From positions 372,001-436,000 of the forward strand of contig NZ_FNUB01000005.1 of assembly GCF_900105985.1 (NCBI RefSeq): DNA of 64,000 nt, written 5' to 3'. The notes beneath the pieces were generated by a model. The model was not told the DNA's origin, searched no databases, and saw only the letters and a list, made by a program, of their open reading frames with translations. The stretch comes from Tenacibaculum sp. MAR_2010_89 (GTDB lineage: Bacteria > Bacteroidota > Bacteroidia > Flavobacteriales > Flavobacteriaceae). Position numbers and translations under genes: made by a program. Below, piece after piece: positions 1 to 64,000 of this stretch; positions within the stretch are counted from its first letter, which is position 1, and every line of letters begins with the position of its first letter.

Positions 1-143
1 AATAATTGATTACCTACTGAACGTAATGATACTTTTACTCTTTCAGAAAAATCATTTTCATCTGAATTAAAATAAAAAATGAATGCCCCTAATAATAGAA
101 TACTGGCCAAACTAAAGTATATATAAATCTTTTTTTTGCTCAT
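1..143 (-). CDS. N-terminal part of a membrane-anchored protein (truncated by window edge)
   Basis: On the minus strand an ATG at 143 opens a frame that stays open to the window edge, giving 47 complete codons. The peptide begins MSKKKIYIYF and has one hydrophobic segment (about residues 6-24) followed by a charged soluble stretch with FSERVKVSLRSVGNQL, so it looks like a signal anchor with an extracytoplasmic or sensor domain after it. The start of some flavobacterial sensor histidine kinases looks similar, but too little is present to name the family. It is divergent from the YceI-like gene. Confidence 0.6.
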   Translation of the reverse strand, partial: MSKKKIYIYFSLASILLLGAFIFYFNSDENDFSERVKVSLRSVGNQL

Positions 144-260
144 AATTTTGGTAAATAACATACAATTATCTGACATTTTACAACTGTTGACACTTCTTTT
201 ACACTTTTTTCACACTTATATTTTAAAGCCCTTTTAGTTTTACTTCAAAATATAAATATC

Positions 261-824
261 ATGAAAAATTTTTTAATTGTAATTATCAGTATTATGAGTC
301 TATCAATGAATATTAAGGCTCAAGAAAAATTAATAATAAACACAAAAAGCAGTACCATAAAATGGAATGGATACTATACTTTTTATTTTGGAGGTCATGA
401 AGGAACTATTAACTTTACTGAAGGGTATTTTATTAAAACTAACGATAAAATTACTGGCGGTTCATTTATTATTGATATGAATACTATAGTGAGTACTGAT
501 ATTGAAAAAGGTAAAGCGAAGACAAATTTGGAAAACCATTTAAAAGATCCTGATTTTTTTGATGTTCAAAAACACCCTAAAGCAAGTTTGATAATTACAA
601 AAGTGAAATATTTTAAAGATGGTGCAGTTCGAATTGAAGCAAACCTTACCTTGAAAAGTATTACAAAACCTATTAACTTTAATGCTACAATGGATTATGA
701 AAATAAAAGGCTAACAACAAAATTTAAAATAGATAGAAGACGTTGGAAAGTTAACTATACAAGTAAAGTTAGAGATGGAGCAATATCTGACGCTATTGGT
801 TTTGATGTTACCTTACAATTGTAA
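261..824 (+). CDS. YceI-like family periplasmic protein
   Basis: The 187-residue product has a signal peptide (MKNFLIVIISIMSLSMNIKA, then Q) and a YceI-type lipocalin-like beta-barrel. Typical signs are the early TIKWNGYYTF strand, the central LENHLKDPDFFDVQKHPKASL segment (split here by description only; residues about 90-112), and the SITKPINF and IDRRRWKVNY strands. YceI proteins bind isoprenoid or other amphipathic ligands in the periplasm; the ligand here is unknown. Length fits the family. It stands alone after a divergent gene, with 60 bp to the next gene. In place of the common histidine-rich ligand region it has ordinary residues, so I only assign the family. Confidence 0.88.
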   Translation: MKNFLIVIISIMSLSMNIKAQEKLIINTKSSTIKWNGYYTFYFGGHEGTINFTEGYFIKTNDKITGGSFIIDMNTIVSTDIEKGKAKTNLENHLKDPDFFDVQKHPKASLIITKVKYFKDGAVRIEANLTLKSITKPINFNATMDYENKRLTTKFKIDRRRWKVNYTSKVRDGAISDAIGFDVTLQL

Positions 825-884
825 TATAATAGAGAAGAGATTTTCAACTGTATTCTTTGATAAATATTTAAAAATAATTAAAAC

Positions 885-1475
885 ATGAATAAACTACTTG
901 TAATAACACTACTATTAACAACTATAGCAACATTTGGACAAAAAGAAGAGAGCCTCTTGTTAGTAGCAGATAGTACTTGGGGTAAAGAAGTTATTCATTT
1001 ACCTTTTGGTTTTGCACCAGAAATTGACTTTGTAGGCTATGAAGATATTCGATTTGCAAAAGGGTGGGGTAATATTGAAAGTTCAGAATTTTGGTCGTAC
1101 GTTTTTGTATGGAATATAAACTTGCAAGAGAAACCAAATGCTAAATTCTTTCAAGATAATTTGAAGTTATATTTTGATGGATTAATGAAAGCGGTAAATA
1201 AAGAAAAAGATAAAATAATTCCAGAAGCTAAGGTTACTATTATAGCTAAAGAAGAAACCAACGGAATAACCAAATTTACAGGAAAAATAATTACACACGA
1301 TTCTTTCAGAACAAAAAAGTTGATTACACTTCAGGTATCTGTAGAGAGCTTTTATTGTAAAAAAACAAAAAAGTATATGCCCCTTTTTCGATTTTCACCA
1401 CAACCATTTGAACACCAAATATGGAAAAAACTACATAATGTAAAACTGAAAGAAAACTATTGTCAAAACAAGTAA
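885..1475 (+). CDS. conserved secreted protein of unknown function
   Basis: A 196-residue protein with a clear signal peptide (MNKLLVITLLLTTIATFGQ). The mature part is mixed alpha/beta with the aromatic-rich stretches WGKEVIHLPFGFAPEIDF and FAKGWGNIESSEFWSYVF. I recognise the style of a small periplasmic protein common in Flavobacteriia but no named domain. It follows the YceI-like gene by 60 bp in the same direction and could share its transcript. Two cysteines lie near the C-terminus (FYCKK and ENYCQNK), which could form a disulfide. No function can be assigned from sequence. Confidence 0.8.
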   Translation: MNKLLVITLLLTTIATFGQKEESLLLVADSTWGKEVIHLPFGFAPEIDFVGYEDIRFAKGWGNIESSEFWSYVFVWNINLQEKPNAKFFQDNLKLYFDGLMKAVNKEKDKIIPEAKVTIIAKEETNGITKFTGKIITHDSFRTKKLITLQVSVESFYCKKTKKYMPLFRFSPQPFEHQIWKKLHNVKLKENYCQNK

Positions 1476-1555
1476 TTTTTAGAAACTATCTAAAAATAAG
1501 TATTGTAAATAAAAATCAGTAACTTGTTAACAGGTTAATTATAAGTAAAGTATTT

Positions 1556-2059
1556 ATGAAATCTGTGTATATATTACTGATTTTTGTTTTTTTAAGCATA
1601 TGTAGTTTTTCACAAAATAAAAAAGCTATTATTCGTGAAGTTAATCAAGAACTTTGGAAACCGTTTAAAAAACACTTTGAAGCTAAAAATTGGAAGGAAT
1701 TTAACAAGTTACATACCGATGATGTACTACGAGTTAACAGTTATGGTATACGAATGGGTAAGGAGTATAAAAACACAGTAAAGTCATCATATCAAAAAAC
1801 AAGTACTAGAAAAAGGCAAATAGACTTCAGTTTTGAACAAAGAGTTTATAAAAAAAACATAGGGTACGAAGTAGGATATTATCGCATTAAATACACTGAA
1901 AAAAATAAAGAACCTTTTGTTACTTATGGAAGATTTCATGTAGTAATTAATAAACTCAAAAACAAATGGCTTATAAGTCAAGATTGGGATACAGATGTTA
2001 TTAATGGAACAAAAATAACTGCTGAATATTTTAATAAAGGAACACTTTTGATATTTTAA
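1556..2059 (+). CDS. secreted NTF2-like (SnoaL/DUF4440-type) protein
   Basis: The 167-residue product has a signal peptide (MKSVYILLIFVFLSICSFSQ). The rest fits the NTF2-like cone fold: an N-terminal helix with EVNQELWKPFKKHFEAKNW, then KLHTDDVLRVNSYGIRMG, where the LHTDDVLRV segment is typical of DUF4440/SnoaL proteins, then long beta strands (YEVGYYRIKY, TYGRFHVVINK, WLISQDWDTD). The fold often forms a small-ligand pocket or an enzyme scaffold, but no catalytic residues can be named. It follows the previous secreted gene after 80 bp. Confidence 0.75.
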   Translation: MKSVYILLIFVFLSICSFSQNKKAIIREVNQELWKPFKKHFEAKNWKEFNKLHTDDVLRVNSYGIRMGKEYKNTVKSSYQKTSTRKRQIDFSFEQRVYKKNIGYEVGYYRIKYTEKNKEPFVTYGRFHVVINKLKNKWLISQDWDTDVINGTKITAEYFNKGTLLIF

Positions 2060-2098
2060 GAATTTTTATACTTAATTTTAATAAAAAAGTGTTTTAAA

Positions 2099-2431
2099 AT
2101 GATAAAAAAACTATTTAAAAATATTTTTAAAATTATTAATGAGGAAAAAAAACTGATTGATAATAATGAAGAAAAGAGTCTTATTTTAGAAAAAGGAAAA
2201 GAATCTTCGATCATTGTCCCAGATTTTAAAGAAATTAAAAACTTAAAAATAAAGAAATGGCATGTTAACGAGGGAGATCTAATCAAAGAAGGAGCTATAT
2301 TATGTGAATTAGAAAATGAAGAAACTCTTTTAGAGTTTGAAAGTGCTTTTGAAGGTGTAATCCTATATACTTATCCTACCGGAGTCATTGTTTTACCTAA
2401 TAAAGAAATCTGTAAAATAAAGAGTATTTAA
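2099..2431 (+). CDS. small biotinyl/lipoyl-like domain protein lacking the modified lysine
   Basis: The 110-residue protein has a charged N-terminal helix and then a lipoyl/biotinyl-like domain (about residues 36-108): WHVNEGDLIKEGAILCELENE, the hairpin turn, LLEFESAFEGVI, and the closing strand. Compared with E2 lipoyl domains (E-x-E-T-D-K-A-x-x-E-x-E-S), this one reads ELENEETLLEFES, so the position of the lipoylated lysine (residue 75) is glutamate. The fold signature remains while attachment looks impossible. No signal peptide; probably cytoplasmic. It is convergent with the small membrane gene that ends 2 bp away. Family assignment is from visible motif alignment. Confidence 0.7.
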   Translation: MIKKLFKNIFKIINEEKKLIDNNEEKSLILEKGKESSIIVPDFKEIKNLKIKKWHVNEGDLIKEGAILCELENEETLLEFESAFEGVILYTYPTGVIVLPNKEICKIKSI

Positions 2432-2432
2432 A

Positions 2433-2666
2433 TTATTTTTTTCTTTTAGTTTGAATAATAAAAATGAATATAATTAAAGGAAGAGTAAAAACAAAATATA
2501 ACCTGTATATACTTAACATAATAAAAGAAATTATAATAATACTAATGAATGTAAGTATATAATGAAATCCTTTTTTTATATTTTTTTGATAATAACCATC
2601 AACTATGTATAACCATAATGGAATAGTAGAAATAGAGAAGAGTATAATAGAAAGTAAGTTTTTCAT
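2433..2666 (-). CDS. small integral membrane protein
   Basis: A 77-residue hydrophobic protein. The N-terminus (MKNLLSIILFSISTIPLWLYIV) and two further segments (YILTFISIIIISFIMLSIY, and YFVFTLPLIIFIFIIQ) predict two or three membrane spans, ending in a basic tail TKRKK on the cytoplasmic side. It is divergent from mfd, with 109 bp between starts. I do not recognise a family. Its position in a gap that otherwise has no gene, and its coherent membrane pattern, argue that it is real rather than an accidental frame in A+T-rich DNA. Confidence 0.55.
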   Translation of the reverse strand: MKNLLSIILFSISTIPLWLYIVDGYYQKNIKKGFHYILTFISIIIISFIMLSIYRLYFVFTLPLIIFIFIIQTKRKK

Positions 2667-2751
2667 ATAGCAATTGTTTAAGAAACCAAAATAGGTGTTT
2701 TTTTATATGCAATCAAAATAACTTCAAGGTCATTACAAAAAATAATAATCT

Positions 2752-2759
2752 TACTTTTG
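2752..2759 (+). promoter_or_regulatory. candidate -7 promoter element for mfd
   Basis: TACTTTTG matches the Bacteroidetes -7 consensus TAnnTTTG and lies 16 bp before the mfd start codon. A transcript would begin about ten bases before the start. No convincing -33 TTG is seen at the usual distance. Confidence 0.45.
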
Positions 2760-2775
2760 TGTAAAATTTTTTACG

Positions 2776-5700
2776 TTGAGTAAGCAAACTATTGTAAATC
2801 ATTACCAACAATCTGGTAAAGTAAAACAGATTGTAAACCAGCTTCAACAAGAACAAAACCATTTTCAAATAACGAATTTGGTCGGTTCTTCGTTGTCTTT
2901 TACTATTTCAGAAACTTTTAAACAAGCAGACAAACCCTATTTATTAATTTTTAATGATAAGGAAGAAGCTGCTTATTATCTCAATGATTTAGAACAATTA
3001 TTGGGAGAAAAAAATGTACTGTTTTATCCAGGTTCTTACAGAAGACCGTACCAAATAGAAGAAACAGATAATGCAAATGTATTATTACGATCTGAAGTAT
3101 TAAATAGGATTAATTCACGTAAAAAACCAGCGATTATAGTTACGTATCCAACGGCACTTTTTGAAAAGGTAGTTACTAAAAAAGAACTAGAAAAAAACAC
3201 TTTAAAGTTAGCGGTTAGTGAACAGGTATCTTTAGATTTTGTAAACGAAGTACTCTTTGAATACAATTTTAATCGAGTTGATTTTGTTACCGAACCAGGA
3301 GAATTTTCGGTCCGTGGAGGTATTATTGATGTATTCTCATTTTCTAATGACGAACCTTACCGAATTGAGTTTTTTGGTGATGAAGTTGATAGTATTCGAT
3401 CTTTTGATGTAGAAACACAACTTTCTAAAGATAAATTAAGTAAGGTTAGTATTATGCCTAATGTAGAAAATAAAACTTTGCAAGAAAGCAGAGAGAGTTT
3501 TCTAAAATATATTTCTTCAAAAACAATAATATTTGCTAGAAATATTGAATTAATAGGGGCACAGTTAGATAAGTTTTTTCAAAAAGCAGAAATTGCATTT
3601 AGTGAATTATCAAAAGAAATAAACCATTCAGAGCCATCAGCTTTATTTAGTAACGGTAATGAAATTAAAAAACAATTAGAGAATTTTACTGTAGCAGAAA
3701 TTTCATTTCGTTCAGAGTTAAAAAAAGAAAATACTAATAAAGATGTTCTTTTTCACATAAAGCCACAACCCTCGTTTAATAAACAATTCAATGTATTAAT
3801 TGATAACCTAAACGAAAATCATAATAACGGATTTACCAATTATATTTTTTGTGCGAATGATAAACAAGCACAGCGATTTAAAGATATTTTTGAAGATGCT
3901 GAACAGGAAGTACATTATGAGACTATTGTATTTCCATTATACCAAGGATTTATAGATGAAGACGAGAAAATTGTTTGTTTTACTGATCATCAAATATTTG
4001 AGCGTTATTATAAATTTCGATTAAAAAACGGATACGCAAAAAAGCAATCAATTACACTTCAAGAATTAACAAAACTAGATGTTGGTGATTATGTAACACA
4101 TATTGACCATGGAGTTGGAAAATTTGGAGGATTACAAAAAATTGATGTAGAAGGTAAAAAGCAAGAAGCCATAAAGTTAATATATGGAGATCGTGATATT
4201 TTATATGTAAGTATCCACTCGCTACATAAAATATCTAAATTCAATGGAAAAGATGGAAAAGCACCTAAAATATATAAACTAGGATCAGGCGCTTGGAAAA
4301 AAGTTAAACAAAAAACGAAGAAACGAGTTAAAGAAATAGCTTTTAACTTAATAAAATTATATGCTAAGAGAAGGTTAGAAAAAGGCTTTGCATTTGGACC
4401 TGATACTCATATGCAACACGAATTAGAAGCAAGTTTTTTATATGAAGATACTCCAGATCAATTTACTTCAACTCAAGATGTAAAAGCTGACATGGAAAAA
4501 GAACAACCAATGGATCGATTGGTTTGTGGTGATGTTGGATTTGGAAAAACTGAAATTGCCATACGAGCTGCTTTTAAAGCTGTAGATAATGGAAAGCAAG
4601 TGGCAGTGTTAGTACCAACTACTATTTTAGCGTTTCAGCACTTTAAAACCTTTTCTAGTCGATTAAAAGACTTTCCGGTTACAATTGATTACTTAAATAG
4701 ATTTAGGACCGCAAAACAACGAAAAGGAGTTTTAGAAGGAATTGCAGAAGGAAGTGTAGATATAGTTATAGGAACGCATCAGCTAACAAATAAGAGTATT
4801 AAATTTAAAGATTTAGGATTGTTAGTTATTGATGAAGAACAAAAGTTTGGAGTTTCTGCTAAAGATAAATTGAAAACGATTAAAGAAAATGTTGATACAC
4901 TAACACTAACAGCAACACCTATACCACGTACATTACAATTTAGTTTAATGGCTGCACGTGACTTATCAGTAATTAAAACACCACCACCAAATCGTCATCC
5001 TATTGAAACAAACGTAATTCGCTTTACTGAAGAAACTATACGTGATGCTATTTCTTATGAGGTTTCTAGAGGAGGTCAAGTATTTTTTATTCATAATCGA
5101 ATAGAAAATATTAAAGAAGTGGCAGGTTTATTACAGCGTTTAGTCCCTGATGCTAAAATTGGTATTGGACATGGACAAATGGAAGGTAAAAAATTAGAAG
5201 AACTCATGTTAGGATTTATGAATAATGAGTTTGATGTACTGGTATCTACTACGATTATTGAAAGTGGATTAGATGTTCCAAACGCAAATACAATATTTAT
5301 AAACAATGCAAATAATTTTGGGCTGTCTGATTTACATCAAATGAGAGGTCGTGTAGGGCGTTCTAATAAAAAGGCTTTTTGTTATTTCATTACACCACCG
5401 TATCATCATATGACTGAAGATGCCCGTAAAAGAATTCAAGCACTAGAGTTATTTTCTGATTTAGGTAGTGGATTAAATATAGCTATGAAAGATTTAGAAA
5501 TTCGTGGTGCTGGTGATTTATTAGGAGGTGAGCAAAGTGGTTTTATTAATGATATTGGTTTTGATGCGTATCAAAAAATACTTCATGAAGCTATTGAAGA
5601 ACTGAAAGAAAATGAGTTTAAAGAGCTTTATAATACAGAAGATAAAGGTCCTAAGGAATATGTAAAAGAAGTCCAAATTGATACTGATTTTGAAATCCTA

Positions 5701-6120
5701 TTTCCTGATGATTATGTAAATTCTGTGTCTGAACGATTAAGCTTGTATAATAAACTATCTAACCTAACTACTGAAGAAGAACTATTAGTATTTGAGAGTG
5801 AAATTATTGATCGTTTTGGAGAATACCCAACACAAGTTGCCGATTTATTAGACAGTGTTCGTATAAAGTGGTTAGCGAAAGAGTTAGGCTTGGAAAAAAT
5901 GATTTTAAAACAAAAACGAATGATTGGGTATTTTGTTTCTAATCAGCAAAGCGATTTTTATCAAACAGAAGCTTTTTCTAAGATGCTACAGTATGTTCAA
6001 AAACATTCAAAAAGTTGTGTTATGAAAGAAAAGGAAACCAAAAATGGTTTACGTTTGTTAATCACGTTTATTAAAATAGATTCAGTAAATAAAGCGTTGA
6101 AAACGTTGCAAGATATTTAA
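2776..6120 (+). CDS. mfd: transcription-repair coupling factor Mfd
   Basis: The 1114-residue protein has the full Mfd architecture: UvrB-like N-terminal part (REVLNRINSR, EFSVRGGIIDVFSF), a CarD-like RNA polymerase interaction domain (YVTHIDHGVGKFGGL), the SF2 translocase with Walker A GDVGFGKTE (about 585-593) and DEEQ box (686-689), motif VI region MRGRVGRSNKKAFCY, and a C-terminal TRCF domain. Mfd removes RNA polymerase stalled at lesions and recruits UvrA/UvrB. The only start upstream of the conserved N-terminus is TTG at 2776; there is no in-frame ATG nearby, so a TTG start is chosen. The length is close to that of the E. coli protein. A Crp-type regulator follows 4 bp later. Confidence 0.97.
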   Translation: MSKQTIVNHYQQSGKVKQIVNQLQQEQNHFQITNLVGSSLSFTISETFKQADKPYLLIFNDKEEAAYYLNDLEQLLGEKNVLFYPGSYRRPYQIEETDNANVLLRSEVLNRINSRKKPAIIVTYPTALFEKVVTKKELEKNTLKLAVSEQVSLDFVNEVLFEYNFNRVDFVTEPGEFSVRGGIIDVFSFSNDEPYRIEFFGDEVDSIRSFDVETQLSKDKLSKVSIMPNVENKTLQESRESFLKYISSKTIIFARNIELIGAQLDKFFQKAEIAFSELSKEINHSEPSALFSNGNEIKKQLENFTVAEISFRSELKKENTNKDVLFHIKPQPSFNKQFNVLIDNLNENHNNGFTNYIFCANDKQAQRFKDIFEDAEQEVHYETIVFPLYQGFIDEDEKIVCFTDHQIFERYYKFRLKNGYAKKQSITLQELTKLDVGDYVTHIDHGVGKFGGLQKIDVEGKKQEAIKLIYGDRDILYVSIHSLHKISKFNGKDGKAPKIYKLGSGAWKKVKQKTKKRVKEIAFNLIKLYAKRRLEKGFAFGPDTHMQHELEASFLYEDTPDQFTSTQDVKADMEKEQPMDRLVCGDVGFGKTEIAIRAAFKAVDNGKQVAVLVPTTILAFQHFKTFSSRLKDFPVTIDYLNRFRTAKQRKGVLEGIAEGSVDIVIGTHQLTNKSIKFKDLGLLVIDEEQKFGVSAKDKLKTIKENVDTLTLTATPIPRTLQFSLMAARDLSVIKTPPPNRHPIETNVIRFTEETIRDAISYEVSRGGQVFFIHNRIENIKEVAGLLQRLVPDAKIGIGHGQMEGKKLEELMLGFMNNEFDVLVSTTIIESGLDVPNANTIFINNANNFGLSDLHQMRGRVGRSNKKAFCYFITPPYHHMTEDARKRIQALELFSDLGSGLNIAMKDLEIRGAGDLLGGEQSGFINDIGFDAYQKILHEAIEELKENEFKELYNTEDKGPKEYVKEVQIDTDFEILFPDDYVNSVSERLSLYNKLSNLTTEEELLVFESEIIDRFGEYPTQVADLLDSVRIKWLAKELGLEKMILKQKRMIGYFVSNQQSDFYQTEAFSKMLQYVQKHSKSCVMKEKETKNGLRLLITFIKIDSVNKALKTLQDI

Positions 6121-6124
6121 ACAA

Positions 6125-6712
6125 ATGGAATTTAATTTATTGTTAAAATCTCTACATAAACATATTGAACTAAGTAAAGAAGAAGAAGAGTTTTTTGTTT
6201 CTTTAGTAAGTTATAAAAAAATTACTAAAAAAGAAAAACTGTTAATTTCAGGGGGTATATGTTTATCTAAATTTTTTGTAGTAAAAGGTTGTATAAAAAA
6301 ATATTATATAAATACAGAAGGAAAAGAAAGAGTTTTTGAATTTGGTATAGAAAATCAATGGATTTTAGATATGCAAAGTTTTTGGAAAGAGACATCTTCT
6401 ATTTATACAATAGAAGCTATTGAAAACACTGAAGTTTTTGAATTAAAGAGATCAGATATAGATAAATTATTAATAAAAGTTCCAAAGTTTGAACGTTACT
6501 TTAGGTTGTTAGGAAATGAAATGTTGTATAAAAAAGAGAGAAGAATAAAACAAAGTCTTTCTTGTTCAGGTAAAGAAAGATATAATGACTTTTTAAGTGA
6601 TTACCCAAAAATTGAGTTGAGGTTATCACAAAGGCAAATAGCCTCTTATTTAGGGGTAAGTCCAGAGTTTTTGAGTTCACTTCGTAATAAAAATGAAACA
6701 ACAAAACCTTAA
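6125..6712 (+). CDS. Crp/Fnr-family transcriptional regulator
   Basis: The 195-residue protein has a cyclic-nucleotide-binding-like beta-roll (about residues 15-115, with KLLISGGICLSKFFVVKGCIKKYY and FEFGIENQWILDMQSF) and a C-terminal helix-turn-helix, LSQRQIASYLGVSPEFLSSLR. This is the common Bacteroidetes subtype; the classic cAMP-contact residues (RExxS/T) are not present, so the effector is unknown. It starts 4 bp after mfd, so it is probably on the mfd transcript. The LysE-type exporter gene follows 57 bp later and is a plausible target or partner, by position only. Confidence 0.88.
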   Translation: MEFNLLLKSLHKHIELSKEEEEFFVSLVSYKKITKKEKLLISGGICLSKFFVVKGCIKKYYINTEGKERVFEFGIENQWILDMQSFWKETSSIYTIEAIENTEVFELKRSDIDKLLIKVPKFERYFRLLGNEMLYKKERRIKQSLSCSGKERYNDFLSDYPKIELRLSQRQIASYLGVSPEFLSSLRNKNETTKP

Positions 6713-6735
6713 TACAGATTAAGATTTTGTTGTTT
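6696..6735 (+). terminator. stem-loop overlapping the end of the Crp-type gene
   Basis: A 17-bp stem with one mismatch (6696-6712 against 6719-6735) and a six-base loop includes the stop codon. No T-run follows it, so it may be an RNA 3'-end structure or processing site rather than a classical intrinsic terminator. Confidence 0.45.
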
Positions 6736-6769
6736 AATCGGGGCTACTTTTGATAAAAAAATCAAAAAA

Positions 6770-7408
6770 ATGACAATACCCGATCTAACAAATGTTTTAC
6801 TATTTATTATAGCTTCTATTTTTTTAATAATTACACCTGGACCAGCTATTGTTTATATTATAGCACGAACAGTAGAAAAAGGATATAAAGCTGGAATATT
6901 ATCTGTATTGGGTATTGAAGCTGGAACATTTATTCATGTTGTTGCGATAACCATAGGGTTTTCAGAAATTTTAATCCATTCTAGATTTGGGTTTACTATA
7001 CTAAAATATGGAGGTGTGTTTTATTTAATAATTTTGGGAATGAATAAGATACTTAAAACTAAAGGGATTTCAAAGAAGAAAAAAAAGACAAAAGAGCCAT
7101 CAAAGAATGTGTTTTTTGGCGGTCTTATTATTAGTTTTTTTAACCCTAAATCTATTTTGTTTTTTATCGTTTTTCTACCTCAGTTTATAACAATTTCTAA
7201 AAAGGGAGAAGCGTCCCAAATATTATTTCTGGGATTAATTTTTATATTAATAGCAATACTTTGGGGAATTTTTGTAGTATCAATATATACTAAATTTATA
7301 AAGTATTTTAAAAGAGATTTTTTTAAGCCAAATACTCAAAGTTACGTTATTGGAGCTATTTATATAGGTATAGGATTGTTTTCTTTAATGTTTTTCACTA
7401 AAATGTAA
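6770..7408 (+). CDS. LysE/RhtB-family amino acid exporter
   Basis: The 212-residue protein is highly hydrophobic with about six membrane spans. It carries the N-terminal family signature IITPGPAIVYIIARTVEKGYKAG (residues about 22-44, with the TPGP motif), the GVFYLIILGMNKIL helix and the FFGGLIISFFNPKSILFFIVFLPQF segment typical of LysE, RhtB and RhtC proteins. The family exports amino acids or similar metabolites from the cytoplasm; substrate is not predictable. It lies after the Crp-type regulator and 11 bp before a YdjM-like gene. Confidence 0.92.
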   Translation: MTIPDLTNVLLFIIASIFLIITPGPAIVYIIARTVEKGYKAGILSVLGIEAGTFIHVVAITIGFSEILIHSRFGFTILKYGGVFYLIILGMNKILKTKGISKKKKKTKEPSKNVFFGGLIISFFNPKSILFFIVFLPQFITISKKGEASQILFLGLIFILIAILWGIFVVSIYTKFIKYFKRDFFKPNTQSYVIGAIYIGIGLFSLMFFTKM

Positions 7409-7419
7409 CTTTCACCAAT

Positions 7420-7977
7420 ATGGCATCAATATTTGGACATGCACTAACGGCAGTAGCTTTAGGAACTAGCTTTTCAAAAACCATTCAAAATAAAAAGTTT
7501 TGGATATTAGGCATTATTTGTGCCATTTTACCTGATGCTGATGTAATAGGATTTAGTTTCGGTATTAAGTATGAAAGCTTTTGGGGGCATCGAGGCTTTT
7601 CTCATTCTTTTGTATTCTCAATTTTACTAGGAGGAGTTATTACATTTCTCTTTTACAGAAAACATTTTTTGACTAAAAAGGGAGTGTTATATATACTTTT
7701 TTTTACACTTTGTACGATGTCTCATGCTATATTAGATGCCTTAACTAATGGTGGGCTAGGAGTAGCCTTATTTTCTCCTTTTGATAATACACGTTACTTT
7801 TTTTCATGGAGACCAATTCAAGTTTCCCCAATTGGAGCTAGTAAATTTTTTAGTAAATGGGGGTTAAGAGTTATTTATAGTGAACTTATTTGGATTGGTA
7901 TTCCTGCTATTTTATATATTGCACTGAACTTATTTAATAGGCGAAAACAAAGCACCAATGCAAAACAATCACATTAA
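7420..7977 (+). CDS. YdjM-type (DUF457) membrane-bound metal-dependent hydrolase
   Basis: A 185-residue membrane protein of the YdjM/DUF457 family. The N-terminal FGHALTAVALG, the LPDADVIGFSFGI segment and the HRGFSHSFVFS box provide the conserved His and Asp residues that the family is thought to use for metal binding. About four membrane spans follow. The family is annotated as metal-dependent hydrolase, but a substrate is not known. Its 3' end overlaps the next gene by 20 bp, so the two are probably translated from one transcript. Confidence 0.88.
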   Translation: MASIFGHALTAVALGTSFSKTIQNKKFWILGIICAILPDADVIGFSFGIKYESFWGHRGFSHSFVFSILLGGVITFLFYRKHFLTKKGVLYILFFTLCTMSHAILDALTNGGLGVALFSPFDNTRYFFSWRPIQVSPIGASKFFSKWGLRVIYSELIWIGIPAILYIALNLFNRRKQSTNAKQSH

Positions 7978-8818
7978 AAATATTTTAGGATTATTATTAG
8001 CCACACTTTTTATAAGTACTTCTGGTGTTTTAGGTAGGTATATTGCTATGCCTTCAGAAGTAATTATATGGTTTCGTTCATCTTTTGCTATGGTATTTTT
8101 ATTTGTGTTTTGTAAATACAAAAAAATAGATATTCGCATAAAATCATTCAAACATTATGGACCATTTATTGTTGGTGGTGTTTTTATGGCTGCACACTGG
8201 ATTACCTATTTTTATGCTTTAAAATTATCAAATGTTGCCATTGGAATGTTGTCTCTATATACATTTCCGGTTATGATTGCTTTTTTAGAACCTTTGTTTT
8301 TTAAAATAAAATTTAATCCTATTTACCTTGTTTTAGGGGTTTTAGTTTTGGCTGGTTTGTATATTTTATCGCCAGATTTTAATCTCGAAAATTCAAATGC
8401 ACAAGGCATTTTGTTTGGGTTATTGTCGGCCCTGTGTTATTCAATAAGATTGCTAATTTTAAAGCAATACGTACTTCAATACAATGGAGTAATGTTAATG
8501 TTTTATCAAACACTAATAATAACAATATGTTTACTGCCAGTATTGTTTTTTATGGATATTTCAGGTTTTCAATCTCAATGGCCATATTTATTATTGTTAG
8601 CATTGTTAACAACAGCTATTGGTCATAGTTTAATGGTACATTCGTTACAGTTTTTTTCAGCATCAACTGCAAGTATTATAAGTAGTGTACAACCTATATT
8701 TGGTATTATATTGGCTTTTTTCTTCTTAAATGAGATGCCTACAATGAATACTTTTATAGGAGGTAGTTTAATTTTAGCAACAGTTGTTATTGAAAGTATA
8801 AGGAGTAAGAAAAAATAA
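7958..8818 (+). CDS. EamA-family (DMT) transporter
   Basis: The 286-residue protein has ten predicted membrane spans in two EamA repeats, each starting with the usual pattern (N-repeat LLLATLFISTSGVLGRYIA; C-repeat GILFGLLSALCYSIRLLIL). The C-terminal helix region SIISSVQPIFGIILAFFFLNE is typical of drug/metabolite transporters. These act in the inner membrane as metabolite exporters or importers; substrate is unknown. Overlap of 20 bp with the YdjM-type gene suggests translational coupling. Confidence 0.92.
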   Translation: MQNNHIKNILGLLLATLFISTSGVLGRYIAMPSEVIIWFRSSFAMVFLFVFCKYKKIDIRIKSFKHYGPFIVGGVFMAAHWITYFYALKLSNVAIGMLSLYTFPVMIAFLEPLFFKIKFNPIYLVLGVLVLAGLYILSPDFNLENSNAQGILFGLLSALCYSIRLLILKQYVLQYNGVMLMFYQTLIITICLLPVLFFMDISGFQSQWPYLLLLALLTTAIGHSLMVHSLQFFSASTASIISSVQPIFGIILAFFFLNEMPTMNTFIGGSLILATVVIESIRSKKK

Positions 8819-8907
8819 CTTGTAATTTATTGGATAATAGGGATTAAATTATTTTGTAAGGGCTGTTTTTTCGTTTCGTCTAACGATACAACTAAAAACT
8901 ACCTATC

Positions 8908-9807
8908 ATGCTAAAATTAAAAACTACCTTCTTTGGGTCAGCTATGCTTTTGTGCTTTTCATTTGTAGCAAGAGCTCAAACTCCAATTAGTGGATTTTAT
9001 CCTCAAAAAAACAGCTTTACTATTGCTATGAGTTATTCTAATAAAAGTTACGATAAGTTTTATCGAGGAGCTACTTTAACCGATACTAATCCAGCTAATT
9101 TAGGAGAGATTTCTTCGTCTATTGTAAGTGTTTATGGAGAGTACGGAATAAATAATTGGCTATCTGCCATTGCTTCTTTTCCATACATCTCAGTAAAAAG
9201 TGGTGAAGGTAATGTAGATCCTGTCCATCAAAAAAATAAGGTAAGTGGTATTCAAGATTTATCTCTTTTTTTGAAAGCAAGGTTATTTGAAAAAAACTTT
9301 GATGATGGTGGTAAATTTTCTTTTGGTGGTTCCACTGGAATTAGTTTTCCTCTTAGTAATTATGAAGGAAACGGTATTTTATCAGTAGGAAATAAAGCAA
9401 CTGCTATTGATGGTTTAGTTGTTGCTCAATACACAACAAACTTTAATTTATTTGCTGAATTACAATCAGGATATAGTATTAGAAGTAATTCTGACTTTAC
9501 AATCCCTAATGCATTATTGTATAGTGTAAAACTTGGTTATTATAACGAGTGGATATATGCACATGCAAAGTTAGGTATTCAAGATGCTACATCAGGTTAT
9601 GATATTGGATCTGCTGAGTTTGGAGCTAACGGAGGGCCTCTTGCTTTATCGCAAACAGAGGTTGATTATACTAACTTTTCTTTTGATGTATATGTTCCAG
9701 TTTTTAAACACAATTTTGGTGTTTCTGCTGGATATGGATTTAATTTAGATGGACGAAATTTTGGAAATGAAAGAGGTTTCTCTTTAGGGTTAGTGTACAA
9801 AAACTAA
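8908..9807 (+). CDS. outer-membrane beta-barrel protein (transporter-like)
   Basis: A 299-residue protein with signal peptide (MLKLKTTFFGSAMLLCFSFVARA, cleaved before QTPIS). The mature part is a series of amphipathic strands with alternating aromatic residues (FTIAMSYSNKSY, SSSIVSVYGEYGI, WLSAIASFPYISV, LSLFLKARLF, GFSLGLVYKN) and ends with an aromatic-rich strand, as in outer-membrane barrels. It resembles the transporter/phenol-degradation MetA-like proteins of Bacteroidetes. The role is unproven. A strong terminator follows 24 bp after the stop. Confidence 0.72.
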   Translation: MLKLKTTFFGSAMLLCFSFVARAQTPISGFYPQKNSFTIAMSYSNKSYDKFYRGATLTDTNPANLGEISSSIVSVYGEYGINNWLSAIASFPYISVKSGEGNVDPVHQKNKVSGIQDLSLFLKARLFEKNFDDGGKFSFGGSTGISFPLSNYEGNGILSVGNKATAIDGLVVAQYTTNFNLFAELQSGYSIRSNSDFTIPNALLYSVKLGYYNEWIYAHAKLGIQDATSGYDIGSAEFGANGGPLALSQTEVDYTNFSFDVYVPVFKHNFGVSAGYGFNLDGRNFGNERGFSLGLVYKN

Positions 9808-9830
9808 GGAAAATAAATTTTAATAAGTTA

Positions 9831-9862
9831 AAAAACGTGTTTGATACCTCAAACACGTTTTT
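9831..9862 (+). terminator. intrinsic terminator after the beta-barrel gene
   Basis: A perfect 14-bp stem (9831-9844 with 9849-9862) encloses a four-base loop; the A/T ends of the stem provide the T-run. It separates the beta-barrel gene from the broken lipoprotein gene. Confidence 0.85.
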
Positions 9863-9920
9863 TAGTTGTTTTAACAATGTTTTATTAGGATGTTTATAAA
9901 ATAGTATCGTACTTTATAAA

Positions 9921-10634
9921 ATGTTTTTAATTAGATATTTAACAATACTAACAATGGTAGTTGTTTTTGGTAGTTGTAATAAAAAAGAAGCTATCATTAA
10001 CAAAGAAACTATTTTAAAGAAGAGTATTCAGTTTCATGATCCTAAAAATGAATGGGAAATTTCTCATTTTAAAGTGCATATTCAAGAGCCAAGAATAAGA
10101 AATCCATATAGATACTCGATTGTTGAGTTAAATAATGCCTCTGATTTTTTTGAATTACAACGTAATAGAAATAAACATGTTTCAATTCATAGAATAAATA
10201 AATAAAAATCTATTACTTTTCTTGATGGAAAAATAATTACAGATTCTGTTTTAGTAAAAAAATATAGATTAGAACCTACGAGAAATAAAAGGTATCATCG
10301 ATTTTATAAAACCCTTTTAGGCTTACCAATGTCATTGCCTTCTGAAATTAAACAAATAGACTCTGTAGAAGAAATCCTTTTTAATTCTACAAAAAGTTAT
10401 AAACTATCTATAGAATTACACAAAGAGCTATTTTCAAAACATTGGATATTATATGTAGCAAAAGAAAACTTCAAAATACTAGGTTTGGAAATGATTTTTC
10501 CAAATAACCCAGAAAAAGGTGAACGATTAATTTTTGAAGGAAAATATATGATCAATTCAATAAATATCCCAAGAATTCGTCATTGGAGAGAGTTAAATTC
10601 TAATTATTCTGGAAGCGATATTTTAATAAAATAA
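9921..10634 (+). pseudogene. DUF6503-like lipoprotein gene interrupted by an in-frame TAA
   Basis: One reading frame runs from ATG 9921 to a stop at 10632-10634 with a single internal TAA at 10203-10205. No frame change is needed: the 41 codons between the TAA and the next ATG (10329) are open and continue the homology. The N-terminal half has a lipobox (VVVFGSC, Cys 19) and KSIQFHDPKNEWEISHFKV; the rest has RFYKTLLGLPMSLPSEI, HWILYVAKENFKILGLEM and IPRIRHWRELNSNYSG, which match DUF6503 lipoproteins of Flavobacteriia along their length (about 236 residues in all). The interruption falls in an AATA tandem repeat (10193-10207). It is most likely a recent pseudogene; a sequencing error or stop readthrough remains possible. 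Confidence 0.78.
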
Positions 10635-10635
10635 A

Positions 10636-11694
10636 TTAAGAAACTCTCATGTTCTCATAGTTACGTTTTACAAATTGTAATGCGGTTTCTAATATTTCTC
10701 CCATACTTGAGTTCTTTTTAAAAAGAACATCTTTGGTGAAATCGAAAATTTGTTGTTTTAATATTTTTACGTTTTTTTCAGTAGAAACCATATCATTTTT
10801 CATACAAGAAACTAGTTCTTGAATTCTAGTTTCAGAACTTAGAATACGTTTAGCAACAATAGATCTTTCTTCTATTTTGTATTGATTAATAGAAGCTTCT
10901 TGTAGTTTTTGACCTACTAAGGTTACCATAGGGAAGTTTTCTTTGAAAAACTGAGGATAATATACTTTAAATTTACCCTCAAAGCATTGTTGGTCAAAAT
11001 CAATAGCCCTAATTTTATAAACTACATGGTCAAAATCATGAGTAGGAACAATTACATAATTATAAGAACGCATATCGCCCAATAAACGAATCATACAACG
11101 TTCATTAAACTTTACAAACTCTTTAGCTATTTGAGCTTTTTCAGACTCAGTACATTTAGGTAAAAAATCTTTAATAAAATCATCACCAGGTATTCCAGCA
11201 ATATGTTCTTCAATTAAAGTGTCTTTATATACCAAAAAATTAAGATTATAGGGAGATAAAATATGTTCTAATTCTAATCCATATATTCTAGAAGCATCAG
11301 TTTTTTTTACATAAAAATAAGTATAGTTATCATTTAAAACATTACGAATTTTTACTCTAAAAGGTTTTGAATTACCAAAGGTGCAATAATCAATAGCATC
11401 GACATTTAAATAAGGAATGGTATCATCATTACCATTTGAATGTAAAATAGTATATACTTTTTTTAGGCTTAAATCTATCTCTTGACGTTCAAATTCTGAA
11501 TAATACGTACGTACCCATAAGGTGTCTTCATCGTTTTTATCATAAACCACAATAGATCCTTGAAAACGTAATAAGTCATCATAAAAAATGGGAATTTTAA
11601 TGTTCCTACTATGCTCAATTAAGTAATTGTTTAATTGATTAGTTACAGGAAACGCAGGTTTTTTTTGCGACATTAATTTTTCTTCAGAAGACAT
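10636..11694 (-). CDS. conserved flavobacterial protein with kinase-like motifs
   Basis: A 352-residue soluble protein with no signal peptide. I do not recognise a named family. Its middle holds LLGDMRSYNYVIV (about 206-218) and, after a loop, YKIRAIDFDQQCFEG. This order, GD-x4/5-N then I-D-F-D, resembles the catalytic and metal-binding loops of the aminoglycoside phosphotransferase/HipA-type kinase fold, and the preceding EEHIAGIPGDDFIKDFL could be the hinge region. That fold is an inference. The C-terminal 100 residues are helical. It starts next to a divergent lipoprotein gene and its 3' end almost touches the broken DUF6503 gene. Confidence 0.8.
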   Translation of the reverse strand: MSSEEKLMSQKKPAFPVTNQLNNYLIEHSRNIKIPIFYDDLLRFQGSIVVYDKNDEDTLWVRTYYSEFERQEIDLSLKKVYTILHSNGNDDTIPYLNVDAIDYCTFGNSKPFRVKIRNVLNDNYTYFYVKKTDASRIYGLELEHILSPYNLNFLVYKDTLIEEHIAGIPGDDFIKDFLPKCTESEKAQIAKEFVKFNERCMIRLLGDMRSYNYVIVPTHDFDHVVYKIRAIDFDQQCFEGKFKVYYPQFFKENFPMVTLVGQKLQEASINQYKIEERSIVAKRILSSETRIQELVSCMKNDMVSTEKNVKILKQQIFDFTKDVLFKKNSSMGEILETALQFVKRNYENMRVS

Positions 11695-11708
11695 AGATGG
11701 GTTTTTCT

Positions 11709-11716
11709 CAAAAATA
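11709..11716 (-). promoter_or_regulatory. candidate -7 element for the kinase-like gene
   Basis: On the minus strand the sequence reads TATTTTTG, a match to TAnnTTTG, 14 bp before the start codon of the gene ending at 10636. No clear -33 element is seen. Confidence 0.4.
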
Positions 11717-11729
11717 GATAAATTAATAT

Positions 11730-11737
11730 TAGTTTTG
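11730..11737 (+). promoter_or_regulatory. candidate -7 element for the PKD lipoprotein gene
   Basis: TAGTTTTG matches TAnnTTTG and lies 26 bp before the ATG at 11764. It is only 13 bp from the opposite-strand element, so the two divergent promoters overlap in footprint. Confidence 0.45.
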
Positions 11738-11763
11738 CCTTTTTTTAATTATAAACAATAAAA

Positions 11764-13164
11764 ATGAAAAAGAGATTTTTTAATTTAATACTAATATTTG
11801 TTGTTTTGACATCATGTAGTTCAGAAGATGTTATAGATACTAAGCTTACTGTTTGTTTTGAAGTTGATAAAATGGTTGTTAAAGTGAATGAACCAGTTAC
11901 TATTACAAACTGTTCAAAAAATGCAGTTTCATATTTTTTTGAGTATGATTATAAGAAAACAACAACAGAAAAAAATCCTGTATTATTATTTGATAATGAC
12001 GGTGAAAAAAAAGTAACTCTAACTGTAAAAAACAGTAAAGGGGAGTTTTTAAAAAAAACAATTAATATAACAGTAACAAACGTAAAAAGTAGTTATGTAG
12101 AAGTGCCTTCTTTTCTTGGAGATAACTTTTTTCCAATAAACTCAGGAGTGTATAATAGTAAACTGTATTATATAGAGAGGCATACTAATTTTGCTTCTAA
12201 TTCTTCAAAAAACGTGTTTAATTTTGTGGAGTTTGATTTTGCTACTAAAAAATTTACTAAAAAATATATTGCTGATAAGTATTACAATGCAAGTAGAGCT
12301 TTTGTAAATTTTTTAGAAAACTCAACTAAAAACATTGTTTTTTCAAGAACATTAAGTGATAGAAATGGTGGAAAAGAGGTTTTATTAGATGCTACTTGGA
12401 ATAGCTTAAAAAACGAAAATTTTTCTTATAAAGCTTATTATGGTTTTATGAAAAAATCAGATCAATTTTTATACTATGGTTCGTACAGAGATAAAGATTA
12501 TCATAACCCTACAATTGAAATTAGAGATAAAGAAGGTAAGTTTATAGAAAGAAAGATATATAATCAAATAAAGCAAGGTTTTATAGGTGCTATGTTAAAA
12601 ACTAGTACTGGGTATATAGCTTTTGGTGGGCAAACAGAACCAATTGATTTTTTAACTTTTAAAAACTATAAACCTATAATATTATTTTTTAATGATAAAT
12701 TAGAGTTCTTAAGCCATAAAACTTATGATACTGAATTAGGTGGGGTCGTTAAAACAAATAATGATTTAAGTGGTGTTTTCAACTTAAAGAAATTAAATAA
12801 TGGTAATTACGTAGCTTACAGTCATAGTGAACTTAGGATTATTACTAAAGAAGGAAAAGAATTAAAGAAGGTTAATTTTTCGGGGTATTACACTTCCAGA
12901 ATACAATCATTGATAGTTGTAAATGATGGATTTATAATTACAGAAGATGAATTTATTAGAAAGTATTCAAATGATGGAGTTGAGTTAAAGTCATTTAAAT
13001 TTAAAGGAGATTTTACACCAAATTTAATTGAATATGACAATAAAATTTTCTTCGTCTCAGGTTATAATACTACTGAAGAAGTTGCTGGTATCGGTAACTT
13101 ATCTTTAGTTAAAACCTTTATAGGAGCAGTTGATGAAAACCTTAATTTGATTAACTTAAATTAA
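11764..13164 (+). CDS. lipoprotein with N-terminal PKD domain
   Basis: A 466-residue lipoprotein: signal MKKRFFNLILIFVVLTSC with the lipidated Cys at 18. Residues about 30-108 form a PKD-like Ig domain (TVCFEVDKMVVKVNEPVTIT, FFEYDYKKTTTEKNP, DGEKKVTLTVKNSKGE). The remainder (about 110-466) is beta-rich with repeated blade-like segments (YNSKLYYIERH, GAMLKTSTGYIAFGG, NNGNYVAYSHSELRII, VVNDGFIITEDEFI) and may be a beta-propeller. It probably sits on the cell surface or outer membrane and could bind sugars or proteins; no catalytic motif is seen. It ends in a bidirectional terminator shared with dprA. Confidence 0.8.
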   Translation: MKKRFFNLILIFVVLTSCSSEDVIDTKLTVCFEVDKMVVKVNEPVTITNCSKNAVSYFFEYDYKKTTTEKNPVLLFDNDGEKKVTLTVKNSKGEFLKKTINITVTNVKSSYVEVPSFLGDNFFPINSGVYNSKLYYIERHTNFASNSSKNVFNFVEFDFATKKFTKKYIADKYYNASRAFVNFLENSTKNIVFSRTLSDRNGGKEVLLDATWNSLKNENFSYKAYYGFMKKSDQFLYYGSYRDKDYHNPTIEIRDKEGKFIERKIYNQIKQGFIGAMLKTSTGYIAFGGQTEPIDFLTFKNYKPIILFFNDKLEFLSHKTYDTELGGVVKTNNDLSGVFNLKKLNNGNYVAYSHSELRIITKEGKELKKVNFSGYYTSRIQSLIVVNDGFIITEDEFIRKYSNDGVELKSFKFKGDFTPNLIEYDNKIFFVSGYNTTEEVAGIGNLSLVKTFIGAVDENLNLINLN

Positions 13165-13196
13165 AAAAAAGAGCCTATAATTAGGCTCTTTTTTTT
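13163..13196. terminator. bidirectional terminator between the PKD lipoprotein gene and dprA
   Basis: A GC-containing 7-bp core (13171-13177 with 13182-13188), extended by eight A:T pairs on each side, gives a hairpin with a T-run in both directions. It serves two convergent genes. Confidence 0.9.
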
Positions 13197-13210
13197 AAAA
13201 GAATAGTTTA

Positions 13211-14308
13211 TTAAACCTCAAACATTTTACCAGGTAAAGGGGTAATAACATTTTTTAATTCCATTTGGATAAGAATAGAAGATAATTGATAAACAGGAAT
13301 GTCACAATCTAAAGCTATAATATCTAATAATTGTTTTCCTCTTATAGTAAGATAGTCATATACTTTTTGTTCTTTTTCATTTAAGTTTACAAATAGTTCA
13401 ATTTGTTTTGGTGCAGATGATGATTGTAAGTCCCAATTAAGCATTTTAGCAATATCGTTGGCTGAAGTTAGTAAATGTGCTTTGTTAGATTTAATAAGAT
13501 CATTACAACCAGTACTAAAAACGTCGGTTGCTCTTCCTGCTAAAGCAAAAACATCTCGGTTATATGAATTTGCAATATCTGCTGTAACTAATGAACCTCC
13601 TTTTTTAGCCGATTCAATAACTATAGTAGCTTGTGATAACCCAGCTACAATACGATTTCTTTTTAAAAAATTTTCTCTAACAGGTTGTTCATCATGCCAA
13701 AACTCTGTTATAAATCCTCCGTTTTTATTTACTGAATGAATATGTTTTTTATGAGTTTTTGGATATATTTCTTCTAATCCATGAGCTAAAACAGCAATGG
13801 TTTGTAAGTTGTTTTTAATAGCGTTTTTATGAGCGCAAATATCAATACCATACGCAAAACCACTTACAATTATTGGATTGTATTGTGTTAAGTCTTTTAT
13901 AAGTTCAACACAAAATTCTCTTCCATAGGAAGTAATATTTCGTGTGCCCACAATTGCTAAAATTTTAGAATTGTTGAGGTCTATGTTTCCATCATTAAAA
14001 ATTAAAATAGGAGCATCAATACATTGTTTTAAATTATTAGGATAATCATTGTCAAAAAAGTATGAAAATGAGTAGTTATTATTATTTAAAAAGCAGAGTT
14101 CTTTTTCAGCTTTATACAATGTTTTTTTGTCAAATAAATGCTGCAAAATATGCGAACCAATTCCAGGTATTTTTGCAAGTGATTTAGGAGACTCTTTATA
14201 TACTTGTTCTGGGCTACCTGTAGCAGAAATAAGTTTTTTCGCAATAATATCTCCTACATTTTTTGTAGCCTGTAGCCTAAGAATGGCCAGTAATTTTTCT
14301 TTTTTCAT
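13211..14308 (-). CDS. dprA: DNA-processing protein DprA
   Basis: The 365-residue protein has an N-terminal helix-hairpin-helix region (KIPGIGSHILQHL), a Rossmann-like DprA core (about residues 80-290: ILAIVGTRNITSYGREFC, IVSGFAYGIDICAHKNA, TIAVLAHGLEEIYPK, KRNRIVAGLS, GSLVTADIANSYNRDVFALAG) and a C-terminal winged-helix (about 300-365). DprA loads RecA onto incoming single-stranded DNA in natural transformation. The gene is single here, with no other competence gene next to it. It converges on the PKD lipoprotein gene and is divergent from the HU/SPOR gene. Confidence 0.96.
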   Translation of the reverse strand: MKKEKLLAILRLQATKNVGDIIAKKLISATGSPEQVYKESPKSLAKIPGIGSHILQHLFDKKTLYKAEKELCFLNNNNYSFSYFFDNDYPNNLKQCIDAPILIFNDGNIDLNNSKILAIVGTRNITSYGREFCVELIKDLTQYNPIIVSGFAYGIDICAHKNAIKNNLQTIAVLAHGLEEIYPKTHKKHIHSVNKNGGFITEFWHDEQPVRENFLKRNRIVAGLSQATIVIESAKKGGSLVTADIANSYNRDVFALAGRATDVFSTGCNDLIKSNKAHLLTSANDIAKMLNWDLQSSSAPKQIELFVNLNEKEQKVYDYLTIRGKQLLDIIALDCDIPVYQLSSILIQMELKNVITPLPGKMFEV

Positions 14309-14391
14309 AGCGCAAAAAATTGAGTATCAATATACAAAAAAAGTGTTAATAAGTATTCTAATAAAAAAATAGAAACAACTATTAAAATTAC

Positions 14392-14399
14392 TAGTTTTG
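14392..14399 (+). promoter_or_regulatory. -7 element placed five bases before a start codon (possible leaderless mRNA)
   Basis: TAGTTTTG matches TAnnTTTG and ends five bases before the ATG at 14405. Bacteroidetes transcription starts about 5-7 bases after this element, so transcription would begin at or next to the ATG. Confidence 0.5.
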
Positions 14400-14404
14400 T
14401 TTTT

Positions 14405-15307
14405 ATGACATTAGCCAACTACATAAACGAATTATTATATAGATACGACTGCGTAATTGTTCCTAATTTTGGAGGGTTCGTAACCAATAAAATTGGTGCA
14501 AAAATAAATGCTTCTACAAGTACTTTTTATCCGCCTAAAAAGAAATTAACATTTAATGCGTATTTACAACATAATGATGGTTTATTGGCAAACCATATTG
14601 CTTCGGTAGAAAAAATTTCTTTTGAAAAAGCTACTGAGAAAATTTCAATTGAAGTTACTAAATGGAAGGAACAATTAGAAACTTCACTTGTTAAGGTTGA
14701 TAAAGTTGGTACGCTTACTTTAAATGAAGATAAGCAGTTAATTTTTGAACCTAATAATAATAGCAACTTTTTAGTAGAATCTTTTGGTTTATCAGAGACT
14801 GAATCCAAAGAAATTAAACGATTCAATGAAGAGGTTAAAACATTACCTTCATTAGAGGAAGATGAAACTAAAAAAGTGATTCCTATTTTTGTTAAAAGAG
14901 CGGCAGTTGCAGCGGCAGTTGTTGGGGTTATTTATACTGGATGGAATGGAGTTCAAAATAAACAGCAACAAAAAATGCTAGCTAGTCAAGAAAAATCTTT
15001 AGAGAAAAAAATACAATCAGCAACTTTTGTAATAGATAGTCCATTACCTACAATAAATTTAAATGTAACAAAAGAAGAAGGAATAAACTTTTATATTGTT
15101 GCAGGTGCATTTCAAGTAGAAGAAAATGCTGTTAAAAAGGTTGAAGAATTAAAAGAACAAGGATTTGATGCAAAAATTCTTGGTAAAAACTCTTGGGGAT
15201 TAACGCAAGTAGCATTTGATGGTTATAAAACTAAAGAATTGGCTCGTAAGGAATTATTACGCATAAAAGAAACTGTTTCTGAAGATGCGTGGCTACTAGA
15301 AAAATAG
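14405..15307 (+). CDS. CCDC81-type HU domain and SPOR domain membrane protein
   Basis: The 300-residue protein opens with the bacterial CCDC81/HU-like module (about 1-130: LANYINELLYRYDCVIVPNFGGF, LTFNAYLQHNDGLLANHI, VGTLTLNEDKQLIFEP). One membrane span follows (about 159-180, IPIFVKRAAVAAAVVGVIY), then a coiled linker and a C-terminal SPOR domain (about 225-300: NFYIVAGAFQVEENAVKKVEELK, GLTQVAFDGYKTKELARKEL). SPOR domains bind denuded glycan strands at the septum. The protein therefore likely links the inner membrane to septal peptidoglycan, with the HU-like domain in the cytoplasm. It precedes an acyl-CoA thioesterase gene. Confidence 0.9.
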   Translation: MTLANYINELLYRYDCVIVPNFGGFVTNKIGAKINASTSTFYPPKKKLTFNAYLQHNDGLLANHIASVEKISFEKATEKISIEVTKWKEQLETSLVKVDKVGTLTLNEDKQLIFEPNNNSNFLVESFGLSETESKEIKRFNEEVKTLPSLEEDETKKVIPIFVKRAAVAAAVVGVIYTGWNGVQNKQQQKMLASQEKSLEKKIQSATFVIDSPLPTINLNVTKEEGINFYIVAGAFQVEENAVKKVEELKEQGFDAKILGKNSWGLTQVAFDGYKTKELARKELLRIKETVSEDAWLLEK

Positions 15308-15354
15308 TCTTTTTTATATCTTTTTTTAGCTCTTTTATTTTGTTGCATTATGTA

Positions 15355-15362
15355 TATCTTTG
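15355..15362 (+). promoter_or_regulatory. -7 element of the thioesterase gene
   Basis: TATCTTTG matches TAnnTTTG. It overlaps the upstream TTG codon (15360) that could be read as a start, which argues that translation starts at the ATG at 15378 instead. Confidence 0.5.
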
Positions 15363-15377
15363 CATCAAACTTATAAG

Positions 15378-15890
15378 ATGAGAGCAAAAGCACCTAGAGA
15401 ATCGTTAACTACACTTACGGATTTAGTTTTACCTGGAGAAACAAATTATTTAGATAATCTTTTTGGAGGTGAATTATTAGCACGCATGGATAGAGCGTGT
15501 AGTATTGCTGCTCGTCGTCATTCTAGAAGAATTGTGGTAACTGCTACAGTAAATCATGTTGCTTTTACAAAGTCTGTTCCTGTTGGTAGTGTTGTTACTA
15601 TTGAAGCAAAGGTTTCACGTGCTTTTAAATCATCAATGGAAGTTTATGTTGATGTATGGATAGAAGACCGTCAATCTGGAGAGAAAACAAAGGTAAATGA
15701 AGGTATATATACATTTGTTGCTGTTGATGAAACTGGAAAGCCTGTACCAATTCCACAAATTGAACCAGAAACAGAATTAGAACAAAAACGTTATGATGGT
15801 GCTTTACGTAGAAAGCAATTAAGCTTGGTTTTAGCAGGTAAAATGGAACCAAAGAACGCTACAGAGTTAAAAGCGTTGTTTACGTCTTAA
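15378..15890 (+). CDS. acyl-CoA thioesterase, hotdog fold
   Basis: From ATG 15378 the product is 170 residues. It has one hotdog domain: LVLPGETNYLDNLFGGELLARMD (the conserved N-D-x-x-F/G-G segment of the YciA/BFIT-like acyl-CoA hydrolases), RRIVVTATVNHVAFTKSVPVG, and VSRAFKSSMEVYVDVWIED. These cytoplasmic enzymes hydrolyse acyl-CoA to free fatty acid and CoA. The frame can be extended six codons upstream to a TTG at 15360, but that codon lies inside a promoter -7 element, so the ATG is preferred. Confidence 0.92.
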   Translation: MRAKAPRESLTTLTDLVLPGETNYLDNLFGGELLARMDRACSIAARRHSRRIVVTATVNHVAFTKSVPVGSVVTIEAKVSRAFKSSMEVYVDVWIEDRQSGEKTKVNEGIYTFVAVDETGKPVPIPQIEPETELEQKRYDGALRRKQLSLVLAGKMEPKNATELKALFTS

Positions 15891-15954
15891 AAGGCTTTAA
15901 AACGTTTTAAAAATGTAAATTTTAAAAACATACAAAAGAAATTAACTTTTTTGA

Positions 15955-16989
15955 TTAAATTTCTTCTATATCACCATTTTCAGATAAAATAATAGCAACT
16001 GATTTTGTTTTTTCGAATTGTGAAAATATAATAATCATGATTACTGTTATGGGTACACTTAACACCATACCTGTAATACCCCATATTTTACCCCAAACAG
16101 CAAGTGATATTATAGTTACTAGAGGACTTAAGTTTAATGATTTTCCAAAAAGTTTAGGTTCTATAACATTACCAACAATTACTTGAATACTTCCTACGGC
16201 AAATAAAACAATTAAAAAAGGTGTTAACTCTCCAAATTGTAATAAGGAAAATATGGCAGGAAAAACCGTACCAATTAAAGATCCTATAGTTGGTATATAG
16301 TTTAATAAGAATATTAAAAATGCCCAAAAGGGTGCGCTATCAACACCTACTAAAAGTAAAACAATATAACTTAGAATACCTGTAAGTAAGCTCACATATG
16401 TTTTTAAGCGTAAATAGTTTGAAATAGACTCTTCTATCTTACTTAACATGGTTTGCATATTATTATAATTTTCCTCGTCGTTAAGAAACATTTTATGCAA
16501 TTTCTTTTTTAAGCTAGATTCTTCTAAAAATATAAATAAGGCATAAATTATTATCATAAAAGTATCACCTAAAATACTACTGATACCATTTGCAATATCA
16601 CCTAAAATAGATCCATAATTAAATTTTCCAATAAAACCTTTTACAGATTTAATAATATCAACATGAAAATAACTATCAACTTTAGTAATGATAGCATCAA
16701 TATTAGGTTCGTATTTTGGATATGATGAGGTTAATGTGGTAATACTATTTGTTATTATTTCAGAAATAAAGCTAAAACTAAGTATGATTAAAGTGAAAAC
16801 AAATACATTAGATAGCCATTTAGGAATATATTTCTTAGTTAATGGAATACGATATATAGTTTTTCGTATTTCTCTTGTTAAAAACCAAAAAATTAAAGCA
16901 AAAATAAAAGGAATTAGAATTCCTTTTCCAATAACTAACGTTGCTAGAATAGCTATAGTAATAACGATAAAGTATGCTGCGTTTTTCAC
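15955..16989 (-). CDS. AI-2E-family (PerM-type) membrane transporter
   Basis: A 344-residue protein with about seven or eight membrane spans. It has the family pattern: paired N-terminal spans (AYFIVITIAILATLVIGKGILIP), a soluble amphipathic region (about 85-160), and the C-terminal spans with LIFLLNYIPTIGSLIGTVFPAIF and GNVIEPKLFGKSLNLSPLVT (the conserved NYIPxIG and EPKxxGxxLxLSPL motifs). Members have been reported as exporters or sodium/proton antiporters; the substrate is not inferable. It begins 22 bp downstream of the EnvC-like gene and may be the last gene of that operon. Confidence 0.9.
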   Translation of the reverse strand: MKNAAYFIVITIAILATLVIGKGILIPFIFALIFWFLTREIRKTIYRIPLTKKYIPKWLSNVFVFTLIILSFSFISEIITNSITTLTSSYPKYEPNIDAIITKVDSYFHVDIIKSVKGFIGKFNYGSILGDIANGISSILGDTFMIIIYALFIFLEESSLKKKLHKMFLNDEENYNNMQTMLSKIEESISNYLRLKTYVSLLTGILSYIVLLLVGVDSAPFWAFLIFLLNYIPTIGSLIGTVFPAIFSLLQFGELTPFLIVLFAVGSIQVIVGNVIEPKLFGKSLNLSPLVTIISLAVWGKIWGITGMVLSVPITVIMIIIFSQFEKTKSVAIILSENGDIEEI

Positions 16990-17011
16990 TTTTTCTTTTG
17001 ATTATAAACTT

Positions 17012-18223
17012 TTATTGTATCCAGTCAGAAGGATTCAAACGGTTCGTGTTTTTATATAAAACAAAACTTAATTTAGTTTTACCTGTTATTTTATCAGTAA
17101 ATATTTTACCAAGTTTGTCACCGGTTTTAATGGCATCTCCCTTCTTTACATATACTTTTTCTAAATTGTTATACGTAGAAATATAATTACCATGTTGAAC
17201 GTAAACTGATTTTCTTCCATCTGCATGCCTTTGAACAACCAGTATTTTTCCATTAAAAATACTTTTAGCATTTGAGTTTTGTTTTGTTACGAAATGCAAT
17301 CCAGGACTGTTTATTTTTATTCCAGGAAATGTAGGGTGAGGTTGAACACCATATTTTCTAGTTATAATACCTTTTACAGGCCAAGGTAAATTACCTTTAT
17401 TTTGCTCGAAGCTAGCAAGTAAAACTTTTTCTTCAGCATTTAAACTAAATTCAGTTGATTTTTTAGTTCCTTTTTTCTTCTTTTTATTTGATCTAGCAAT
17501 AGCATCTCTAATTAATTTATCAATTCTAGCTACTACTCTTTTTTCTTCTCTTTGTTTTCTTAAAAGATCTCTTTTATATTTCTTTTCTTGTTTTTTAATT
17601 TTCGAAATTAATTTCTCTTGATTTTCTTTATCACTTTCAATTTCTTCTTTATTTTCTTTTTCCTCACCAACTAAACGTTTTTTGATTTTTTTTCTAGTAA
17701 GTAAAGAATCATTTAACTTCTCTATATCTTTTGTTTTTACAATAATTTCTTCTCCTTGTTTTTTTCTGAAATTATTGTATTGCTCCATGTATTTAAGCCT
17801 TTTATAGGCTTGGTAAAAACTTTGAGAAGAAAGTAAAAACATAGTTTTACTTTGTAAAGATTTACTTTTATGTGTTTTTACAACCATATCAGCATAATCT
17901 TTTTTAAGCTTAACTAATTGCTCATTATAGTTTACTAATTGCTTTTTATTTTTTTCAATTTCTTTATCAAGTGTTTCAGTTTCAAGTTCAATTGTTTCAA
18001 TTAAACGCTCTCTAATACTGATTTTTTGATTGATGTCTTTTAAATCATCTAAGGCATTACTTTTTTTGTTTTTTGTTTTAAAAAGCAAAGTATTTACCTG
18101 TTTAATTTCTTTTTTTATATTAAAACGTCGTTTTTCAAGTTCTTTTCTTGTTTGTGAATAAGAAGAAAAACTACTAGTTAAAAGCAGACATAAAAATGAT
18201 ATGTAAAAAAGAGATTTTTTCAT
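17012..18223 (-). CDS. EnvC-like murein hydrolase activator (degenerate M23/LytM domain)
   Basis: The 403-residue protein has a signal peptide (MKKSLFYISFLCLLLTSSFSSYS, then Q), a long coiled coil rich in Lys and Glu (about 25-245), and a C-terminal LytM/M23-like domain (about 285-403). The zinc residues of active M23 enzymes are not present where expected: the G-x-D position reads FPGIKINSPG, the HG-x4-T-x-Y-x-HL motif reads HGNYISTYNNL, and the H-x-H strand reads LSFVLY. This combination is typical of EnvC-type amidase activators that act at the septum, so an activator rather than an enzyme is inferred. It lies 1 bp from the DUF4292 lipoprotein gene. Confidence 0.88.
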   Translation of the reverse strand: MKKSLFYISFLCLLLTSSFSSYSQTRKELEKRRFNIKKEIKQVNTLLFKTKNKKSNALDDLKDINQKISIRERLIETIELETETLDKEIEKNKKQLVNYNEQLVKLKKDYADMVVKTHKSKSLQSKTMFLLSSQSFYQAYKRLKYMEQYNNFRKKQGEEIIVKTKDIEKLNDSLLTRKKIKKRLVGEEKENKEEIESDKENQEKLISKIKKQEKKYKRDLLRKQREEKRVVARIDKLIRDAIARSNKKKKKGTKKSTEFSLNAEEKVLLASFEQNKGNLPWPVKGIITRKYGVQPHPTFPGIKINSPGLHFVTKQNSNAKSIFNGKILVVQRHADGRKSVYVQHGNYISTYNNLEKVYVKKGDAIKTGDKLGKIFTDKITGKTKLSFVLYKNTNRLNPSDWIQ

Positions 18224-18991
18224 TTATAACTGTATTTCTTTATATCCTTTAGGAATTGAAAAATCAACATTTAAATTAGTATTAAAATTAACAGATCGTA
18301 CCGTCATATTAATATTAGTAAATTTAGAACTTTCTTTTGCTAAGATGTTTATTTTGTTAGGAAAAACAATGTTTTCTTTATTCATATAAGTAGGATATGA
18401 AATATCTAAGCGTTGATTTTTAATAGCGTTTACTAATGATTGCTTATCTAATTTGTAATGTAATGGATTTATATAGAAAAATACATCAAACAAATTAGGT
18501 TGTTTTTTGGGTGATAATTGATACGAATTTTTGATGATTTCAACGTTCTGACGCTGTGATTTTACATCAAATATTGCTTGACCAAGTAACATGTTTTGAA
18601 GTTGTTTAAAATTTATGTCAGTACCAAGTAATTTTTTTAACATTGAAAAATCACCTTCAAAATAATTCTTCTTATAAGGAGAATAAAAACTAACCTTTGT
18701 AGGAGTTATTTTAGCTTTAAAAACAGTAATAAACTTAGTTCCTTTTAACCAAATTACTTCATCTTTTTTTATTTTCATTCTTACTGAAAAACCTATATTC
18801 TCCTTATTGTCTTTGTAATTTACTTTTAACTTTGCGTCAATAGTTCTTTTTTCAAAATTTTCAGCTGTGTGTTTTTTAGCAACTCTTCTAGCTGACATTT
18901 GTTTTACAACTTTGGTTGTAGTTATTGACTTATTTGATTTACACGAAGTAAAAACAACTAATAAAACAAGTATGTATTTTAATAATTTCAT
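18224..18991 (-). CDS. DUF4292 lipoprotein
   Basis: A 255-residue lipoprotein with lipobox VVFTSC (Cys 17). The mature protein matches DUF4292, with the hallmarks KLKVNYKDNKENIGFSVRMKIKKDEVIWL, AKITPTKVSFYSPYKKNYFEGDF and the LLGTDINFKQLQNMLLGQ helix. The fold is LolA/LolB-like, so it may carry lipids or lipoproteins at the outer membrane; that role is inferred. It sits between the TPR gene and the EnvC-like gene with 1-20 bp gaps, so it is in the same operon. Confidence 0.87.
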   Translation of the reverse strand: MKLLKYILVLLVVFTSCKSNKSITTTKVVKQMSARRVAKKHTAENFEKRTIDAKLKVNYKDNKENIGFSVRMKIKKDEVIWLKGTKFITVFKAKITPTKVSFYSPYKKNYFEGDFSMLKKLLGTDINFKQLQNMLLGQAIFDVKSQRQNVEIIKNSYQLSPKKQPNLFDVFFYINPLHYKLDKQSLVNAIKNQRLDISYPTYMNKENIVFPNKINILAKESSKFTNINMTVRSVNFNTNLNVDFSIPKGYKEIQL

Positions 18992-19011
18992 TCTTTTATA
19001 GGTTTGAAAAA

Positions 19012-20010
19012 TTATTTTTTTATTTTTTTACGATACTTATTAGCATTTTTAGTGTCTCCAATACCTTGATAGGATTTAATAAGCTCATTATAAAAGTTAG
19101 TTTGCATAACAGGATTATCTATCACAAAATCAATACCATTTTGTAAACTAGCAATAGCTTTTTTATATTCTTTGCTTTTATTGTTTGCTCTTGCATTCAT
19201 TAAATACACTAAAGGTTGTGCAGGAAAGAGTGTTATACCTTCTTTACTATACACTAGTAATTTAGAATTGTTTTCTAAATCTAACTTTGTAAGTAGTGTT
19301 TTTAATGTAGAAAAAGATTTATTTTTTTTGAATTGACTTTCATAGTTAGCCTTGGTAGTATTATCAATATTTTTTGATAATTGATTTTTAGTATTGCTAG
19401 GATAGGTCAACCTTTTTTTTATTCGCCTAAGTCTAGGAGATAATAATTTAGCAGCTTCAAGCTCAGCTAAAACTGATTTAGCTGAATCAATATCGTTTTT
19501 TTGTAAGTATAAATAGACTAGATATTGTTTTTTTTTAGGATGCTGTTTTGAAATGTTTTTTTGTATTTCTACAGCTTGATCTAAAGCATTATTTCTTCTG
19601 TACACTTGAACTAAATGCTCAGAAATCCAAAGATTATTTGGTTTTAAAACTAACGCTTTATTAGCATACTCAACAGCTTCAATATATTTATTTAACTTGT
19701 GATAGTTTTTAGAAAGCTCAAAAAGAACACTTACATCATTTGGAATAAGTTGATTACACTCATCTAAACTTTCAATAGCCTTTTGATGGTTATTAATGGC
19801 TTTATGAGTGATTGCTTTAAAAAAATGCTTTTGAAAATCAATACTTTTTTGCTCATCAACAGAAGCAGCTAAAGGAATACTGTCTTGAGAAAGTAATGAA
19901 GAAGGAATGAGGAGTAAAATGAAAGTAAAAAAAGCACAAAAAATATGTTTACTAATTTTACTTTCAATCCAAATTTTAAAGTTTTTTTTATGTAAGTTCT
20001 GTATAATCAC
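19012..20010 (-). CDS. secreted or membrane-associated TPR protein
   Basis: The 332-residue product has an N-terminal hydrophobic segment (about 22-41, HIFCAFFTFILLLIPSSLLS) and several TPR units (for example FFKAITHKAINNHQKAIESLDECNQL, and VLFELSKNYHKLNKYIEAVEYANKAL; each about 34 residues). The start is GTG at 20010, inside the end of the preceding nucleotidyltransferase gene by 23 bp; no in-frame ATG is closer to the signal sequence. Such overlap suggests translational coupling. TPR proteins act as scaffolds; the partner is unknown but could be the DUF4292 lipoprotein or the EnvC-like protein in the same operon. Confidence 0.85.
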   Translation of the reverse strand: MIIQNLHKKNFKIWIESKISKHIFCAFFTFILLLIPSSLLSQDSIPLAASVDEQKSIDFQKHFFKAITHKAINNHQKAIESLDECNQLIPNDVSVLFELSKNYHKLNKYIEAVEYANKALVLKPNNLWISEHLVQVYRRNNALDQAVEIQKNISKQHPKKKQYLVYLYLQKNDIDSAKSVLAELEAAKLLSPRLRRIKKRLTYPSNTKNQLSKNIDNTTKANYESQFKKNKSFSTLKTLLTKLDLENNSKLLVYSKEGITLFPAQPLVYLMNARANNKSKEYKKAIASLQNGIDFVIDNPVMQTNFYNELIKSYQGIGDTKNANKYRKKIKK

Positions 20011-21004
20011 CTATGCTTACTGATGTATATTTACCATTATATTTTGCATGATTACCAATCATAGCATTATCTAAATTAGCATTAGATATTTGAACATTGG
20101 TTTGAATTAATGAATTTACAATAGTAGAATCTTCAATTACACTATTAGCCCCTATAGAAACATAAGGTCCAACTTTTGTGTTTTTTAAAACTACATTTTC
20201 TCCAATGTAACAAGGTTGTATAATTTCTGAATTTTCTAATATAACGTCTTTTGACACTAAATTATTACCATCAGCTTGTTCAAAAGTTAATACTTGTTTA
20301 TTAGTATCCACTGTTGGGTCTTTTTTACCACAATCCATCCAAGCATCTACTTTTCCAGGAATAAACTGAGCTCCCTTTTGCTTTAAATTTTCTAAAACTT
20401 CAGTTAATTGAAACTCTCCAGAAGGTCTAATATCATTATCAATTAAATAATTAATTTCATTTAATAATTTATCACCATCTTTAAAGTAGTAAATTCCAAT
20501 AATCGCTAAATCAGAAACAAATTCTTTTGGTTTCTCTACAAAGTCAGAGATTACACCTTCTTTTAATTTTACAACACCAAAAGCACTAGGATCTTCTACT
20601 TGTTTTACCCAAATAGCACCATCTGCATTTGCATCTAATGTAAAATCTGCTTTAAATAAAGTGTCAGCAAAAGCTACAACGCAAGGTCCACTTAAAGAAT
20701 TTTTTGCACAATGAATTGCATGTGCCGTACCTAAAGCTTCTTCTTGTACATATACATTTCCTTTTGCTCCTAAACTAGAGGCTATTTTTAAAAGTTCATC
20801 TTTAGTATTTGAAGGAAAACCTTTTGCTGCTGGGCCAATAATAAAAGCTATTTCTTCAATAGGTTGATTAACAACAGAAGTAATATCTTCAACTAAACGT
20901 TGTACAATAGGTTTACCAGCTATAACAGTCAATGGCTTAGGAATAGTTAAAGTATGAGGTCGTAATCTAGACCCAATTCCTGCCATAGGAACAATAATTT
21001 TCAT
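19988..21004 (-). CDS. sugar nucleotidyltransferase
   Basis: The 338-residue protein begins MKIIVPMAGIGSRLRPHTLTI with the GxGxRxxPxTxxxPKP nucleotide-binding signature of RfbA/RmlA/GlmU-type transferases. The catalytic core is residues about 1-240 (GEFQLTEVL, AWMDCGKKDPT), and the C-terminal 100 residues form a left-handed beta-helix of hexapeptide repeats (VLENSEIIQPCYIGENVVLKNT, VSIGANSVIEDSTI). It makes an NDP-sugar from NTP and sugar-1-phosphate, probably for cell-surface polysaccharide; the exact sugar and nucleotide are not clear. It starts an operon with TPR, DUF4292 and EnvC-like genes. Confidence 0.92.
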   Translation of the reverse strand: MKIIVPMAGIGSRLRPHTLTIPKPLTVIAGKPIVQRLVEDITSVVNQPIEEIAFIIGPAAKGFPSNTKDELLKIASSLGAKGNVYVQEEALGTAHAIHCAKNSLSGPCVVAFADTLFKADFTLDANADGAIWVKQVEDPSAFGVVKLKEGVISDFVEKPKEFVSDLAIIGIYYFKDGDKLLNEINYLIDNDIRPSGEFQLTEVLENLKQKGAQFIPGKVDAWMDCGKKDPTVDTNKQVLTFEQADGNNLVSKDVILENSEIIQPCYIGENVVLKNTKVGPYVSIGANSVIEDSTIVNSLIQTNVQISNANLDNAMIGNHAKYNGKYTSVSIGDYTELT

Positions 21005-21055
21005 ATGTTTCTTTTTTAATGCTGCAATATACTATTAAATAATCTTTGAAAAAAG

Positions 21056-22714
21056 TTATAACCCTTTTGGAATTGCTTCAATTAACGTTTTTGTATACGT
21101 TGTTTTAGGGTTGTTGTAAATAATATCGGCATCATTTATTTCTTCAATAAGCCCTTTATTCATTACAACTAATTGATCGGCCATATATTTTACAATTGAT
21201 AAATCATGAGAAATAAAGATATATGTAAAATTAAATTCTGATTTTAATTGATTTAATAAATTAAGAACTTGTGCTTGAACAGATACATCTAAAGCAGATA
21301 CAGATTCATCACAAATAATAAGTTTGGGTTGTAAAGCGATAGTGCGAGCAATTCCAATTCTTTGACGTTGACCTCCAGAAAATTCATGAGGATAACGATA
21401 AAAATGATCGGCTTCTAAACCTACTTTTTTAAGAAGATTTAAAACATATTCTTTACGCTCCTTATTAGATGTTAAAATATTATGAACTATCATAGGTTCT
21501 ATAATAGCTTTTCCAACAGTAATTCTGGGGTTTAAAGAAGAAAAAGGATCTTGAAATATAATTTGAATTTCTTTTCTTATACTTTTTAAGTTGTTTTTTG
21601 AAAGTTTGGTAATATCATCTCCTTTGTAAATTATTTGTCCAGAAGTTATTTTTTCTAGTTGTAAAATTGTTCTACCTAAGGTTGTTTTTCCACAACCACT
21701 TTCTCCTACTAAACCTAAGGTTTCTCCTTCATAGATTTTAAATGAAACTGAATTTACTGCTACAACTTTATTTTTCTTAGAGAACCATGAGCCATTAGTA
21801 ATGAATTCTTTTTTTAAATCAATTATTTCTAATAAAGGAGTTTGATTGTATATTTTTTGATGAAATAACTCTCGTTCTTCATTAGTATACACTGTGTTTT
21901 TAACAGTACCATTGATAAAATCACTAATAGTAGGTAGTTTTTTTAGCCGTTTATCTATAGTTGGTTTTGATTTTATTAATGCTTTTGTGTAGTTTTCTTT
22001 TGGGTTTAAAAAAACAGATGAAGCAGTTCCTTTTTCAACAATGTTCCCTTTATACATAACAACAACCTTATCTGCAATTTCTGAAACCAAAGCTAAATCA
22101 TGAGAAATAAAAATAATGCTCATTTTATGTTCTTCTTGAAGTTCTTTTAATAGTAAAATAATTTCTTTTTGAACAGTAACATCAAGAGCTGTTGTAGGTT
22201 CATCAGCAATTAAAACTTTAGGTTTACATGCTATTGCCATGGCTATCATAACTCGTTGCTTTTGCCCTCCGCTAATTTCATGAGGATATGAATTATATAA
22301 TTGTTCTGGCCTTGGTAGTTTTACTTTTTTGAATAATTTAATTACTTCTTGCTTAATTTCTTTATTGGTAAAAGAATTATGTTGGTGTAAAATTTCTGCT
22401 ACTTGAAAACCACAAGATAAAGTTGGGTTTAAAGAACTCATGGGTTCTTGAAAAATCATAGCGATTTCCTTTCCCCTAATTTTTTGAAATTCATTTTCTT
22501 TAAGAGATAGTAGGTTTCTGTTTTCAAAAAGAACCTCTCCTGAAACTGTAGCGTTTTTAGTTAATAAACCCATAATAGCTAGTGAACTAATAGATTTTCC
22601 ACTACCACTTTCTCCAACAATACCTAAAATTTCATTTTTATATATTGAAAATGAAACTTTGTTTAAAATTTCATTTGTTTTAAAAGAAATAGATAAATTT
22701 TTAATATGTAGCAT
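21056..22714 (-). CDS. double ABC transporter ATPase (Dpp/Opp or YejF-type)
   Basis: A 552-residue protein made of two ABC ATPase domains. Domain one has Walker A GESGSGKS (about 35-42) and signature ISGGQKQR; domain two has Walker A GESGCGKTT (about 337-345) and signature FSGGQRQR. Each ends in the Opp/Dpp-type tail (NPKENYTKALI, NPKTTYTKTLI). The fused organisation is that of YejF or of oligopeptide/nickel importers. There is no permease or binding protein gene next to it, so it may work with distant permeases. It is divergent from the first M43 protease gene. Confidence 0.92.
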   Translation of the reverse strand: MLHIKNLSISFKTNEILNKVSFSIYKNEILGIVGESGSGKSISSLAIMGLLTKNATVSGEVLFENRNLLSLKENEFQKIRGKEIAMIFQEPMSSLNPTLSCGFQVAEILHQHNSFTNKEIKQEVIKLFKKVKLPRPEQLYNSYPHEISGGQKQRVMIAMAIACKPKVLIADEPTTALDVTVQKEIILLLKELQEEHKMSIIFISHDLALVSEIADKVVVMYKGNIVEKGTASSVFLNPKENYTKALIKSKPTIDKRLKKLPTISDFINGTVKNTVYTNEERELFHQKIYNQTPLLEIIDLKKEFITNGSWFSKKNKVVAVNSVSFKIYEGETLGLVGESGCGKTTLGRTILQLEKITSGQIIYKGDDITKLSKNNLKSIRKEIQIIFQDPFSSLNPRITVGKAIIEPMIVHNILTSNKERKEYVLNLLKKVGLEADHFYRYPHEFSGGQRQRIGIARTIALQPKLIICDESVSALDVSVQAQVLNLLNQLKSEFNFTYIFISHDLSIVKYMADQLVVMNKGLIEEINDADIIYNNPKTTYTKTLIEAIPKGL

Positions 22715-22792
22715 TTATAGGTGTTTTTTGTAAAAATAACCTTTTTTATTAGATTTTATTTTACGAATAATGTATCGAATTGAGGCTGTTTG

Positions 22793-22822
22793 TTGTTTTA
22801 TTTTATAAATTTTATATATTTG
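22793..22822 (+). promoter_or_regulatory. promoter of the first M43 protease gene
   Basis: TTG at 22793-22795 and TATATTTG at 22815-22822 are separated by 19 bp, a full Bacteroidetes-type promoter. The -7 region has the same TTATATATTTG sequence as the promoters at 25735 and 32251. The transcript would have a leader of about 65 bases. Confidence 0.7.
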
Positions 22823-22880
22823 CCGAACTTTCTATACATTTTTATGTAAAAAACAATAAAATAATTAATAATTTAACTTA

Positions 22881-22890
22881 AAACCCTTCT
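22881..22890 (+). promoter_or_regulatory. shared leader motif AAACCCTTCT before a start codon
   Basis: The decamer lies three bases before the ATG at 22894. Copies precede three other protease genes at 25869, 28627 (one mismatch) and 32342, and a related form precedes 44865. It sits where a ribosome-binding site would be but is not a Shine-Dalgarno sequence. Confidence 0.5.
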
Positions 22891-22893
22891 AAT

Positions 22894-25608
22894 ATGAGAC
22901 AAAAAATTACTTTGTTATTAATGTGCGTATTTTTTGCTGGAGCTACCTTTGCCCAACAGAAAAGAACTTGCCATGCAATGGAAGACTTGGAAAATAGAAA
23001 AAGACAAGACCCTACATTACAAAAAAGAATGGATGAAATTGAAAGATTCACCCAAAGAAAAATCAAAGAGAACAACAATACCAAGAGAAAAATTTCTGGA
23101 TCAATAATTACACTACCTGTAGTAGTTCATATATTATATACAAATTCAACTAATAATATTAGTACGGCACAAATTCAATCACAATTAGATGTGTTGAATG
23201 CTGATTTTAGGAGAACAAATTCAGATAGAACTAATAAATGGTCACAAGCTGCTGATACTCAAATTGAATTCAAATTAGCAACTATTGACCCTAATGGTAA
23301 CCCTACAACAGGTATTACTAGAACTTCAGTTAGTAAATCTACTTGGGATCTTCAAAATCAGAGCACTAGTAATGATATGAAGAAATCATCTAGAGGTGGG
23401 GTTGACCCTTGGAATACTTCTGAATATCTTAACATGTGGATTGTTGATAAATTAACAAGAGGTTCAGGTACAATTTTAGGATTTGCTCAATTTCCAGGTG
23501 GAGCAGCTTCTACTGATGGAGTAGTAATGGCTGACCAGTATTTTGGTACAACTGGTACTGCGCAATCACCATTTGATGGAGGTAGAACAACAACTCATGA
23601 GGTTGGACATTTTTTAAACTTACGTCATATATGGGGTGATGGACCATGTGGTTCAGATGATTTTGTATCTGATACACCAGAATCTGATGCAGCTAATTAT
23701 GGTTGTAAAACTGGTCATACTTCTTGTGGTTCTGAAGATATGGTTCAAAATTATATGGACTATTCGGATGATACATGTATGAACCTATTTACATTAGGGC
23801 AAAAAAATAGAATGCGTGCTGTATTAGAAGCAGGTGGTTCTAGACGTAGTTTAGCGTTATCTGATAAGTTTGGAAGTGGAACTACTTGTAATGCAACAGT
23901 TCCAACAGGAGTTTCAACAAGTGGAGTTACTGCAACAGGAGCAACAGTAAACTGGACAGCAGTTTCTGGAGCAACGTATGATGTTAGATACCGTCAAGCT
24001 GGAACTAGCTCATGGACAACTAATGCATCATCAACTACATCAGCTACATTAAGTGGATTATCAGCTTCTACACAATACCAAGTTCAGGTTCGTAGTAAGT
24101 GTTCATCAGGAAACTCTAATTATAGTGCTTCAGTAAATTTTACAACTACAGCAGTACAAATAAACTATTGTGCATCTAGTGGAAACACATCATATGCAAC
24201 AGGAGTTACAAGAGTAGTATTCGGGTCTATTAATAAAGCAGATGGACCAGCTAAAAATGTTGGATATGAAAATTTTACTAATTTAAGTACTACAGTATCT
24301 CAATCTTCATCAGTAAACCTTACAGTATCAGTAAATACTGATGGTAATTATAGAGTTGATGCAATAGCATGGATAGATTGGAATCAAGATGGAGATTTTG
24401 CAGATAGTGGAGAAACATATGATTTAGGAAACATAAGTAATGTATCTAACGGAGCATTACCAACTAAAGCAGTAGCAGTTCCAGCAAATGCAAAAGTAGG
24501 AGCAACAAGAATGAGAGTTTCAGCAAGGTATAATGCGAATCCAACATCATGTCAAACAAACTTTGATGGAGAAGTAGAAGATTATACAGTAAATGTACAA
24601 GGAGCAGTAGCAGATACTCAAGCACCAAGTGCACCAAGTAGTTTAGCAGCAGCAAGTATAGTTCAAACAACATTAACATTAAACTGGACAGCTTCAACAG
24701 ATAATGTAGGAGTAACAGGATATGACGTTTTTAGAGGATCAACAAAAATAGGATCAACTACCACTGCAACAAGCTATAATGTAACAGGATTAACAGCAAA
24801 TACTGCATATTCATTTACAGTAAAAGCAAAAGATGCAGCAGGAAATGTATCATCATCAAGTAATACAGCAAGTGTTACTACTTTAGGAACTGTAGTTAAC
24901 TATTGTGCATCAAAAGGTAATAGAGTTACTTACGAGTGGATTGATTATGTATCATTTGGAGGAATGACTAATACAACTGGAGCAAACGGGGGATATGGAG
25001 ATTTCACATCTAAAGTGGCAACAGTAGCACAAGGAAGTACAAACCAATTAATAGTAAGTGCTGGGTTTAGAAGCACAGCTTATAATGAGTATTTTACAAT
25101 TTGGATTGATTATAATAAAAATGGAACTTTTGAGGCGAGTGAAAAAGTAGCTTCAGGAAACTCATCAAGTTCAACAAATAGATCTTCAAACATAACTATA
25201 CCGTCTTCAGCTAGTTTAGGACAAACAAGAATGCGTGTTTCTATGAAGTATAACGCAGCATCAACAGCATGTGAAACTTTCGCAGATGGTGAAGTAGAAG
25301 ATTATACGGTTAATATTACAGCTAATACAAGTAAAGGTACTAGTATAAGTAATATTGAAACTTTAAGAAGTGAAAGTGGTTTAGGCTTAATGGCGTATCC
25401 AAATCCAGCAACTAACTTCATTGAAGTTAATGTAGCATCAAAAAGTGATAACATTACATATAGAGTTATAAACACTATAGGAAGCGTTGTGAAATCAGGA
25501 AAAATGATGTCTAGAAGTTTAAATGTTTCAAACTTGAATTCAGGAATTTATATGTTAGAAGTTAATGATGGTCAAAAATCATTAAGAACTAAATTTATAA
25601 AAAAGTAA
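22894..25608 (+). CDS. M43-family secreted metalloprotease with FN3, GEVED and T9SS domains
   Basis: The 904-residue protein has a signal peptide (MRQKITLLLMCVFFAGATFAQ), a propeptide, and a cytophagalysin/PAPP-A-type M43 domain (about 70-330) with HEVGHFLNLRH (zinc His 235, 239, 245; Glu 236 catalytic) and a Met-turn in NYMDYSDD. Then come FN3 (from about 333), GEVED (about 424-570, ending GEVEDYTVN), FN3 (about 573-665), GEVED (about 669-805) and a T9SS type A sorting tail (LMAYPNPATNFI to FIKK, about 831-904). It is exported by T9SS and likely degrades proteins outside the cell. It is the first of five tandem secreted genes and a paralogue of the next. Confidence 0.95.
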   Translation: MRQKITLLLMCVFFAGATFAQQKRTCHAMEDLENRKRQDPTLQKRMDEIERFTQRKIKENNNTKRKISGSIITLPVVVHILYTNSTNNISTAQIQSQLDVLNADFRRTNSDRTNKWSQAADTQIEFKLATIDPNGNPTTGITRTSVSKSTWDLQNQSTSNDMKKSSRGGVDPWNTSEYLNMWIVDKLTRGSGTILGFAQFPGGAASTDGVVMADQYFGTTGTAQSPFDGGRTTTHEVGHFLNLRHIWGDGPCGSDDFVSDTPESDAANYGCKTGHTSCGSEDMVQNYMDYSDDTCMNLFTLGQKNRMRAVLEAGGSRRSLALSDKFGSGTTCNATVPTGVSTSGVTATGATVNWTAVSGATYDVRYRQAGTSSWTTNASSTTSATLSGLSASTQYQVQVRSKCSSGNSNYSASVNFTTTAVQINYCASSGNTSYATGVTRVVFGSINKADGPAKNVGYENFTNLSTTVSQSSSVNLTVSVNTDGNYRVDAIAWIDWNQDGDFADSGETYDLGNISNVSNGALPTKAVAVPANAKVGATRMRVSARYNANPTSCQTNFDGEVEDYTVNVQGAVADTQAPSAPSSLAAASIVQTTLTLNWTASTDNVGVTGYDVFRGSTKIGSTTTATSYNVTGLTANTAYSFTVKAKDAAGNVSSSSNTASVTTLGTVVNYCASKGNRVTYEWIDYVSFGGMTNTTGANGGYGDFTSKVATVAQGSTNQLIVSAGFRSTAYNEYFTIWIDYNKNGTFEASEKVASGNSSSSTNRSSNITIPSSASLGQTRMRVSMKYNAASTACETFADGEVEDYTVNITANTSKGTSISNIETLRSESGLGLMAYPNPATNFIEVNVASKSDNITYRVINTIGSVVKSGKMMSRSLNVSNLNSGIYMLEVNDGQKSLRTKFIKK

Positions 25609-25633
25609 GATTTATTCAATAGATCTTAATAAT

Positions 25634-25667
25634 AAAAAGCCCTAGAGAACGTTCTCTAGGGCTTTTT
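25634..25667 (+). terminator. terminator after the first M43 gene
   Basis: A perfect palindrome: 25634-25650 pairs with 25651-25667, with a GC-rich core and a T-run at the end. A new promoter for the second M43 gene follows. Confidence 0.92.
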
Positions 25668-25710
25668 TGTTGTGTATAAGTAAGTTATATGGTTTAAATA
25701 ATGAGGTTTT

Positions 25711-25742
25711 TTGTTTTTTTTAACAAAAAAATTATATATTTG
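25711..25742 (+). promoter_or_regulatory. promoter of the second M43 gene
   Basis: TTG at 25711-25713 and TATATTTG at 25735-25742 are 21 bp apart, inside a T-run and A-run context that resembles the promoter at 32233-32258. The predicted leader is about 130 bases. Confidence 0.65.
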
Positions 25743-25748
25743 ACAGAG

Positions 25749-25803
25749 TTTTTACAAAAAACAACAACAATAACTACTACATAATCAAAATGTTTTGTAA
25801 AAA
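25749..25803 (+). other. hairpin at the 5' end of the second M43 mRNA leader
   Basis: An 11-bp perfect stem (25749-25759 with 25793-25803) closes a 33-base loop, beginning seven bases after the -7 element, that is, at the expected 5' end of the mRNA. It could protect the transcript; A+T-rich stems can also arise by chance. Confidence 0.4.
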
Positions 25804-25868
25804 TTTACTACTACAACAGGCTATATATCTTGAATAACTATTTTTAGTTATAAATCAAACTTTAAACC

Positions 25869-25878
25869 AAACCCTTCT
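25869..25878 (+). promoter_or_regulatory. shared leader motif AAACCCTTCT
   Basis: Identical to the copy at 22881 and three bases before the ATG at 25882. Confidence 0.5.
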
Positions 25879-25881
25879 AAA

Positions 25882-28572
25882 ATGAAACGAAGAATTATTT
25901 TAGCACTTACGTGCTTGTTTTTTGTGGGTGCTAATTTCGCCCAAGAAAAAAGAAATTGCCATGCAATGGAAAATCTTGAACACCGTCAATCTCAAGATCC
26001 ATTATTAAAAGAAAGAATGCAAAAAATTGAAGCTTTTACTCAAAAAAGAGTAAAAGAAATGCAAAACACTAAAAACAAAATAGTAGGTAATGTTATTCAA
26101 TTACCAGTAGTAGTACATGTAATTTATAGTAATTCACAAGAAAACATTAGTGTTGCTCAAATCCAATCTCAAATTGATGTTCTTAATGAAGATTTTAGAA
26201 GAACAAATGCTGATAAAACAAATAAGTGGTCTCAAGCTGCTGATACAGAAATAGAGTTTTATTTAGCGAAGGTTGATCCAAATGGAAACCCTACAACAGG
26301 TATTACAAGAAAATCATCTACAAAAACATCATGGGGAACCAGTGATGCAATGAAAAAGTTATCTCAAGGAGGAGTAAATCCTTGGAATACTGCCGAGTAT
26401 TTAAATATGTGGGTATGTAATATTGGTGGAGGAATCCTTGGATATGCACAATTCCCAGGAGGAAGTGCTGCAACTGATGGAGTTGTAATGAGTCCACAAT
26501 ATTTTGGTAGTAAGGATAAAGGTACTGGTTTTTATTTAGCTGCTAAATTCGATAAAGGAAGAACTACCACACACGAAGTAGGACACTTCTTAAACTTACG
26601 CCATATTTGGGGTGATGGAGCATGTGGTACTGATGATTTCGTATCTGATACACCTGAATCTGATGCAGCTAATTATGGATGTGTAACTGGTCATACTTCT
26701 TGTGGTTCTGAAGATATGGTACAAAACTATATGGATTATTCTGATGATGCTTGTATGAATTTATATACAGCAGGTCAAAAGACTAGAATGAGAGCTGTTT
26801 TAGATGCTGGAGGAGTTAGACGTTCGTTAGCATTATCTGATAAAACTGGAGGATCTACCGCTTGTACTGCAACTGTACCAACTGGTGTTAGTACATCTAG
26901 TGTTACTTCTTCTGGAGCGTCAGTTTCTTGGACAGCAGTGTCTGGAGCTACCTATGATGTAAGATACCGTCAAACAGGAACAAGTTCTTGGACTACGAAT
27001 GCAGTAACTGGTACTTCAACTAGTTTAAGTGGGTTATCAGCTTCTACTCAATACGAAGTTCAGGTACGTAGTAAATGTACGTCTGGAAACTCTGCTTATA
27101 GTGCATCAGTAAACTTTACAACACCTGTAGTAACGATATCATATTGTTCATCAAAAGGAAATAGTGTATCAGATGAATATATTCAAAAAGTAGAATTAGG
27201 AAGTATAAGTAATACTTCAACAGGAGGAAATGGATATACAGATCACACTTCTATCTCTACCAATTTAGCAAAAGGAACTTCTCATAGTATTACGATTACG
27301 CCAAAATGGACAGGAACGGTTTACAATGAAGGTTATGGAGTTTTTATTGATTATAATAAAGATGGAGATTTTTCAGATTCAGGCGAAACAGTTTGGACAA
27401 AAGCAGCTTCAAAAGATACATCAGTAAGTGGTTCTTTTACAGTACCATCAGGAGCAAGTGAAGGAGCAACACGAATGAGAGTAATATTACGTTATAATGC
27501 AGTTCCAAGTGCATGTGGATCATACAACTATGGAGAGACAGAAGATTATACAGTAGTGATAGGATCAGCACAAGCAGATACTCAAGCACCAAGTGCACCA
27601 AGTAGTTTAGCTGCTTCAAGTGTTTCACAAACAAGTTTAAGTTTAGGATGGACAGCATCAACTGATAATGTAGGAGTAACAGGCTATGATGTATATAGAG
27701 GATCAACAAAAATAGGATCAACAACAACAGCAACAAGCTATAATGTAACAGGATTAACAGCAAATACAGCATATACTTTTTCAGTAAAAGCAAAAGATGC
27801 AGCCTCAAATGAATCAAGTTCAAGTAATGTTGTAAATGTAACTACTTTATCAAACACAGTATCTTATTGTGCTTCGAAAGGAAACAATATAAATTACGAG
27901 TGGATTGATTATGTATCATTTGGAGGAATGACTAATACTACAGGTGCAAATGGTGGATATGGTGACTTTACATCTAAAACTGCAACTGTAGCACAAGGAA
28001 GTACAAATCAACTAGTGGTAAGTGCAGGCTTTACAAGTACTGCCTATAATGAATATTACTCAATATGGATTGATTACAACCAGAATGGAACTTTTGAGTC
28101 AAGTGAAAAAGTAGCATCAGGAAACTCAACAAGTTCAGGGAATTTATCATACAACGTAAGTGTACCATCAGGAGCTAGTTTAGGAACAACAAGAATGCGT
28201 GTATCTATGAAATGGAACGCAGCTCAAACCGCTTGTGAAGCATTTTCTTATGGTGAAGTTGAAGATTATACGGTAAATATTACTTCAAATGTAAGTAGAG
28301 GTACAATTCTAGATAATGTTGCACCATTAACAAATGAAAATGTTTTGGATTTAATGGCTCATCCAAGTCCTGCAACAAATTTTGTACAAGTAAAATTAGC
28401 TTCAAGAGCTGAAAATTCAACTTACAGAATAACAAATACTATAGGAAGTGTTGTTTTATCTGGTGATTTGAACTCTTCTATTCTTAATGTTTCGAAATTA
28501 AATTCTGGGGTTTATATTCTAGAAGTTAATGATGGTCAAAAATCATTAACAACCAAATTTATTAAAAAGTAA
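25882..28572 (+). CDS. second M43-family secreted metalloprotease (paralogue)
   Basis: The 896-residue protein has the same plan as its upstream neighbour: signal peptide (MKRRIILALTCLFFVGANFAQ), M43 domain with HEVGHFLNLRH (His 231, 235, 241), FN3 (from about 330), GEVED (about 421-562), FN3 (about 565-655), GEVED (about 662-795) and T9SS tail (about 823-896, starting LMAHPSPATNF). The first GEVED is of a different subtype (GNSVSDEYIQKVEL) from that of the upstream gene and is almost identical in DNA to that of the M4 gene downstream. This points to module exchange between neighbours. It is likely secreted by T9SS. Activity is inferred from the intact zinc motif. Confidence 0.95.
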   Translation: MKRRIILALTCLFFVGANFAQEKRNCHAMENLEHRQSQDPLLKERMQKIEAFTQKRVKEMQNTKNKIVGNVIQLPVVVHVIYSNSQENISVAQIQSQIDVLNEDFRRTNADKTNKWSQAADTEIEFYLAKVDPNGNPTTGITRKSSTKTSWGTSDAMKKLSQGGVNPWNTAEYLNMWVCNIGGGILGYAQFPGGSAATDGVVMSPQYFGSKDKGTGFYLAAKFDKGRTTTHEVGHFLNLRHIWGDGACGTDDFVSDTPESDAANYGCVTGHTSCGSEDMVQNYMDYSDDACMNLYTAGQKTRMRAVLDAGGVRRSLALSDKTGGSTACTATVPTGVSTSSVTSSGASVSWTAVSGATYDVRYRQTGTSSWTTNAVTGTSTSLSGLSASTQYEVQVRSKCTSGNSAYSASVNFTTPVVTISYCSSKGNSVSDEYIQKVELGSISNTSTGGNGYTDHTSISTNLAKGTSHSITITPKWTGTVYNEGYGVFIDYNKDGDFSDSGETVWTKAASKDTSVSGSFTVPSGASEGATRMRVILRYNAVPSACGSYNYGETEDYTVVIGSAQADTQAPSAPSSLAASSVSQTSLSLGWTASTDNVGVTGYDVYRGSTKIGSTTTATSYNVTGLTANTAYTFSVKAKDAASNESSSSNVVNVTTLSNTVSYCASKGNNINYEWIDYVSFGGMTNTTGANGGYGDFTSKTATVAQGSTNQLVVSAGFTSTAYNEYYSIWIDYNQNGTFESSEKVASGNSTSSGNLSYNVSVPSGASLGTTRMRVSMKWNAAQTACEAFSYGEVEDYTVNITSNVSRGTILDNVAPLTNENVLDLMAHPSPATNFVQVKLASRAENSTYRITNTIGSVVLSGDLNSSILNVSKLNSGVYILEVNDGQKSLTTKFIKK
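27142..27849 (+). repeat. 708-bp near-identical coding block, copy 1 (GEVED plus FN3)
   Basis: Aligned line by line to 30681-31388, the block shows four differences, all synonymous third-position changes (Thr, Val, Leu, Val codons), about 99.4% identity. Flanking sequence is much less similar. Confidence 0.9.
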
Positions 28573-28587
28573 AAACTAACTACTAAG

Positions 28588-28613
28588 CCCTGAGGTTCTC
28601 TCAGGGTTTTTTT
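28588..28613 (+). terminator. terminator between the second M43 gene and the M4 gene
   Basis: CCCTGAG (28588-28594) pairs with CTCAGGG (28600-28606), followed by seven T. Only 27 bases separate its end from the next ATG, with no visible promoter, so the next gene may depend on readthrough. Confidence 0.85.
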
Positions 28614-28626
28614 ACAATTTTAAATT

Positions 28627-28636
28627 AAACCCATCT
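28627..28636 (+). promoter_or_regulatory. shared leader motif, variant AAACCCATCT
   Basis: One base differs from the copies at 22881, 25869 and 32342. It ends four bases before the ATG at 28641. Confidence 0.45.
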
Positions 28637-28640
28637 AAAA

Positions 28641-31600
28641 ATGAAAAAAAGTTACGTTAAAAACGCAATGTTTTTGGCTTTTTTGTTGCCTGGTGTGTTC
28701 ACTATGAATGCTCAAGATAACACTAAACCAAGACAAATTAAATTTAAAAATTCTTCAAAAATTGCTTTAACTAAAGCTCCAGTTTTAATTAAAGAAAAGC
28801 TTAGATTATCTTCTGAAGATAATTTAATAAAAGTACAATCTAGGCAAGATGAATTAGGTTTTACGCATAATAAATATCAACAAAAATTTAAAGGGATTAA
28901 GGTTGAGTTTGCTACCTACATGGCGCATGCAAAGAATGGGAACTTACAGAGTATGAATGGAGAACTTTATGATGTAAGTAGTGTGAATATAGTTCCAAAA
29001 TTATCTAAAGAAATAGCTTTTAATAGAGCTATAACTCATACAGGTGCTGAAAAATACCTTTGGGATTCTCCTAAAGCAGCAAAAGAAATGGATAATTATA
29101 AAAAGCCAGTGGGAGAATTGTTAATACTTCCAGGAGAAGTTATAGGAAAAGATAAAGCAAGATTGGCATATAAATTTGATATCTATGCAACACAGCCTTT
29201 AAGTAGAGGTCATCTATACATAGATGCTCATACTGGGGAAGTTTTGTTTTTTAATGCAATAATTAAGCATTTAGATGAACATGCACATTCTTCAAAGAAT
29301 TTAGGAACTGTAAATAATAGTATAAAAGATAAAATTATTGAAACTTTAGCTACTGGTAATGCAGCAACTAGGTATAGTGGAACACAGTCTATAACTACCA
29401 GGGTAATTGGTAGTAGTTATGCGTTAAGAGATAATACTAGAGGAAATGGAGTTAACACTTATAATAGTGGAGGTCAACCGAGTTATCCATCAACAAATTT
29501 TACAGATGCTGATAATAATTGGACAGCGGCAGAATTTGATAATGCAGCAAAAGATAATGCAGCTTTAGATGCGCACTGGGGAGCTGAGAAAACATATGAC
29601 TATTTTCAATCTAAACACAATAGAAATAGTTTTAACGGATCTGGAGCAGCAATAAATAGTTATGTACATTACGATAATGTAGCAGGAGGATTAGGTTATG
29701 ATAATGCTTTTTGGAATGGTTCGGTAATGACTTATGGTGATGGATCATCAAATGGAAGTGAAGGAAATGGTAATTTTGATGCTTTAACATCTATTGATGT
29801 TGCAGCTCATGAAATAGGTCACGCTGTTTGTTCAAATACTGCAAACTTAGCTTATCAAAGAGAATCTGGAGGATTAAATGAAGGGTTTTCTGATATTTGG
29901 GGAGCTGCAGTTGAGCATTTTGCAAAAGGAAATGGTAATGATAGTGCACCAAGCGCTTCAGTTTGGTTAATAGGTGATGAAATAGATAGAAGAACTGGCG
30001 CAGTAGCTTTACGTTCTATGAGTAACCCTAATGAAAGAAATCAACCTGATACTTATGGAGGAACTTATTGGAAAGAACCAAATTGTGGAACACCAACACA
30101 ATCAAATGATTATTGTGGTGTACACACAAACTCAGGAGTATTAAATTATTGGTTTTATTTATTAACTGTAGGTGGATCTGGAACAAATGACATTAATAAT
30201 TCATTTAATGTTACAGGTATTGGAATGACTAAAGCAGCTAAAATTTCTTATCGTTTAGAAGTAAATTATTTATCTGCTAATTCTAAATTTGAGGATGCTA
30301 GAAATGGTGCCATATCGGCAGCTACAGATTTATACGGAGCTAATAGTGATGAGGTAAAATCAGTAACTAATGCTTGGCATGCTGTTGGTGTAGGAGATGC
30401 ATTTGTTGAATCTTGTGCATTAGCAGCACCTACTAATTTTGCAGGTTCTAGTATTAATGATAATGGATTTACTTTAACATGGACAGCAGTTACAGGAGCA
30501 AGCTCTTATACAGTAACAGTTAATGGAACAGATAGTACAGTTAATGGAACATCTAAGGTAATTACTGGCTTAACTGCAGGAACAGCTTATGTATGTGTAG
30601 TGAAAGCAAAATGTTCATCAGGAGGAGATGGAGCAGCATCTAATGTTAGTGTAACAACTACTGGAACAGCTCCAGTTAATTATTGTTCATCAAAAGGAAA
30701 TAGTGTATCAGATGAATATATTCAAAAAGTAGAATTAGGAAGTATAAGTAATACTTCAACAGGAGGAAATGGATATACAGATCACACTTCTATCTCTACC
30801 AATTTAGCAAAAGGAACTTCTCATAGTATTACGATTACGCCAAAATGGACAGGAACGGTTTACAATGAAGGTTATGGAGTTTTTATTGATTATAATAAAG
30901 ATGGAGATTTTTCAGATTCAGGCGAAACAGTTTGGACAAAAGCAGCTTCAAAAGATACATCAGTAAGTGGTTCTTTTACAGTACCATCAGGAGCAAGTGA
31001 AGGAGCAACTCGAATGAGAGTTATATTGCGTTATAATGCAGTTCCAAGTGCATGTGGATCATACAACTATGGAGAGACAGAAGATTATACAGTAGTGATA
31101 GGATCAGCACAAGCAGATACTCAAGCACCAAGTGCACCAAGTAGTTTAGCTGCTTCAAGTGTTTCACAAACAAGTTTAAGTTTAGGATGGACAGCATCAA
31201 CTGATAATGTAGGAGTAACAGGCTATGATGTTTATAGAGGATCAACAAAAATAGGATCAACAACAACAGCAACAAGCTATAATGTAACAGGATTAACAGC
31301 AAATACAGCATATACTTTTTCAGTAAAAGCAAAAGATGCAGCCTCAAATGAATCAAGTTCAAGTAATGTTGTAAATGTAACTACTTTAGGAACAGTAGTA
31401 AGCTACTGTACTTCTAAAGGGAATAGAGTTACTTATGAATGGATAGATTATGTATCATTTGGAGGAATGACTAACAGTACTGGAAAAAATGGTGGATATG
31501 GAGATTTCACATCTAAAACGGCAACGGTAGCTCAGGGAAGTACAAATCAACTAGTGGTAAGTGCAGGTTTTAGAAGCACAGCTTATAATGAGTTTTTTAC

Positions 31601-32123
31601 AATATGGATTGATTATAACCAGAATGGAACTTTTGAATCAAGTGAAAAAGTAGCATCAGGAAATTCAACAAGTTCAGGAAATTTATCATACAACGTAAAT
31701 GTACCATCAGGAGCTAGCTTAGGAACAACAAGAATGCGTGTATCAATGAAATACAACGGAGCATCTACAGCATGTGAAACTTTTGCTGATGGGGAAGTTG
31801 AAGATTATACTGTAAATATTACTACAGCTAGTGCTTCAATTATTAATACTTTAACATCAACAATTAAAGCAGATGCTCTTACAAATGAAAGAGTTTTAGA
31901 TTTAATGACATACCCAAATCCAGCTATTAATACTGTTCAAGTTAAGTTTGCTTCAAAAGCAGAAAACATTACTTATAGAATTGTAAATACTATAGGAAGT
32001 GTAGTAAAATCTGGAAGAATAACATCAACAAATTTAGATGTTTCAAGTTTAAATTCTGGAATTTATATGTTAGAAATAAATGATGGTCAAAAACAATTAA
32101 AAACTAAATTGGTAAAAAAGTAA
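28641..32123 (+). CDS. M4-family (thermolysin-like) secreted metalloprotease with FN3, GEVED and T9SS domains
   Basis: The 1160-residue protein has a signal peptide (MKKSYVKNAMFLAFLLPGVFTMNAQ), FTP/PepSY propeptide (about 45-210, with ELGFTHNKYQQKFKGIKVEF), and a peptidase M4 core (about 230-590) with HEIGH at 390-394 and the downstream GGLNEGFSDIWG segment that gives the third zinc ligand. His HTNSGVLNYWFYLL is the C-terminal-domain active-site region. FN3 follows (from about 596), then GEVED (about 681-822), FN3 (about 825-915), GEVED (about 921-1055) and T9SS tail (about 1087-1160). It is an exported endopeptidase activated by loss of the propeptide. Its start lies only 27 bp past a terminator. 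Confidence 0.95.
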   Translation: MKKSYVKNAMFLAFLLPGVFTMNAQDNTKPRQIKFKNSSKIALTKAPVLIKEKLRLSSEDNLIKVQSRQDELGFTHNKYQQKFKGIKVEFATYMAHAKNGNLQSMNGELYDVSSVNIVPKLSKEIAFNRAITHTGAEKYLWDSPKAAKEMDNYKKPVGELLILPGEVIGKDKARLAYKFDIYATQPLSRGHLYIDAHTGEVLFFNAIIKHLDEHAHSSKNLGTVNNSIKDKIIETLATGNAATRYSGTQSITTRVIGSSYALRDNTRGNGVNTYNSGGQPSYPSTNFTDADNNWTAAEFDNAAKDNAALDAHWGAEKTYDYFQSKHNRNSFNGSGAAINSYVHYDNVAGGLGYDNAFWNGSVMTYGDGSSNGSEGNGNFDALTSIDVAAHEIGHAVCSNTANLAYQRESGGLNEGFSDIWGAAVEHFAKGNGNDSAPSASVWLIGDEIDRRTGAVALRSMSNPNERNQPDTYGGTYWKEPNCGTPTQSNDYCGVHTNSGVLNYWFYLLTVGGSGTNDINNSFNVTGIGMTKAAKISYRLEVNYLSANSKFEDARNGAISAATDLYGANSDEVKSVTNAWHAVGVGDAFVESCALAAPTNFAGSSINDNGFTLTWTAVTGASSYTVTVNGTDSTVNGTSKVITGLTAGTAYVCVVKAKCSSGGDGAASNVSVTTTGTAPVNYCSSKGNSVSDEYIQKVELGSISNTSTGGNGYTDHTSISTNLAKGTSHSITITPKWTGTVYNEGYGVFIDYNKDGDFSDSGETVWTKAASKDTSVSGSFTVPSGASEGATRMRVILRYNAVPSACGSYNYGETEDYTVVIGSAQADTQAPSAPSSLAASSVSQTSLSLGWTASTDNVGVTGYDVYRGSTKIGSTTTATSYNVTGLTANTAYTFSVKAKDAASNESSSSNVVNVTTLGTVVSYCTSKGNRVTYEWIDYVSFGGMTNSTGKNGGYGDFTSKTATVAQGSTNQLVVSAGFRSTAYNEFFTIWIDYNQNGTFESSEKVASGNSTSSGNLSYNVNVPSGASLGTTRMRVSMKYNGASTACETFADGEVEDYTVNITTASASIINTLTSTIKADALTNERVLDLMTYPNPAINTVQVKFASKAENITYRIVNTIGSVVKSGRITSTNLDVSSLNSGIYMLEINDGQKQLKTKLVKK
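30681..31388 (+). repeat. 708-bp near-identical coding block, copy 2 (GEVED plus FN3)
   Basis: Partner of 27142-27849, 3539 bp downstream in direct orientation, with four synonymous differences. Recombination between the copies would delete the C-terminal part of the second M43 gene and the catalytic part of the M4 gene. Confidence 0.9.
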
Positions 32124-32155
32124 AAAATTTAAAATAATATTAATTTAATATGAAT

Positions 32156-32182
32156 AAAACCCTGAGTAAAACTCAGGGTTTT
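32156..32182 (+). terminator. terminator after the M4 gene
   Basis: A 12-bp stem (32156-32167 with 32171-32182) with a three-base loop and T-run. The core ACCCTGAGT/ACTCAGGGT resembles those at 28588 and 40235. Confidence 0.92.
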
Positions 32183-32250
32183 TTGTTGTTTTTCAGTAAG
32201 TTATTTAAGGTGTTTTTTAAATTGTTATTTTTTTGTTAAAAAAAAAATTA

Positions 32251-32258
32251 TATATTTG
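32251..32258 (+). promoter_or_regulatory. -7 element of the subtilase gene promoter
   Basis: TATATTTG, within the same 11-base TTATATATTTG as at 22812 and 25732. A TTG at 32233-32235 is present but 15 bp away, a little short for the usual spacing. Confidence 0.6.
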
Positions 32259-32341
32259 GCATTGTTTTAATGAAAAAACTAAGAATTTAAGATTATTTAC
32301 CTTAAATAAATAGTAATAAATTAAAACCAAACACTAAATTA

Positions 32342-32351
32342 AAACCCTTCT
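32342..32351 (+). promoter_or_regulatory. shared leader motif AAACCCTTCT
   Basis: Identical to the copies at 22881 and 25869 and four bases before the ATG at 32356. Confidence 0.5.
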
Positions 32352-32355
32352 AAAA

Positions 32356-35300
32356 ATGAAACACAAGTACTTTAAAAGTCTTGTAGTTACAGGTGCGTTA
32401 ATTGGATTAAGTTTCCAAGCACAACTACAAGCTCAAAACAAAGGTGAGGCTGAAAAAATTCGTAGTAAATACGATTTAACCAAACTAAATGTTATGAAGC
32501 AAAACTTCCAAGAAAATGCTTCAAATGAAAAACAACAAGCTTTACGATTAGCTAAAAAGAACGGCTGGAAAACTCAATTCACAACCAAAGATGGAAGTAT
32601 GGTTGAACTTCAAAGAGTTGTAGACGGAAAGCCAATTTACTACACAACTTTTAACGTTGATGCAGCAAAATCAACGAGAACGAATCACTTACATTCAGGG
32701 GGAACATTAGGATTGAATGTAATGGGTCAAGGTATGACAGCCCATGTTTGGGATGGTGGTTTAGCAAGAACTACCCACCAAGAATATGATGGAGCAGGAG
32801 GAAATAACCGCTTCTCTATTGGTGATGGTACTACAACAAAAAACTTTCACGCCGCTCACGTTACAGGAACTATTATAGCATCTGGAGTACAAGCTAATGC
32901 TAAAGGAATGGCTCCACATGCTAAAGCTGTTGGTTATGATTGGAATAGTGATAAAGCTGAAGCAACAACTGCAGCAGCTAACGGTATGTTAATCTCTAAT
33001 CACTCATACGGTTATAGAGTTAGAAACCCGAATACAGGGCAAGTATTATTACCTCAACATTATTTTGGAGGGTATATAACAGAATCTCGTGCTTGGGATG
33101 AGATAATGTTTAATGCTCCAAATTATTTAATGGTTGTAGCAGCAGGTAACGATGGTAACGATAATACAGCAAATAACAATCCTACTGGAGGTTCTGGTTT
33201 TGATAAATTAACAGGACATTCTACATCTAAGAATAACTTAGTAGTTGCAAATGCACAAGATGCTAATGTTGATGCTAGTGGAAATTTAGTTTCTGTATCT
33301 ATCAATAGTTCAAGTAGTGAAGGGCCAACTGATGATTTTAGAATAAAACCAGATATTACAGGTAATGGTACTGGAGTATATTCTACTTATGAAAGTAGTG
33401 ATACTGCATATAATTCTATTACTGGTACATCAATGGCTTCTCCTAATGTAACAGGTTCATTACTGCTTTTACAACAGCATAATAATAATACACATAGTTC
33501 TTATATGAGAGCTGCAACACTTAAAGGTTTAGCTTTACATACTGCTGATGATGCAGGAGCTTCTGGACCTGATGCAGTTTTTGGTTGGGGATTGTTAAAT
33601 ACTAAAAAGGCAGCTCAAGTAATTACTCAGAAAGGAAATCAATCAAAAATAGAAGAGTTAACATTAACTTCTGGTCAAACATATACAATAACTGTTGATT
33701 CTGATGGAACAAACCCGTTATTAGCATCAATTTCATGGACAGATAGACCAGGTACAGCTAATACAACTGTAAACTCTACTACACCAGTTTTAGTAAATGA
33801 TTTAGATTTAAGAGTTACTAAAGGTGGAACAACTAATTTACCTTATGAATTAACAGGTGCAACTACAAATGCAAAAAGAGATAATAATGTTGATCCTTTT
33901 GAAAGAGTTGATGTTTCTGGAGCTTCAGGAACCTATACTATAACAGTAACTCATAAAGGTTCTTTAACAGGAGGTAGTCAAAATTATTCTTTAATAGTAA
34001 CAGGAATTACAGGTACTCCAGTAGTTTGTAATGCAACAGTACCAACAGGAGTTTCAACAAGTGGAGTTTCTGCAACAGGAGCAACAGTAAACTGGACAGC
34101 AGTTTCTGGAGCAACGTATGATGTTAGATACCGTCAAGTTGGAACTAGCTCATGGACAACAAGCGCAGTATCTGGAACAACAAAAGCCTTAAGTGGATTA
34201 TCAGCTTCTACACAATATGAAGCTCAAGTTCGTAGTAAGTGTTCATCAGGAAACTCTAATTATAGTGCTTCAGTAAACTTTACAACTACAGCAGTACAAA
34301 TAAACTATTGTGCATCTAGTGGAAACACATCATATGCAACAGGAGTTACAAGAGTAGTATTTGGATCTATTGATAAAGCAGATGGACCAGCTAAAAATGT
34401 TGGATATGAAAACTTTACTAATTTAAGTACTACAGTATCTCAATCTTCATCAGTAAACCTTACAGTATCAGTAAATACTGATGGTAATTATAGAGTTGAC
34501 GCAATAGCATGGATTGACTGGAATCAAGATGGAGATTTTGCTGATAGCGGAGAAACATACGATTTAGGAAACATAAGTAATGTATCTAACGGAGCATTAC
34601 CAACTAAAGCAGTAGCAGTTCCAGCAAATGCAAAAGTAGGAGCAACAAGAATGAGAGTTTCAGCAAGGTATAATGCAAACCCAACTTCATGTCAAACAAA
34701 CTTTGATGGAGAAGTAGAAGATTATACAGTAAATGTTCAGGGAGCAGTAGCAGATACTCAAGCACCAAGTGCACCAAGTAGTTTAGTAGCAGCAAGTATA
34801 GCTCAAACAACATTAACATTAAACTGGACAGCTTCAACAGATAATGTAGGGGTAACAGGATATGACGTTTTTAGAGGATCAACAAAAATAGGATCAACTA
34901 CCACTGCAACAAGTTATAACGTAACAGGATTAACAGCAAATACTGCATATTCATTTACAGTAAAAGCAAAAGATGCAGCAGGAAATGTATCATCATCAAG
35001 TAATACTGCAAGTGTTACTACTTTAGGAACTGTAGTGTCGTATTGTGATTCAAAAGGTACACGAGTTACTTACGAGTGGATTGATTATGTATCATTTGGA
35101 GGAATGACTAATACAACTGGAGCAAACGGAGGATATGGAGATTTCACATCTAAAGTTGCTACTGTAACACAAGGAAGTACTAATCAATTAGTAGTAAGTG
35201 CTGGATTTAGAAGTACTGCATACAATGAGTATTTTGTTATTTGGATAGATTACAATGGAGATGGAGACTTTACTGATAGTGGAGAACAGGTAACTTCAGG

Positions 35301-35766
35301 TAATTCAACAAGCTCAGGAAACAGAACAGCAAATATTACAATACCAGGAAATGCAAAATTAGGACAAACAAGAATGCGTGTTTCTATGAAATATAATTCA
35401 GCACCAACATCTTGTGAAGCTAATATTGGAGATGGAGAAGTAGAAGATTATACAGTAAACATTACTGCTTCTAGTGCTAGTTTAACTACATTCTCAGATG
35501 TTACTGTAACAGGAGAGCCTTTCTCTAATCAAAATGTATTAGATTTAATGGCATATCCTAATCCAGCTACAAACTTTGTTCAAGTTAAGTTTGCATCAAA
35601 AGCAGAAAATATGACTTATAGAATTGTAAATACTATAGGAAGTGTTGTAAAATCTGGGCAAATGAAATCTAGAAACTTAGATGTTTCAAACTTGAATTCT
35701 GGAATATATATGTTAGAAGTTAATGATGGTCAAAAATCATTAAAGACTAAGATTGTAAAAAAATAA
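32356..35766 (+). CDS. S8-family (subtilisin-like) secreted serine protease with FN3, GEVED and T9SS domains
   Basis: The 1136-residue protein has a signal peptide (about 1-27), a prodomain, and an S8 catalytic domain (about 115-420): Asp 133 in HVWDGG, His 168 in HAAHVTG, and Ser 359 in GTSMASPN. A jelly-roll pre-peptidase-type domain follows (about 430-552: YTITVDSDGTNPLLASISWTD). Then FN3 (about 559-645), GEVED (about 650-797), FN3 (about 800-892), GEVED (about 896-1035) and T9SS tail (about 1064-1136). The FN3-GEVED-FN3 part is about 97% identical in DNA to that of the first M43 gene. It is an exported protease with all three catalytic residues. Confidence 0.95.
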   Translation: MKHKYFKSLVVTGALIGLSFQAQLQAQNKGEAEKIRSKYDLTKLNVMKQNFQENASNEKQQALRLAKKNGWKTQFTTKDGSMVELQRVVDGKPIYYTTFNVDAAKSTRTNHLHSGGTLGLNVMGQGMTAHVWDGGLARTTHQEYDGAGGNNRFSIGDGTTTKNFHAAHVTGTIIASGVQANAKGMAPHAKAVGYDWNSDKAEATTAAANGMLISNHSYGYRVRNPNTGQVLLPQHYFGGYITESRAWDEIMFNAPNYLMVVAAGNDGNDNTANNNPTGGSGFDKLTGHSTSKNNLVVANAQDANVDASGNLVSVSINSSSSEGPTDDFRIKPDITGNGTGVYSTYESSDTAYNSITGTSMASPNVTGSLLLLQQHNNNTHSSYMRAATLKGLALHTADDAGASGPDAVFGWGLLNTKKAAQVITQKGNQSKIEELTLTSGQTYTITVDSDGTNPLLASISWTDRPGTANTTVNSTTPVLVNDLDLRVTKGGTTNLPYELTGATTNAKRDNNVDPFERVDVSGASGTYTITVTHKGSLTGGSQNYSLIVTGITGTPVVCNATVPTGVSTSGVSATGATVNWTAVSGATYDVRYRQVGTSSWTTSAVSGTTKALSGLSASTQYEAQVRSKCSSGNSNYSASVNFTTTAVQINYCASSGNTSYATGVTRVVFGSIDKADGPAKNVGYENFTNLSTTVSQSSSVNLTVSVNTDGNYRVDAIAWIDWNQDGDFADSGETYDLGNISNVSNGALPTKAVAVPANAKVGATRMRVSARYNANPTSCQTNFDGEVEDYTVNVQGAVADTQAPSAPSSLVAASIAQTTLTLNWTASTDNVGVTGYDVFRGSTKIGSTTTATSYNVTGLTANTAYSFTVKAKDAAGNVSSSSNTASVTTLGTVVSYCDSKGTRVTYEWIDYVSFGGMTNTTGANGGYGDFTSKVATVTQGSTNQLVVSAGFRSTAYNEYFVIWIDYNGDGDFTDSGEQVTSGNSTSSGNRTANITIPGNAKLGQTRMRVSMKYNSAPTSCEANIGDGEVEDYTVNITASSASLTTFSDVTVTGEPFSNQNVLDLMAYPNPATNFVQVKFASKAENMTYRIVNTIGSVVKSGQMKSRNLDVSNLNSGIYMLEVNDGQKSLKTKIVKK
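34030..35035 (+). repeat. about 1-kb coding repeat of the first M43 gene
   Basis: Aligns without gaps, at a constant offset of 10,140 bp, to 23890-24895. Between 24121 and 24895 I count roughly two dozen substitutions, about 97% identity. It covers FN3, GEVED and the second FN3. Confidence 0.85.
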
Positions 35767-35788
35767 TCTACACATTTATTTATAAACA

Positions 35789-35822
35789 AAAAATAGTTAG
35801 GGAGTGATCCCTAGCTATTTTT
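35789..35822 (+). terminator. terminator between the subtilase gene and the beta-propeller gene
   Basis: A 15-bp stem with one G-U pair (35789-35803 with 35808-35822) and a four-base loop ends in a T-run. The next ATG is 20 bases later with no room for a promoter, so the downstream gene may be expressed by readthrough. Confidence 0.88.
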
Positions 35823-35841
35823 TACTAATCACATTAATCAA

Positions 35842-38800
35842 ATGAACAATAAATTTAAGTTTTTGATTGGCGGCTTATCAGTTGCAGCAATTTCAATTAT
35901 TGGATCTGATTATTTAAAGAAGCAAGACGTTTCGGCTACAATAGCTGAACAACGAGAGGTTCATAAAACCTTTTTAGACGAAAGCCCTTTAAATGAATCT
36001 TTAAAATGGGGGAAAAAAGAAAGAAAATTAAAAGGATTACCTCCTAATAGGTATTTTGATCAAATGCAAATGCTTACTATGAATCCAGCTACTGGACAAA
36101 TGGAAGATGGTACGCTAGCTAAACTAAGAGAAGATTTATTAAAAAGTAGATCAGCTAAAGGAAATAATACACAACAAAGAGGCCCTGGAGATGCAGGTAA
36201 TTCTTGGGTAGAAAGAGGTCCTAATAATGTAGGAGGACGTACAAGAGTAATTTTGTTTGATCCAAATGATGCAACAAATAATACAGTGTATGCTGGTGGT
36301 GTAAGTGGAGGTTTATGGAAAAACACGAATATTAGTAATGCAAATACTCAATGGACAAGGGTTCAGAATGTTCCAGGTAACTTATCGGTAACTTCTATTA
36401 CTGTTGATCCTAGAAACTCTAATACATGGTATGTTGGTACAGGAGAACAGTATACTGCAGGTGATGTTGTAGGTAACGGAGTTTATGTTACTACTAATGG
36501 GGGTACTACATGGAATGCAATTAATATACCTGCTTCAGGTACAGCAATTATTAATCATAATGCAAGTAATATTTTCCTTTCAGGAATACATTATGTAAAT
36601 GATATTTTAGCATGGGATAATGGAGCATCAACAGAATTATTCGTAGCAGTAGGTGCTCACGTTTATGGTGATGCATCTAGTCCAAAAAATTGGCTAGGAT
36701 TACAATCAGCTGGTATCTATCGTTCTACAAATAATGGAACTACTTGGAATCGAATAGAATCTGCTAACATGAGATATACATTTAGCGGTAATGATTATTA
36801 TTATGTACCAAATGATTTAGAAGTAAGTGCAAATAATACGATTTGGATGGGAACTATTAAGTCTGTTTTAGATGCTAATAGTGGAGGTAGAGTATACAGT
36901 TCAACAAATGGGTCTACTTGGACAGAAGCTGCAGCTTCTCCTTTAACAAATTCAAATAGAGTTGAGTTAGAAACTTCTGCTACGAATGCTAATAAAATTT
37001 ATGCATTAACTCAAGGAACAACTTCTGCTGCTCCGGTTCATATTTATAAGACAACAAATGGTTTTACTTCAGTAACTTCAACGTCATTACCAAATGATGC
37101 AGATACTGGGATATCTTCAACAGATTTTACAAGAGGACAAGCATTTTACGATTTAGTAATTGAAGCTGACCCTACAAATGATAATATTGTTTATGTTGGA
37201 GGTATTGATTTATTTAAAACTACTAATGGAGGAACATCATGGTCTCAATTATCTCATTGGTATGGAGGTTTTGGTCATCAAAATGTACATGCTGATCAAC
37301 ACTCAATAGCTTTCGGTAATAATGATTCATCAAAGATATTATTTGGAAATGATGGAGGAGTTTATTATTCTGGAAATTCAGGAGGGGTTATAGGAAAAAG
37401 AAATAAAGGATACAATGTTACTCAATTTGTAAAAGCAGCAATTGGACCAGATGGAGCCGGAGATGTTGATGGTATTTTTAGTGCTGGTGCACAAGACAAT
37501 GGAACACAGGCTTTTAGAAATGCTGTTGCTGGAGTTAATAGCTCGACTGATTTAAGTGATGGTGATGGTTTTTATACGTTTGTTGATAAAGACGGTCAAT
37601 ATATGATAGCTACTTATGTAAGAAATGTTATTTACAGATTTAGTTTACCTTGGAATGGTTTAGGTAGACAACAAGGAGGGGCAACTACTCTTTTTAATGA
37701 TTCTCAAAATACTGGTGATTTTGTAAATCCAATGGGATACGATAGTCAGGCAAATAGATTATTATCTAATAAATCTACATCTTCAAGCAAGGCTATTTTA
37801 AGTATTAATGTAGCAGCAAATAGTAATGGAACAATAACAAATGCACTATTAGATGCTAGTCCTACTGCTTTTCAACCTTCTCCTTTTGCTAATAATTCTT
37901 GGTATGTTGGATTGGCTAATGGTAAATTATTAAGATTAACTAATGTTACTAACAGTAGTGCAACTTGGACAAATATTGCTACTCCTTTTGTAGGGTCTGT
38001 TTCATCTGTTCGATTTGGAGCTACTGCAAATGATATTTTCGTTACAATTCATAATTATGGTGTAACTAGTGTTTGGGCTACTTCTAATGGAGGTACGAAC
38101 TGGGTTAGTAAAGAAGGAAATTTACCAAATATTCCTGTAAGAGATTTATTACAAAATCCATTAGATAGAACTGAAGCTATTTTGGCAACTCAATTAGGAG
38201 TTTGGTCAACGTCAAACTTTAATGATGCTAATCCAAACTGGACACAAGCATACAATGGAATGAGTGATGTTAGTGTAACATCGTTTGATTATTGGGATGT
38301 TAGTGGAGATAATGCAACCAACAAAGTAATTGCTTCTACCTACGGTAGAGGAGTGTTTACAGGATCATTTACGAGTAATGCAGTAGCAGATACACAAGCA
38401 CCAACAGCACCAGCTAGTTTAGCAACTAGTTCAATTGCAGCAACTAGTTTAACTTTAAATTGGACAGCTTCAACTGATAATGTAGGAGTAACTGGATACG
38501 ATGTGTTTAGAGGGGCTACTAAAATAGGTTCGTCTACAACAACTTCTTATAATGTAACAGGATTAACAGCAAGTACAGCATATACTTTTACAGTAAAAGC
38601 AAAAGATGCAGCTGGAAATATCTCAACGGCAAGTAATACAGCAAGTGCTACTACTACAGCTATTACAATGTCTTGTTCATCAACAATTACATCATTTCCT
38701 TATAGTGAAGGATTCGAATCTAATGATGGATGGGTACAAGTAACTGGTGATGATGGAAACTGGGTAAGAAAAAGTGGTAGTACACCATCTAACGGAACTG

Positions 38801-40200
38801 GACCAAGTTCAGCAACTCAAGGTTCTTTTTATATGTTTTTAGAAGCTTCAACGAATAATAGCCCAGGAAAAATTGGAGCAAATGCAACAGCTATTTTAGA
38901 AAGTGCTTGTTTTGATTTGTCTGATAAATCTTCAGCTTCTTTTAGTTTCAAAAACCATATGTATGGGAATAATATAGGGTCTTTAAAAGTTCAAGGATCT
39001 TCGAATGGAACAACTTGGACTGACTTATGGTCTGATTCAGGAAGTAAAGGAAACCAATGGAATTCTATTAAAGTTAACTTAAGTGCTTATTTAGGTGCTA
39101 ATGTTAAGTTAAGAATTGTAGGAACAACTGGTAGTGGTTGGTCTAGTGATATCGCTGTTGATGATTTATCTGTAACAGCAGTTAATGATGGGCCAGATAC
39201 ACAGGCACCTACAGCTCCTAGTAGTTTAACTTCTTCAAGTGTTACTCAAACTTCATTAACATTAGGTTGGACTGCTTCAACTGATGATGTAGGGGTTACT
39301 GGATATGATGTTTTTAGAGGTACTACTAAGTTAGCAACTGTAACAACTACTTCTTATAATGTAACAGGATTAACGGCAAATACTGCATATACATTCTCAG
39401 TTAAGGCAAAAGATGCTGCTGGAAACGTTTCTTCTGCAAGTAATGTAGTAAATGTTACAACATTGAGTAATGTAGTAAATTATTGTGCTTCAAAAGGAAA
39501 TAGAGTTACTTATGAATGGATTGATTATGTTTCTTTCGGAGGAATGACAAATACAACTGCTGCAAATGGTGGGTATGGTGATTTTACTTCTAAGGTAGCT
39601 ACAGTTACTCAAGGAACTACTAATCAAATAGTAGTAAGTGCAGGATTTAATAGTTCTTCTTATACTGAGTACTTTACAGTATGGATTGATTATAATAGAA
39701 ATGGAACTTTTGAAAGTAGTGAGCAAACCTCTTTAGGTTCTTCTAGTTCAGCTTCAAATAGATCTGCAAATATATCAATACCTGCAGGAGCAACTTTAGG
39801 TCAAACAAGAATGCGTGTTTCTATGAAGTATAACGCAGCGTCTACAGCTTGTGAAACATTTGCTGATGGTGAAGTAGAAGATTATACGGTTAATATCGTT
39901 AGTTCATCTTCTTCTTTAGCTGGAACTACTTCTTCAAATGATTTATCTGCTGAACCATTAGATAGAGATGGTTTACCAAGTTTAATTGCATATCCTAATC
40001 CTGCAATTAACAGCATTATTGTAAAGTTTGGTAACAATGAAAATGTAAATTACAGAATCACTAATACAATTGGTCAAGTTGTGTTAAAAGGTGAAACTAT
40101 GAATAACACAGTAAATATCTCTAGTTTAAAAAGTGGAATTTACTTATTAGAAGCAAATGATGGTCAAAAATCATTGACTACTAAATTAGTTAAAAGATAA
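35842..40200 (+). CDS. giant secreted beta-propeller (BNR/sortilin-like) protein with FN3, MAM-like, GEVED and T9SS domains
   Basis: The 1452-residue protein has an N-terminal signal segment (KFKFLIGGLSVAAISIIG). The section from about 115 to 840 holds BNR/sortilin-type propeller repeats (WVERGPNNVGGRTRVILFDP, YAGGVSGGLWKN, TTNGGTTWN, STNNGTTWNR, KTTNGGTSWSQL, NDGGVYYSGN), similar to VPS10-like secreted proteins. FN3 follows (about 850-940), a MAM/jelly-roll-like domain (about 945-1115, with PYSEGFESNDGWVQVTGDD and GNQWNSIKVNLSAYLG), FN3 (about 1120-1210), GEVED (about 1214-1345) and T9SS tail (about 1382-1452). No protease motif is present; it may bind glycans or proteins. It is the last of the five-gene set. 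Confidence 0.93.
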   Translation: MNNKFKFLIGGLSVAAISIIGSDYLKKQDVSATIAEQREVHKTFLDESPLNESLKWGKKERKLKGLPPNRYFDQMQMLTMNPATGQMEDGTLAKLREDLLKSRSAKGNNTQQRGPGDAGNSWVERGPNNVGGRTRVILFDPNDATNNTVYAGGVSGGLWKNTNISNANTQWTRVQNVPGNLSVTSITVDPRNSNTWYVGTGEQYTAGDVVGNGVYVTTNGGTTWNAINIPASGTAIINHNASNIFLSGIHYVNDILAWDNGASTELFVAVGAHVYGDASSPKNWLGLQSAGIYRSTNNGTTWNRIESANMRYTFSGNDYYYVPNDLEVSANNTIWMGTIKSVLDANSGGRVYSSTNGSTWTEAAASPLTNSNRVELETSATNANKIYALTQGTTSAAPVHIYKTTNGFTSVTSTSLPNDADTGISSTDFTRGQAFYDLVIEADPTNDNIVYVGGIDLFKTTNGGTSWSQLSHWYGGFGHQNVHADQHSIAFGNNDSSKILFGNDGGVYYSGNSGGVIGKRNKGYNVTQFVKAAIGPDGAGDVDGIFSAGAQDNGTQAFRNAVAGVNSSTDLSDGDGFYTFVDKDGQYMIATYVRNVIYRFSLPWNGLGRQQGGATTLFNDSQNTGDFVNPMGYDSQANRLLSNKSTSSSKAILSINVAANSNGTITNALLDASPTAFQPSPFANNSWYVGLANGKLLRLTNVTNSSATWTNIATPFVGSVSSVRFGATANDIFVTIHNYGVTSVWATSNGGTNWVSKEGNLPNIPVRDLLQNPLDRTEAILATQLGVWSTSNFNDANPNWTQAYNGMSDVSVTSFDYWDVSGDNATNKVIASTYGRGVFTGSFTSNAVADTQAPTAPASLATSSIAATSLTLNWTASTDNVGVTGYDVFRGATKIGSSTTTSYNVTGLTASTAYTFTVKAKDAAGNISTASNTASATTTAITMSCSSTITSFPYSEGFESNDGWVQVTGDDGNWVRKSGSTPSNGTGPSSATQGSFYMFLEASTNNSPGKIGANATAILESACFDLSDKSSASFSFKNHMYGNNIGSLKVQGSSNGTTWTDLWSDSGSKGNQWNSIKVNLSAYLGANVKLRIVGTTGSGWSSDIAVDDLSVTAVNDGPDTQAPTAPSSLTSSSVTQTSLTLGWTASTDDVGVTGYDVFRGTTKLATVTTTSYNVTGLTANTAYTFSVKAKDAAGNVSSASNVVNVTTLSNVVNYCASKGNRVTYEWIDYVSFGGMTNTTAANGGYGDFTSKVATVTQGTTNQIVVSAGFNSSSYTEYFTVWIDYNRNGTFESSEQTSLGSSSSASNRSANISIPAGATLGQTRMRVSMKYNAASTACETFADGEVEDYTVNIVSSSSSLAGTTSSNDLSAEPLDRDGLPSLIAYPNPAINSIIVKFGNNENVNYRITNTIGQVVLKGETMNNTVNISSLKSGIYLLEANDGQKSLTTKLVKR

Positions 40201-40207
40201 TTTTTTA

Positions 40208-40217
40208 AAACCCTTCT
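40208..40217 (+). other. orphan copy of the leader motif
   Basis: AAACCCTTCT occurs just after the stop codon of the beta-propeller gene, identical to the leaders at 22881, 25869 and 32342, but no reading frame follows. It may be a remnant of a lost sixth gene or of the duplication unit. Confidence 0.4.
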
Positions 40218-40234
40218 TTCTTTAACTAATGATG

Positions 40235-40263
40235 ACCCTGGGCAAAAGCTCAGGGTTTTTTTA
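40235..40263 (+). terminator. terminator after the beta-propeller gene
   Basis: A nine-pair stem with one G-U (40235-40243 with 40248-40256), loop AAAA, then a T-run. Core matches the ACCCTGAG-type terminators of the same cluster. The 40264-40491 stretch has nothing else I can support. Confidence 0.88.
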
Positions 40264-40491
40264 TTAATTTTTGTTAACTTAATTTTCTTAAAGAATTACT
40301 AACCTATTTCATCTAGCATTTATAATAGTAATGGTTAAAAACAGAAACTGATATAATTTGATTTAAAAGAGTGGAAGAAACTGTAATTTATAAACTCAAA
40401 GTAAAATAAAAAGTTAGACATCTTAAATTAATAGTTTTTAAAACTCGAGCATTTTGTTTGGGTTTTTGTTTCTTTGTATAAAATTTAGAAG

Positions 40492-42354
40492 ATGAATTAC
40501 CTATCGGTTGAGAATATAGCAAAAGCTTATGGAGAAAAAGTGTTATTTCATGACATTTCTTTTGGAATAAATAAAGATCAAAAAATAGCTTTTGTTGCTA
40601 AAAACGGTAGTGGTAAAACCTCTATTTTAAATATAGTAGCAGGAGTAGACGAAGCTGATTCTGGACAAGTAGTTAGTAGAAAAGGCATTGATATTGCTTA
40701 TTTATCACAGGCAGATAATTTAAATGCCGATTTAACTATTGAAGAAACAATTTTTTCTACAGATAACAAAGTTTTATCGATTATTCAACAATACGAAAAA
40801 GCATTAGATAATCCAGATAATGCAGAAGCATATCAAGAAGCTTTTGAGTTAATGGAACAACATAATGCATGGGATTTTGAAACTCAATACAAGCAAATTT
40901 TATCTAAATTAAAATTAGAAAATTTACAGTTAAAAGTAGGTAAACTATCTGGAGGTCAAAAGAAACGTTTAGCATTGGCAATCGTATTGATAAAAAAACC
41001 AGATTTGTTAATATTGGATGAGCCTACCAATCATTTAGATTTAGAAATGATTGAATGGTTAGAAGCTTTTTTTGCTAAAGAAAAAATAACATTATTTATG
41101 GTTACACATGATCGTTATTTCTTAGAGCGTGTGTGTAATGAAATTATTGAACTAGACGAAGGAAAGTTATTTAAATACAAAGGAAATTATTCATATTACC
41201 TACAAAATAAAGAAGAACGATTAGCACTTGAAGCAACCAATTTAGGGAAAGCAAAAAGTTTATTTAAAAAAGAATTAGACTGGATGCGTCGTCAGCCTAA
41301 GGCACGAACAACAAAATCTAAATCTCGTACAGATGATTTTTATAAAATTAAAGAAAAAGCCCATAAACGACGTAACGAACATGAAGTTCAGTTAGAAATT
41401 AATATGAAGCGTTTAGGAAGTAAAATTATTGAGCTTCATAAAATGCGAAAATCATTTGATGATAAAGTAATTTTAGACGGGTTTGAATATGTTTTTAAGC
41501 GTGGAGAACGTATAGGTATCATTGGTAAAAATGGTACAGGAAAATCTTCTTTTTTGAATATGCTAACTGGTGGTATACCTTTAGATGGTGGAAAAGTTGT
41601 TATAGGTGAAACTGTAAAGTTTGGATATTACACTCAGAATGGTATTGAAATAAAACCAGGACAAAAAGTAATTGAAGTAGTTAAAGAGTTTGGTGAATAT
41701 ATTCCATTATCAAAAGGACGAAAAATATCAGCAGGACAATTGTTAGAACGTTTCCTTTTTGATAGGAAAAAGCAGCATGATTTTGTAGAAAAATTAAGTG
41801 GAGGTGAGCAAAAACGATTGTATTTATGTGCTGTTTTAATACAGAACCCTAATTTTCTAATTTTAGATGAGCCTACAAACGATTTAGATGTTGTAACCTT
41901 AAATGTATTAGAAAATTTCTTATTAGATTATCCTGGTAACTTAATGGTGGTATCTCACGACCGTTATTTTATGGATAAAATAGTTGATAATTTATTTGTG
42001 TTTAGAGGTGAAGGACAAATTGATAACTTTCCAGGGAATTACTCTGATTTTAGGGCTTATGAAGACTCAAAGGTAAAAGAATCAAGGGAGATAAAGAAAG
42101 AAGTTATAAAACCTGTTAAAACAGCTAAAAAGGCAGTATTAAGTTTTGATGAAAAGCGCGAATGGGGCTTATTAGAAAAAGATATTGAAAAACTTCAAAA
42201 AAAGAAACAATTGATTGAAGGGAAATTTATGAATGTTGAATATTCTCCTGAAGAGATTAATGATAAATCAAAAGAACTTCAAGAAACAATTGATAGTTTA
42301 GAAAAAAAAGAAGAACGATGGCTCGAACTTTCAATGAAACTTGAAGGTGAATAA
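40492..42354 (+). CDS. ABC-F family ATPase (translation-associated type)
   Basis: The 620-residue protein has two ABC domains without membrane spans. Walker A motifs are AKNGSGKTS (about 35-43) and GKNGTGKSS (about 344-352); signatures are LSGGQKKR and LSGGEQKR; each is followed by LDEPTNHLD or LDEPTNDLD. The linker between the domains is rich in Arg/Lys (about 255-310). A C-terminal coiled coil (about 555-615) suggests the Uup-like branch, in which members act on ribosomes or on DNA repair intermediates. The first Walker A begins AKNG rather than GxNG, which is a mild variation. Cytosolic, monocistronic, and bounded by a strong terminator. Confidence 0.94.
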   Translation: MNYLSVENIAKAYGEKVLFHDISFGINKDQKIAFVAKNGSGKTSILNIVAGVDEADSGQVVSRKGIDIAYLSQADNLNADLTIEETIFSTDNKVLSIIQQYEKALDNPDNAEAYQEAFELMEQHNAWDFETQYKQILSKLKLENLQLKVGKLSGGQKKRLALAIVLIKKPDLLILDEPTNHLDLEMIEWLEAFFAKEKITLFMVTHDRYFLERVCNEIIELDEGKLFKYKGNYSYYLQNKEERLALEATNLGKAKSLFKKELDWMRRQPKARTTKSKSRTDDFYKIKEKAHKRRNEHEVQLEINMKRLGSKIIELHKMRKSFDDKVILDGFEYVFKRGERIGIIGKNGTGKSSFLNMLTGGIPLDGGKVVIGETVKFGYYTQNGIEIKPGQKVIEVVKEFGEYIPLSKGRKISAGQLLERFLFDRKKQHDFVEKLSGGEQKRLYLCAVLIQNPNFLILDEPTNDLDVVTLNVLENFLLDYPGNLMVVSHDRYFMDKIVDNLFVFRGEGQIDNFPGNYSDFRAYEDSKVKESREIKKEVIKPVKTAKKAVLSFDEKREWGLLEKDIEKLQKKKQLIEGKFMNVEYSPEEINDKSKELQETIDSLEKKEERWLELSMKLEGE

Positions 42355-42372
42355 ATAAGTACATCATAGAGT

Positions 42373-42418
42373 AAAATTAAAACCCACATTTTACATAAAA
42401 AATGTGGGTTTTAATTTT
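42373..42418. terminator. bidirectional terminator between the ABC-F gene and the asparaginase gene
   Basis: A perfect 20-bp stem (42373-42392 with 42399-42418) with six-base loop, A-rich then T-rich on either side, serving two convergent genes. Confidence 0.95.
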
Positions 42419-42432
42419 AAAAACAATAGCTT

Positions 42433-43485
42433 TTATTCTTTATAAATCTTTACGATTAATTCTCCTTTATCATTCATTGATGCTCTATACATACCAGCTG
42501 TATTAAACTCAAACGACATGTTACCATTTTTATCAAGAGCAATGATACCACCAGTTCCACCAAGATTCGTAAGTTTGTTTTGAATAACATCATTGGTAGC
42601 TTCTTTTAAAGAAACGTTTTTATATTCCATTTGTGCTGCAATATCATGGGCTACAACACCTCTAATAAAATATTCACCCCATCCTGTAGAAGAAACCCCA
42701 CATGTAGCATTATTTGCATACGTACCTGCTCCAATTATAGGAGAATCTCCTATTCTATTCCAACGCTTATTAGTCATTCCACCAGTAGAAGTACCAGCAG
42801 TAATATTTCCTTTTTTATCTAAGGCAACACAACCTACAGTACCAAATTTACTATCTTTAATATCAGTATCATAAAATGCAGATTTTTCATCATGGTCTAA
42901 TTGTGTCTTCTCTTTATTTTTTATTCGTTGTAAAGATTTGAATCGTTTTTCAGTATAAAAATAACTTGGATCCATAATCTCTAATCCTTTTTCCTTAGCA
43001 AAATTATCAGCACCAATTCCTGATAATAATACGTGGTTAGAATTATTCATAACTTGGATGGCTGCAGAAATTGGGTTTTTAACTGTTTTAACACCAGCAA
43101 CAGCACCAGCATTTAGAGTTTTACCTTCCATTATAGAAGCATCCATTTCATTGGTTTCAGCATTTGTAAAAACTGCACCTTTACCAGCATTAAACAAAGG
43201 AGAGTTTTCCATAATATGTATTGATGCTTCAACTGCTTTAGTACTCGAACCACCTTTTTTTAAAATCGAATATCCTGCTTTTATAGCTTCTTCTAATTTT
43301 TGTTGGTATGCTTTTTCTTTTTCTGGAGTCATATTCTTTTTTAAAATAGTACCAGCACCTCCGTGAATAATAATAGCAAACTCATTTTGTTTGATATCTT
43401 TAGTGTTTTTTGTTTTTTGTTTTTTATCGTTTTTACAACTGCTTAAAAACAACAGCAATAGTAAAATAGTAGTTATTTGTTTCAT
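42433..43485 (-). CDS. isoaspartyl peptidase/L-asparaginase lipoprotein (Ntn hydrolase)
   Basis: The 350-residue protein has lipobox LFLSSC (Cys 17). The rest matches the type 2 asparaginase (EcAIII-like) family: FAIIIHGGAGTI near the start, GKGAVFTNAETNEMDASIMEG, then the autocleavage site GTVGCVALD, in which the Thr becomes the N-terminal nucleophile, and TAGTSTGGMTNKRWNRIGDSP. These proteins cleave isoaspartyl dipeptides and asparagine. The lipid anchor places it in the periplasm or at the surface. It is convergent with the ABC-F gene. Confidence 0.94.
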   Translation of the reverse strand: MKQITTILLLLLFLSSCKNDKKQKTKNTKDIKQNEFAIIIHGGAGTILKKNMTPEKEKAYQQKLEEAIKAGYSILKKGGSSTKAVEASIHIMENSPLFNAGKGAVFTNAETNEMDASIMEGKTLNAGAVAGVKTVKNPISAAIQVMNNSNHVLLSGIGADNFAKEKGLEIMDPSYFYTEKRFKSLQRIKNKEKTQLDHDEKSAFYDTDIKDSKFGTVGCVALDKKGNITAGTSTGGMTNKRWNRIGDSPIIGAGTYANNATCGVSSTGWGEYFIRGVVAHDIAAQMEYKNVSLKEATNDVIQNKLTNLGGTGGIIALDKNGNMSFEFNTAGMYRASMNDKGELIVKIYKE

Positions 43486-43519
43486 TTTTTGTGTTAGTGT
43501 TTGATAATTAATTTGATAT

Positions 43520-43527
43520 CAAAAATA
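43520..43527 (-). promoter_or_regulatory. -7 element for the asparaginase gene
   Basis: On the minus strand the sequence reads TATTTTTG, which matches TAnnTTTG, about 34 bp before the start codon. Confidence 0.4.
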
Positions 43528-43675
43528 TGACTTTTCAATTTTATGTTACTTTTAATATTTTAGTTTTTAACAAAATTCAATTATTTGTTTGATGTTTGTT
43601 TGTTTTTAAAATATTAATAATTAATTATTTACCTTAGTTAAATTCCAAACAAAATGAACTAACTAAACAAATATC

Positions 43676-44728
43676 ATGTTAAATTCCTGTTACTTTATAA
43701 GTAGCGTACAAACATTACTAATAACGTTAATATTTTTTTTATACAAATCTCAAAAATTTAAATTAAACAGGTATTTAGGTTTCTTTTTTCTTACCCTTTT
43801 TATTGAAACAGTAAAAATAATTTTGTTAAGAACGTATCATAATATTCACTTGATTTTTTTACCAGTAAATTTTAATTTTTTAACTATTGTTTTCTTATTT
43901 TTTTATGCATCAGAAACATCTGGTGTTATAATAAAAAACAAGTTTAAATATTATCTACTAGCAATTATAGAAACAGTAGTGTTCTCTGTATTGTTTATTC
44001 TTGTTTGGTTTGTTCCTAGCCTTATAGAAAAACTTTTTATTTATGGGTTTATGGATGTTTATATGTTTTCATCATCAATATTTATAGGTTATTTCTGTAT
44101 CAGAATAATTAAAATTAATTTAATACATAAAAAGAAACTTTTAGAGTACTATGAGGATGTAAAGTATAAAACACTATTATGGCTTACAGCTTTTTGTGTT
44201 ATATGTATAGCTTTAAATTTTTTAGGTTTTTTTGGACGATTTTTATTTTTGAATAATAAAAGTTATCACATATTAATCGAAGTACTATTTTTGATTTCGT
44301 TATACTATATAACCATTGCTAGTTTAGTTCAAATTAACATATCAAACGTTATTAACTTAAATAAAGTTTCTTTGAATGAAATTCAAAAAGAACTTATCGA
44401 TGTTTGTAAAACAATTGATCATTATATGACAAGTGAAAAATTGTATTTAAATCCTTCACTAAATTTAACTTTTCTGTCAAACTATATTAAAATCCCAGAT
44501 CGATTAATATCAAAATCTATTAATGAAATTAAGAACAAGAATTTTAACAGGTTTGTACATGAATACAGAATTGAAGAGTTTAAGAGATTAGTTTTAGATA
44601 AAAAATATGAAAAATATAGTATTGAAGCTTTAGCTCATGAAGTAGGGTATAATTCACGAGCTTCGTTTTATAAAAACTTTAAAATAATTGTGGGGGTTTC
44701 ACCACATGATTTTATTAAAAATAAATAA
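43676..44728 (+). CDS. membrane-bound AraC-family transcriptional regulator
   Basis: The 350-residue protein has six or seven membrane spans in its first 225 residues (for example FISSVQTLLITLIFFLY, YYLLAIIETVVFSVLFILVWFV, TLLWLTAFCVICIALNFLGFF) and an AraC-type DNA-binding domain at the C-terminus (about 245-350; HTH segments with LTFLSNYIKIPDRLISKSIN and IEALAHEVGYNSRASFYKNF, then VGVSPHDFIKNK). This architecture is common in Flavobacteriia, where the membrane part probably senses an envelope signal. It lies directly upstream of the M4/CBM protease gene and might regulate it; this is by position only. Confidence 0.9.
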   Translation: MLNSCYFISSVQTLLITLIFFLYKSQKFKLNRYLGFFFLTLFIETVKIILLRTYHNIHLIFLPVNFNFLTIVFLFFYASETSGVIIKNKFKYYLLAIIETVVFSVLFILVWFVPSLIEKLFIYGFMDVYMFSSSIFIGYFCIRIIKINLIHKKKLLEYYEDVKYKTLLWLTAFCVICIALNFLGFFGRFLFLNNKSYHILIEVLFLISLYYITIASLVQINISNVINLNKVSLNEIQKELIDVCKTIDHYMTSEKLYLNPSLNLTFLSNYIKIPDRLISKSINEIKNKNFNRFVHEYRIEEFKRLVLDKKYEKYSIEALAHEVGYNSRASFYKNFKIIVGVSPHDFIKNK

Positions 44729-44772
44729 AATAGTATTTATTTATAAGTTATTAATTGTATCAATTTTTTGAG

Positions 44773-44798
44773 ATGTCTCTAAACATGTTTAGAGACAT
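44773..44798. terminator. perfect 26-bp palindrome between regulator and M4 protease genes
   Basis: The 26 bases are their own reverse complement, giving a long stem with nearly no loop. No T-run follows directly (TGTTGCTTTG comes next), so it can be a weak terminator or an operator for a dimeric protein. Confidence 0.5.
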
Positions 44799-44849
44799 TG
44801 TTGCTTTGTTTAATATTTTGTTTTTGTGGTAATTAGCACCTTTAATCAT

Positions 44850-44859
44850 AAACCTTTCT
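44850..44859 (+). promoter_or_regulatory. leader motif variant AAACCTTTCT
   Basis: Differs at one position from the motif before the genes at 22894, 25882 and 32356. It ends five bases before the ATG at 44865. Confidence 0.4.
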
Positions 44860-44864
44860 AAACA

Positions 44865-47800
44865 ATGAAAACAAAATTAAATAAACTTTTAATCGTTGTG
44901 TTTTTATCAATGATAACTGGAATAACGTATTCCCAAAACAATATTATTATTCTTCAAAACGGAGAAAAAGGTTTGGCTCCTAGGTACGTACAAATACAAG
45001 AAAATAGTCAACCAGCTATTAATTCAGCAATCGGTTTTTTAAGAAAAACTTTTAAAATTTCTTCAAACTTTACTTTTACTGAAGTGTCTAATGAAACGGA
45101 TGAACTTGGTATAACCCATATAAAATATCAACAGTATTTAAATGATATACCAGTTGAAAACGCCTACTATGTTTTACATGCTCGAAAAGGAAAAGTGTAT
45201 TCAGTAAATGGTGAAATATTTAAAACAATATTAAAAACTAATGGAATTCAAAAAAAATCAAGTATATCATCTGATGAAGCGTTAAGGTTTGCTTTGAAGG
45301 AATTGACAGGAAAAGCATTTTCTTGGGGCCATAATCAAATAAAATCTAAGGCAAAAGATGATAATTTAGTTTATATATCTAAAGGAAATAACTTAAATTC
45401 AAGTGAATTAGAGCTGGTGTATAAATTTGATTTATATTCTGAAGAGCCTTTTGAAAGAAAAAAAGTATATATAAACGCATCAAATGGAGAAACTGTTTTT
45501 ACTGAGGTATTAAAACATTCAGCTTTTCCTGGAATGGAGAAACATTCTTGTAAAGAAGAATCGCATACAAAAGAAGAAGAAATGTTTGCTGCAGGTTCTA
45601 CCCAAACTAGGTTTTATGGAACTAAAAGTATTACAGTTTCTGGTTCAACAGGAAGGTATACTGCTTCTCAAACAGGAAACAGAAATATCTCTATTACTAA
45701 TTTAAACGGTAGAAGTATAGGTTTTGGAAGTACACCACCATCTGGAGGTTCTGTTATTTCTAGTGCTACTGCTAATGGTTTTGGAAATTCTGGTAATGAA
45801 GGTTATTATATGGCTGCTTATTGGGGAGCAGAACAAACATGGGACATGTTTAAAAGTGTTTTTGGTAGGTCAAGCTATAATGGCTCAGGTGGAAAAGTTA
45901 ATATATTCGTTAATGGCTCAGGTCAAGGAGCAGATAATAATGCATTTTGGGTAGGATCTTGGACATATTTTGGGAATGCTTCAAGTGGAGCTCCTTTCAC
46001 TCCTCTTGATGTAGTTGGTCATGAAATAGCACATGGAGTTACTCAAACCTCAGCGGGTTTAGTGTATAGAAATGAATCTGGAGCTATGAATGAAGGGTTT
46101 AGTGATATTTTTGGATGTTATGCTGAATATTATGCGTTCAATAGGCTAGACTCTAATGTTTGGACCTTAGGAGAAAATATTTCTTTTCAACGTTCTTTAT
46201 CGAATCCTAAACAACATAGGCAACCAGACACTTACAATGGTACAAATTGGTATACAGGCTCTGGTGATAATGGAGGTGTTCATATTAATAGTGGAGTGTT
46301 AAATCACTGGTTTTATATTTTATCACAAGGTAAGCAAGGTTCAAATGATAAAGGAAGTTCATATAATGTAAAAGGAATAGGTATTGAAAAAGCAGCTCAA
46401 GTTGCTTACAGGGCACTTACAAGGTATTTAACTTCAAGTTCTAATTATTCATCAGCAAGAAATGCAGTGATAAATGCAGCAACCGATTTATATGGAGCAA
46501 ATTCTTGTGAATTGGTAGCTACTACTGATGCAATGTATGCTGTAGGTATTGGCTCAAAATATTCAGGTTCTGGGTGTAGTACCTCTGACTGTTCAGTGAT
46601 TGAAAATGTAATAGCTTCAAATGTATCAGTTGCAAGTGCAACTATAAATTGGACAGCTAAATCAGGGGTTTCTAATTATCAACTTGAATATAAGAAATCT
46701 ACTGATACTAATTATACCCAAACTACTGTAAATGGAGCTTCTCAAACCTTGACGGGTCTTAGTTCAAATACATTATATCAAGTTAGAGTAACTTATACAT
46801 GTGATGGGAAATTAGCTACATATTCATCTGTTATTTCATTTAGAACAAAAAATATTATAGATCCTCCCAAGTGTGATCCAGTTACTGGATTAAATATTTC
46901 TAATGTTTCTAAAAACTCTGTAGTTCTTTCTTGGAACAGTGTTCCTTCTATTAATTCTTACACCGTTGGATATAGAAAAGAAACTAGTAATAGTTATACA
47001 ATTACCTCAGCAAATGGATCATCTATTTCAATTAATGGGCTATTACCAAATACAACTTACTTAGCTAGAATTAAATATAGTTGTAATGACGGTGGAGGTG
47101 ATACTGGCTGTGATGGTGTTTCAGCATATCAGTCATATCCGTCTATTTATATGACTGGTGATAAGGTTACTTATAATGGGAAAAAATATGAAAGTTTAGC
47201 TGATAATTTATACAATATTCCTCCTACTGGTAATACACATTCATACTTATGGAAAGATTTAGGACCATGTTCTTCTAGTTTTTCAGCTTTAGAAAACGAT
47301 TCACCTTATTCAAGCGAAATTAGGTTTACTACATTACAAGATGATACAAATGTTTGTGAAGCAATTAATAATATTGATATTTCTAGTATTACAACAAATA
47401 GTGCAGATGTTTCATGGTCACCAGTTTTAGGGATAACTTCTTTCGAATTAGAATATAAAAAATCTTCTGATAGCAGTTATAATTTAGTTAACGTATCTAG
47501 TTCATCGTATTCATTTACTAATTTAAGTGCAAGTACTTCATATCAATTAAGAGTTCGTTATACTTGTAGTAATGGAGATAAGTCGCCATATTCAAATACC
47601 GTAAGTTTTGTAACTGAAGGCACTACTGGAGGATGTAATGGAATACCAGAATATAGAAATGGTGTTTTTTACCAAAAAGGTGATAAAGTTGTATACAACG
47701 GAAATGTGTTTGAAGCTCAAATTACAGTTTGGTGGGCTCCAATTTATGGTTATTGGACAAATTTAGGTCCTTGTAATAACTTAACTGTAAAGCAAAGTTT

Positions 47801-48041
47801 TAACATAATAACAAATCCTGCAAAAGAAGGAGTGGTAATAGTATCTTTTAATAATTTAAAAGGAACAAACATTCATGTAAATATTTCTGACTTTTCAGGA
47901 AATATTCTTGTTAAAAGGATATTAACTAAATTAAAACTAAATTCATTTAATTCACAGCATGAAATAGCTATTCCAAATCTAAAAACTGGAGTATACTTTA
48001 TTAATGTTAATGGAATGACTAAGAAATTAATAGTAGAATAA
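44865..48041 (+). CDS. M4-family secreted metalloprotease with FN3, two chitin-binding-like modules and T9SS tail
   Basis: The 1058-residue protein has a signal peptide (MKTKLNKLLIVVFLSMITGITYSQ), FTP/PepSY propeptide (about 45-215), and an M4 core (about 245-565) with HEIAH at 386-390 and NEGFSDIFG downstream. FN3 domains begin at about 576, 668 and 832. Between and after them are two CBM5/12-type modules (about 748-800: YMTGDKVTYNGKKYES with YLWKDLGPC; about 924-970: YQKGDKVVYNGNVFEA with YGYWTNLGPC), each rich in the aromatic residues typical of chitin binding. The tail (about 980-1058) ends in a T9SS-like strand set. It may act on protein bound in chitinous material. It lacks GEVED modules. 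Confidence 0.93.
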   Translation: MKTKLNKLLIVVFLSMITGITYSQNNIIILQNGEKGLAPRYVQIQENSQPAINSAIGFLRKTFKISSNFTFTEVSNETDELGITHIKYQQYLNDIPVENAYYVLHARKGKVYSVNGEIFKTILKTNGIQKKSSISSDEALRFALKELTGKAFSWGHNQIKSKAKDDNLVYISKGNNLNSSELELVYKFDLYSEEPFERKKVYINASNGETVFTEVLKHSAFPGMEKHSCKEESHTKEEEMFAAGSTQTRFYGTKSITVSGSTGRYTASQTGNRNISITNLNGRSIGFGSTPPSGGSVISSATANGFGNSGNEGYYMAAYWGAEQTWDMFKSVFGRSSYNGSGGKVNIFVNGSGQGADNNAFWVGSWTYFGNASSGAPFTPLDVVGHEIAHGVTQTSAGLVYRNESGAMNEGFSDIFGCYAEYYAFNRLDSNVWTLGENISFQRSLSNPKQHRQPDTYNGTNWYTGSGDNGGVHINSGVLNHWFYILSQGKQGSNDKGSSYNVKGIGIEKAAQVAYRALTRYLTSSSNYSSARNAVINAATDLYGANSCELVATTDAMYAVGIGSKYSGSGCSTSDCSVIENVIASNVSVASATINWTAKSGVSNYQLEYKKSTDTNYTQTTVNGASQTLTGLSSNTLYQVRVTYTCDGKLATYSSVISFRTKNIIDPPKCDPVTGLNISNVSKNSVVLSWNSVPSINSYTVGYRKETSNSYTITSANGSSISINGLLPNTTYLARIKYSCNDGGGDTGCDGVSAYQSYPSIYMTGDKVTYNGKKYESLADNLYNIPPTGNTHSYLWKDLGPCSSSFSALENDSPYSSEIRFTTLQDDTNVCEAINNIDISSITTNSADVSWSPVLGITSFELEYKKSSDSSYNLVNVSSSSYSFTNLSASTSYQLRVRYTCSNGDKSPYSNTVSFVTEGTTGGCNGIPEYRNGVFYQKGDKVVYNGNVFEAQITVWWAPIYGYWTNLGPCNNLTVKQSFNIITNPAKEGVVIVSFNNLKGTNIHVNISDFSGNILVKRILTKLKLNSFNSQHEIAIPNLKTGVYFINVNGMTKKLIVE

Positions 48042-48195
48042 TTGATTTGTTTTTACAAAAAAGAAGTAGGTTACTTGTAAATACTAAGTATTTGAGTGTT
48101 TTATAAAAAGCATCTATTTTTTAAGGGGAAATTAGATTTATAAATAAATTGAGTTTTTACAATTCAATAATCCTACTTCTGGGTTTTAAAGTGTG

Positions 48196-48235
48196 CCATC
48201 TATATAAACTGTTTGTTTTTATAGATGGTTTTTTT
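48196..48235 (+). terminator. terminator in the 3' region of the M4/CBM gene
   Basis: A 14-bp stem with one mismatch (48196-48209 with 48215-48228) and five-base loop is followed by a T-run. Confidence 0.8.
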
Positions 48236-48309
48236 AGTAATTAGTCTTTTTGTTTTTTTTAATACAAAAAGTTATAAAAAACAACAAAAAACCTTTGAAT
48301 GTTTAATTT

Positions 48310-48337
48310 TTGAAATGTATTTTTATTCGTAGTTTTG
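48310..48337 (+). promoter_or_regulatory. promoter of the aldehyde dehydrogenase gene
   Basis: TTG at 48310-48312 and TAGTTTTG at 48330-48337, 17 bp apart, match the Bacteroidetes -33/-7 pattern. The ATG is 38 bases after the -7 box. Confidence 0.65.
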
Positions 48338-48375
48338 TTTCCATAAAAGTTGAACAATAATTAAACTAGAAATAA

Positions 48376-49917
48376 ATGACTGATTTTGGAATTGATAAAG
48401 CTATTAAAGAATTAGGCTTAAAAGAAATAAACGATGGAACTTCAACTGGTTCTGTAAATTTTTCTAATGGAGAAATTATTGAATCATACTCTCCAGTTGA
48501 TGGTAAGTTAATAGGAAAAGTAAAAACTACGACCAGAGAAGATTACGATAAGGTAATGGACGCCGCTACTTCGGCTTTTAAAACTTTTAGAACAATGCCA
48601 GCTCCACAAAGAGGAGAAATTGTTCGTCAGTTTGGAAATAAATTAAGAGAATTAAAAGAGCCATTAGGTAAATTAGTTTCTTATGAAATGGGTAAATCTT
48701 ATCAAGAAGGTTTAGGAGAAGTTCAAGAAATGATTGATATCTGTGATTTTGCAGTAGGTTTATCTCGTCAATTAAACGGGCAAGTAATTCCTTCAGAAAG
48801 ACCAGGACACGTAATGAGAGAACAATGGCACCCAATTGGTGTGGTAGGAATTATTTCTGCATTTAACTTCCCAGTAGCAGTTTGGGCTTGGAATACTGCT
48901 TTAGCTTGGATTTGTGGTGATGTATGTGTATGGAAAGGTTCAGAAAAAGCTCCTTTATGTTCAGTAGCATGTCAAAATATTATTGCAGATGTTTTAAAAG
49001 AAAATAACTTACCAGAAGGTATTTCTTGTATTGTTAATGGTGATTATAAAGTAGGAGAGTATATTACTACTGATACTCGTATTCCATTAGTATCTGCTAC
49101 TGGATCTACAAGAATGGGACGTATTGTTGGAGCAACAGTTGCTGAGCGTTTTGGTAAATCTTTATTAGAATTAGGAGGAAACAACGCAATTATTATTACA
49201 CCAACTGCAGATTTAACAGTGGTTGTTCCAGGAGCTGTATTTGGAGCAGTAGGAACTTGTGGTCAACGTTGTACATCTACACGTAGATTAATTATTCATG
49301 AATCAGTTTACGATAAAGTAAGAGATGCGATAGTTGGTGCTTATGGGCAAATTAAAATTGGAAACCCATTAGATGAAAATAATCACGTAGGACCATTAAT
49401 TGATAAAGATGCTGTAAATACCTATTTAGCTGCAATAGAAAAAGCAAAAGCTGAAGGAGGAAAAGTATTAGTAGAAGGAGGAGTTTTAGAAGGAGAAGGA
49501 TACGAAAGTGGATGTTATGTTAAGCCAGCGATTATTGAAGCAGAAAATCATTTTGAAATAGTACAGCATGAAACATTTGCTCCAATTTTATATTTAATGA
49601 AATATTCTGGAGAAGTAGAAAATGCTATTGAATTACAAAATGGTGTAGCACAAGGTTTATCATCTTCAATTATGACAAGTGAAATGAAAGAAGCTGAGAA
49701 GTTTTTATCATATGCTGGTTCTGATTGTGGTATTGCAAACGTAAATATTGGTACTTCAGGTGCTGAAATTGGAGGTGCTTTTGGTGGTGAAAAAGAAACA
49801 GGTGGAGGACGTGAGTCTGGATCTGATGCATGGAAAGTATATATGCGTCGTCAAACAAACACAGTAAATTATTCTGATGAGTTACCATTAGCTCAAGGAA
49901 TCAAATTTGATTTATAA
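48376..49917 (+). CDS. ALDH7-type aldehyde dehydrogenase (alpha-aminoadipic semialdehyde dehydrogenase-like)
   Basis: The 513-residue protein is a full-length NAD(P)-dependent aldehyde dehydrogenase. The NAD site and catalytic region are visible: GVVGIISAFNFPVAVWAWN, SATGSTRMGRIVGA, LLELGGNNAIII (the catalytic Glu of LELGG), and GTCGQRCTSTRR with nucleophile Cys 299. The GQRCTSTRRL context and overall shape fit ALDH7 (ALDH7A1, antiquitin), which oxidises alpha-aminoadipate semialdehyde in lysine catabolism. Other lysine-degradation genes are not adjacent. The subgroup is my best reading; the substrate is unproven. Confidence 0.93.
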   Translation: MTDFGIDKAIKELGLKEINDGTSTGSVNFSNGEIIESYSPVDGKLIGKVKTTTREDYDKVMDAATSAFKTFRTMPAPQRGEIVRQFGNKLRELKEPLGKLVSYEMGKSYQEGLGEVQEMIDICDFAVGLSRQLNGQVIPSERPGHVMREQWHPIGVVGIISAFNFPVAVWAWNTALAWICGDVCVWKGSEKAPLCSVACQNIIADVLKENNLPEGISCIVNGDYKVGEYITTDTRIPLVSATGSTRMGRIVGATVAERFGKSLLELGGNNAIIITPTADLTVVVPGAVFGAVGTCGQRCTSTRRLIIHESVYDKVRDAIVGAYGQIKIGNPLDENNHVGPLIDKDAVNTYLAAIEKAKAEGGKVLVEGGVLEGEGYESGCYVKPAIIEAENHFEIVQHETFAPILYLMKYSGEVENAIELQNGVAQGLSSSIMTSEMKEAEKFLSYAGSDCGIANVNIGTSGAEIGGAFGGEKETGGGRESGSDAWKVYMRRQTNTVNYSDELPLAQGIKFDL

Positions 49918-49935
49918 TAGTGTTTTAATAATACT

Positions 49936-49970
49936 AAAAACCCCATTTAAAATATTTAAATGGGGTTTTT
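49936..49970 (+). terminator. terminator after the aldehyde dehydrogenase gene
   Basis: A perfect 16-bp stem (49936-49951 with 49955-49970) with three-base loop and T-run; it also suits the convergent small lipoprotein gene. Confidence 0.92.
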
Positions 49971-49988
49971 TATTGGGTTTAAGAAAAA

Positions 49989-50468
49989 TTATTGCATAAT
50001 TACATCTTTCCCTTTTTTTATGTTTTCTATTTTAAAATATTTTGTTTTACCAGCTTTTTTATAGCTTAAAACAGCTTCATTTTCTTTTAATTCAAAAGGA
50101 AACTTCTTTTCTGTTTTTTTAGTAGTATTACCGTATTCTTTTTTAGGATCATCATGTAATTGTAAGTCATACTTAGTATTTCCTGAAGAATAATAGTGTC
50201 TTCCAATAATATATTTTGAGTTTTCTTTAGTTTCTATAGTTACGTCTATAATTTTATTCATAAAATAGAGTTTTTCAAAAACTACTTTTTTTGGAGAAGA
50301 AAAAGCTATTTTTACATCTGTACTGTTATTACCAGGCATACCACCAGTGATATTTACATAGCTAGCTCCTTTAATTGTAAAAGGAGGAGTTTTTTCAAAT
50401 TGCATGCTAGCGCACTGAGTAAAACTAATAGTTAAAACTAATAGACTGAAGAGTTTCATTATTTTCAT
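49989..50468 (-). CDS. small lipoprotein of unknown function
   Basis: A 159-residue protein with lipobox SFTQC (Cys 19) after MKIMKLFSLLVLTI. The mature part is beta-rich and ends in a basic, mixed region (FELKENEAVLSYKKAGKTKYFKIENIKKG). No family is recognised. It lies alone between the aldehyde dehydrogenase and the FAD oxidoreductase gene, which is divergent from it. Probably outer-membrane or periplasmic. Confidence 0.78.
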   Translation of the reverse strand: MKIMKLFSLLVLTISFTQCASMQFEKTPPFTIKGASYVNITGGMPGNNSTDVKIAFSSPKKVVFEKLYFMNKIIDVTIETKENSKYIIGRHYYSSGNTKYDLQLHDDPKKEYGNTTKKTEKKFPFELKENEAVLSYKKAGKTKYFKIENIKKGKDVIMQ

Positions 50469-50535
50469 TTTGTATTATTTAGTTTCATTAAATTCAAGGA
50501 GTATGCCAAGTTACTAATTTATTATAGATTAAAAA

Positions 50536-51645
50536 ATGTTGAATTATAGTTATTGGGAGTTAAAAGAGTGGTTTTCTAATATTGATTTTACCATTATTGG
50601 AAGTGGAATTGTGGGGTTAAATTGTGCTTTTCAACTTAAAAATAAATATCCTAAAGCCAAAATAGTTATACTTGAAAAAGGAGTTTTACCCCAAGGGGCT
50701 AGCAGTAAAAATGCTGGATTTGCTTGTTTTGGTAGTTTATCTGAACTTATAGATGATTTAAAAACACACAGCAAAGAAGAGGTTTTTAATTTGGTAAAAA
50801 AAAGATGGGAAGGCTTACAATTATTACGAACTAATTTAGGGGATGAAAATATAAGCTTTCAACAAAATAAAGGACACGAATTATTTTTAGATACAGGTTT
50901 TTATAACGAATGTTTAGATAAGATAGATGAAATAAACATGTTATTAAATCCATTATTTAAAAGAAATGTATTTACTGTTAATGACAATGTTTTTGGATTT
51001 GAAAATATCTATAAAAACTATATAACTAATTCTTTAGAAGGTCAAATAGATACTGGTAAAATGGTTACTCAACTATTGAAAAAAGCACAAGATTTAGATA
51101 TAAAAATATTGAATGGAATTGCTTTAGAAAGTTTTATTGAAGCACAAAACAAGGTACATATCAAAACAAACAGAATTGAGTTTTTTTCCAAAAAATTATT
51201 AATAGCAACGAATGGGTTTGCTAAAGAATTATTAAAAGAAGACGTAAAGCCAGCAAGAGCTCAAGTATTGGTTACAAAGCCTATTGAGAATTTACAGATA
51301 AAAGGAACATTTCATTTAGATAAAGGATATTATTATTTTAGAAACATTGATAATAGAATATTATTAGGTGGAGGTAGAAACCTAGATTTTAAAACAGAAG
51401 AGACTACTAGTTTTGAACAAACCGACTTAATTCAAAATAAGTTAGATGAAATTTTACAAGAAGTTATTTTACCAAATAAGAAAGTTGAAGTTGATTATAG
51501 ATGGAGTGGAATAATGGGAGTAGGAAATCAAAAAAAAGCAATAGTAAAACAGGTGTCAAATAATGTTTATTGTGGAGTTCGTTTAGGTGGAATGGGAGTT
51601 GCAATAGGTAGTTTAATAGGAAAGGAATTAGCAGATTTAACATGA
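50536..51645 (+). CDS. FAD-dependent oxidoreductase (DAO/glycine oxidase-like)
   Basis: The 369-residue protein has the DAO fold: the N-terminal dinucleotide motif DFTIIGSGIVGLNCAFQL (GxGxxG) followed by IVILEKG (the ribose-binding acidic residue), LPQGASSKNAGF in the substrate/FAD site, and the C-terminal flavin-contact region YRWSGIMGVGNQKK and VYCGVRLGGMGVAIGS. Such enzymes oxidise amines or amino acids with oxygen as acceptor. The substrate is not inferable. The gene overlaps the GreA-like gene by four bases (ATGA), which points to translational coupling. Confidence 0.88.
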   Translation: MLNYSYWELKEWFSNIDFTIIGSGIVGLNCAFQLKNKYPKAKIVILEKGVLPQGASSKNAGFACFGSLSELIDDLKTHSKEEVFNLVKKRWEGLQLLRTNLGDENISFQQNKGHELFLDTGFYNECLDKIDEINMLLNPLFKRNVFTVNDNVFGFENIYKNYITNSLEGQIDTGKMVTQLLKKAQDLDIKILNGIALESFIEAQNKVHIKTNRIEFFSKKLLIATNGFAKELLKEDVKPARAQVLVTKPIENLQIKGTFHLDKGYYYFRNIDNRILLGGGRNLDFKTEETTSFEQTDLIQNKLDEILQEVILPNKKVEVDYRWSGIMGVGNQKKAIVKQVSNNVYCGVRLGGMGVAIGSLIGKELADLT

Positions 51646-52091
51646 ATGTAAAAGAATTATTATATAATGAATGTGAGGCTTTTGTAAATAATCGTTTACA
51701 AACAATTGAGAATATTATAAGTTCAAATAAGAAAGCATTACACTCTGAAACAAAAAGCTCAGCAGGTGATAAGCATGAAACAGGACGTGCTATGTTACAA
51801 TTAGAAATGGAAAAAGCTGGCCAACAATTAAATGGAGTTCAGCAAATGAAAGAAACCTTAGCAAGAATAGTGTTAACTGCCAATTCTAGTACTAGTTGCC
51901 TTGGTAGTATTATTGAAACAAATTCGTTTACTTACTTTTTAAGTATTTCAGCAGGTAAAATAATTGTTAATAATAAAACTTTTTTTGCAGTTTCAGTTTC
52001 TTCCCCAATAGGAAAGTTATTATTAGGAAAAACTGTTAATGACGAGCTTACTTTTAATGGAAAAAAGATAGCTATAAAAAATATACTTTAA
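51642..52091 (+). CDS. GreA/GreB-like C-terminal domain protein
   Basis: A 149-residue protein with a helical N-terminal half (about 1-75, with ETKSSAGDKHETGRAMLQLEMEKA as two antiparallel helices) and a C-terminal half with SVSSPIGKLLLGKTVNDELTF. The S-P-I-G-x-x-L-L-G-K segment is the signature of GreA/GreB-type factors bound in the RNA polymerase secondary channel. The two acidic tip residues of GreA cannot be confirmed. Homologues in Flavobacteriia are sometimes labelled 3-oxoacyl-ACP synthase, which I think is a mistake. It is coupled to the FAD oxidoreductase by ATGA overlap. Confidence 0.8.
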   Translation: MNVKELLYNECEAFVNNRLQTIENIISSNKKALHSETKSSAGDKHETGRAMLQLEMEKAGQQLNGVQQMKETLARIVLTANSSTSCLGSIIETNSFTYFLSISAGKIIVNNKTFFAVSVSSPIGKLLLGKTVNDELTFNGKKIAIKNIL

Positions 52092-52168
52092 TACTAAAAG
52101 TAGGGATTGGTAACTTCTAACTGTTTTATAAGAAGTAATTATCAATCTATAACGAGTAGTTTGAATTT

Positions 52169-53104
52169 TTAAACAGTTTCACTATTAATCTCTAGTGAAA
52201 CTGTTGTTTTTTTATCTATGTAATTATTATGATTTAAAAATAATTTTTGACCCTCTAAATCAGTTTCTATTAGCCAGTAAAATCCTTTATAATATGAGTT
52301 TAAAACGGTAGCAATAATAGTTGATTTTTCTACAATTTTAATTTGATGAGGATATAAAAGTAATTCTGTATCGTTAATGGTAATTTCATTTACATCATCA
52401 AATAAAGAAGCTATATATTTTTCTCTAGGTGCTTTATATAGGTTTTTAGGAGTGTTTTTAGCAAGTATTTGATTATTTCTAATTACAATCATTTTATCGG
52501 CAAAAGAAAGAGCATCACCACCATCATGCGTAGCTACAATACATGCAATGTTTTTACTTTTTAAATAAGTAAATAAATTTCTTCTTAAAGAGTTCTTTTT
52601 AAAATTGTCTATTTGCCCAAAAGGTTCGTCTAGCAATAGTAGCTCTGGTTCTTTAGCAAGCGCTCTAGCAATAGCAACTCGTTGTTGTTGTCCACCACTT
52701 AAATTTTTAACTTTCTCATCAGCAAATTCGGTCATTTCAATAACTTCAAGTAACTCTTTTGTTCGTTGTTGTGCTTTCTCAGGGTAAAAACGCGATAAAA
52801 ATTTTGCAATATTCTCACTTACAGTAGTGTAGGGCATTAAGTCAAAATCTTGCGCCACATATTTAAAAAAATCCATACCAGGAACCAAATGATAAGAAGG
52901 CCCTAAAATTTGAGTTTTTTTCCAAAAGATAGTACCTTTATTTACATCTAATAAGCCATAAATAATTTTCAACAATGTAGATTTTCCACAGCCACTTTCT
53001 CCCATTATGCATAGGTTTTCTCCTTCTTGTAGTGTAAAACTTACATTTTGTAAAGTGTTGTTTTGTGTAGAATATTGAAAAGAAATATTATTTACGTGTA
53101 GCAT
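52169..53104 (-). CDS. ABC transporter ATPase (PotA/FbpC-like) with C-terminal extension
   Basis: The 311-residue ATPase has Walker A GESGCGKST (about 34-42), signature LSGGQQQR (about 139-146), Walker B LLLLDEP and the switch His in VATHDGG. The C-terminal 75 residues (after about 235) form a TOBE-like regulatory region. That places it near PotA/FbpC/CysA-type import ATPases. No permease or binding protein gene is next to it. Its last codons (TVSLEINSETV) coincide with the inverted repeat of a terminator (52172-52205). Confidence 0.9.
   Translation of the reverse strand: MLHVNNISFQYSTQNNTLQNVSFTLQEGENLCIMGESGCGKSTLLKIIYGLLDVNKGTIFWKKTQILGPSYHLVPGMDFFKYVAQDFDLMPYTTVSENIAKFLSRFYPEKAQQRTKELLEVIEMTEFADEKVKNLSGGQQQRVAIARALAKEPELLLLDEPFGQIDNFKKNSLRRNLFTYLKSKNIACIVATHDGGDALSFADKMIVIRNNQILAKNTPKNLYKAPREKYIASLFDDVNEITINDTELLLYPHQIKIVEKSTIIATVLNSYYKGFYWLIETDLEGQKLFLNHNNYIDKKTTVSLEINSETV
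52172..52205. terminator. terminator hairpin built into the 3' end of the ABC ATPase gene
   Basis: A perfect 13-bp stem (52172-52184 with 52193-52205) and eight-base loop, with a T-run after it on the plus strand. It ends transcription of the oppositely oriented GreA-like gene while the minus strand codes the last residues of the ATPase. Confidence 0.8.
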
Positions 53105-53238
53105 AGAACAAAAATAAGCAAAGGAATAAAATAATACCTCTTTATATTAAACGATGATTTTTAATTTTTTTATAAAAAAATGCAATAGATTATAAAAGCT
53201 ACGTCTTTATAATTGAAGAGCGATTAAAAAGCTTATAA

Positions 53239-53778
53239 ATGAACCACGAATCAGAAAATAATAAAAAACTCAAAGCATTTTTTGATAAAGAATATAATGT
53301 TCTTAAATCTTACGTTGGATCTAAAATAAAGCAAAATATTAATCAAGATGCTGAAGATATTATTCAAGATGTTGCGCTTAAATTGTTTTCAGGTGTAAGT
53401 GGATATTCTCCTATTAATAACGTGGCAAGTTTTGTATACAGGTCATTAAGAAATAAGATTATTGATAGGATGAGGAAGAACAAACAAAATATTTCAGATG
53501 AAGACATTGATGATTTAAAGTTAAATGAGCTTACACAAGCTTTATATGGAGCTTCTGAAGATGTTTATTCAGAAGCAATGAAGGAAGAAATTAAAGTAAG
53601 AATGTTGAGTTTAAAGCCAATATATAAAGAAATAATTATAGCTATCGATTTTGAAGGGTATACATATAATGAATTAGCACAAGATTTAGGAGTACCAATA
53701 GGAACATTAATGTCTAGAAGACATAGAGCATTAGGGCTTTTATTAAAAAAAATAGAATTAAAAAATAACAAGAATTAA
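53239..53778 (+). CDS. ECF-type RNA polymerase sigma factor
   Basis: A 179-residue sigma-70 family factor with region 2 (about 18-85: DAEDIIQDVALKLFSGV, NNVASFVYRSLRNKIIDRMRKN) and region 4 (about 122-176: YKEIIIAIDFEGYTYNELAQDLGVPIGTLMSRRHRALGLLLKK). It has no extra domains. No zinc-finger anti-sigma protein follows; instead a small membrane protein starts 5 bp later and an HMA-like protein 3 bp after that. The operon suggests that the membrane protein senses a signal for the sigma factor. Confidence 0.93.
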   Translation: MNHESENNKKLKAFFDKEYNVLKSYVGSKIKQNINQDAEDIIQDVALKLFSGVSGYSPINNVASFVYRSLRNKIIDRMRKNKQNISDEDIDDLKLNELTQALYGASEDVYSEAMKEEIKVRMLSLKPIYKEIIIAIDFEGYTYNELAQDLGVPIGTLMSRRHRALGLLLKKIELKNNKN

Positions 53779-53783
53779 AACAG

Positions 53784-54206
53784 ATGGAAAATTTATTTAA
53801 AGAAAGGGTTAAAGGAGAATCGTTAGGGATATTTATAGGAAGAATAGTTTTTGGAGTGATAGCAATTATTGGATTAGCCATATTATTTGGGTATGTAATT
53901 ATGTGGTTATGGAATACATTAATGCCAGAGATATTCGGGTTACCAGTTATTAGTTATTGGCAAGCAGTAGGGTTATTTATTTTGTCTAAAATTTTATTAT
54001 GCTCTGGAGGAAAACATAGTTCGGACTGCTCTCCAAGAGAAAAAAAGAAGCATAAATTTAGATCTTTTGATAAAAACAGATGTAATAAGAATGTTTCTGA
54101 CTGGGAACATTATGAAAAATTCTGGAAAGAGGAGGGGAGTGACGCTTACGAAAAATTCAAAGAGCGTATAGATGAAAACAGTAATACAGATACTAAACAA
54201 GAATAA
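53784..54206 (+). CDS. small membrane protein in the sigma factor operon
   Basis: A 140-residue protein with two membrane spans (about 14-44, IFIGRIVFGVIAIIGLAILFGYVIMWLW; about 53-72, VISYWQAVGLFILSKILL), then a soluble basic-aromatic tail with four Cys (CSGGKHSSDC, NRCNK) and acidic residues. It has no zinc-binding HxxxCxxC anti-sigma motif, so it is not a ZAS-type anti-sigma. Position between sigma and HMA-like genes suggests a sensor or membrane partner; the function is unknown. Confidence 0.78.
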   Translation: MENLFKERVKGESLGIFIGRIVFGVIAIIGLAILFGYVIMWLWNTLMPEIFGLPVISYWQAVGLFILSKILLCSGGKHSSDCSPREKKKHKFRSFDKNRCNKNVSDWEHYEKFWKEEGSDAYEKFKERIDENSNTDTKQE

Positions 54207-54209
54207 ATT

Positions 54210-54428
54210 ATGAAATTATTTATTTACGGAACAGATATAAATACTGAACATAAAGTGAAATCGATTCATAAACTATTTAATGAAGATAGTAATATAATTG
54301 ATGTATCAATTGATATTGAAGATATTGATAATGTTTTACGAATAGAAGCAACTGATTATATAGAAGAAGTTGATATTATTAATAAAGTTGAAAAGAAAGG
54401 ATTCCATTGTGTGGAATTAGTTGATTAA
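54210..54428 (+). CDS. HMA-like domain protein lacking the metal-binding CxxC
   Basis: The 72-residue protein shows the ferredoxin-like beta-alpha-beta-beta-alpha-beta pattern of heavy-metal-associated domains: KLFIYGTDI, HKVKSIHKLFNEDSNIIDVSID, NVLRIEAT, EVDIINKVEKKGFHCVELVD. The metal site, normally GMTCxxC, reads GTDINTEH, so it has no Cys pair and probably cannot carry copper in the usual way. It is three bases from the membrane protein gene in the sigma operon. It could be a sensor or interaction domain; that is inference. Confidence 0.7.
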   Translation: MKLFIYGTDINTEHKVKSIHKLFNEDSNIIDVSIDIEDIDNVLRIEATDYIEEVDIINKVEKKGFHCVELVD

Positions 54429-54442
54429 GTAAAGAAAAATAA

Positions 54443-54470
54443 AAAAACCGATACATCTGTATCGGTTTTT
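54443..54470 (+). terminator. terminator after the sigma factor operon
   Basis: A 13-bp stem (54443-54455 with 54458-54470), A-rich on the left and T-rich on the right. Confidence 0.88.
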
Positions 54471-54520
54471 ATTTTAAAAGCAATTCTTAAGAATTGTAAT
54501 ATTTTAAGACTAAGGTTTGT

Positions 54521-56599
54521 TTACCAAATTCTAACTCTTTCTTCAGGTGTTATATACATTTTATCACCTTCTTTAACGTCAAAAGCTTTGTAAAAAGCAT
54601 CTACGTTTTTAAGAGGCATATAAGCTCTATATTGTCCAGGAGCATGTGTATTGGTCATGATTAAGTTTTTTAAAGCTTCATCACGCATTTTTGTTCTCCA
54701 AATAGTACCCCAAGAAAGGAAGAAACGTTGCTCAGCATTAAAACCGTCAATATCAGCAGGACGACCATTCTTTTTTAAGAAAATTTGTAAACCTTCATAA
54801 GCAGCTTGAACTCCTCCTAAATCTCCAATATTTTCTCCTAATGTATATTTACCGTTTAAGTGCATGCTATCTATAGCAATAATATCACTGTATTGTTTAA
54901 CTAACTTGTCTCCAATAGTTTTAAACTTTTTTGAATCATCTTCTGTCCACCAATTTTTTAAGTTTCCATCACCATCAAAACGAGCACCAGAATCATCAAA
55001 ACTATGAGAAATTTCATGACCGATAACAGCTCCAATTCCTCCATAGTTTACAGCTTCATCAGCTTTGTAGTTGTAAAAAGGAGGTTGTAAAATTGCTGCT
55101 GGAAATACGATTTCATTATTTACTGGATTAAAGTAAGCGTTTACAGTTTGAGGAGACATTCCCCATTCAGTTCTGTCAACTTTCTTACCTAATTTAGCCA
55201 TGTTTTTATTATAATTCCATTTAGCTACATTAATTGCATTTTCAAAATATGTACCTCCATTTTTTAAGCCTTTTACTTGTAATGCAGAATAATCTTTCCA
55301 CTTATCAGGATATGCAATTTTAACAGTTAACTTATGTAATTTTGCTAAAGCTTTCTCTTTAGTTTCTTCACTCATCCAAGGTAATTGAGCAATACGTTTT
55401 TCGAAACCTAACATTACATTATCAATCATTTCCTTAGCTTTTTTCTTTGCTTCTGGCGGAAATTTAGCATCAACGTATAATTTACCTAAAGCTTCACCGA
55501 TAGCACCGTTTAAGTTTCCTAAAGCACGCTCATTTCTTGGGCGTTGTTTTTTAGCACCACGCATTGTTTTGCTGTAAAACTCCCAGTTTGCTATTTCTAA
55601 ATCAGTACTTAATAAGTTAAGTGAAGTGTTAATAGTATTCCAACGTAATACTAATTTGATATCTTCTACAGAACGAGTTGTAAAAATATCATTCATTGCT
55701 TTAAAGTACCCAGGATCAGTAACAATTATTTTTTCAATATTGTTAACACCAATTCCTTTTAAATGAGCATCCCAATCAATTGCAGGTGCTAATTCTTGAA
55801 GTTCAGCAACTGTCATTGGGTTATACATTTTACGAGTGTCTCTTCGCTCTTCTTTAGTCATCATTGGTTCAGCTAAACTAGCTTCAAAAGCAACAATATT
55901 TGCTGCATTTTTTTTAGCAGTAGCTTCATCATCACCAAATTTAACTAACATTTTAGCAACAAACTCTTGGTATTTTTCTAATTTGTCTTTTACTTTTTCA
56001 TCTACATAATAATCTCTAGATAAACCAAGACCACCACCACTTAAATAACCAGCATTCATACTACTGTTTTTTAAGTCGTTAAAAACACCAAAATCATAAA
56101 AACCACCACCTCCGTATTGAGCCATATTAGTTAAATATGTTTCAACATCTTTTTTAGTTTTTATAGCATCAATCTTAGCTAAATATGGAGCTACAGGAGC
56201 TATACCTTGTTTATTACGTGATACAGTATCCATGATGCTTTCATAATAGTTCACTGCCTTCTCTTGGTCTGAATCTATTTCATTTCCTTTAGAATCTTTT
56301 ATTTTTGGAAAATTACCTTCTTCAATAGCTTTATTTAAAATAGCTAATACATCGGCATCCGTTTTTTTACGAAGTTCTCCAAAGCCACCCCAAGAAGTTC
56401 TATCGGCAGGAATTTCAGTTTTATCTAACCAAGTACCGTTAACATATCTAAAGAAATCATCTGTAGGTTTAACAGATGTGTCCATGTTTTCTAATATGAT
56501 ACCTTGAGCTTTCTCTTCAGGTTTTTTTTCAGTTTTACAAGCAACAACACCTAAAGAGGCTACAGCTGTTGTAAAAACAAGTTTATGTATGGTTTTCAT
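54521..56599 (-). CDS. M13-family metallopeptidase lipoprotein (neprilysin/PepO-like)
   Basis: The 692-residue protein has lipobox LGVVAC (Cys 21). It matches M13 along its length, from DFFRYVNGTWLDKTEIPADR through NAYFNPVNNEIVFPAAIL to the zinc site HEISH (528-532) with ENIGDLGGVQAAY (Glu ligand) downstream, and the C-terminal CxxW-like end replaced by ERVRIW. M13 enzymes cut oligopeptides. The lipid anchor puts it in the periplasm or outer membrane. It lies beside an S9 peptidase gene with the same orientation, and the two probably act on imported peptides. Confidence 0.95.
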   Translation of the reverse strand: MKTIHKLVFTTAVASLGVVACKTEKKPEEKAQGIILENMDTSVKPTDDFFRYVNGTWLDKTEIPADRTSWGGFGELRKKTDADVLAILNKAIEEGNFPKIKDSKGNEIDSDQEKAVNYYESIMDTVSRNKQGIAPVAPYLAKIDAIKTKKDVETYLTNMAQYGGGGFYDFGVFNDLKNSSMNAGYLSGGGLGLSRDYYVDEKVKDKLEKYQEFVAKMLVKFGDDEATAKKNAANIVAFEASLAEPMMTKEERRDTRKMYNPMTVAELQELAPAIDWDAHLKGIGVNNIEKIIVTDPGYFKAMNDIFTTRSVEDIKLVLRWNTINTSLNLLSTDLEIANWEFYSKTMRGAKKQRPRNERALGNLNGAIGEALGKLYVDAKFPPEAKKKAKEMIDNVMLGFEKRIAQLPWMSEETKEKALAKLHKLTVKIAYPDKWKDYSALQVKGLKNGGTYFENAINVAKWNYNKNMAKLGKKVDRTEWGMSPQTVNAYFNPVNNEIVFPAAILQPPFYNYKADEAVNYGGIGAVIGHEISHSFDDSGARFDGDGNLKNWWTEDDSKKFKTIGDKLVKQYSDIIAIDSMHLNGKYTLGENIGDLGGVQAAYEGLQIFLKKNGRPADIDGFNAEQRFFLSWGTIWRTKMRDEALKNLIMTNTHAPGQYRAYMPLKNVDAFYKAFDVKEGDKMYITPEERVRIW

Positions 56600-56738
56600 T
56601 ATATATAATTAGATTGATTTAATTAAATGCAAAACTTAGATGTTTTCTCTTCAATAGTATTTTTCATCCTTTTCTTTAATAAACTTTTTCGCCAGGTTTA
56701 TTTAATAAGACAATAAATGGGAGAAAATGTTACAAAGC

Positions 56739-58898
56739 TTAACTTTTAATTTTTGATTTAGATGGGTTTGGTAATTGATCAAAGCCCATGTTAAATAATG
56801 TAAATCCAAATATATCAGCATACTGTTCAATAGTTTTTGCTACTGGGGTACCTGCTCCATGACCTGCATTTGTTTCAATTCTAATTAAAACTGGGTTAGC
56901 TCCTTTTTGTTTGTCTTGTAGTTCAGCTGCAAATTTAAAACTATGGGCTGGTACCACTCTATCATCATGGTCACCAGTTGTTACCATAGTTGCAGGATAC
57001 TTTACATCTTTATTTACATTATGTACAGGTGAATAGCCTTTTAAGTATTCAAACATTTCTTTACTTTGCTCAGAAGTTCCATAGTCATAAGCCCAACCAG
57101 CTCCAGCTGTAAATGTGTGATAACGTAACATATCTAATACTCCAACTGCAGGTAGCGCTACTTTCATTAAATCTGGTCGTTGTGTCATAGTTGCTCCAAC
57201 TAATAAACCACCATTTGATCCACCACGAATAGCTAAATACTCTGATGAGGTATATTTTTCTTTAATTAAATACTCAGCAGCGGCTATAAAATCGTCAAAA
57301 ACATTTTGTTTTTTTAGTTTAGTTCCTGCATCGTGCCATTTTTTTCCATATTCACCACCACCACGTAAATTAGGTACAGCATACACACCACCTTGTTCCA
57401 TCCAAACGGCATTTGCAACACTAAAACTTGGCGTTAAACTTACATTAAATCCTCCATAACCATATAGTATAGTAGGATTGTTTCCATCAAGCTTTATTCC
57501 TTTTTTATACGTTATAATCATAGGTACTTTTGTACCATCTTTTGAAGTGTAAAATACTTGTTTACTTTCATATCCATCAGCATCAAAAGCAATATTTGGT
57601 TTCCAGTATATCTCATAAGTACCATCTTCTGGATTGAATTTATATGAAGATCCAGGAGTGTTATAATTGGTGAATGAAAAATATAACTCTTTAGCTTCTT
57701 TTTTTCCTCCAAAACCACCAACAGATCCTACTCCAGGTAATTTTATTTCTCTAACTAATTTTCCATCGTAATCATACTGTAATACTTTTGAAACAGCATC
57801 TACCATATATTCAGCAAAGAAATAACCAGAACCAGTTGACGGACTTAATACATTCTCTGTTTCAGGAATAAAATCTTTCCAGTTCTTTTCTGTAGGATTT
57901 GATGCATCAACTGTAACTATTTTTTGATTCGGTGCATTAAGGTTAGTAACTAAATATAACTGAGTTCCTTTATTTTCTATAACATAAGTATCACTATTGT
58001 CAGTATCTAAAATTGTAACAATAGGATTATTGTCATTTGATAAATCTTTCATTAATAATTTATTCCCAGAAGTAGATATTCTTGGATAAATAAAAAGATA
58101 CTTACCATCTTCGGTAACACCACCACTAACATATCTATGTTTTTCTTCAGGTTTAGCTCCGAAAATTACCTTGTCTTCTTTTTGACTTGTTCCTAATTTA
58201 TGGTAATATAATTTATGTTGATCAGTTTTAGCAGATAGCTGACTTCCTTTAGGCTTGTCATAGCTTGAATAGTAGAAACCATCGTTTCCTTTCCATGATA
58301 TTCCAGAAAATTTAACATCAACAATAGTGTCTTCTTTAATTTCTTTTGACTCAGCATCCATAATGATTACTTTTCTCCAATCACTTCCGCCTTCTGATAT
58401 TGAATAAGCTAACGTTTTTTTGTCTTTTGAAAAGCTAACCGAACCTAATGATGTAGTTCCGTCTTCTGCAAATGTATTTGGGTCTAAAAAAACCTCTTCT
58501 TTACCATCTTTGTCTTTTCTATATAAAACATAATGGTTTTGTAAACCATTGTTTTTATAGAAGTATGTATAGTCGCCTCTTTTAAAAGGAACACCTAATT
58601 TTTCGTAATTCCATAATTCAGACAATCGATTTTTTAATTCTTTACGATAAGGAATTTTATCTAAGTAATCGAAAGTAACTTCATTCTCAGCTTTAACCCA
58701 AGCTTCAGTTTCTTTACTTTTATCATCTTCTAACCAACGATAGTTGTCTGTTATTTTTGTTCCAAAATAATCATCAACTACGGGAATTTTAGTAGTTTCA
58801 GGGTAGTTCACAGTAATGTCTCTTTTTGTGTTTTTTGATTCTTTACAAGCCATAAATATAGAGCCAGTAATTAGAATAGGAATGATTAGTTTTTTCAT
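56739..58898 (-). CDS. S9-family prolyl oligopeptidase lipoprotein
   Basis: The 719-residue protein has a lipobox (SIFMAC, Cys 18), an N-terminal seven-bladed propeller (about 30-450: [32 protein letters not shown]) and an alpha/beta hydrolase domain (about 460-719). The catalytic triad is visible: Ser 561 in GGSNGG, Asp in [14 protein letters not shown], and His in [11 protein letters not shown]. The family cleaves after proline in short peptides. It is 139 bp from the M13 gene and in the same direction. Confidence 0.96.
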
Positions 58899-58924
58899 CT
58901 TAAAAAAGAATTAGATAGTTCTCT

Positions 58925-58932
58925 CAAAGTTA
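58925..58932 (-). promoter_or_regulatory. -7 element for the S9 peptidase gene
   Basis: On the minus strand TAACTTTG matches TAnnTTTG; it is 26 bp before the start codon. A clear -33 element is not visible. Confidence 0.4.
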
Positions 58933-59071
58933 GAAGAAAAATAGGCAAGAGTGTTACATTTTAAGAGGATTTTAACATAAATCCATTTTTTGTAATTATT
59001 ATCAGTTAAAACGACTAATTTTACAATTAAGAGATTTAAAGTAAAAGTAAGGTTATAATTAATTTTAAAAA

Positions 59072-59431
59072 ATGACAGAAAATTTAACAAAGGAAACTTT
59101 TCTTGAAAAGGTTTTTAACTATGAAAAGAATAAAGAATGGAGTTTTGAAGGTGAAATTCCAGCAATTATTGATTTTTATGCTGATTGGTGTGGTCCATGT
59201 AAGGCATTAGCTCCTGTTTTAGAAGATTTAAGTAATGAGTATGAAGGTAAAATACATATTTATAAAGTAGATACGGAAGCAGAACAAGAACTTTCTGCAG
59301 CGTTTGGTATTCGAAGTATACCTTCTATGCTTTTTTGCCCTAAAGGTGAAGAGCCACAAATGGCAAATGGAGCACTCCCCAAAAAACAAATTGAACAAAT
59401 AATTGGAGACGTTTTAAAAATAAAAAAGTGA
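59072..59431 (+). CDS. trxA: thioredoxin
   Basis: A 119-residue thioredoxin with the active-site WCGPC at 39-43, preceded by AIIDFYADWCGPCK, and followed by IHIYKVDTEAEQELSAAFGIRSIPSML with the cis-proline IPS. An N-terminal 18-residue extension (MTENLTKETFLEKVFNYE) is a bit longer than in E. coli TrxA. It has no signal peptide, so it acts in the cytoplasm as a dithiol reductant, for example for the ribonucleotide reductase encoded just downstream; that pairing is inferred from proximity. Confidence 0.94.
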   Translation: MTENLTKETFLEKVFNYEKNKEWSFEGEIPAIIDFYADWCGPCKALAPVLEDLSNEYEGKIHIYKVDTEAEQELSAAFGIRSIPSMLFCPKGEEPQMANGALPKKQIEQIIGDVLKIKK

Positions 59432-59452
59432 TGTTAAAAACATCACTTTTTT
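59422..59452 (+). terminator. terminator overlapping the thioredoxin stop codon
   Basis: A 12-bp stem (59422-59433 with 59441-59452), seven-base loop and T-run. The stop codon 59429-59431 lies in the left arm. Confidence 0.88.
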
Positions 59453-59559
59453 TTATGAAATGAACTGTTTTAAGAAACTCAGTGATTATCACTACGGAAG
59501 CTTTTTTTTGGTTTTTAATTATTTGATTAGTAGTTTTTTAAGAATTGTGTTTTTAGAGC

Positions 59560-59595
59560 GTTAAAAACTTAAAAACATCATTTTGTTAAAAACTT
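59560..59595. repeat. 11-bp direct repeat upstream of nrdB
   Basis: GTTAAAAACTT occurs at 59560-59570 and 59585-59595, 25 bp apart, in the otherwise featureless 268-bp gap between trxA and nrdB. It could be a regulator-binding pair; in A+T-rich DNA such repeats may also be chance. Confidence 0.3.
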
Positions 59596-59699
59596 CAAGG
59601 GATTTGTGAATAAGTATGGCTTTCAATTTTTAGTAAAAATTCCAATCTTTGTTTTCCCCTAACAACCTAAAAATAACACATTAAATTTTAGTTTACAGA

Positions 59700-60671
59700 A
59701 TGGCTAGTATTGAACCAATTTTACAAGAGAATAAAGACAGATTTGTAATTTTTCCAATTCAACATAATGACTTATGGGAATGGTACAAAAAACAACAAGC
59801 ATGTTTTTGGACTGCTGAAGAAATTGATTTATCTGTAGATGTTGTAGATTGGGAAACTAAATTATCAGATGATGAGCGTTATTTTATTAAGCATGTGTTA
59901 GCTTTTTTCGCAGCTTCTGATGGAATTGTAAATGAAAACTTAGCTGAAAACTTTGTAAATGAAGTTCAGTATTCTGAAGCAAAGTTCTTTTATGGTTTTC
60001 AAATAATGATGGAAAACATTCATTCTGAAACGTATTCATTATTAATAGATACGTATGTGAAAAACGAAGCAGAGAAAGATAGGTTATTTAAAGCTATCGA
60101 AATTTTTCCTGCTATTAAAAAGAAAGCTGAATGGGCATTAAAATGGATAGAGTCAGATTCATTTGCTGAACGTTTAATCGCTTTTGCAGCGGTTGAAGGA
60201 ATATTCTTCTCAGGATCATTTTGTTCTATTTTCTGGTTAAAGAAAAGAGGATTATTACCTGGGCTAGCTTTTTCTAATGAACTAATTTCTCGTGATGAAG
60301 GAATGCACTGTGATTTTGCAGTTCATTTACACAATAATCATATTGTAAATAAAGTACCTAAAGACCGAATTCGAGCTATTATTATTGATGCGTTAAGTAT
60401 TGAAAGAGAGTTTATTACTGAGTCTTTACCTGTGAGTTTAATTGGTATGAATGCCAAATTAATGACACAGTATTTAGAATACGTAACCGATAGGTTATTA
60501 CTAGAATTTGGATGCGAAAAAGAATACAATGCTACTAATCCATTTGATTTTATGGAAATGATTTCATTAGAAGGAAAAACAAACTTCTTTGAAAAAAGAG
60601 TATCTGAGTATCAAAAAGCAGGAGTATCATCTGGTGGTACAGGAGACATTAGCTTCGATGCTGATTTTTAA
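59700..60671 (+). CDS. nrdB: class Ia ribonucleotide reductase beta subunit
   Basis: The 323-residue protein is an R2 of the eukaryote-like type. The di-iron site is visible: Asp in [13 protein letters not shown], Glu and His in ENIHSETY, where Tyr 112 is the radical tyrosine, and the second set in [13 protein letters not shown] and [11 protein letters not shown]. The C-terminal DISFDADF is the peptide that binds R1. NrdB holds the tyrosyl radical that starts reduction of ribonucleoside diphosphates. nrdA follows after 175 bp. Confidence 0.97.
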
Positions 60672-60712
60672 ATAAGAACGACATACTGCTACCCCCTACA
60701 TGCGGTAAATTT

Positions 60713-60739
60713 TGCTAAAACACGATTGTGTTTTTAGCA
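60713..60739 (+). other. stem-loop between nrdB and nrdA
   Basis: 60713-60723 pairs with 60728-60739 with one bulge and loop GATT. No long T-run follows, so it is a possible attenuator or mRNA processing site that could set the nrdA/nrdB ratio. Confidence 0.4.
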
Positions 60740-60846
60740 TCATAATATTTTCAAAAAGAAATAAAATTATTTTAACATGTATGAGTTATTATAAGCATGA
60801 TGCTTTAGTGACTCTATAAACCAACTTAAAAACCAATAGTAATAAT

Positions 60847-63246
60847 ATGTATGTAGCAAAAAGAGATGGTAGAAAAGAACCTGTAATGTTTGACAAAATT
60901 ACAGCAAGGGTTAAAAAAATGTGTTACGGATTAAACCAAATTGTTGATCCGGTAAAAGTAGCGATGCGTGTTATTGAAGGGTTGTATGATGGAGTAACTA
61001 CTTCAGAATTAGACAACTTAGCGGCTGAGGTAGCTGCGACAATGACTACAGCTCATCCTGATTATGCAAAGTTGGCTGCAAGAATTGCTGTATCAAACTT
61101 ACATAAAGATACAAAGAAATCGTTTTCAGAAACGATGATTGATTTATATGAATATGTAAATCCACGTACAGAAAAAAAATCTCCTTTGTTAGCTGATGAT
61201 GTGTATGAAATTATCATGAAAAACGCTGATAAATTAGATTCTACTATTATTTATAGTCGTGATTTTAATTACGATTATTTTGGTTTTAAAACTTTAGAAC
61301 GTTCTTATTTATTAAAATTAAATGGGAATATTGTTGAACGCCCACAGCACATGTTAATGCGTGTGTCTATTGGTATTCATAAAGAAGATATTGACGAAGC
61401 AATCGCTACATACGAATTAATGAGTAAAAAATATTTTACACATGCTACGCCAACATTATTCAATGCAGGTACACCTAAACCACAAATGTCATCTTGTTTC
61501 TTATTACAAATGCAAGATGATAGTATAGAGGGTATTTACGATACATTGAAACAAACTGCAAAAATTTCGCAATCTGCGGGAGGTATTGGTTTGTCTCTAC
61601 ATAATATTCGTGCAACAGGTAGTTATATTGCTGGTACAAACGGTACATCAAACGGTATTGTACCAATGTTAAAAGTATTTAATGATACTGCACGTTATGT
61701 AGATCAAGGAGGAGGAAAGCGTAAGGGTTCTTTCGCAATGTATTTAGAACCTTGGCATGCTGATATTTATGATTTTCTTGATTTAAAGAAAAATCATGGT
61801 AAAGAAGAAATGAGAGCACGTGATTTATTTTATGCGATGTGGATTTCTGATTTATTTATGGAGCGTGTGCAAAAAGATGCTGATTGGACGTTAATGTGTC
61901 CACATGAATGTCCGCATTTATTTGATAGCTATGGTGAAGAGTTTGAGCGTTTATATACAAGTTACGAAGCCGCTGGAAAAGGTAGAAAAACCATTAAAGC
62001 ACGTGATTTATGGGAGAAAATTTTAGAATCGCAAATTGAAACAGGTACTCCGTACATGTTATATAAAGATGCTGCTAACCGTAAATCAAATCAAAAGAAT
62101 TTAGGAACTATTCGTTCTTCAAATTTATGTACTGAAATTATGGAATATACTGCTAAAGATGAGGTAGCAGTATGTAATTTAGCTTCTATAGCAATACCAA
62201 TGTTTGTTGGTGAAGATGAAAATGGAAATAAGTTTTTTGACCATGATAAGTTATTTAAAGTAACTAAAAAAGTTATTAGAAACTTAGATACGGTAATTGA
62301 TAGAAATTATTACCCGGTTGTAGAAGCGGAGAATTCGAATGTTCGTCACCGTCCAGTTGGATTAGGAATTCAAGGATTGGCAGATGCATTTATTATGTTA
62401 CGTATGCCATTTACATCTGATGAAGCTAAAAAGTTAAATCAAGAAATATTTGAAACTTTGTATTTTGCATCTGTAACGTCATCAATGGAAATAGCAAAAG
62501 CAAAAGAACCATATTCAACATTTAAAGGTTCACCAATGTCTGAAGGAGAGTTTCAACACAATATGTGGGGAATTAAAGAAGAGGATTTAAGTGGTCGTTG
62601 GGATTGGAGTAATTTACGTAAAGAGGTAATGGAGCATGGAGTTCGTAATTCATTATTGGTTGCACCAATGCCTACTGCATCTACTTCTCAAATTTTAGGA
62701 AACAATGAAGCTTTTGAGCCATATACTTCTAATATTTATACGCGTAGAGTATTATCTGGTGAGTTTATTGTAGTAAATAAACATTTATTAGAAGATTTAG
62801 TAGAGTTGAATTTATGGGATAACAACATGAAGGAAGATATTATGCGTGCAAACGGATCTATCCAGCATATTGAAGAAATCCCTCAAGACTTAAAAGATTT
62901 ATATAAAACAGTTTGGGAAATGAGTATGAAAGATATTATTGATATGGCTCGCCATAGAGGATATTTTATCGATCAATCTCAATCGTTAAACTTATTTATG
63001 AAAGATCCAGATTTTGGTAAGTTAACATCAATGCATTTCTATGCTTGGAAAAGTGGTTTAAAAACAGGAATGTATTATTTACGTACTAAATCGGCAGTAA
63101 ACGCAAAACAGTTTACATTAAACATTGAGAAGAAAGAAGAAGTAATTGAAGATGATAAACCAATGAGTGCTTCTGAATTTAAAGCAATGGTAGACGCTTC
63201 TAAAAATGGAGCGCCAGACGATGATTGCTTAATGTGTGGATCTTAA
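60847..63246 (+). CDS. nrdA: class Ia ribonucleotide reductase alpha subunit
   Basis: The 799-residue R1 subunit has an N-terminal ATP-cone (about 1-90: [20 protein letters not shown]), then the catalytic barrel with [21 protein letters not shown] (active-site Cys), NLCTEIMEY with the Cys/Glu of the finger loop, and [24 protein letters not shown]. The C-terminus DDDCLMCGS supplies the redox-active Cys pair that thioredoxin re-reduces. It makes dNDPs from NDPs with NrdB. An allosteric ATP-cone suggests overall activity control by ATP/dATP. Confidence 0.97.
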
Positions 63247-63264
63247 AACAATAAATTATAAGTG

Positions 63265-63298
63265 AAAAAAAGAGAAGTCGAAAGGCTTCTCTTTTTTT
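63265..63298 (+). terminator. terminator after nrdA
   Basis: A 15-pair stem (63265-63279 with 63284-63298, one G-U) closed by a GAAA tetraloop, with a T-run in the right arm. Confidence 0.92.
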
Positions 63299-63326
63299 AG
63301 TAAATTCGACAAATTTTATTCAAATG

Positions 63327-64000
63327 ATGAACTGGGAGCAATTACTATCGTTAAAACGATTTGGAGATACACAAAAACGTGAGAGAGCTAAACAAGATGA
63401 AACTCGTTTAGGATTTGAAGTAGATTTTGATAGAATTATATTTTCATCAGCTTTTAGAAGTTTACAAGATAAAACCCAGGTAATTCCATTATCAAAAACC
63501 GATTTTGTACATACCCGTTTAACGCATAGTTTAGAAGTATCTGTTGTTGGTCGTACATTAGGTAGAAGAGTAGGAAAGGAGCTGTTAAAGCGTCATCCTA
63601 AATTAGTAGAATTAGGATATACCTTTAACGATTTTGGTGCCATCGTTGCTGGGGCTTCTGTAATGCATGATATTGGAAATCCGCCTTTTGGTCATTCAGG
63701 AGAAAAAGCGATAGGAGAATATTTTAAAACAGGAAAAGGACTTCAATATAAAGAAGAGTTAACTGCTTTAGAGTATCAAGATTTAATAGACTTTGAGGGA
63801 AATGCAAACGGTTTAAAAATTTTAACGGAGAGTAGAGATGGTGTTGAGGGTGGTTTACGATTGTCGTATGCTACACTAGGAGCTTTTATTAAGTACCCTA
63901 AAGAGAGTTTACCTAAAAAGCCAACCAAACATATAGTAGATAAGAAATATGGCTTCTTTCAGTCGGAAAAGACTGCTTTTCAAGATTTGGTTGAAGATTT
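63327..64000 (+). CDS. dgt: deoxyguanosinetriphosphate triphosphohydrolase (dGTPase), 5' part
   Basis: The frame is open from two adjacent ATG codons (63324 and 63327) to the window edge; I choose the second because MNWEQLLSLKRFGD is the common N-terminus. The HD-domain motifs are present: RIIFSSAFRSLQDKTQVIP, HTRLTHSLEVSVVGR (first His) and VMHDIGNPPFGHSGEKA (HD pair and second His). Dgt hydrolyses dGTP to deoxyguanosine and triphosphate. About 225 residues are visible of an expected 440 or so. Location after nrdA/nrdB fits a role in balancing dNTP pools. Confidence 0.93.
   Translation, partial: MNWEQLLSLKRFGDTQKRERAKQDETRLGFEVDFDRIIFSSAFRSLQDKTQVIPLSKTDFVHTRLTHSLEVSVVGRTLGRRVGKELLKRHPKLVELGYTFNDFGAIVAGASVMHDIGNPPFGHSGEKAIGEYFKTGKGLQYKEELTALEYQDLIDFEGNANGLKILTESRDGVEGGLRLSYATLGAFIKYPKESLPKKPTKHIVDKKYGFFQSEKTAFQDLVED

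Follow-up and report, generated by a model that had tools for sequence, protein, structure and literature searches.

The five-gene array and its common stalk

The window analysed here is a stretch of 64,000 nucleotides of Tenacibaculum sp. MAR_2010_89, and all positions are those of the window unless another locus is named. It carries an array of five genes, designated O1 to O5, which lie on the plus strand together with every feature described within them, and whose products all end, according to Pfam, in FN3, GEVED, and Por_Secre_tail sorting domains. Using Pfam and our own profiles, we resolved O1 (22894..25608) into an M43 head, an FN3 domain (FN3-1), a GEVED domain of type A (GEVED1), another FN3 domain (FN3-2), a second GEVED domain (GEVED2), and a T9SS tail. 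The layout of O2 (25882..28572) is the same, with an M43 head and GEVED type B. O3 (28641..32123) joins an M4 (thermolysin-type) head to a stalk with GEVED type B, and O4 (32356..35766) joins an S8 (subtilase) head to a stalk with GEVED type A. In O5 (35842..40200), a head that matches no Pfam family at E 0.001 is followed by FN3, MAM, FN3, GEVED2, and the T9SS tail; we presumptively label this head BNR, from its repeated NGG.SW-like motifs. Pfam places the heads of O1 and O2 in M43, that of O3 in M4, and that of O4 in S8. When we call the M43 and M4 heads different, we mean that they belong to distinct Pfam families without a BLAST match to one another, which does not imply a separate origin.

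M43 and M4 are both families of zinc proteases of the HExxH kind. HEVGH can be read directly in the sequence of O2 and HEIGH in that of O3, and we take both to be zinc motifs. Among named genomes, T. aiptasiae and Tenacibaculum sp. 2-514A hold the closest relatives of the O3 head, with 82% identity. The GEVED domain (PF20009) scores 150.7 bits in O2 and 149.2 bits in O3, against a curated cut-off of 24.4, and the genome as a whole contains 25 GEVED copies. Por_Secre_tail (PF18962) lies above its cut-off at the C-terminus in all five genes, and the T9SS protein SprA is encoded in the same genome. Judged from these sequence features, the array proteins are predicted to be secreted T9SS cargo, and the stalk might act as a spacer, an anchor, or a binder for the head. 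Among the Pfam families listed at E 0.001, neither C25 catalytic domains nor CAD/DUF2436 adhesin domains occur in the five genes.

Other peptidase genes lie nearby. A second M4 protease gene (44865-48041), 4.7 kb downstream of the array, encodes FN3 domains and a T9SS tail with no GEVED match, and its M4 head is 35.5% identical to that of O3. Two more peptidase genes, M13 and S9 (prolyl oligopeptidase), are encoded on the minus strand at 54521-58898.

The two GEVED types are best seen by comparing O1 and O2, which both have M43 heads and align over their full length. Their identity is 46-59% in the GEVED1 windows, compared with 87% immediately upstream and 84-88% in two windows of FN3-2; the GEVED1 domains are of two types, A (O1) and B (O2).

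Near-identical tracts within the array

A block of 708 bp is present in both O2 and O3. The first copy (27142..27849) covers GEVED1 and FN3-2 of O2 (residues 421-656), and the second (30681..31388) covers the same domains of O3 (residues 681-916). As the first-pass annotation had stated, the copies differ at four of 708 bases (27471/31010, 27483/31022, 27489/31028, and 27693/31232) and are 99.4% identical, and our substitution count agrees with its reading that all changes are silent: four synonymous, no nonsynonymous, and a dS of 0.024. Just downstream, dS for the same pair rises to 0.54 in GEVED2 (27865..28287 in O2 and 31404..31826 in O3) and to 0.74 in the tail, and dS between orthologous heads is 1.08 (O3 and 2-514A) or 0.95 (O2 and T. 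discolor). The annotation had also described strongly different flanks, with sharp edges set in unrelated genes. This is true of the left flank but not of the right, where GEVED2 is still 86.1% and the tail 68.8% identical; with looser scoring (+1/-4) the tract even extends into GEVED2, giving 1,072 bp at 94.8%. Within each of the 81-bp windows at the four block edges, searched one by one, there are no direct or inverted repeats of at least 10 bp. When the O2 stalk is modelled by structure prediction, with unreliable domain packing (mean pLDDT 77.1, pTM 0.40), the block starts (model residue 107) in a linker between strands 96-99 and 119-125 and ends (342) in a linker between strands 337-340 and 352-355. 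A fold search with this predicted stalk returned mostly FN3-bearing chains, with whole-chain TMq of 0.13-0.20 among the 50 rows listed, which suggests likeness at the level of single domains only.

Could selection or convergence alone keep the two segments alike? That all four differences are silent is in keeping with strong purifying selection, but the silent sites themselves are nearly identical, and copies under the same head elsewhere show GEVED1 differences of about 21% or more; we therefore give this reading almost no credence. GEVED1 is 99.3% alike in O2 and O3, and the best gene with the same head in another genome reaches 79.2% (for O2) or 78.0% (for O3), so the comparison of paralogues with orthologues that the annotation had proposed came out on the side of the paralogues. 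Under any head, the best of 87 outside copies is in the S8 gene of genome G002 (81.5% for O2, 80.8% for O3). All four genes of the window with a GEVED domain in this position are closer to a paralogue than to an orthologue. This comparison covered genes on the majority strand of each stretch and GEVED domains of at least 139 residues.

The aligned stalks of O1 to O4 contain 513 polymorphic sites. O2 and O3 agree at 158 polymorphic sites in a row, and the longest run in 10,000 shuffles was 42; when only silent codons are used, the test is weaker, and 67 of 10,000 shuffles reach the observed run. In a tree of 29 rows, the AU test rejects both a topology in which O3 joins its M4 orthologues but not O2 (p 0.0004) and one in which O2 joins its M43b orthologues but not O3 (p 8e-30). 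In a larger tree of 65 rows (77 rows minus 12 long-branch or outgroup rows), O3 with its orthologues is again rejected (p 1e-48). The annotation had left the choice between recent gene conversion and a fresh duplication, and the first of these is favoured. Conversion agrees with the dS values, the shuffles, and the AU tests; a fresh duplication of the whole gene does not fit, because the heads belong to different Pfam families and the M4 head has no BLAST match to the M43 genes. Recent gene conversion at O2/O3 is thus well supported.

It is also conceivable that both genes received the same module independently, either by horizontal transfer or with a third copy of the same genome as the source. 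The nearest outside copy does sit under a third kind of head, namely S8 in G002, and the tree of slot GEVED domains described below needs many changes of head. However, with 40 of 121 candidates in the window genome scored, the block has no other match above 80% identity (O1 and O4), the figures outside the array being 74% over at least 225 bp and 77% for shorter pieces, and none of the 87 outside copies exceeds 81.5%. We regard independent receipt as very improbable. On balance, we have considerable confidence that a recent gene conversion left the 708-bp block, probably by copying the stalk segment of O2 over its counterpart in O3.

The direction just given is favoured rather than certain. 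Three of the four O2/O3 differences fall within 19 bp (P 0.007). At these three sites O2 has the base of the three listed M43b orthologues in every case, and O3 has the base of an M4 orthologue at two; such a cluster, carrying the bases of each gene's own orthologues, is what is expected of a patch that escaped copying. In the 29-row tree neither direction is rejected (p 0.11 for the M4 side and p 0.23 for the M43b side). In the 65-row tree, the test rejects a clade of O2 and O3 with M4 from 2-514A and T. aiptasiae (p 0.0016) but not one with M43b from G163 and G185 (p 0.27). The opposite direction, from M4 to M43, was our first reading from protein identities; nucleotide identity and the larger tree favour M43 to M4, and the protein tree still leans the other way, setting the O2/O3 pair with the M4 orthologues (84/87). 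The nearest outside copy of the pair, the G002 gene mentioned above (98/86 in the type-B GEVED tree), is neither M4 nor M43. From these observations, copying probably ran from O2 to O3 and left a small unconverted patch. In T. adriaticum, an M43 gene has by eye an M4-like FN3-1, and the transfer there looks to have run from M4 to M43; this case carries little weight, given a run of N in the sequence.

A second tract links O1 (23886..25112) and O4 (34026..35252), which are 94.3% identical over 1,227 bp comprising FN3-1, GEVED1, FN3-2, and part of GEVED2, with edges at the start of FN3-1 and inside GEVED2. Their longest run of agreement in the four aligned stalks is 51 sites, against a shuffle maximum of 33; with silent codons only, 1,950 of 10,000 shuffles reach the observed run, which is not significant. 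The AU test rejects O4 with its S8 orthologues without O1 (p 0.00034) and does not reject O1 with G26_M43a without O4 (p 0.066).

Recurrence, tract edges, and the interchangeable slot

Similar tracts recur in other genomes. Among 11 arrays, G027 has an M43/M4 tract of 1,145 bp at 98.0%. Among 40 stretches from 37 genomes of the genus, G095 has an M43/M4 tract of 1,161 bp at 99.4%, G074 an M43/O5-type tract of 1,142 bp at 96.4%, G120 an S8/M4 tract of 1,521 bp at 97.0% that extends past the stop codons, and T. adriaticum a tract of 914 bp at 97.0%. Repeats in G124 and G097 were not counted as cases, one end lying outside a listed frame; the G076 and G067 stretches were dropped from the profile, edge, slot, and tree analyses as duplicates of T. 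caenipelagi and T. adriaticum, respectively, and the G069 stretch and the second G087 stretch contained no array gene. In a separate survey of 78 loci, consisting of M4-like genes of named genomes with flanks of up to 10 kb, two loci (Tenacibaculum sp. 2-514A and T. adriaticum) have a repeat of at least 250 bp and at least 88% between two long genes, and the remaining 15 of 17 repeat rows lie inside one gene or outside long genes. The window genome and G095 were searched whole and part of the candidates scored; in both, the only near-identical copies of the block are the two in the array, and the next matches in G095 are 68-73% identical (among 40 of 67 candidates).

At least one gene is nearer to a paralogue with a different head than to its orthologue in nine of the 25 testable genomes, that is, those with two or more heads to compare. 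GEVED1 is at least 95% identical between different heads in six of them (the window genome, G027, G074, G095, G120, and T. adriaticum), and the three weaker cases are 2-514A, G192, and an Aquimarina sp., the last of which has no close orthologues in the set. In the type-B GEVED tree, each same-genome pair or trio of at least 95% forms its own starred clade, except in G120, whose five copies (87/95) fall beside G097. We did not find concerted evolution across most lineages of the genus: 16 of the 25 testable genomes show none, and in the T. discolor group (larymnensis, discolor, caenipelagi, G026, G096, G109, and G158) every gene compared is nearest to its orthologue. Conversion therefore appears to be episodic.

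These recurrent cases bear on whether the near-identity could be an artefact of assembly, with reads from two repeats mixed. Similar repeats of P. gingivalis are described as having defeated automated assembly in the accessible text of one study (PMC5266723), and the M4 copy of T. adriaticum has a run of N beside an apparent repeat. On the other hand, the window contig is longer than 2.98 Mb in an assembly of five contigs, the two copies keep four differences, and G027, G074, and G095, each on one contig, show the same pattern, which makes an artefact quite unlikely. The run of N in the T. adriaticum M4 gene (L114 12002-12297) lies between two perfect repeats of 101 bp, and the assembly may be unsafe at that place.

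A more serious competitor is unequal crossing-over, in which misaligned sister chromosomes would recombine at the stalks, so that the stretch from stalk to head is duplicated and later partly deleted. The gene content of the arrays varies, and duplication followed by deletion could leave the same pattern. In G120 (L229, oriented coordinates), two O5-type genes (8265-12512 and 13050-16592), the second without a slot GEVED, share 1,546 bp at 98.8% in what looks like a fresh tandem duplication, and the same genome has slot-less M43 and S8 genes. For O2 and O3, however, which keep the different GEVED2 domains and tails noted above, two close exchanges would be needed, and a single conversion is simpler; we therefore hold unequal crossing-over to be improbable, although it is the likeliest of the alternatives.

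The edges of the tracts, mapped by codon in sixteen pairs, indicate how far copying can reach. Recent tracts between M43 and M4, M4 and S8, M4 and O5, S8 and O5 (G120), and O5 and M43 start at most three codons from the start of the slot, the position before FN3-2 and between the two FN3 domains. T. adriaticum is the exception, with a start 20 codons earlier; between O5 and S8 in G074, the tract begins 11 codons earlier. Where M43 and S8 are the partners, the tracts of the window and G120 begin no more than about four codons from the start of FN3-1, and that of G074, whose M43 gene has no FN3-1, starts at the slot. The right ends of recent tracts vary and fall in GEVED2 (+45 to +140), in the tail, or at the gene end. 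The tract starts inside a domain in 2-514A, T. aiptasiae, and G192, whose pairs are the oldest three (85-90%). This pattern argues for copying limited by homology rather than for a module with fixed ends. The first-pass annotation, which took the edges to mean that GEVED-FN3 moves as a unit, was thus only partly right: homology ceases at the left edge but continues across the right one, and the ends of tracts are placed differently in other genomes. A fixed mobile module for O2/O3 was accordingly set aside, given the variable right ends and the lack of edge repeats.

According to our own profiles, built from array sequences, the slot holds GEVED-A, GEVED-B, MAM, CUB, or nothing. By Pfam, too, the M43 gene of T. 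aiptasiae has CUB, and four sister genes (G102, G186, G163, and G185) have MAM or GEVED. On the head trees, the filling of the slot must change five times among 24 O5-type genes and eight times among 24 S8 genes, "none" being counted as a filling. Between the S8 genes of G102 and G186, identity is 38-51% in the slot (MAM versus GEVED-A) and 72-95% elsewhere; between the O5-type genes of G163 and G185 it is 30-45% in the slot (MAM versus GEVED-B) and 76-95% elsewhere, with 55% in the alignment segment spanning the left slot junction. On the tree of 77 type-B GEVED copies, the type of head must change 22 times, where three changes would be the minimum, a count that long branches make rough. In O5 itself the slot contains MAM (38677..39186), where the nearest relatives carry GEVED type B, and no second match to this domain was seen in the window genome among 40 of 85 candidates. 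No recent local donors for the MAM swaps were found, the best same-genome MAM matches being just 81.0% (G102) and 80.6% (G163). CUB replaces both FN3-1 and GEVED1 in the M43 genes of T. aiptasiae (L149 4113-6479; by Pfam) and 2-514A (by likeness). The swapping of single domains in the slot is a process separate from the copying of tracts.

Meaning of the shared stalks and comparison with known systems

How might such a pattern arise? The genes keep heads of different families and have a common stalk, a string of beads made up of FN3, GEVED1, FN3, GEVED2, and the sorting tail; we suppose that this common DNA serves as the substrate for recombination. Gene conversion, understood as homologous recombination between two copies within one genome, would halt on the left where homology ends, at the junction of head and stalk or of FN3-1 and slot, and on the right at variable points within homologous DNA. 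Round after round, the stalks of an array would be made more alike, and the heads would go on diverging. Homologous recombination as the enzymatic path, like the direction of copying, is what we infer from the tracts. The enzymes would then trade stalk parts and their heads stay apart, as far as can be read from the genomes compared. More broadly, and only tentatively, the arrays might be viewed as a combinatorial exchange system for secreted enzymes, in which neighbouring genes resupply a fixed slot behind heads that include M43, M4, and S8, through copying guided by homology and, now and then, swaps of whole domains, so that the parts for targeting and spacing are reassorted faster than the heads evolve; we would sooner doubt than assert this wider view.

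Most inferences of domain shuffling span long times; here the copying step looks fresh, as judged by the low dS of the block. With visible edges and replicates across the genus, one can ask what sets the ends of a tract and how often neighbours exchange parts. The pattern also opens the question of whether the stalk is kept alike for doing the same job across different enzyme chemistries; its sameness may be either useful or tolerated. A practical caution follows for phylogeny: trees built from the C-terminal half of such proteins can cluster by genome and not by enzyme.

Both gene conversion and the sharing of adhesin modules borne by T9SS proteins are already known, as the accessible texts of PMC6053082 and PMC5266723 make clear. 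Among the open-access papers listed, we found neither prior work on this Tenacibaculum array nor a case replicated across a genus that spans three protease families and includes an interchangeable slot. Concerted evolution in prokaryotes, in which paralogues are more alike than orthologues, has been ascribed to recurrent gene conversion (PMC6053082, from the part available). The set described there comprises 26 genes, 22 of them for members of stable complexes, whereas the array genes have different heads and are homogenised only outside their catalytic part. GEVED (PF20009) has been defined as a stalk domain of fibrillar adhesins, and such adhesins are argued to arise by domain shuffling (PMC10952558). 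That study of CshA NR2/GEVED collects adhesins by homology to CshA-NR2 and works at the level of domains, and the accessible portion of it contains no near-identical tracts in neighbouring genes. Cytophagalysin, an M43 peptidase of the pappalysin family, has a string of Ig-like domains and a C-terminal domain like the T9SS export signal, and an orthologue in T. maritimum is mentioned (PMC11674741). Its M43-type head resembles those of O1 and O2, a likeness drawn from its description, and neither conversion nor stalk sharing is described in the available text.

The nearest precedent is the sharing of adhesin modules among the gingipains and HagA. In P. gingivalis, hagA, rgpA, and kgp contain identical repeats within and between genes, adhesin variants are unlinked to catalytic variants, and gene conversion is discussed (PMC5266723, from the accessible text, as are the comparisons that follow). 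Like the array products, whose export is predicted, RgpA and Kgp are proteases exported by T9SS in which modular adhesin domains follow the catalytic one. In that system, the heads that share modules all belong to clan C25 or are absent (HagA), whereas in the array they are M43, M4, S8, and one unassigned head. Moreover, unlike the gingipain/HagA study, the Tenacibaculum case concerns one array whose pattern has been compared across a genus.
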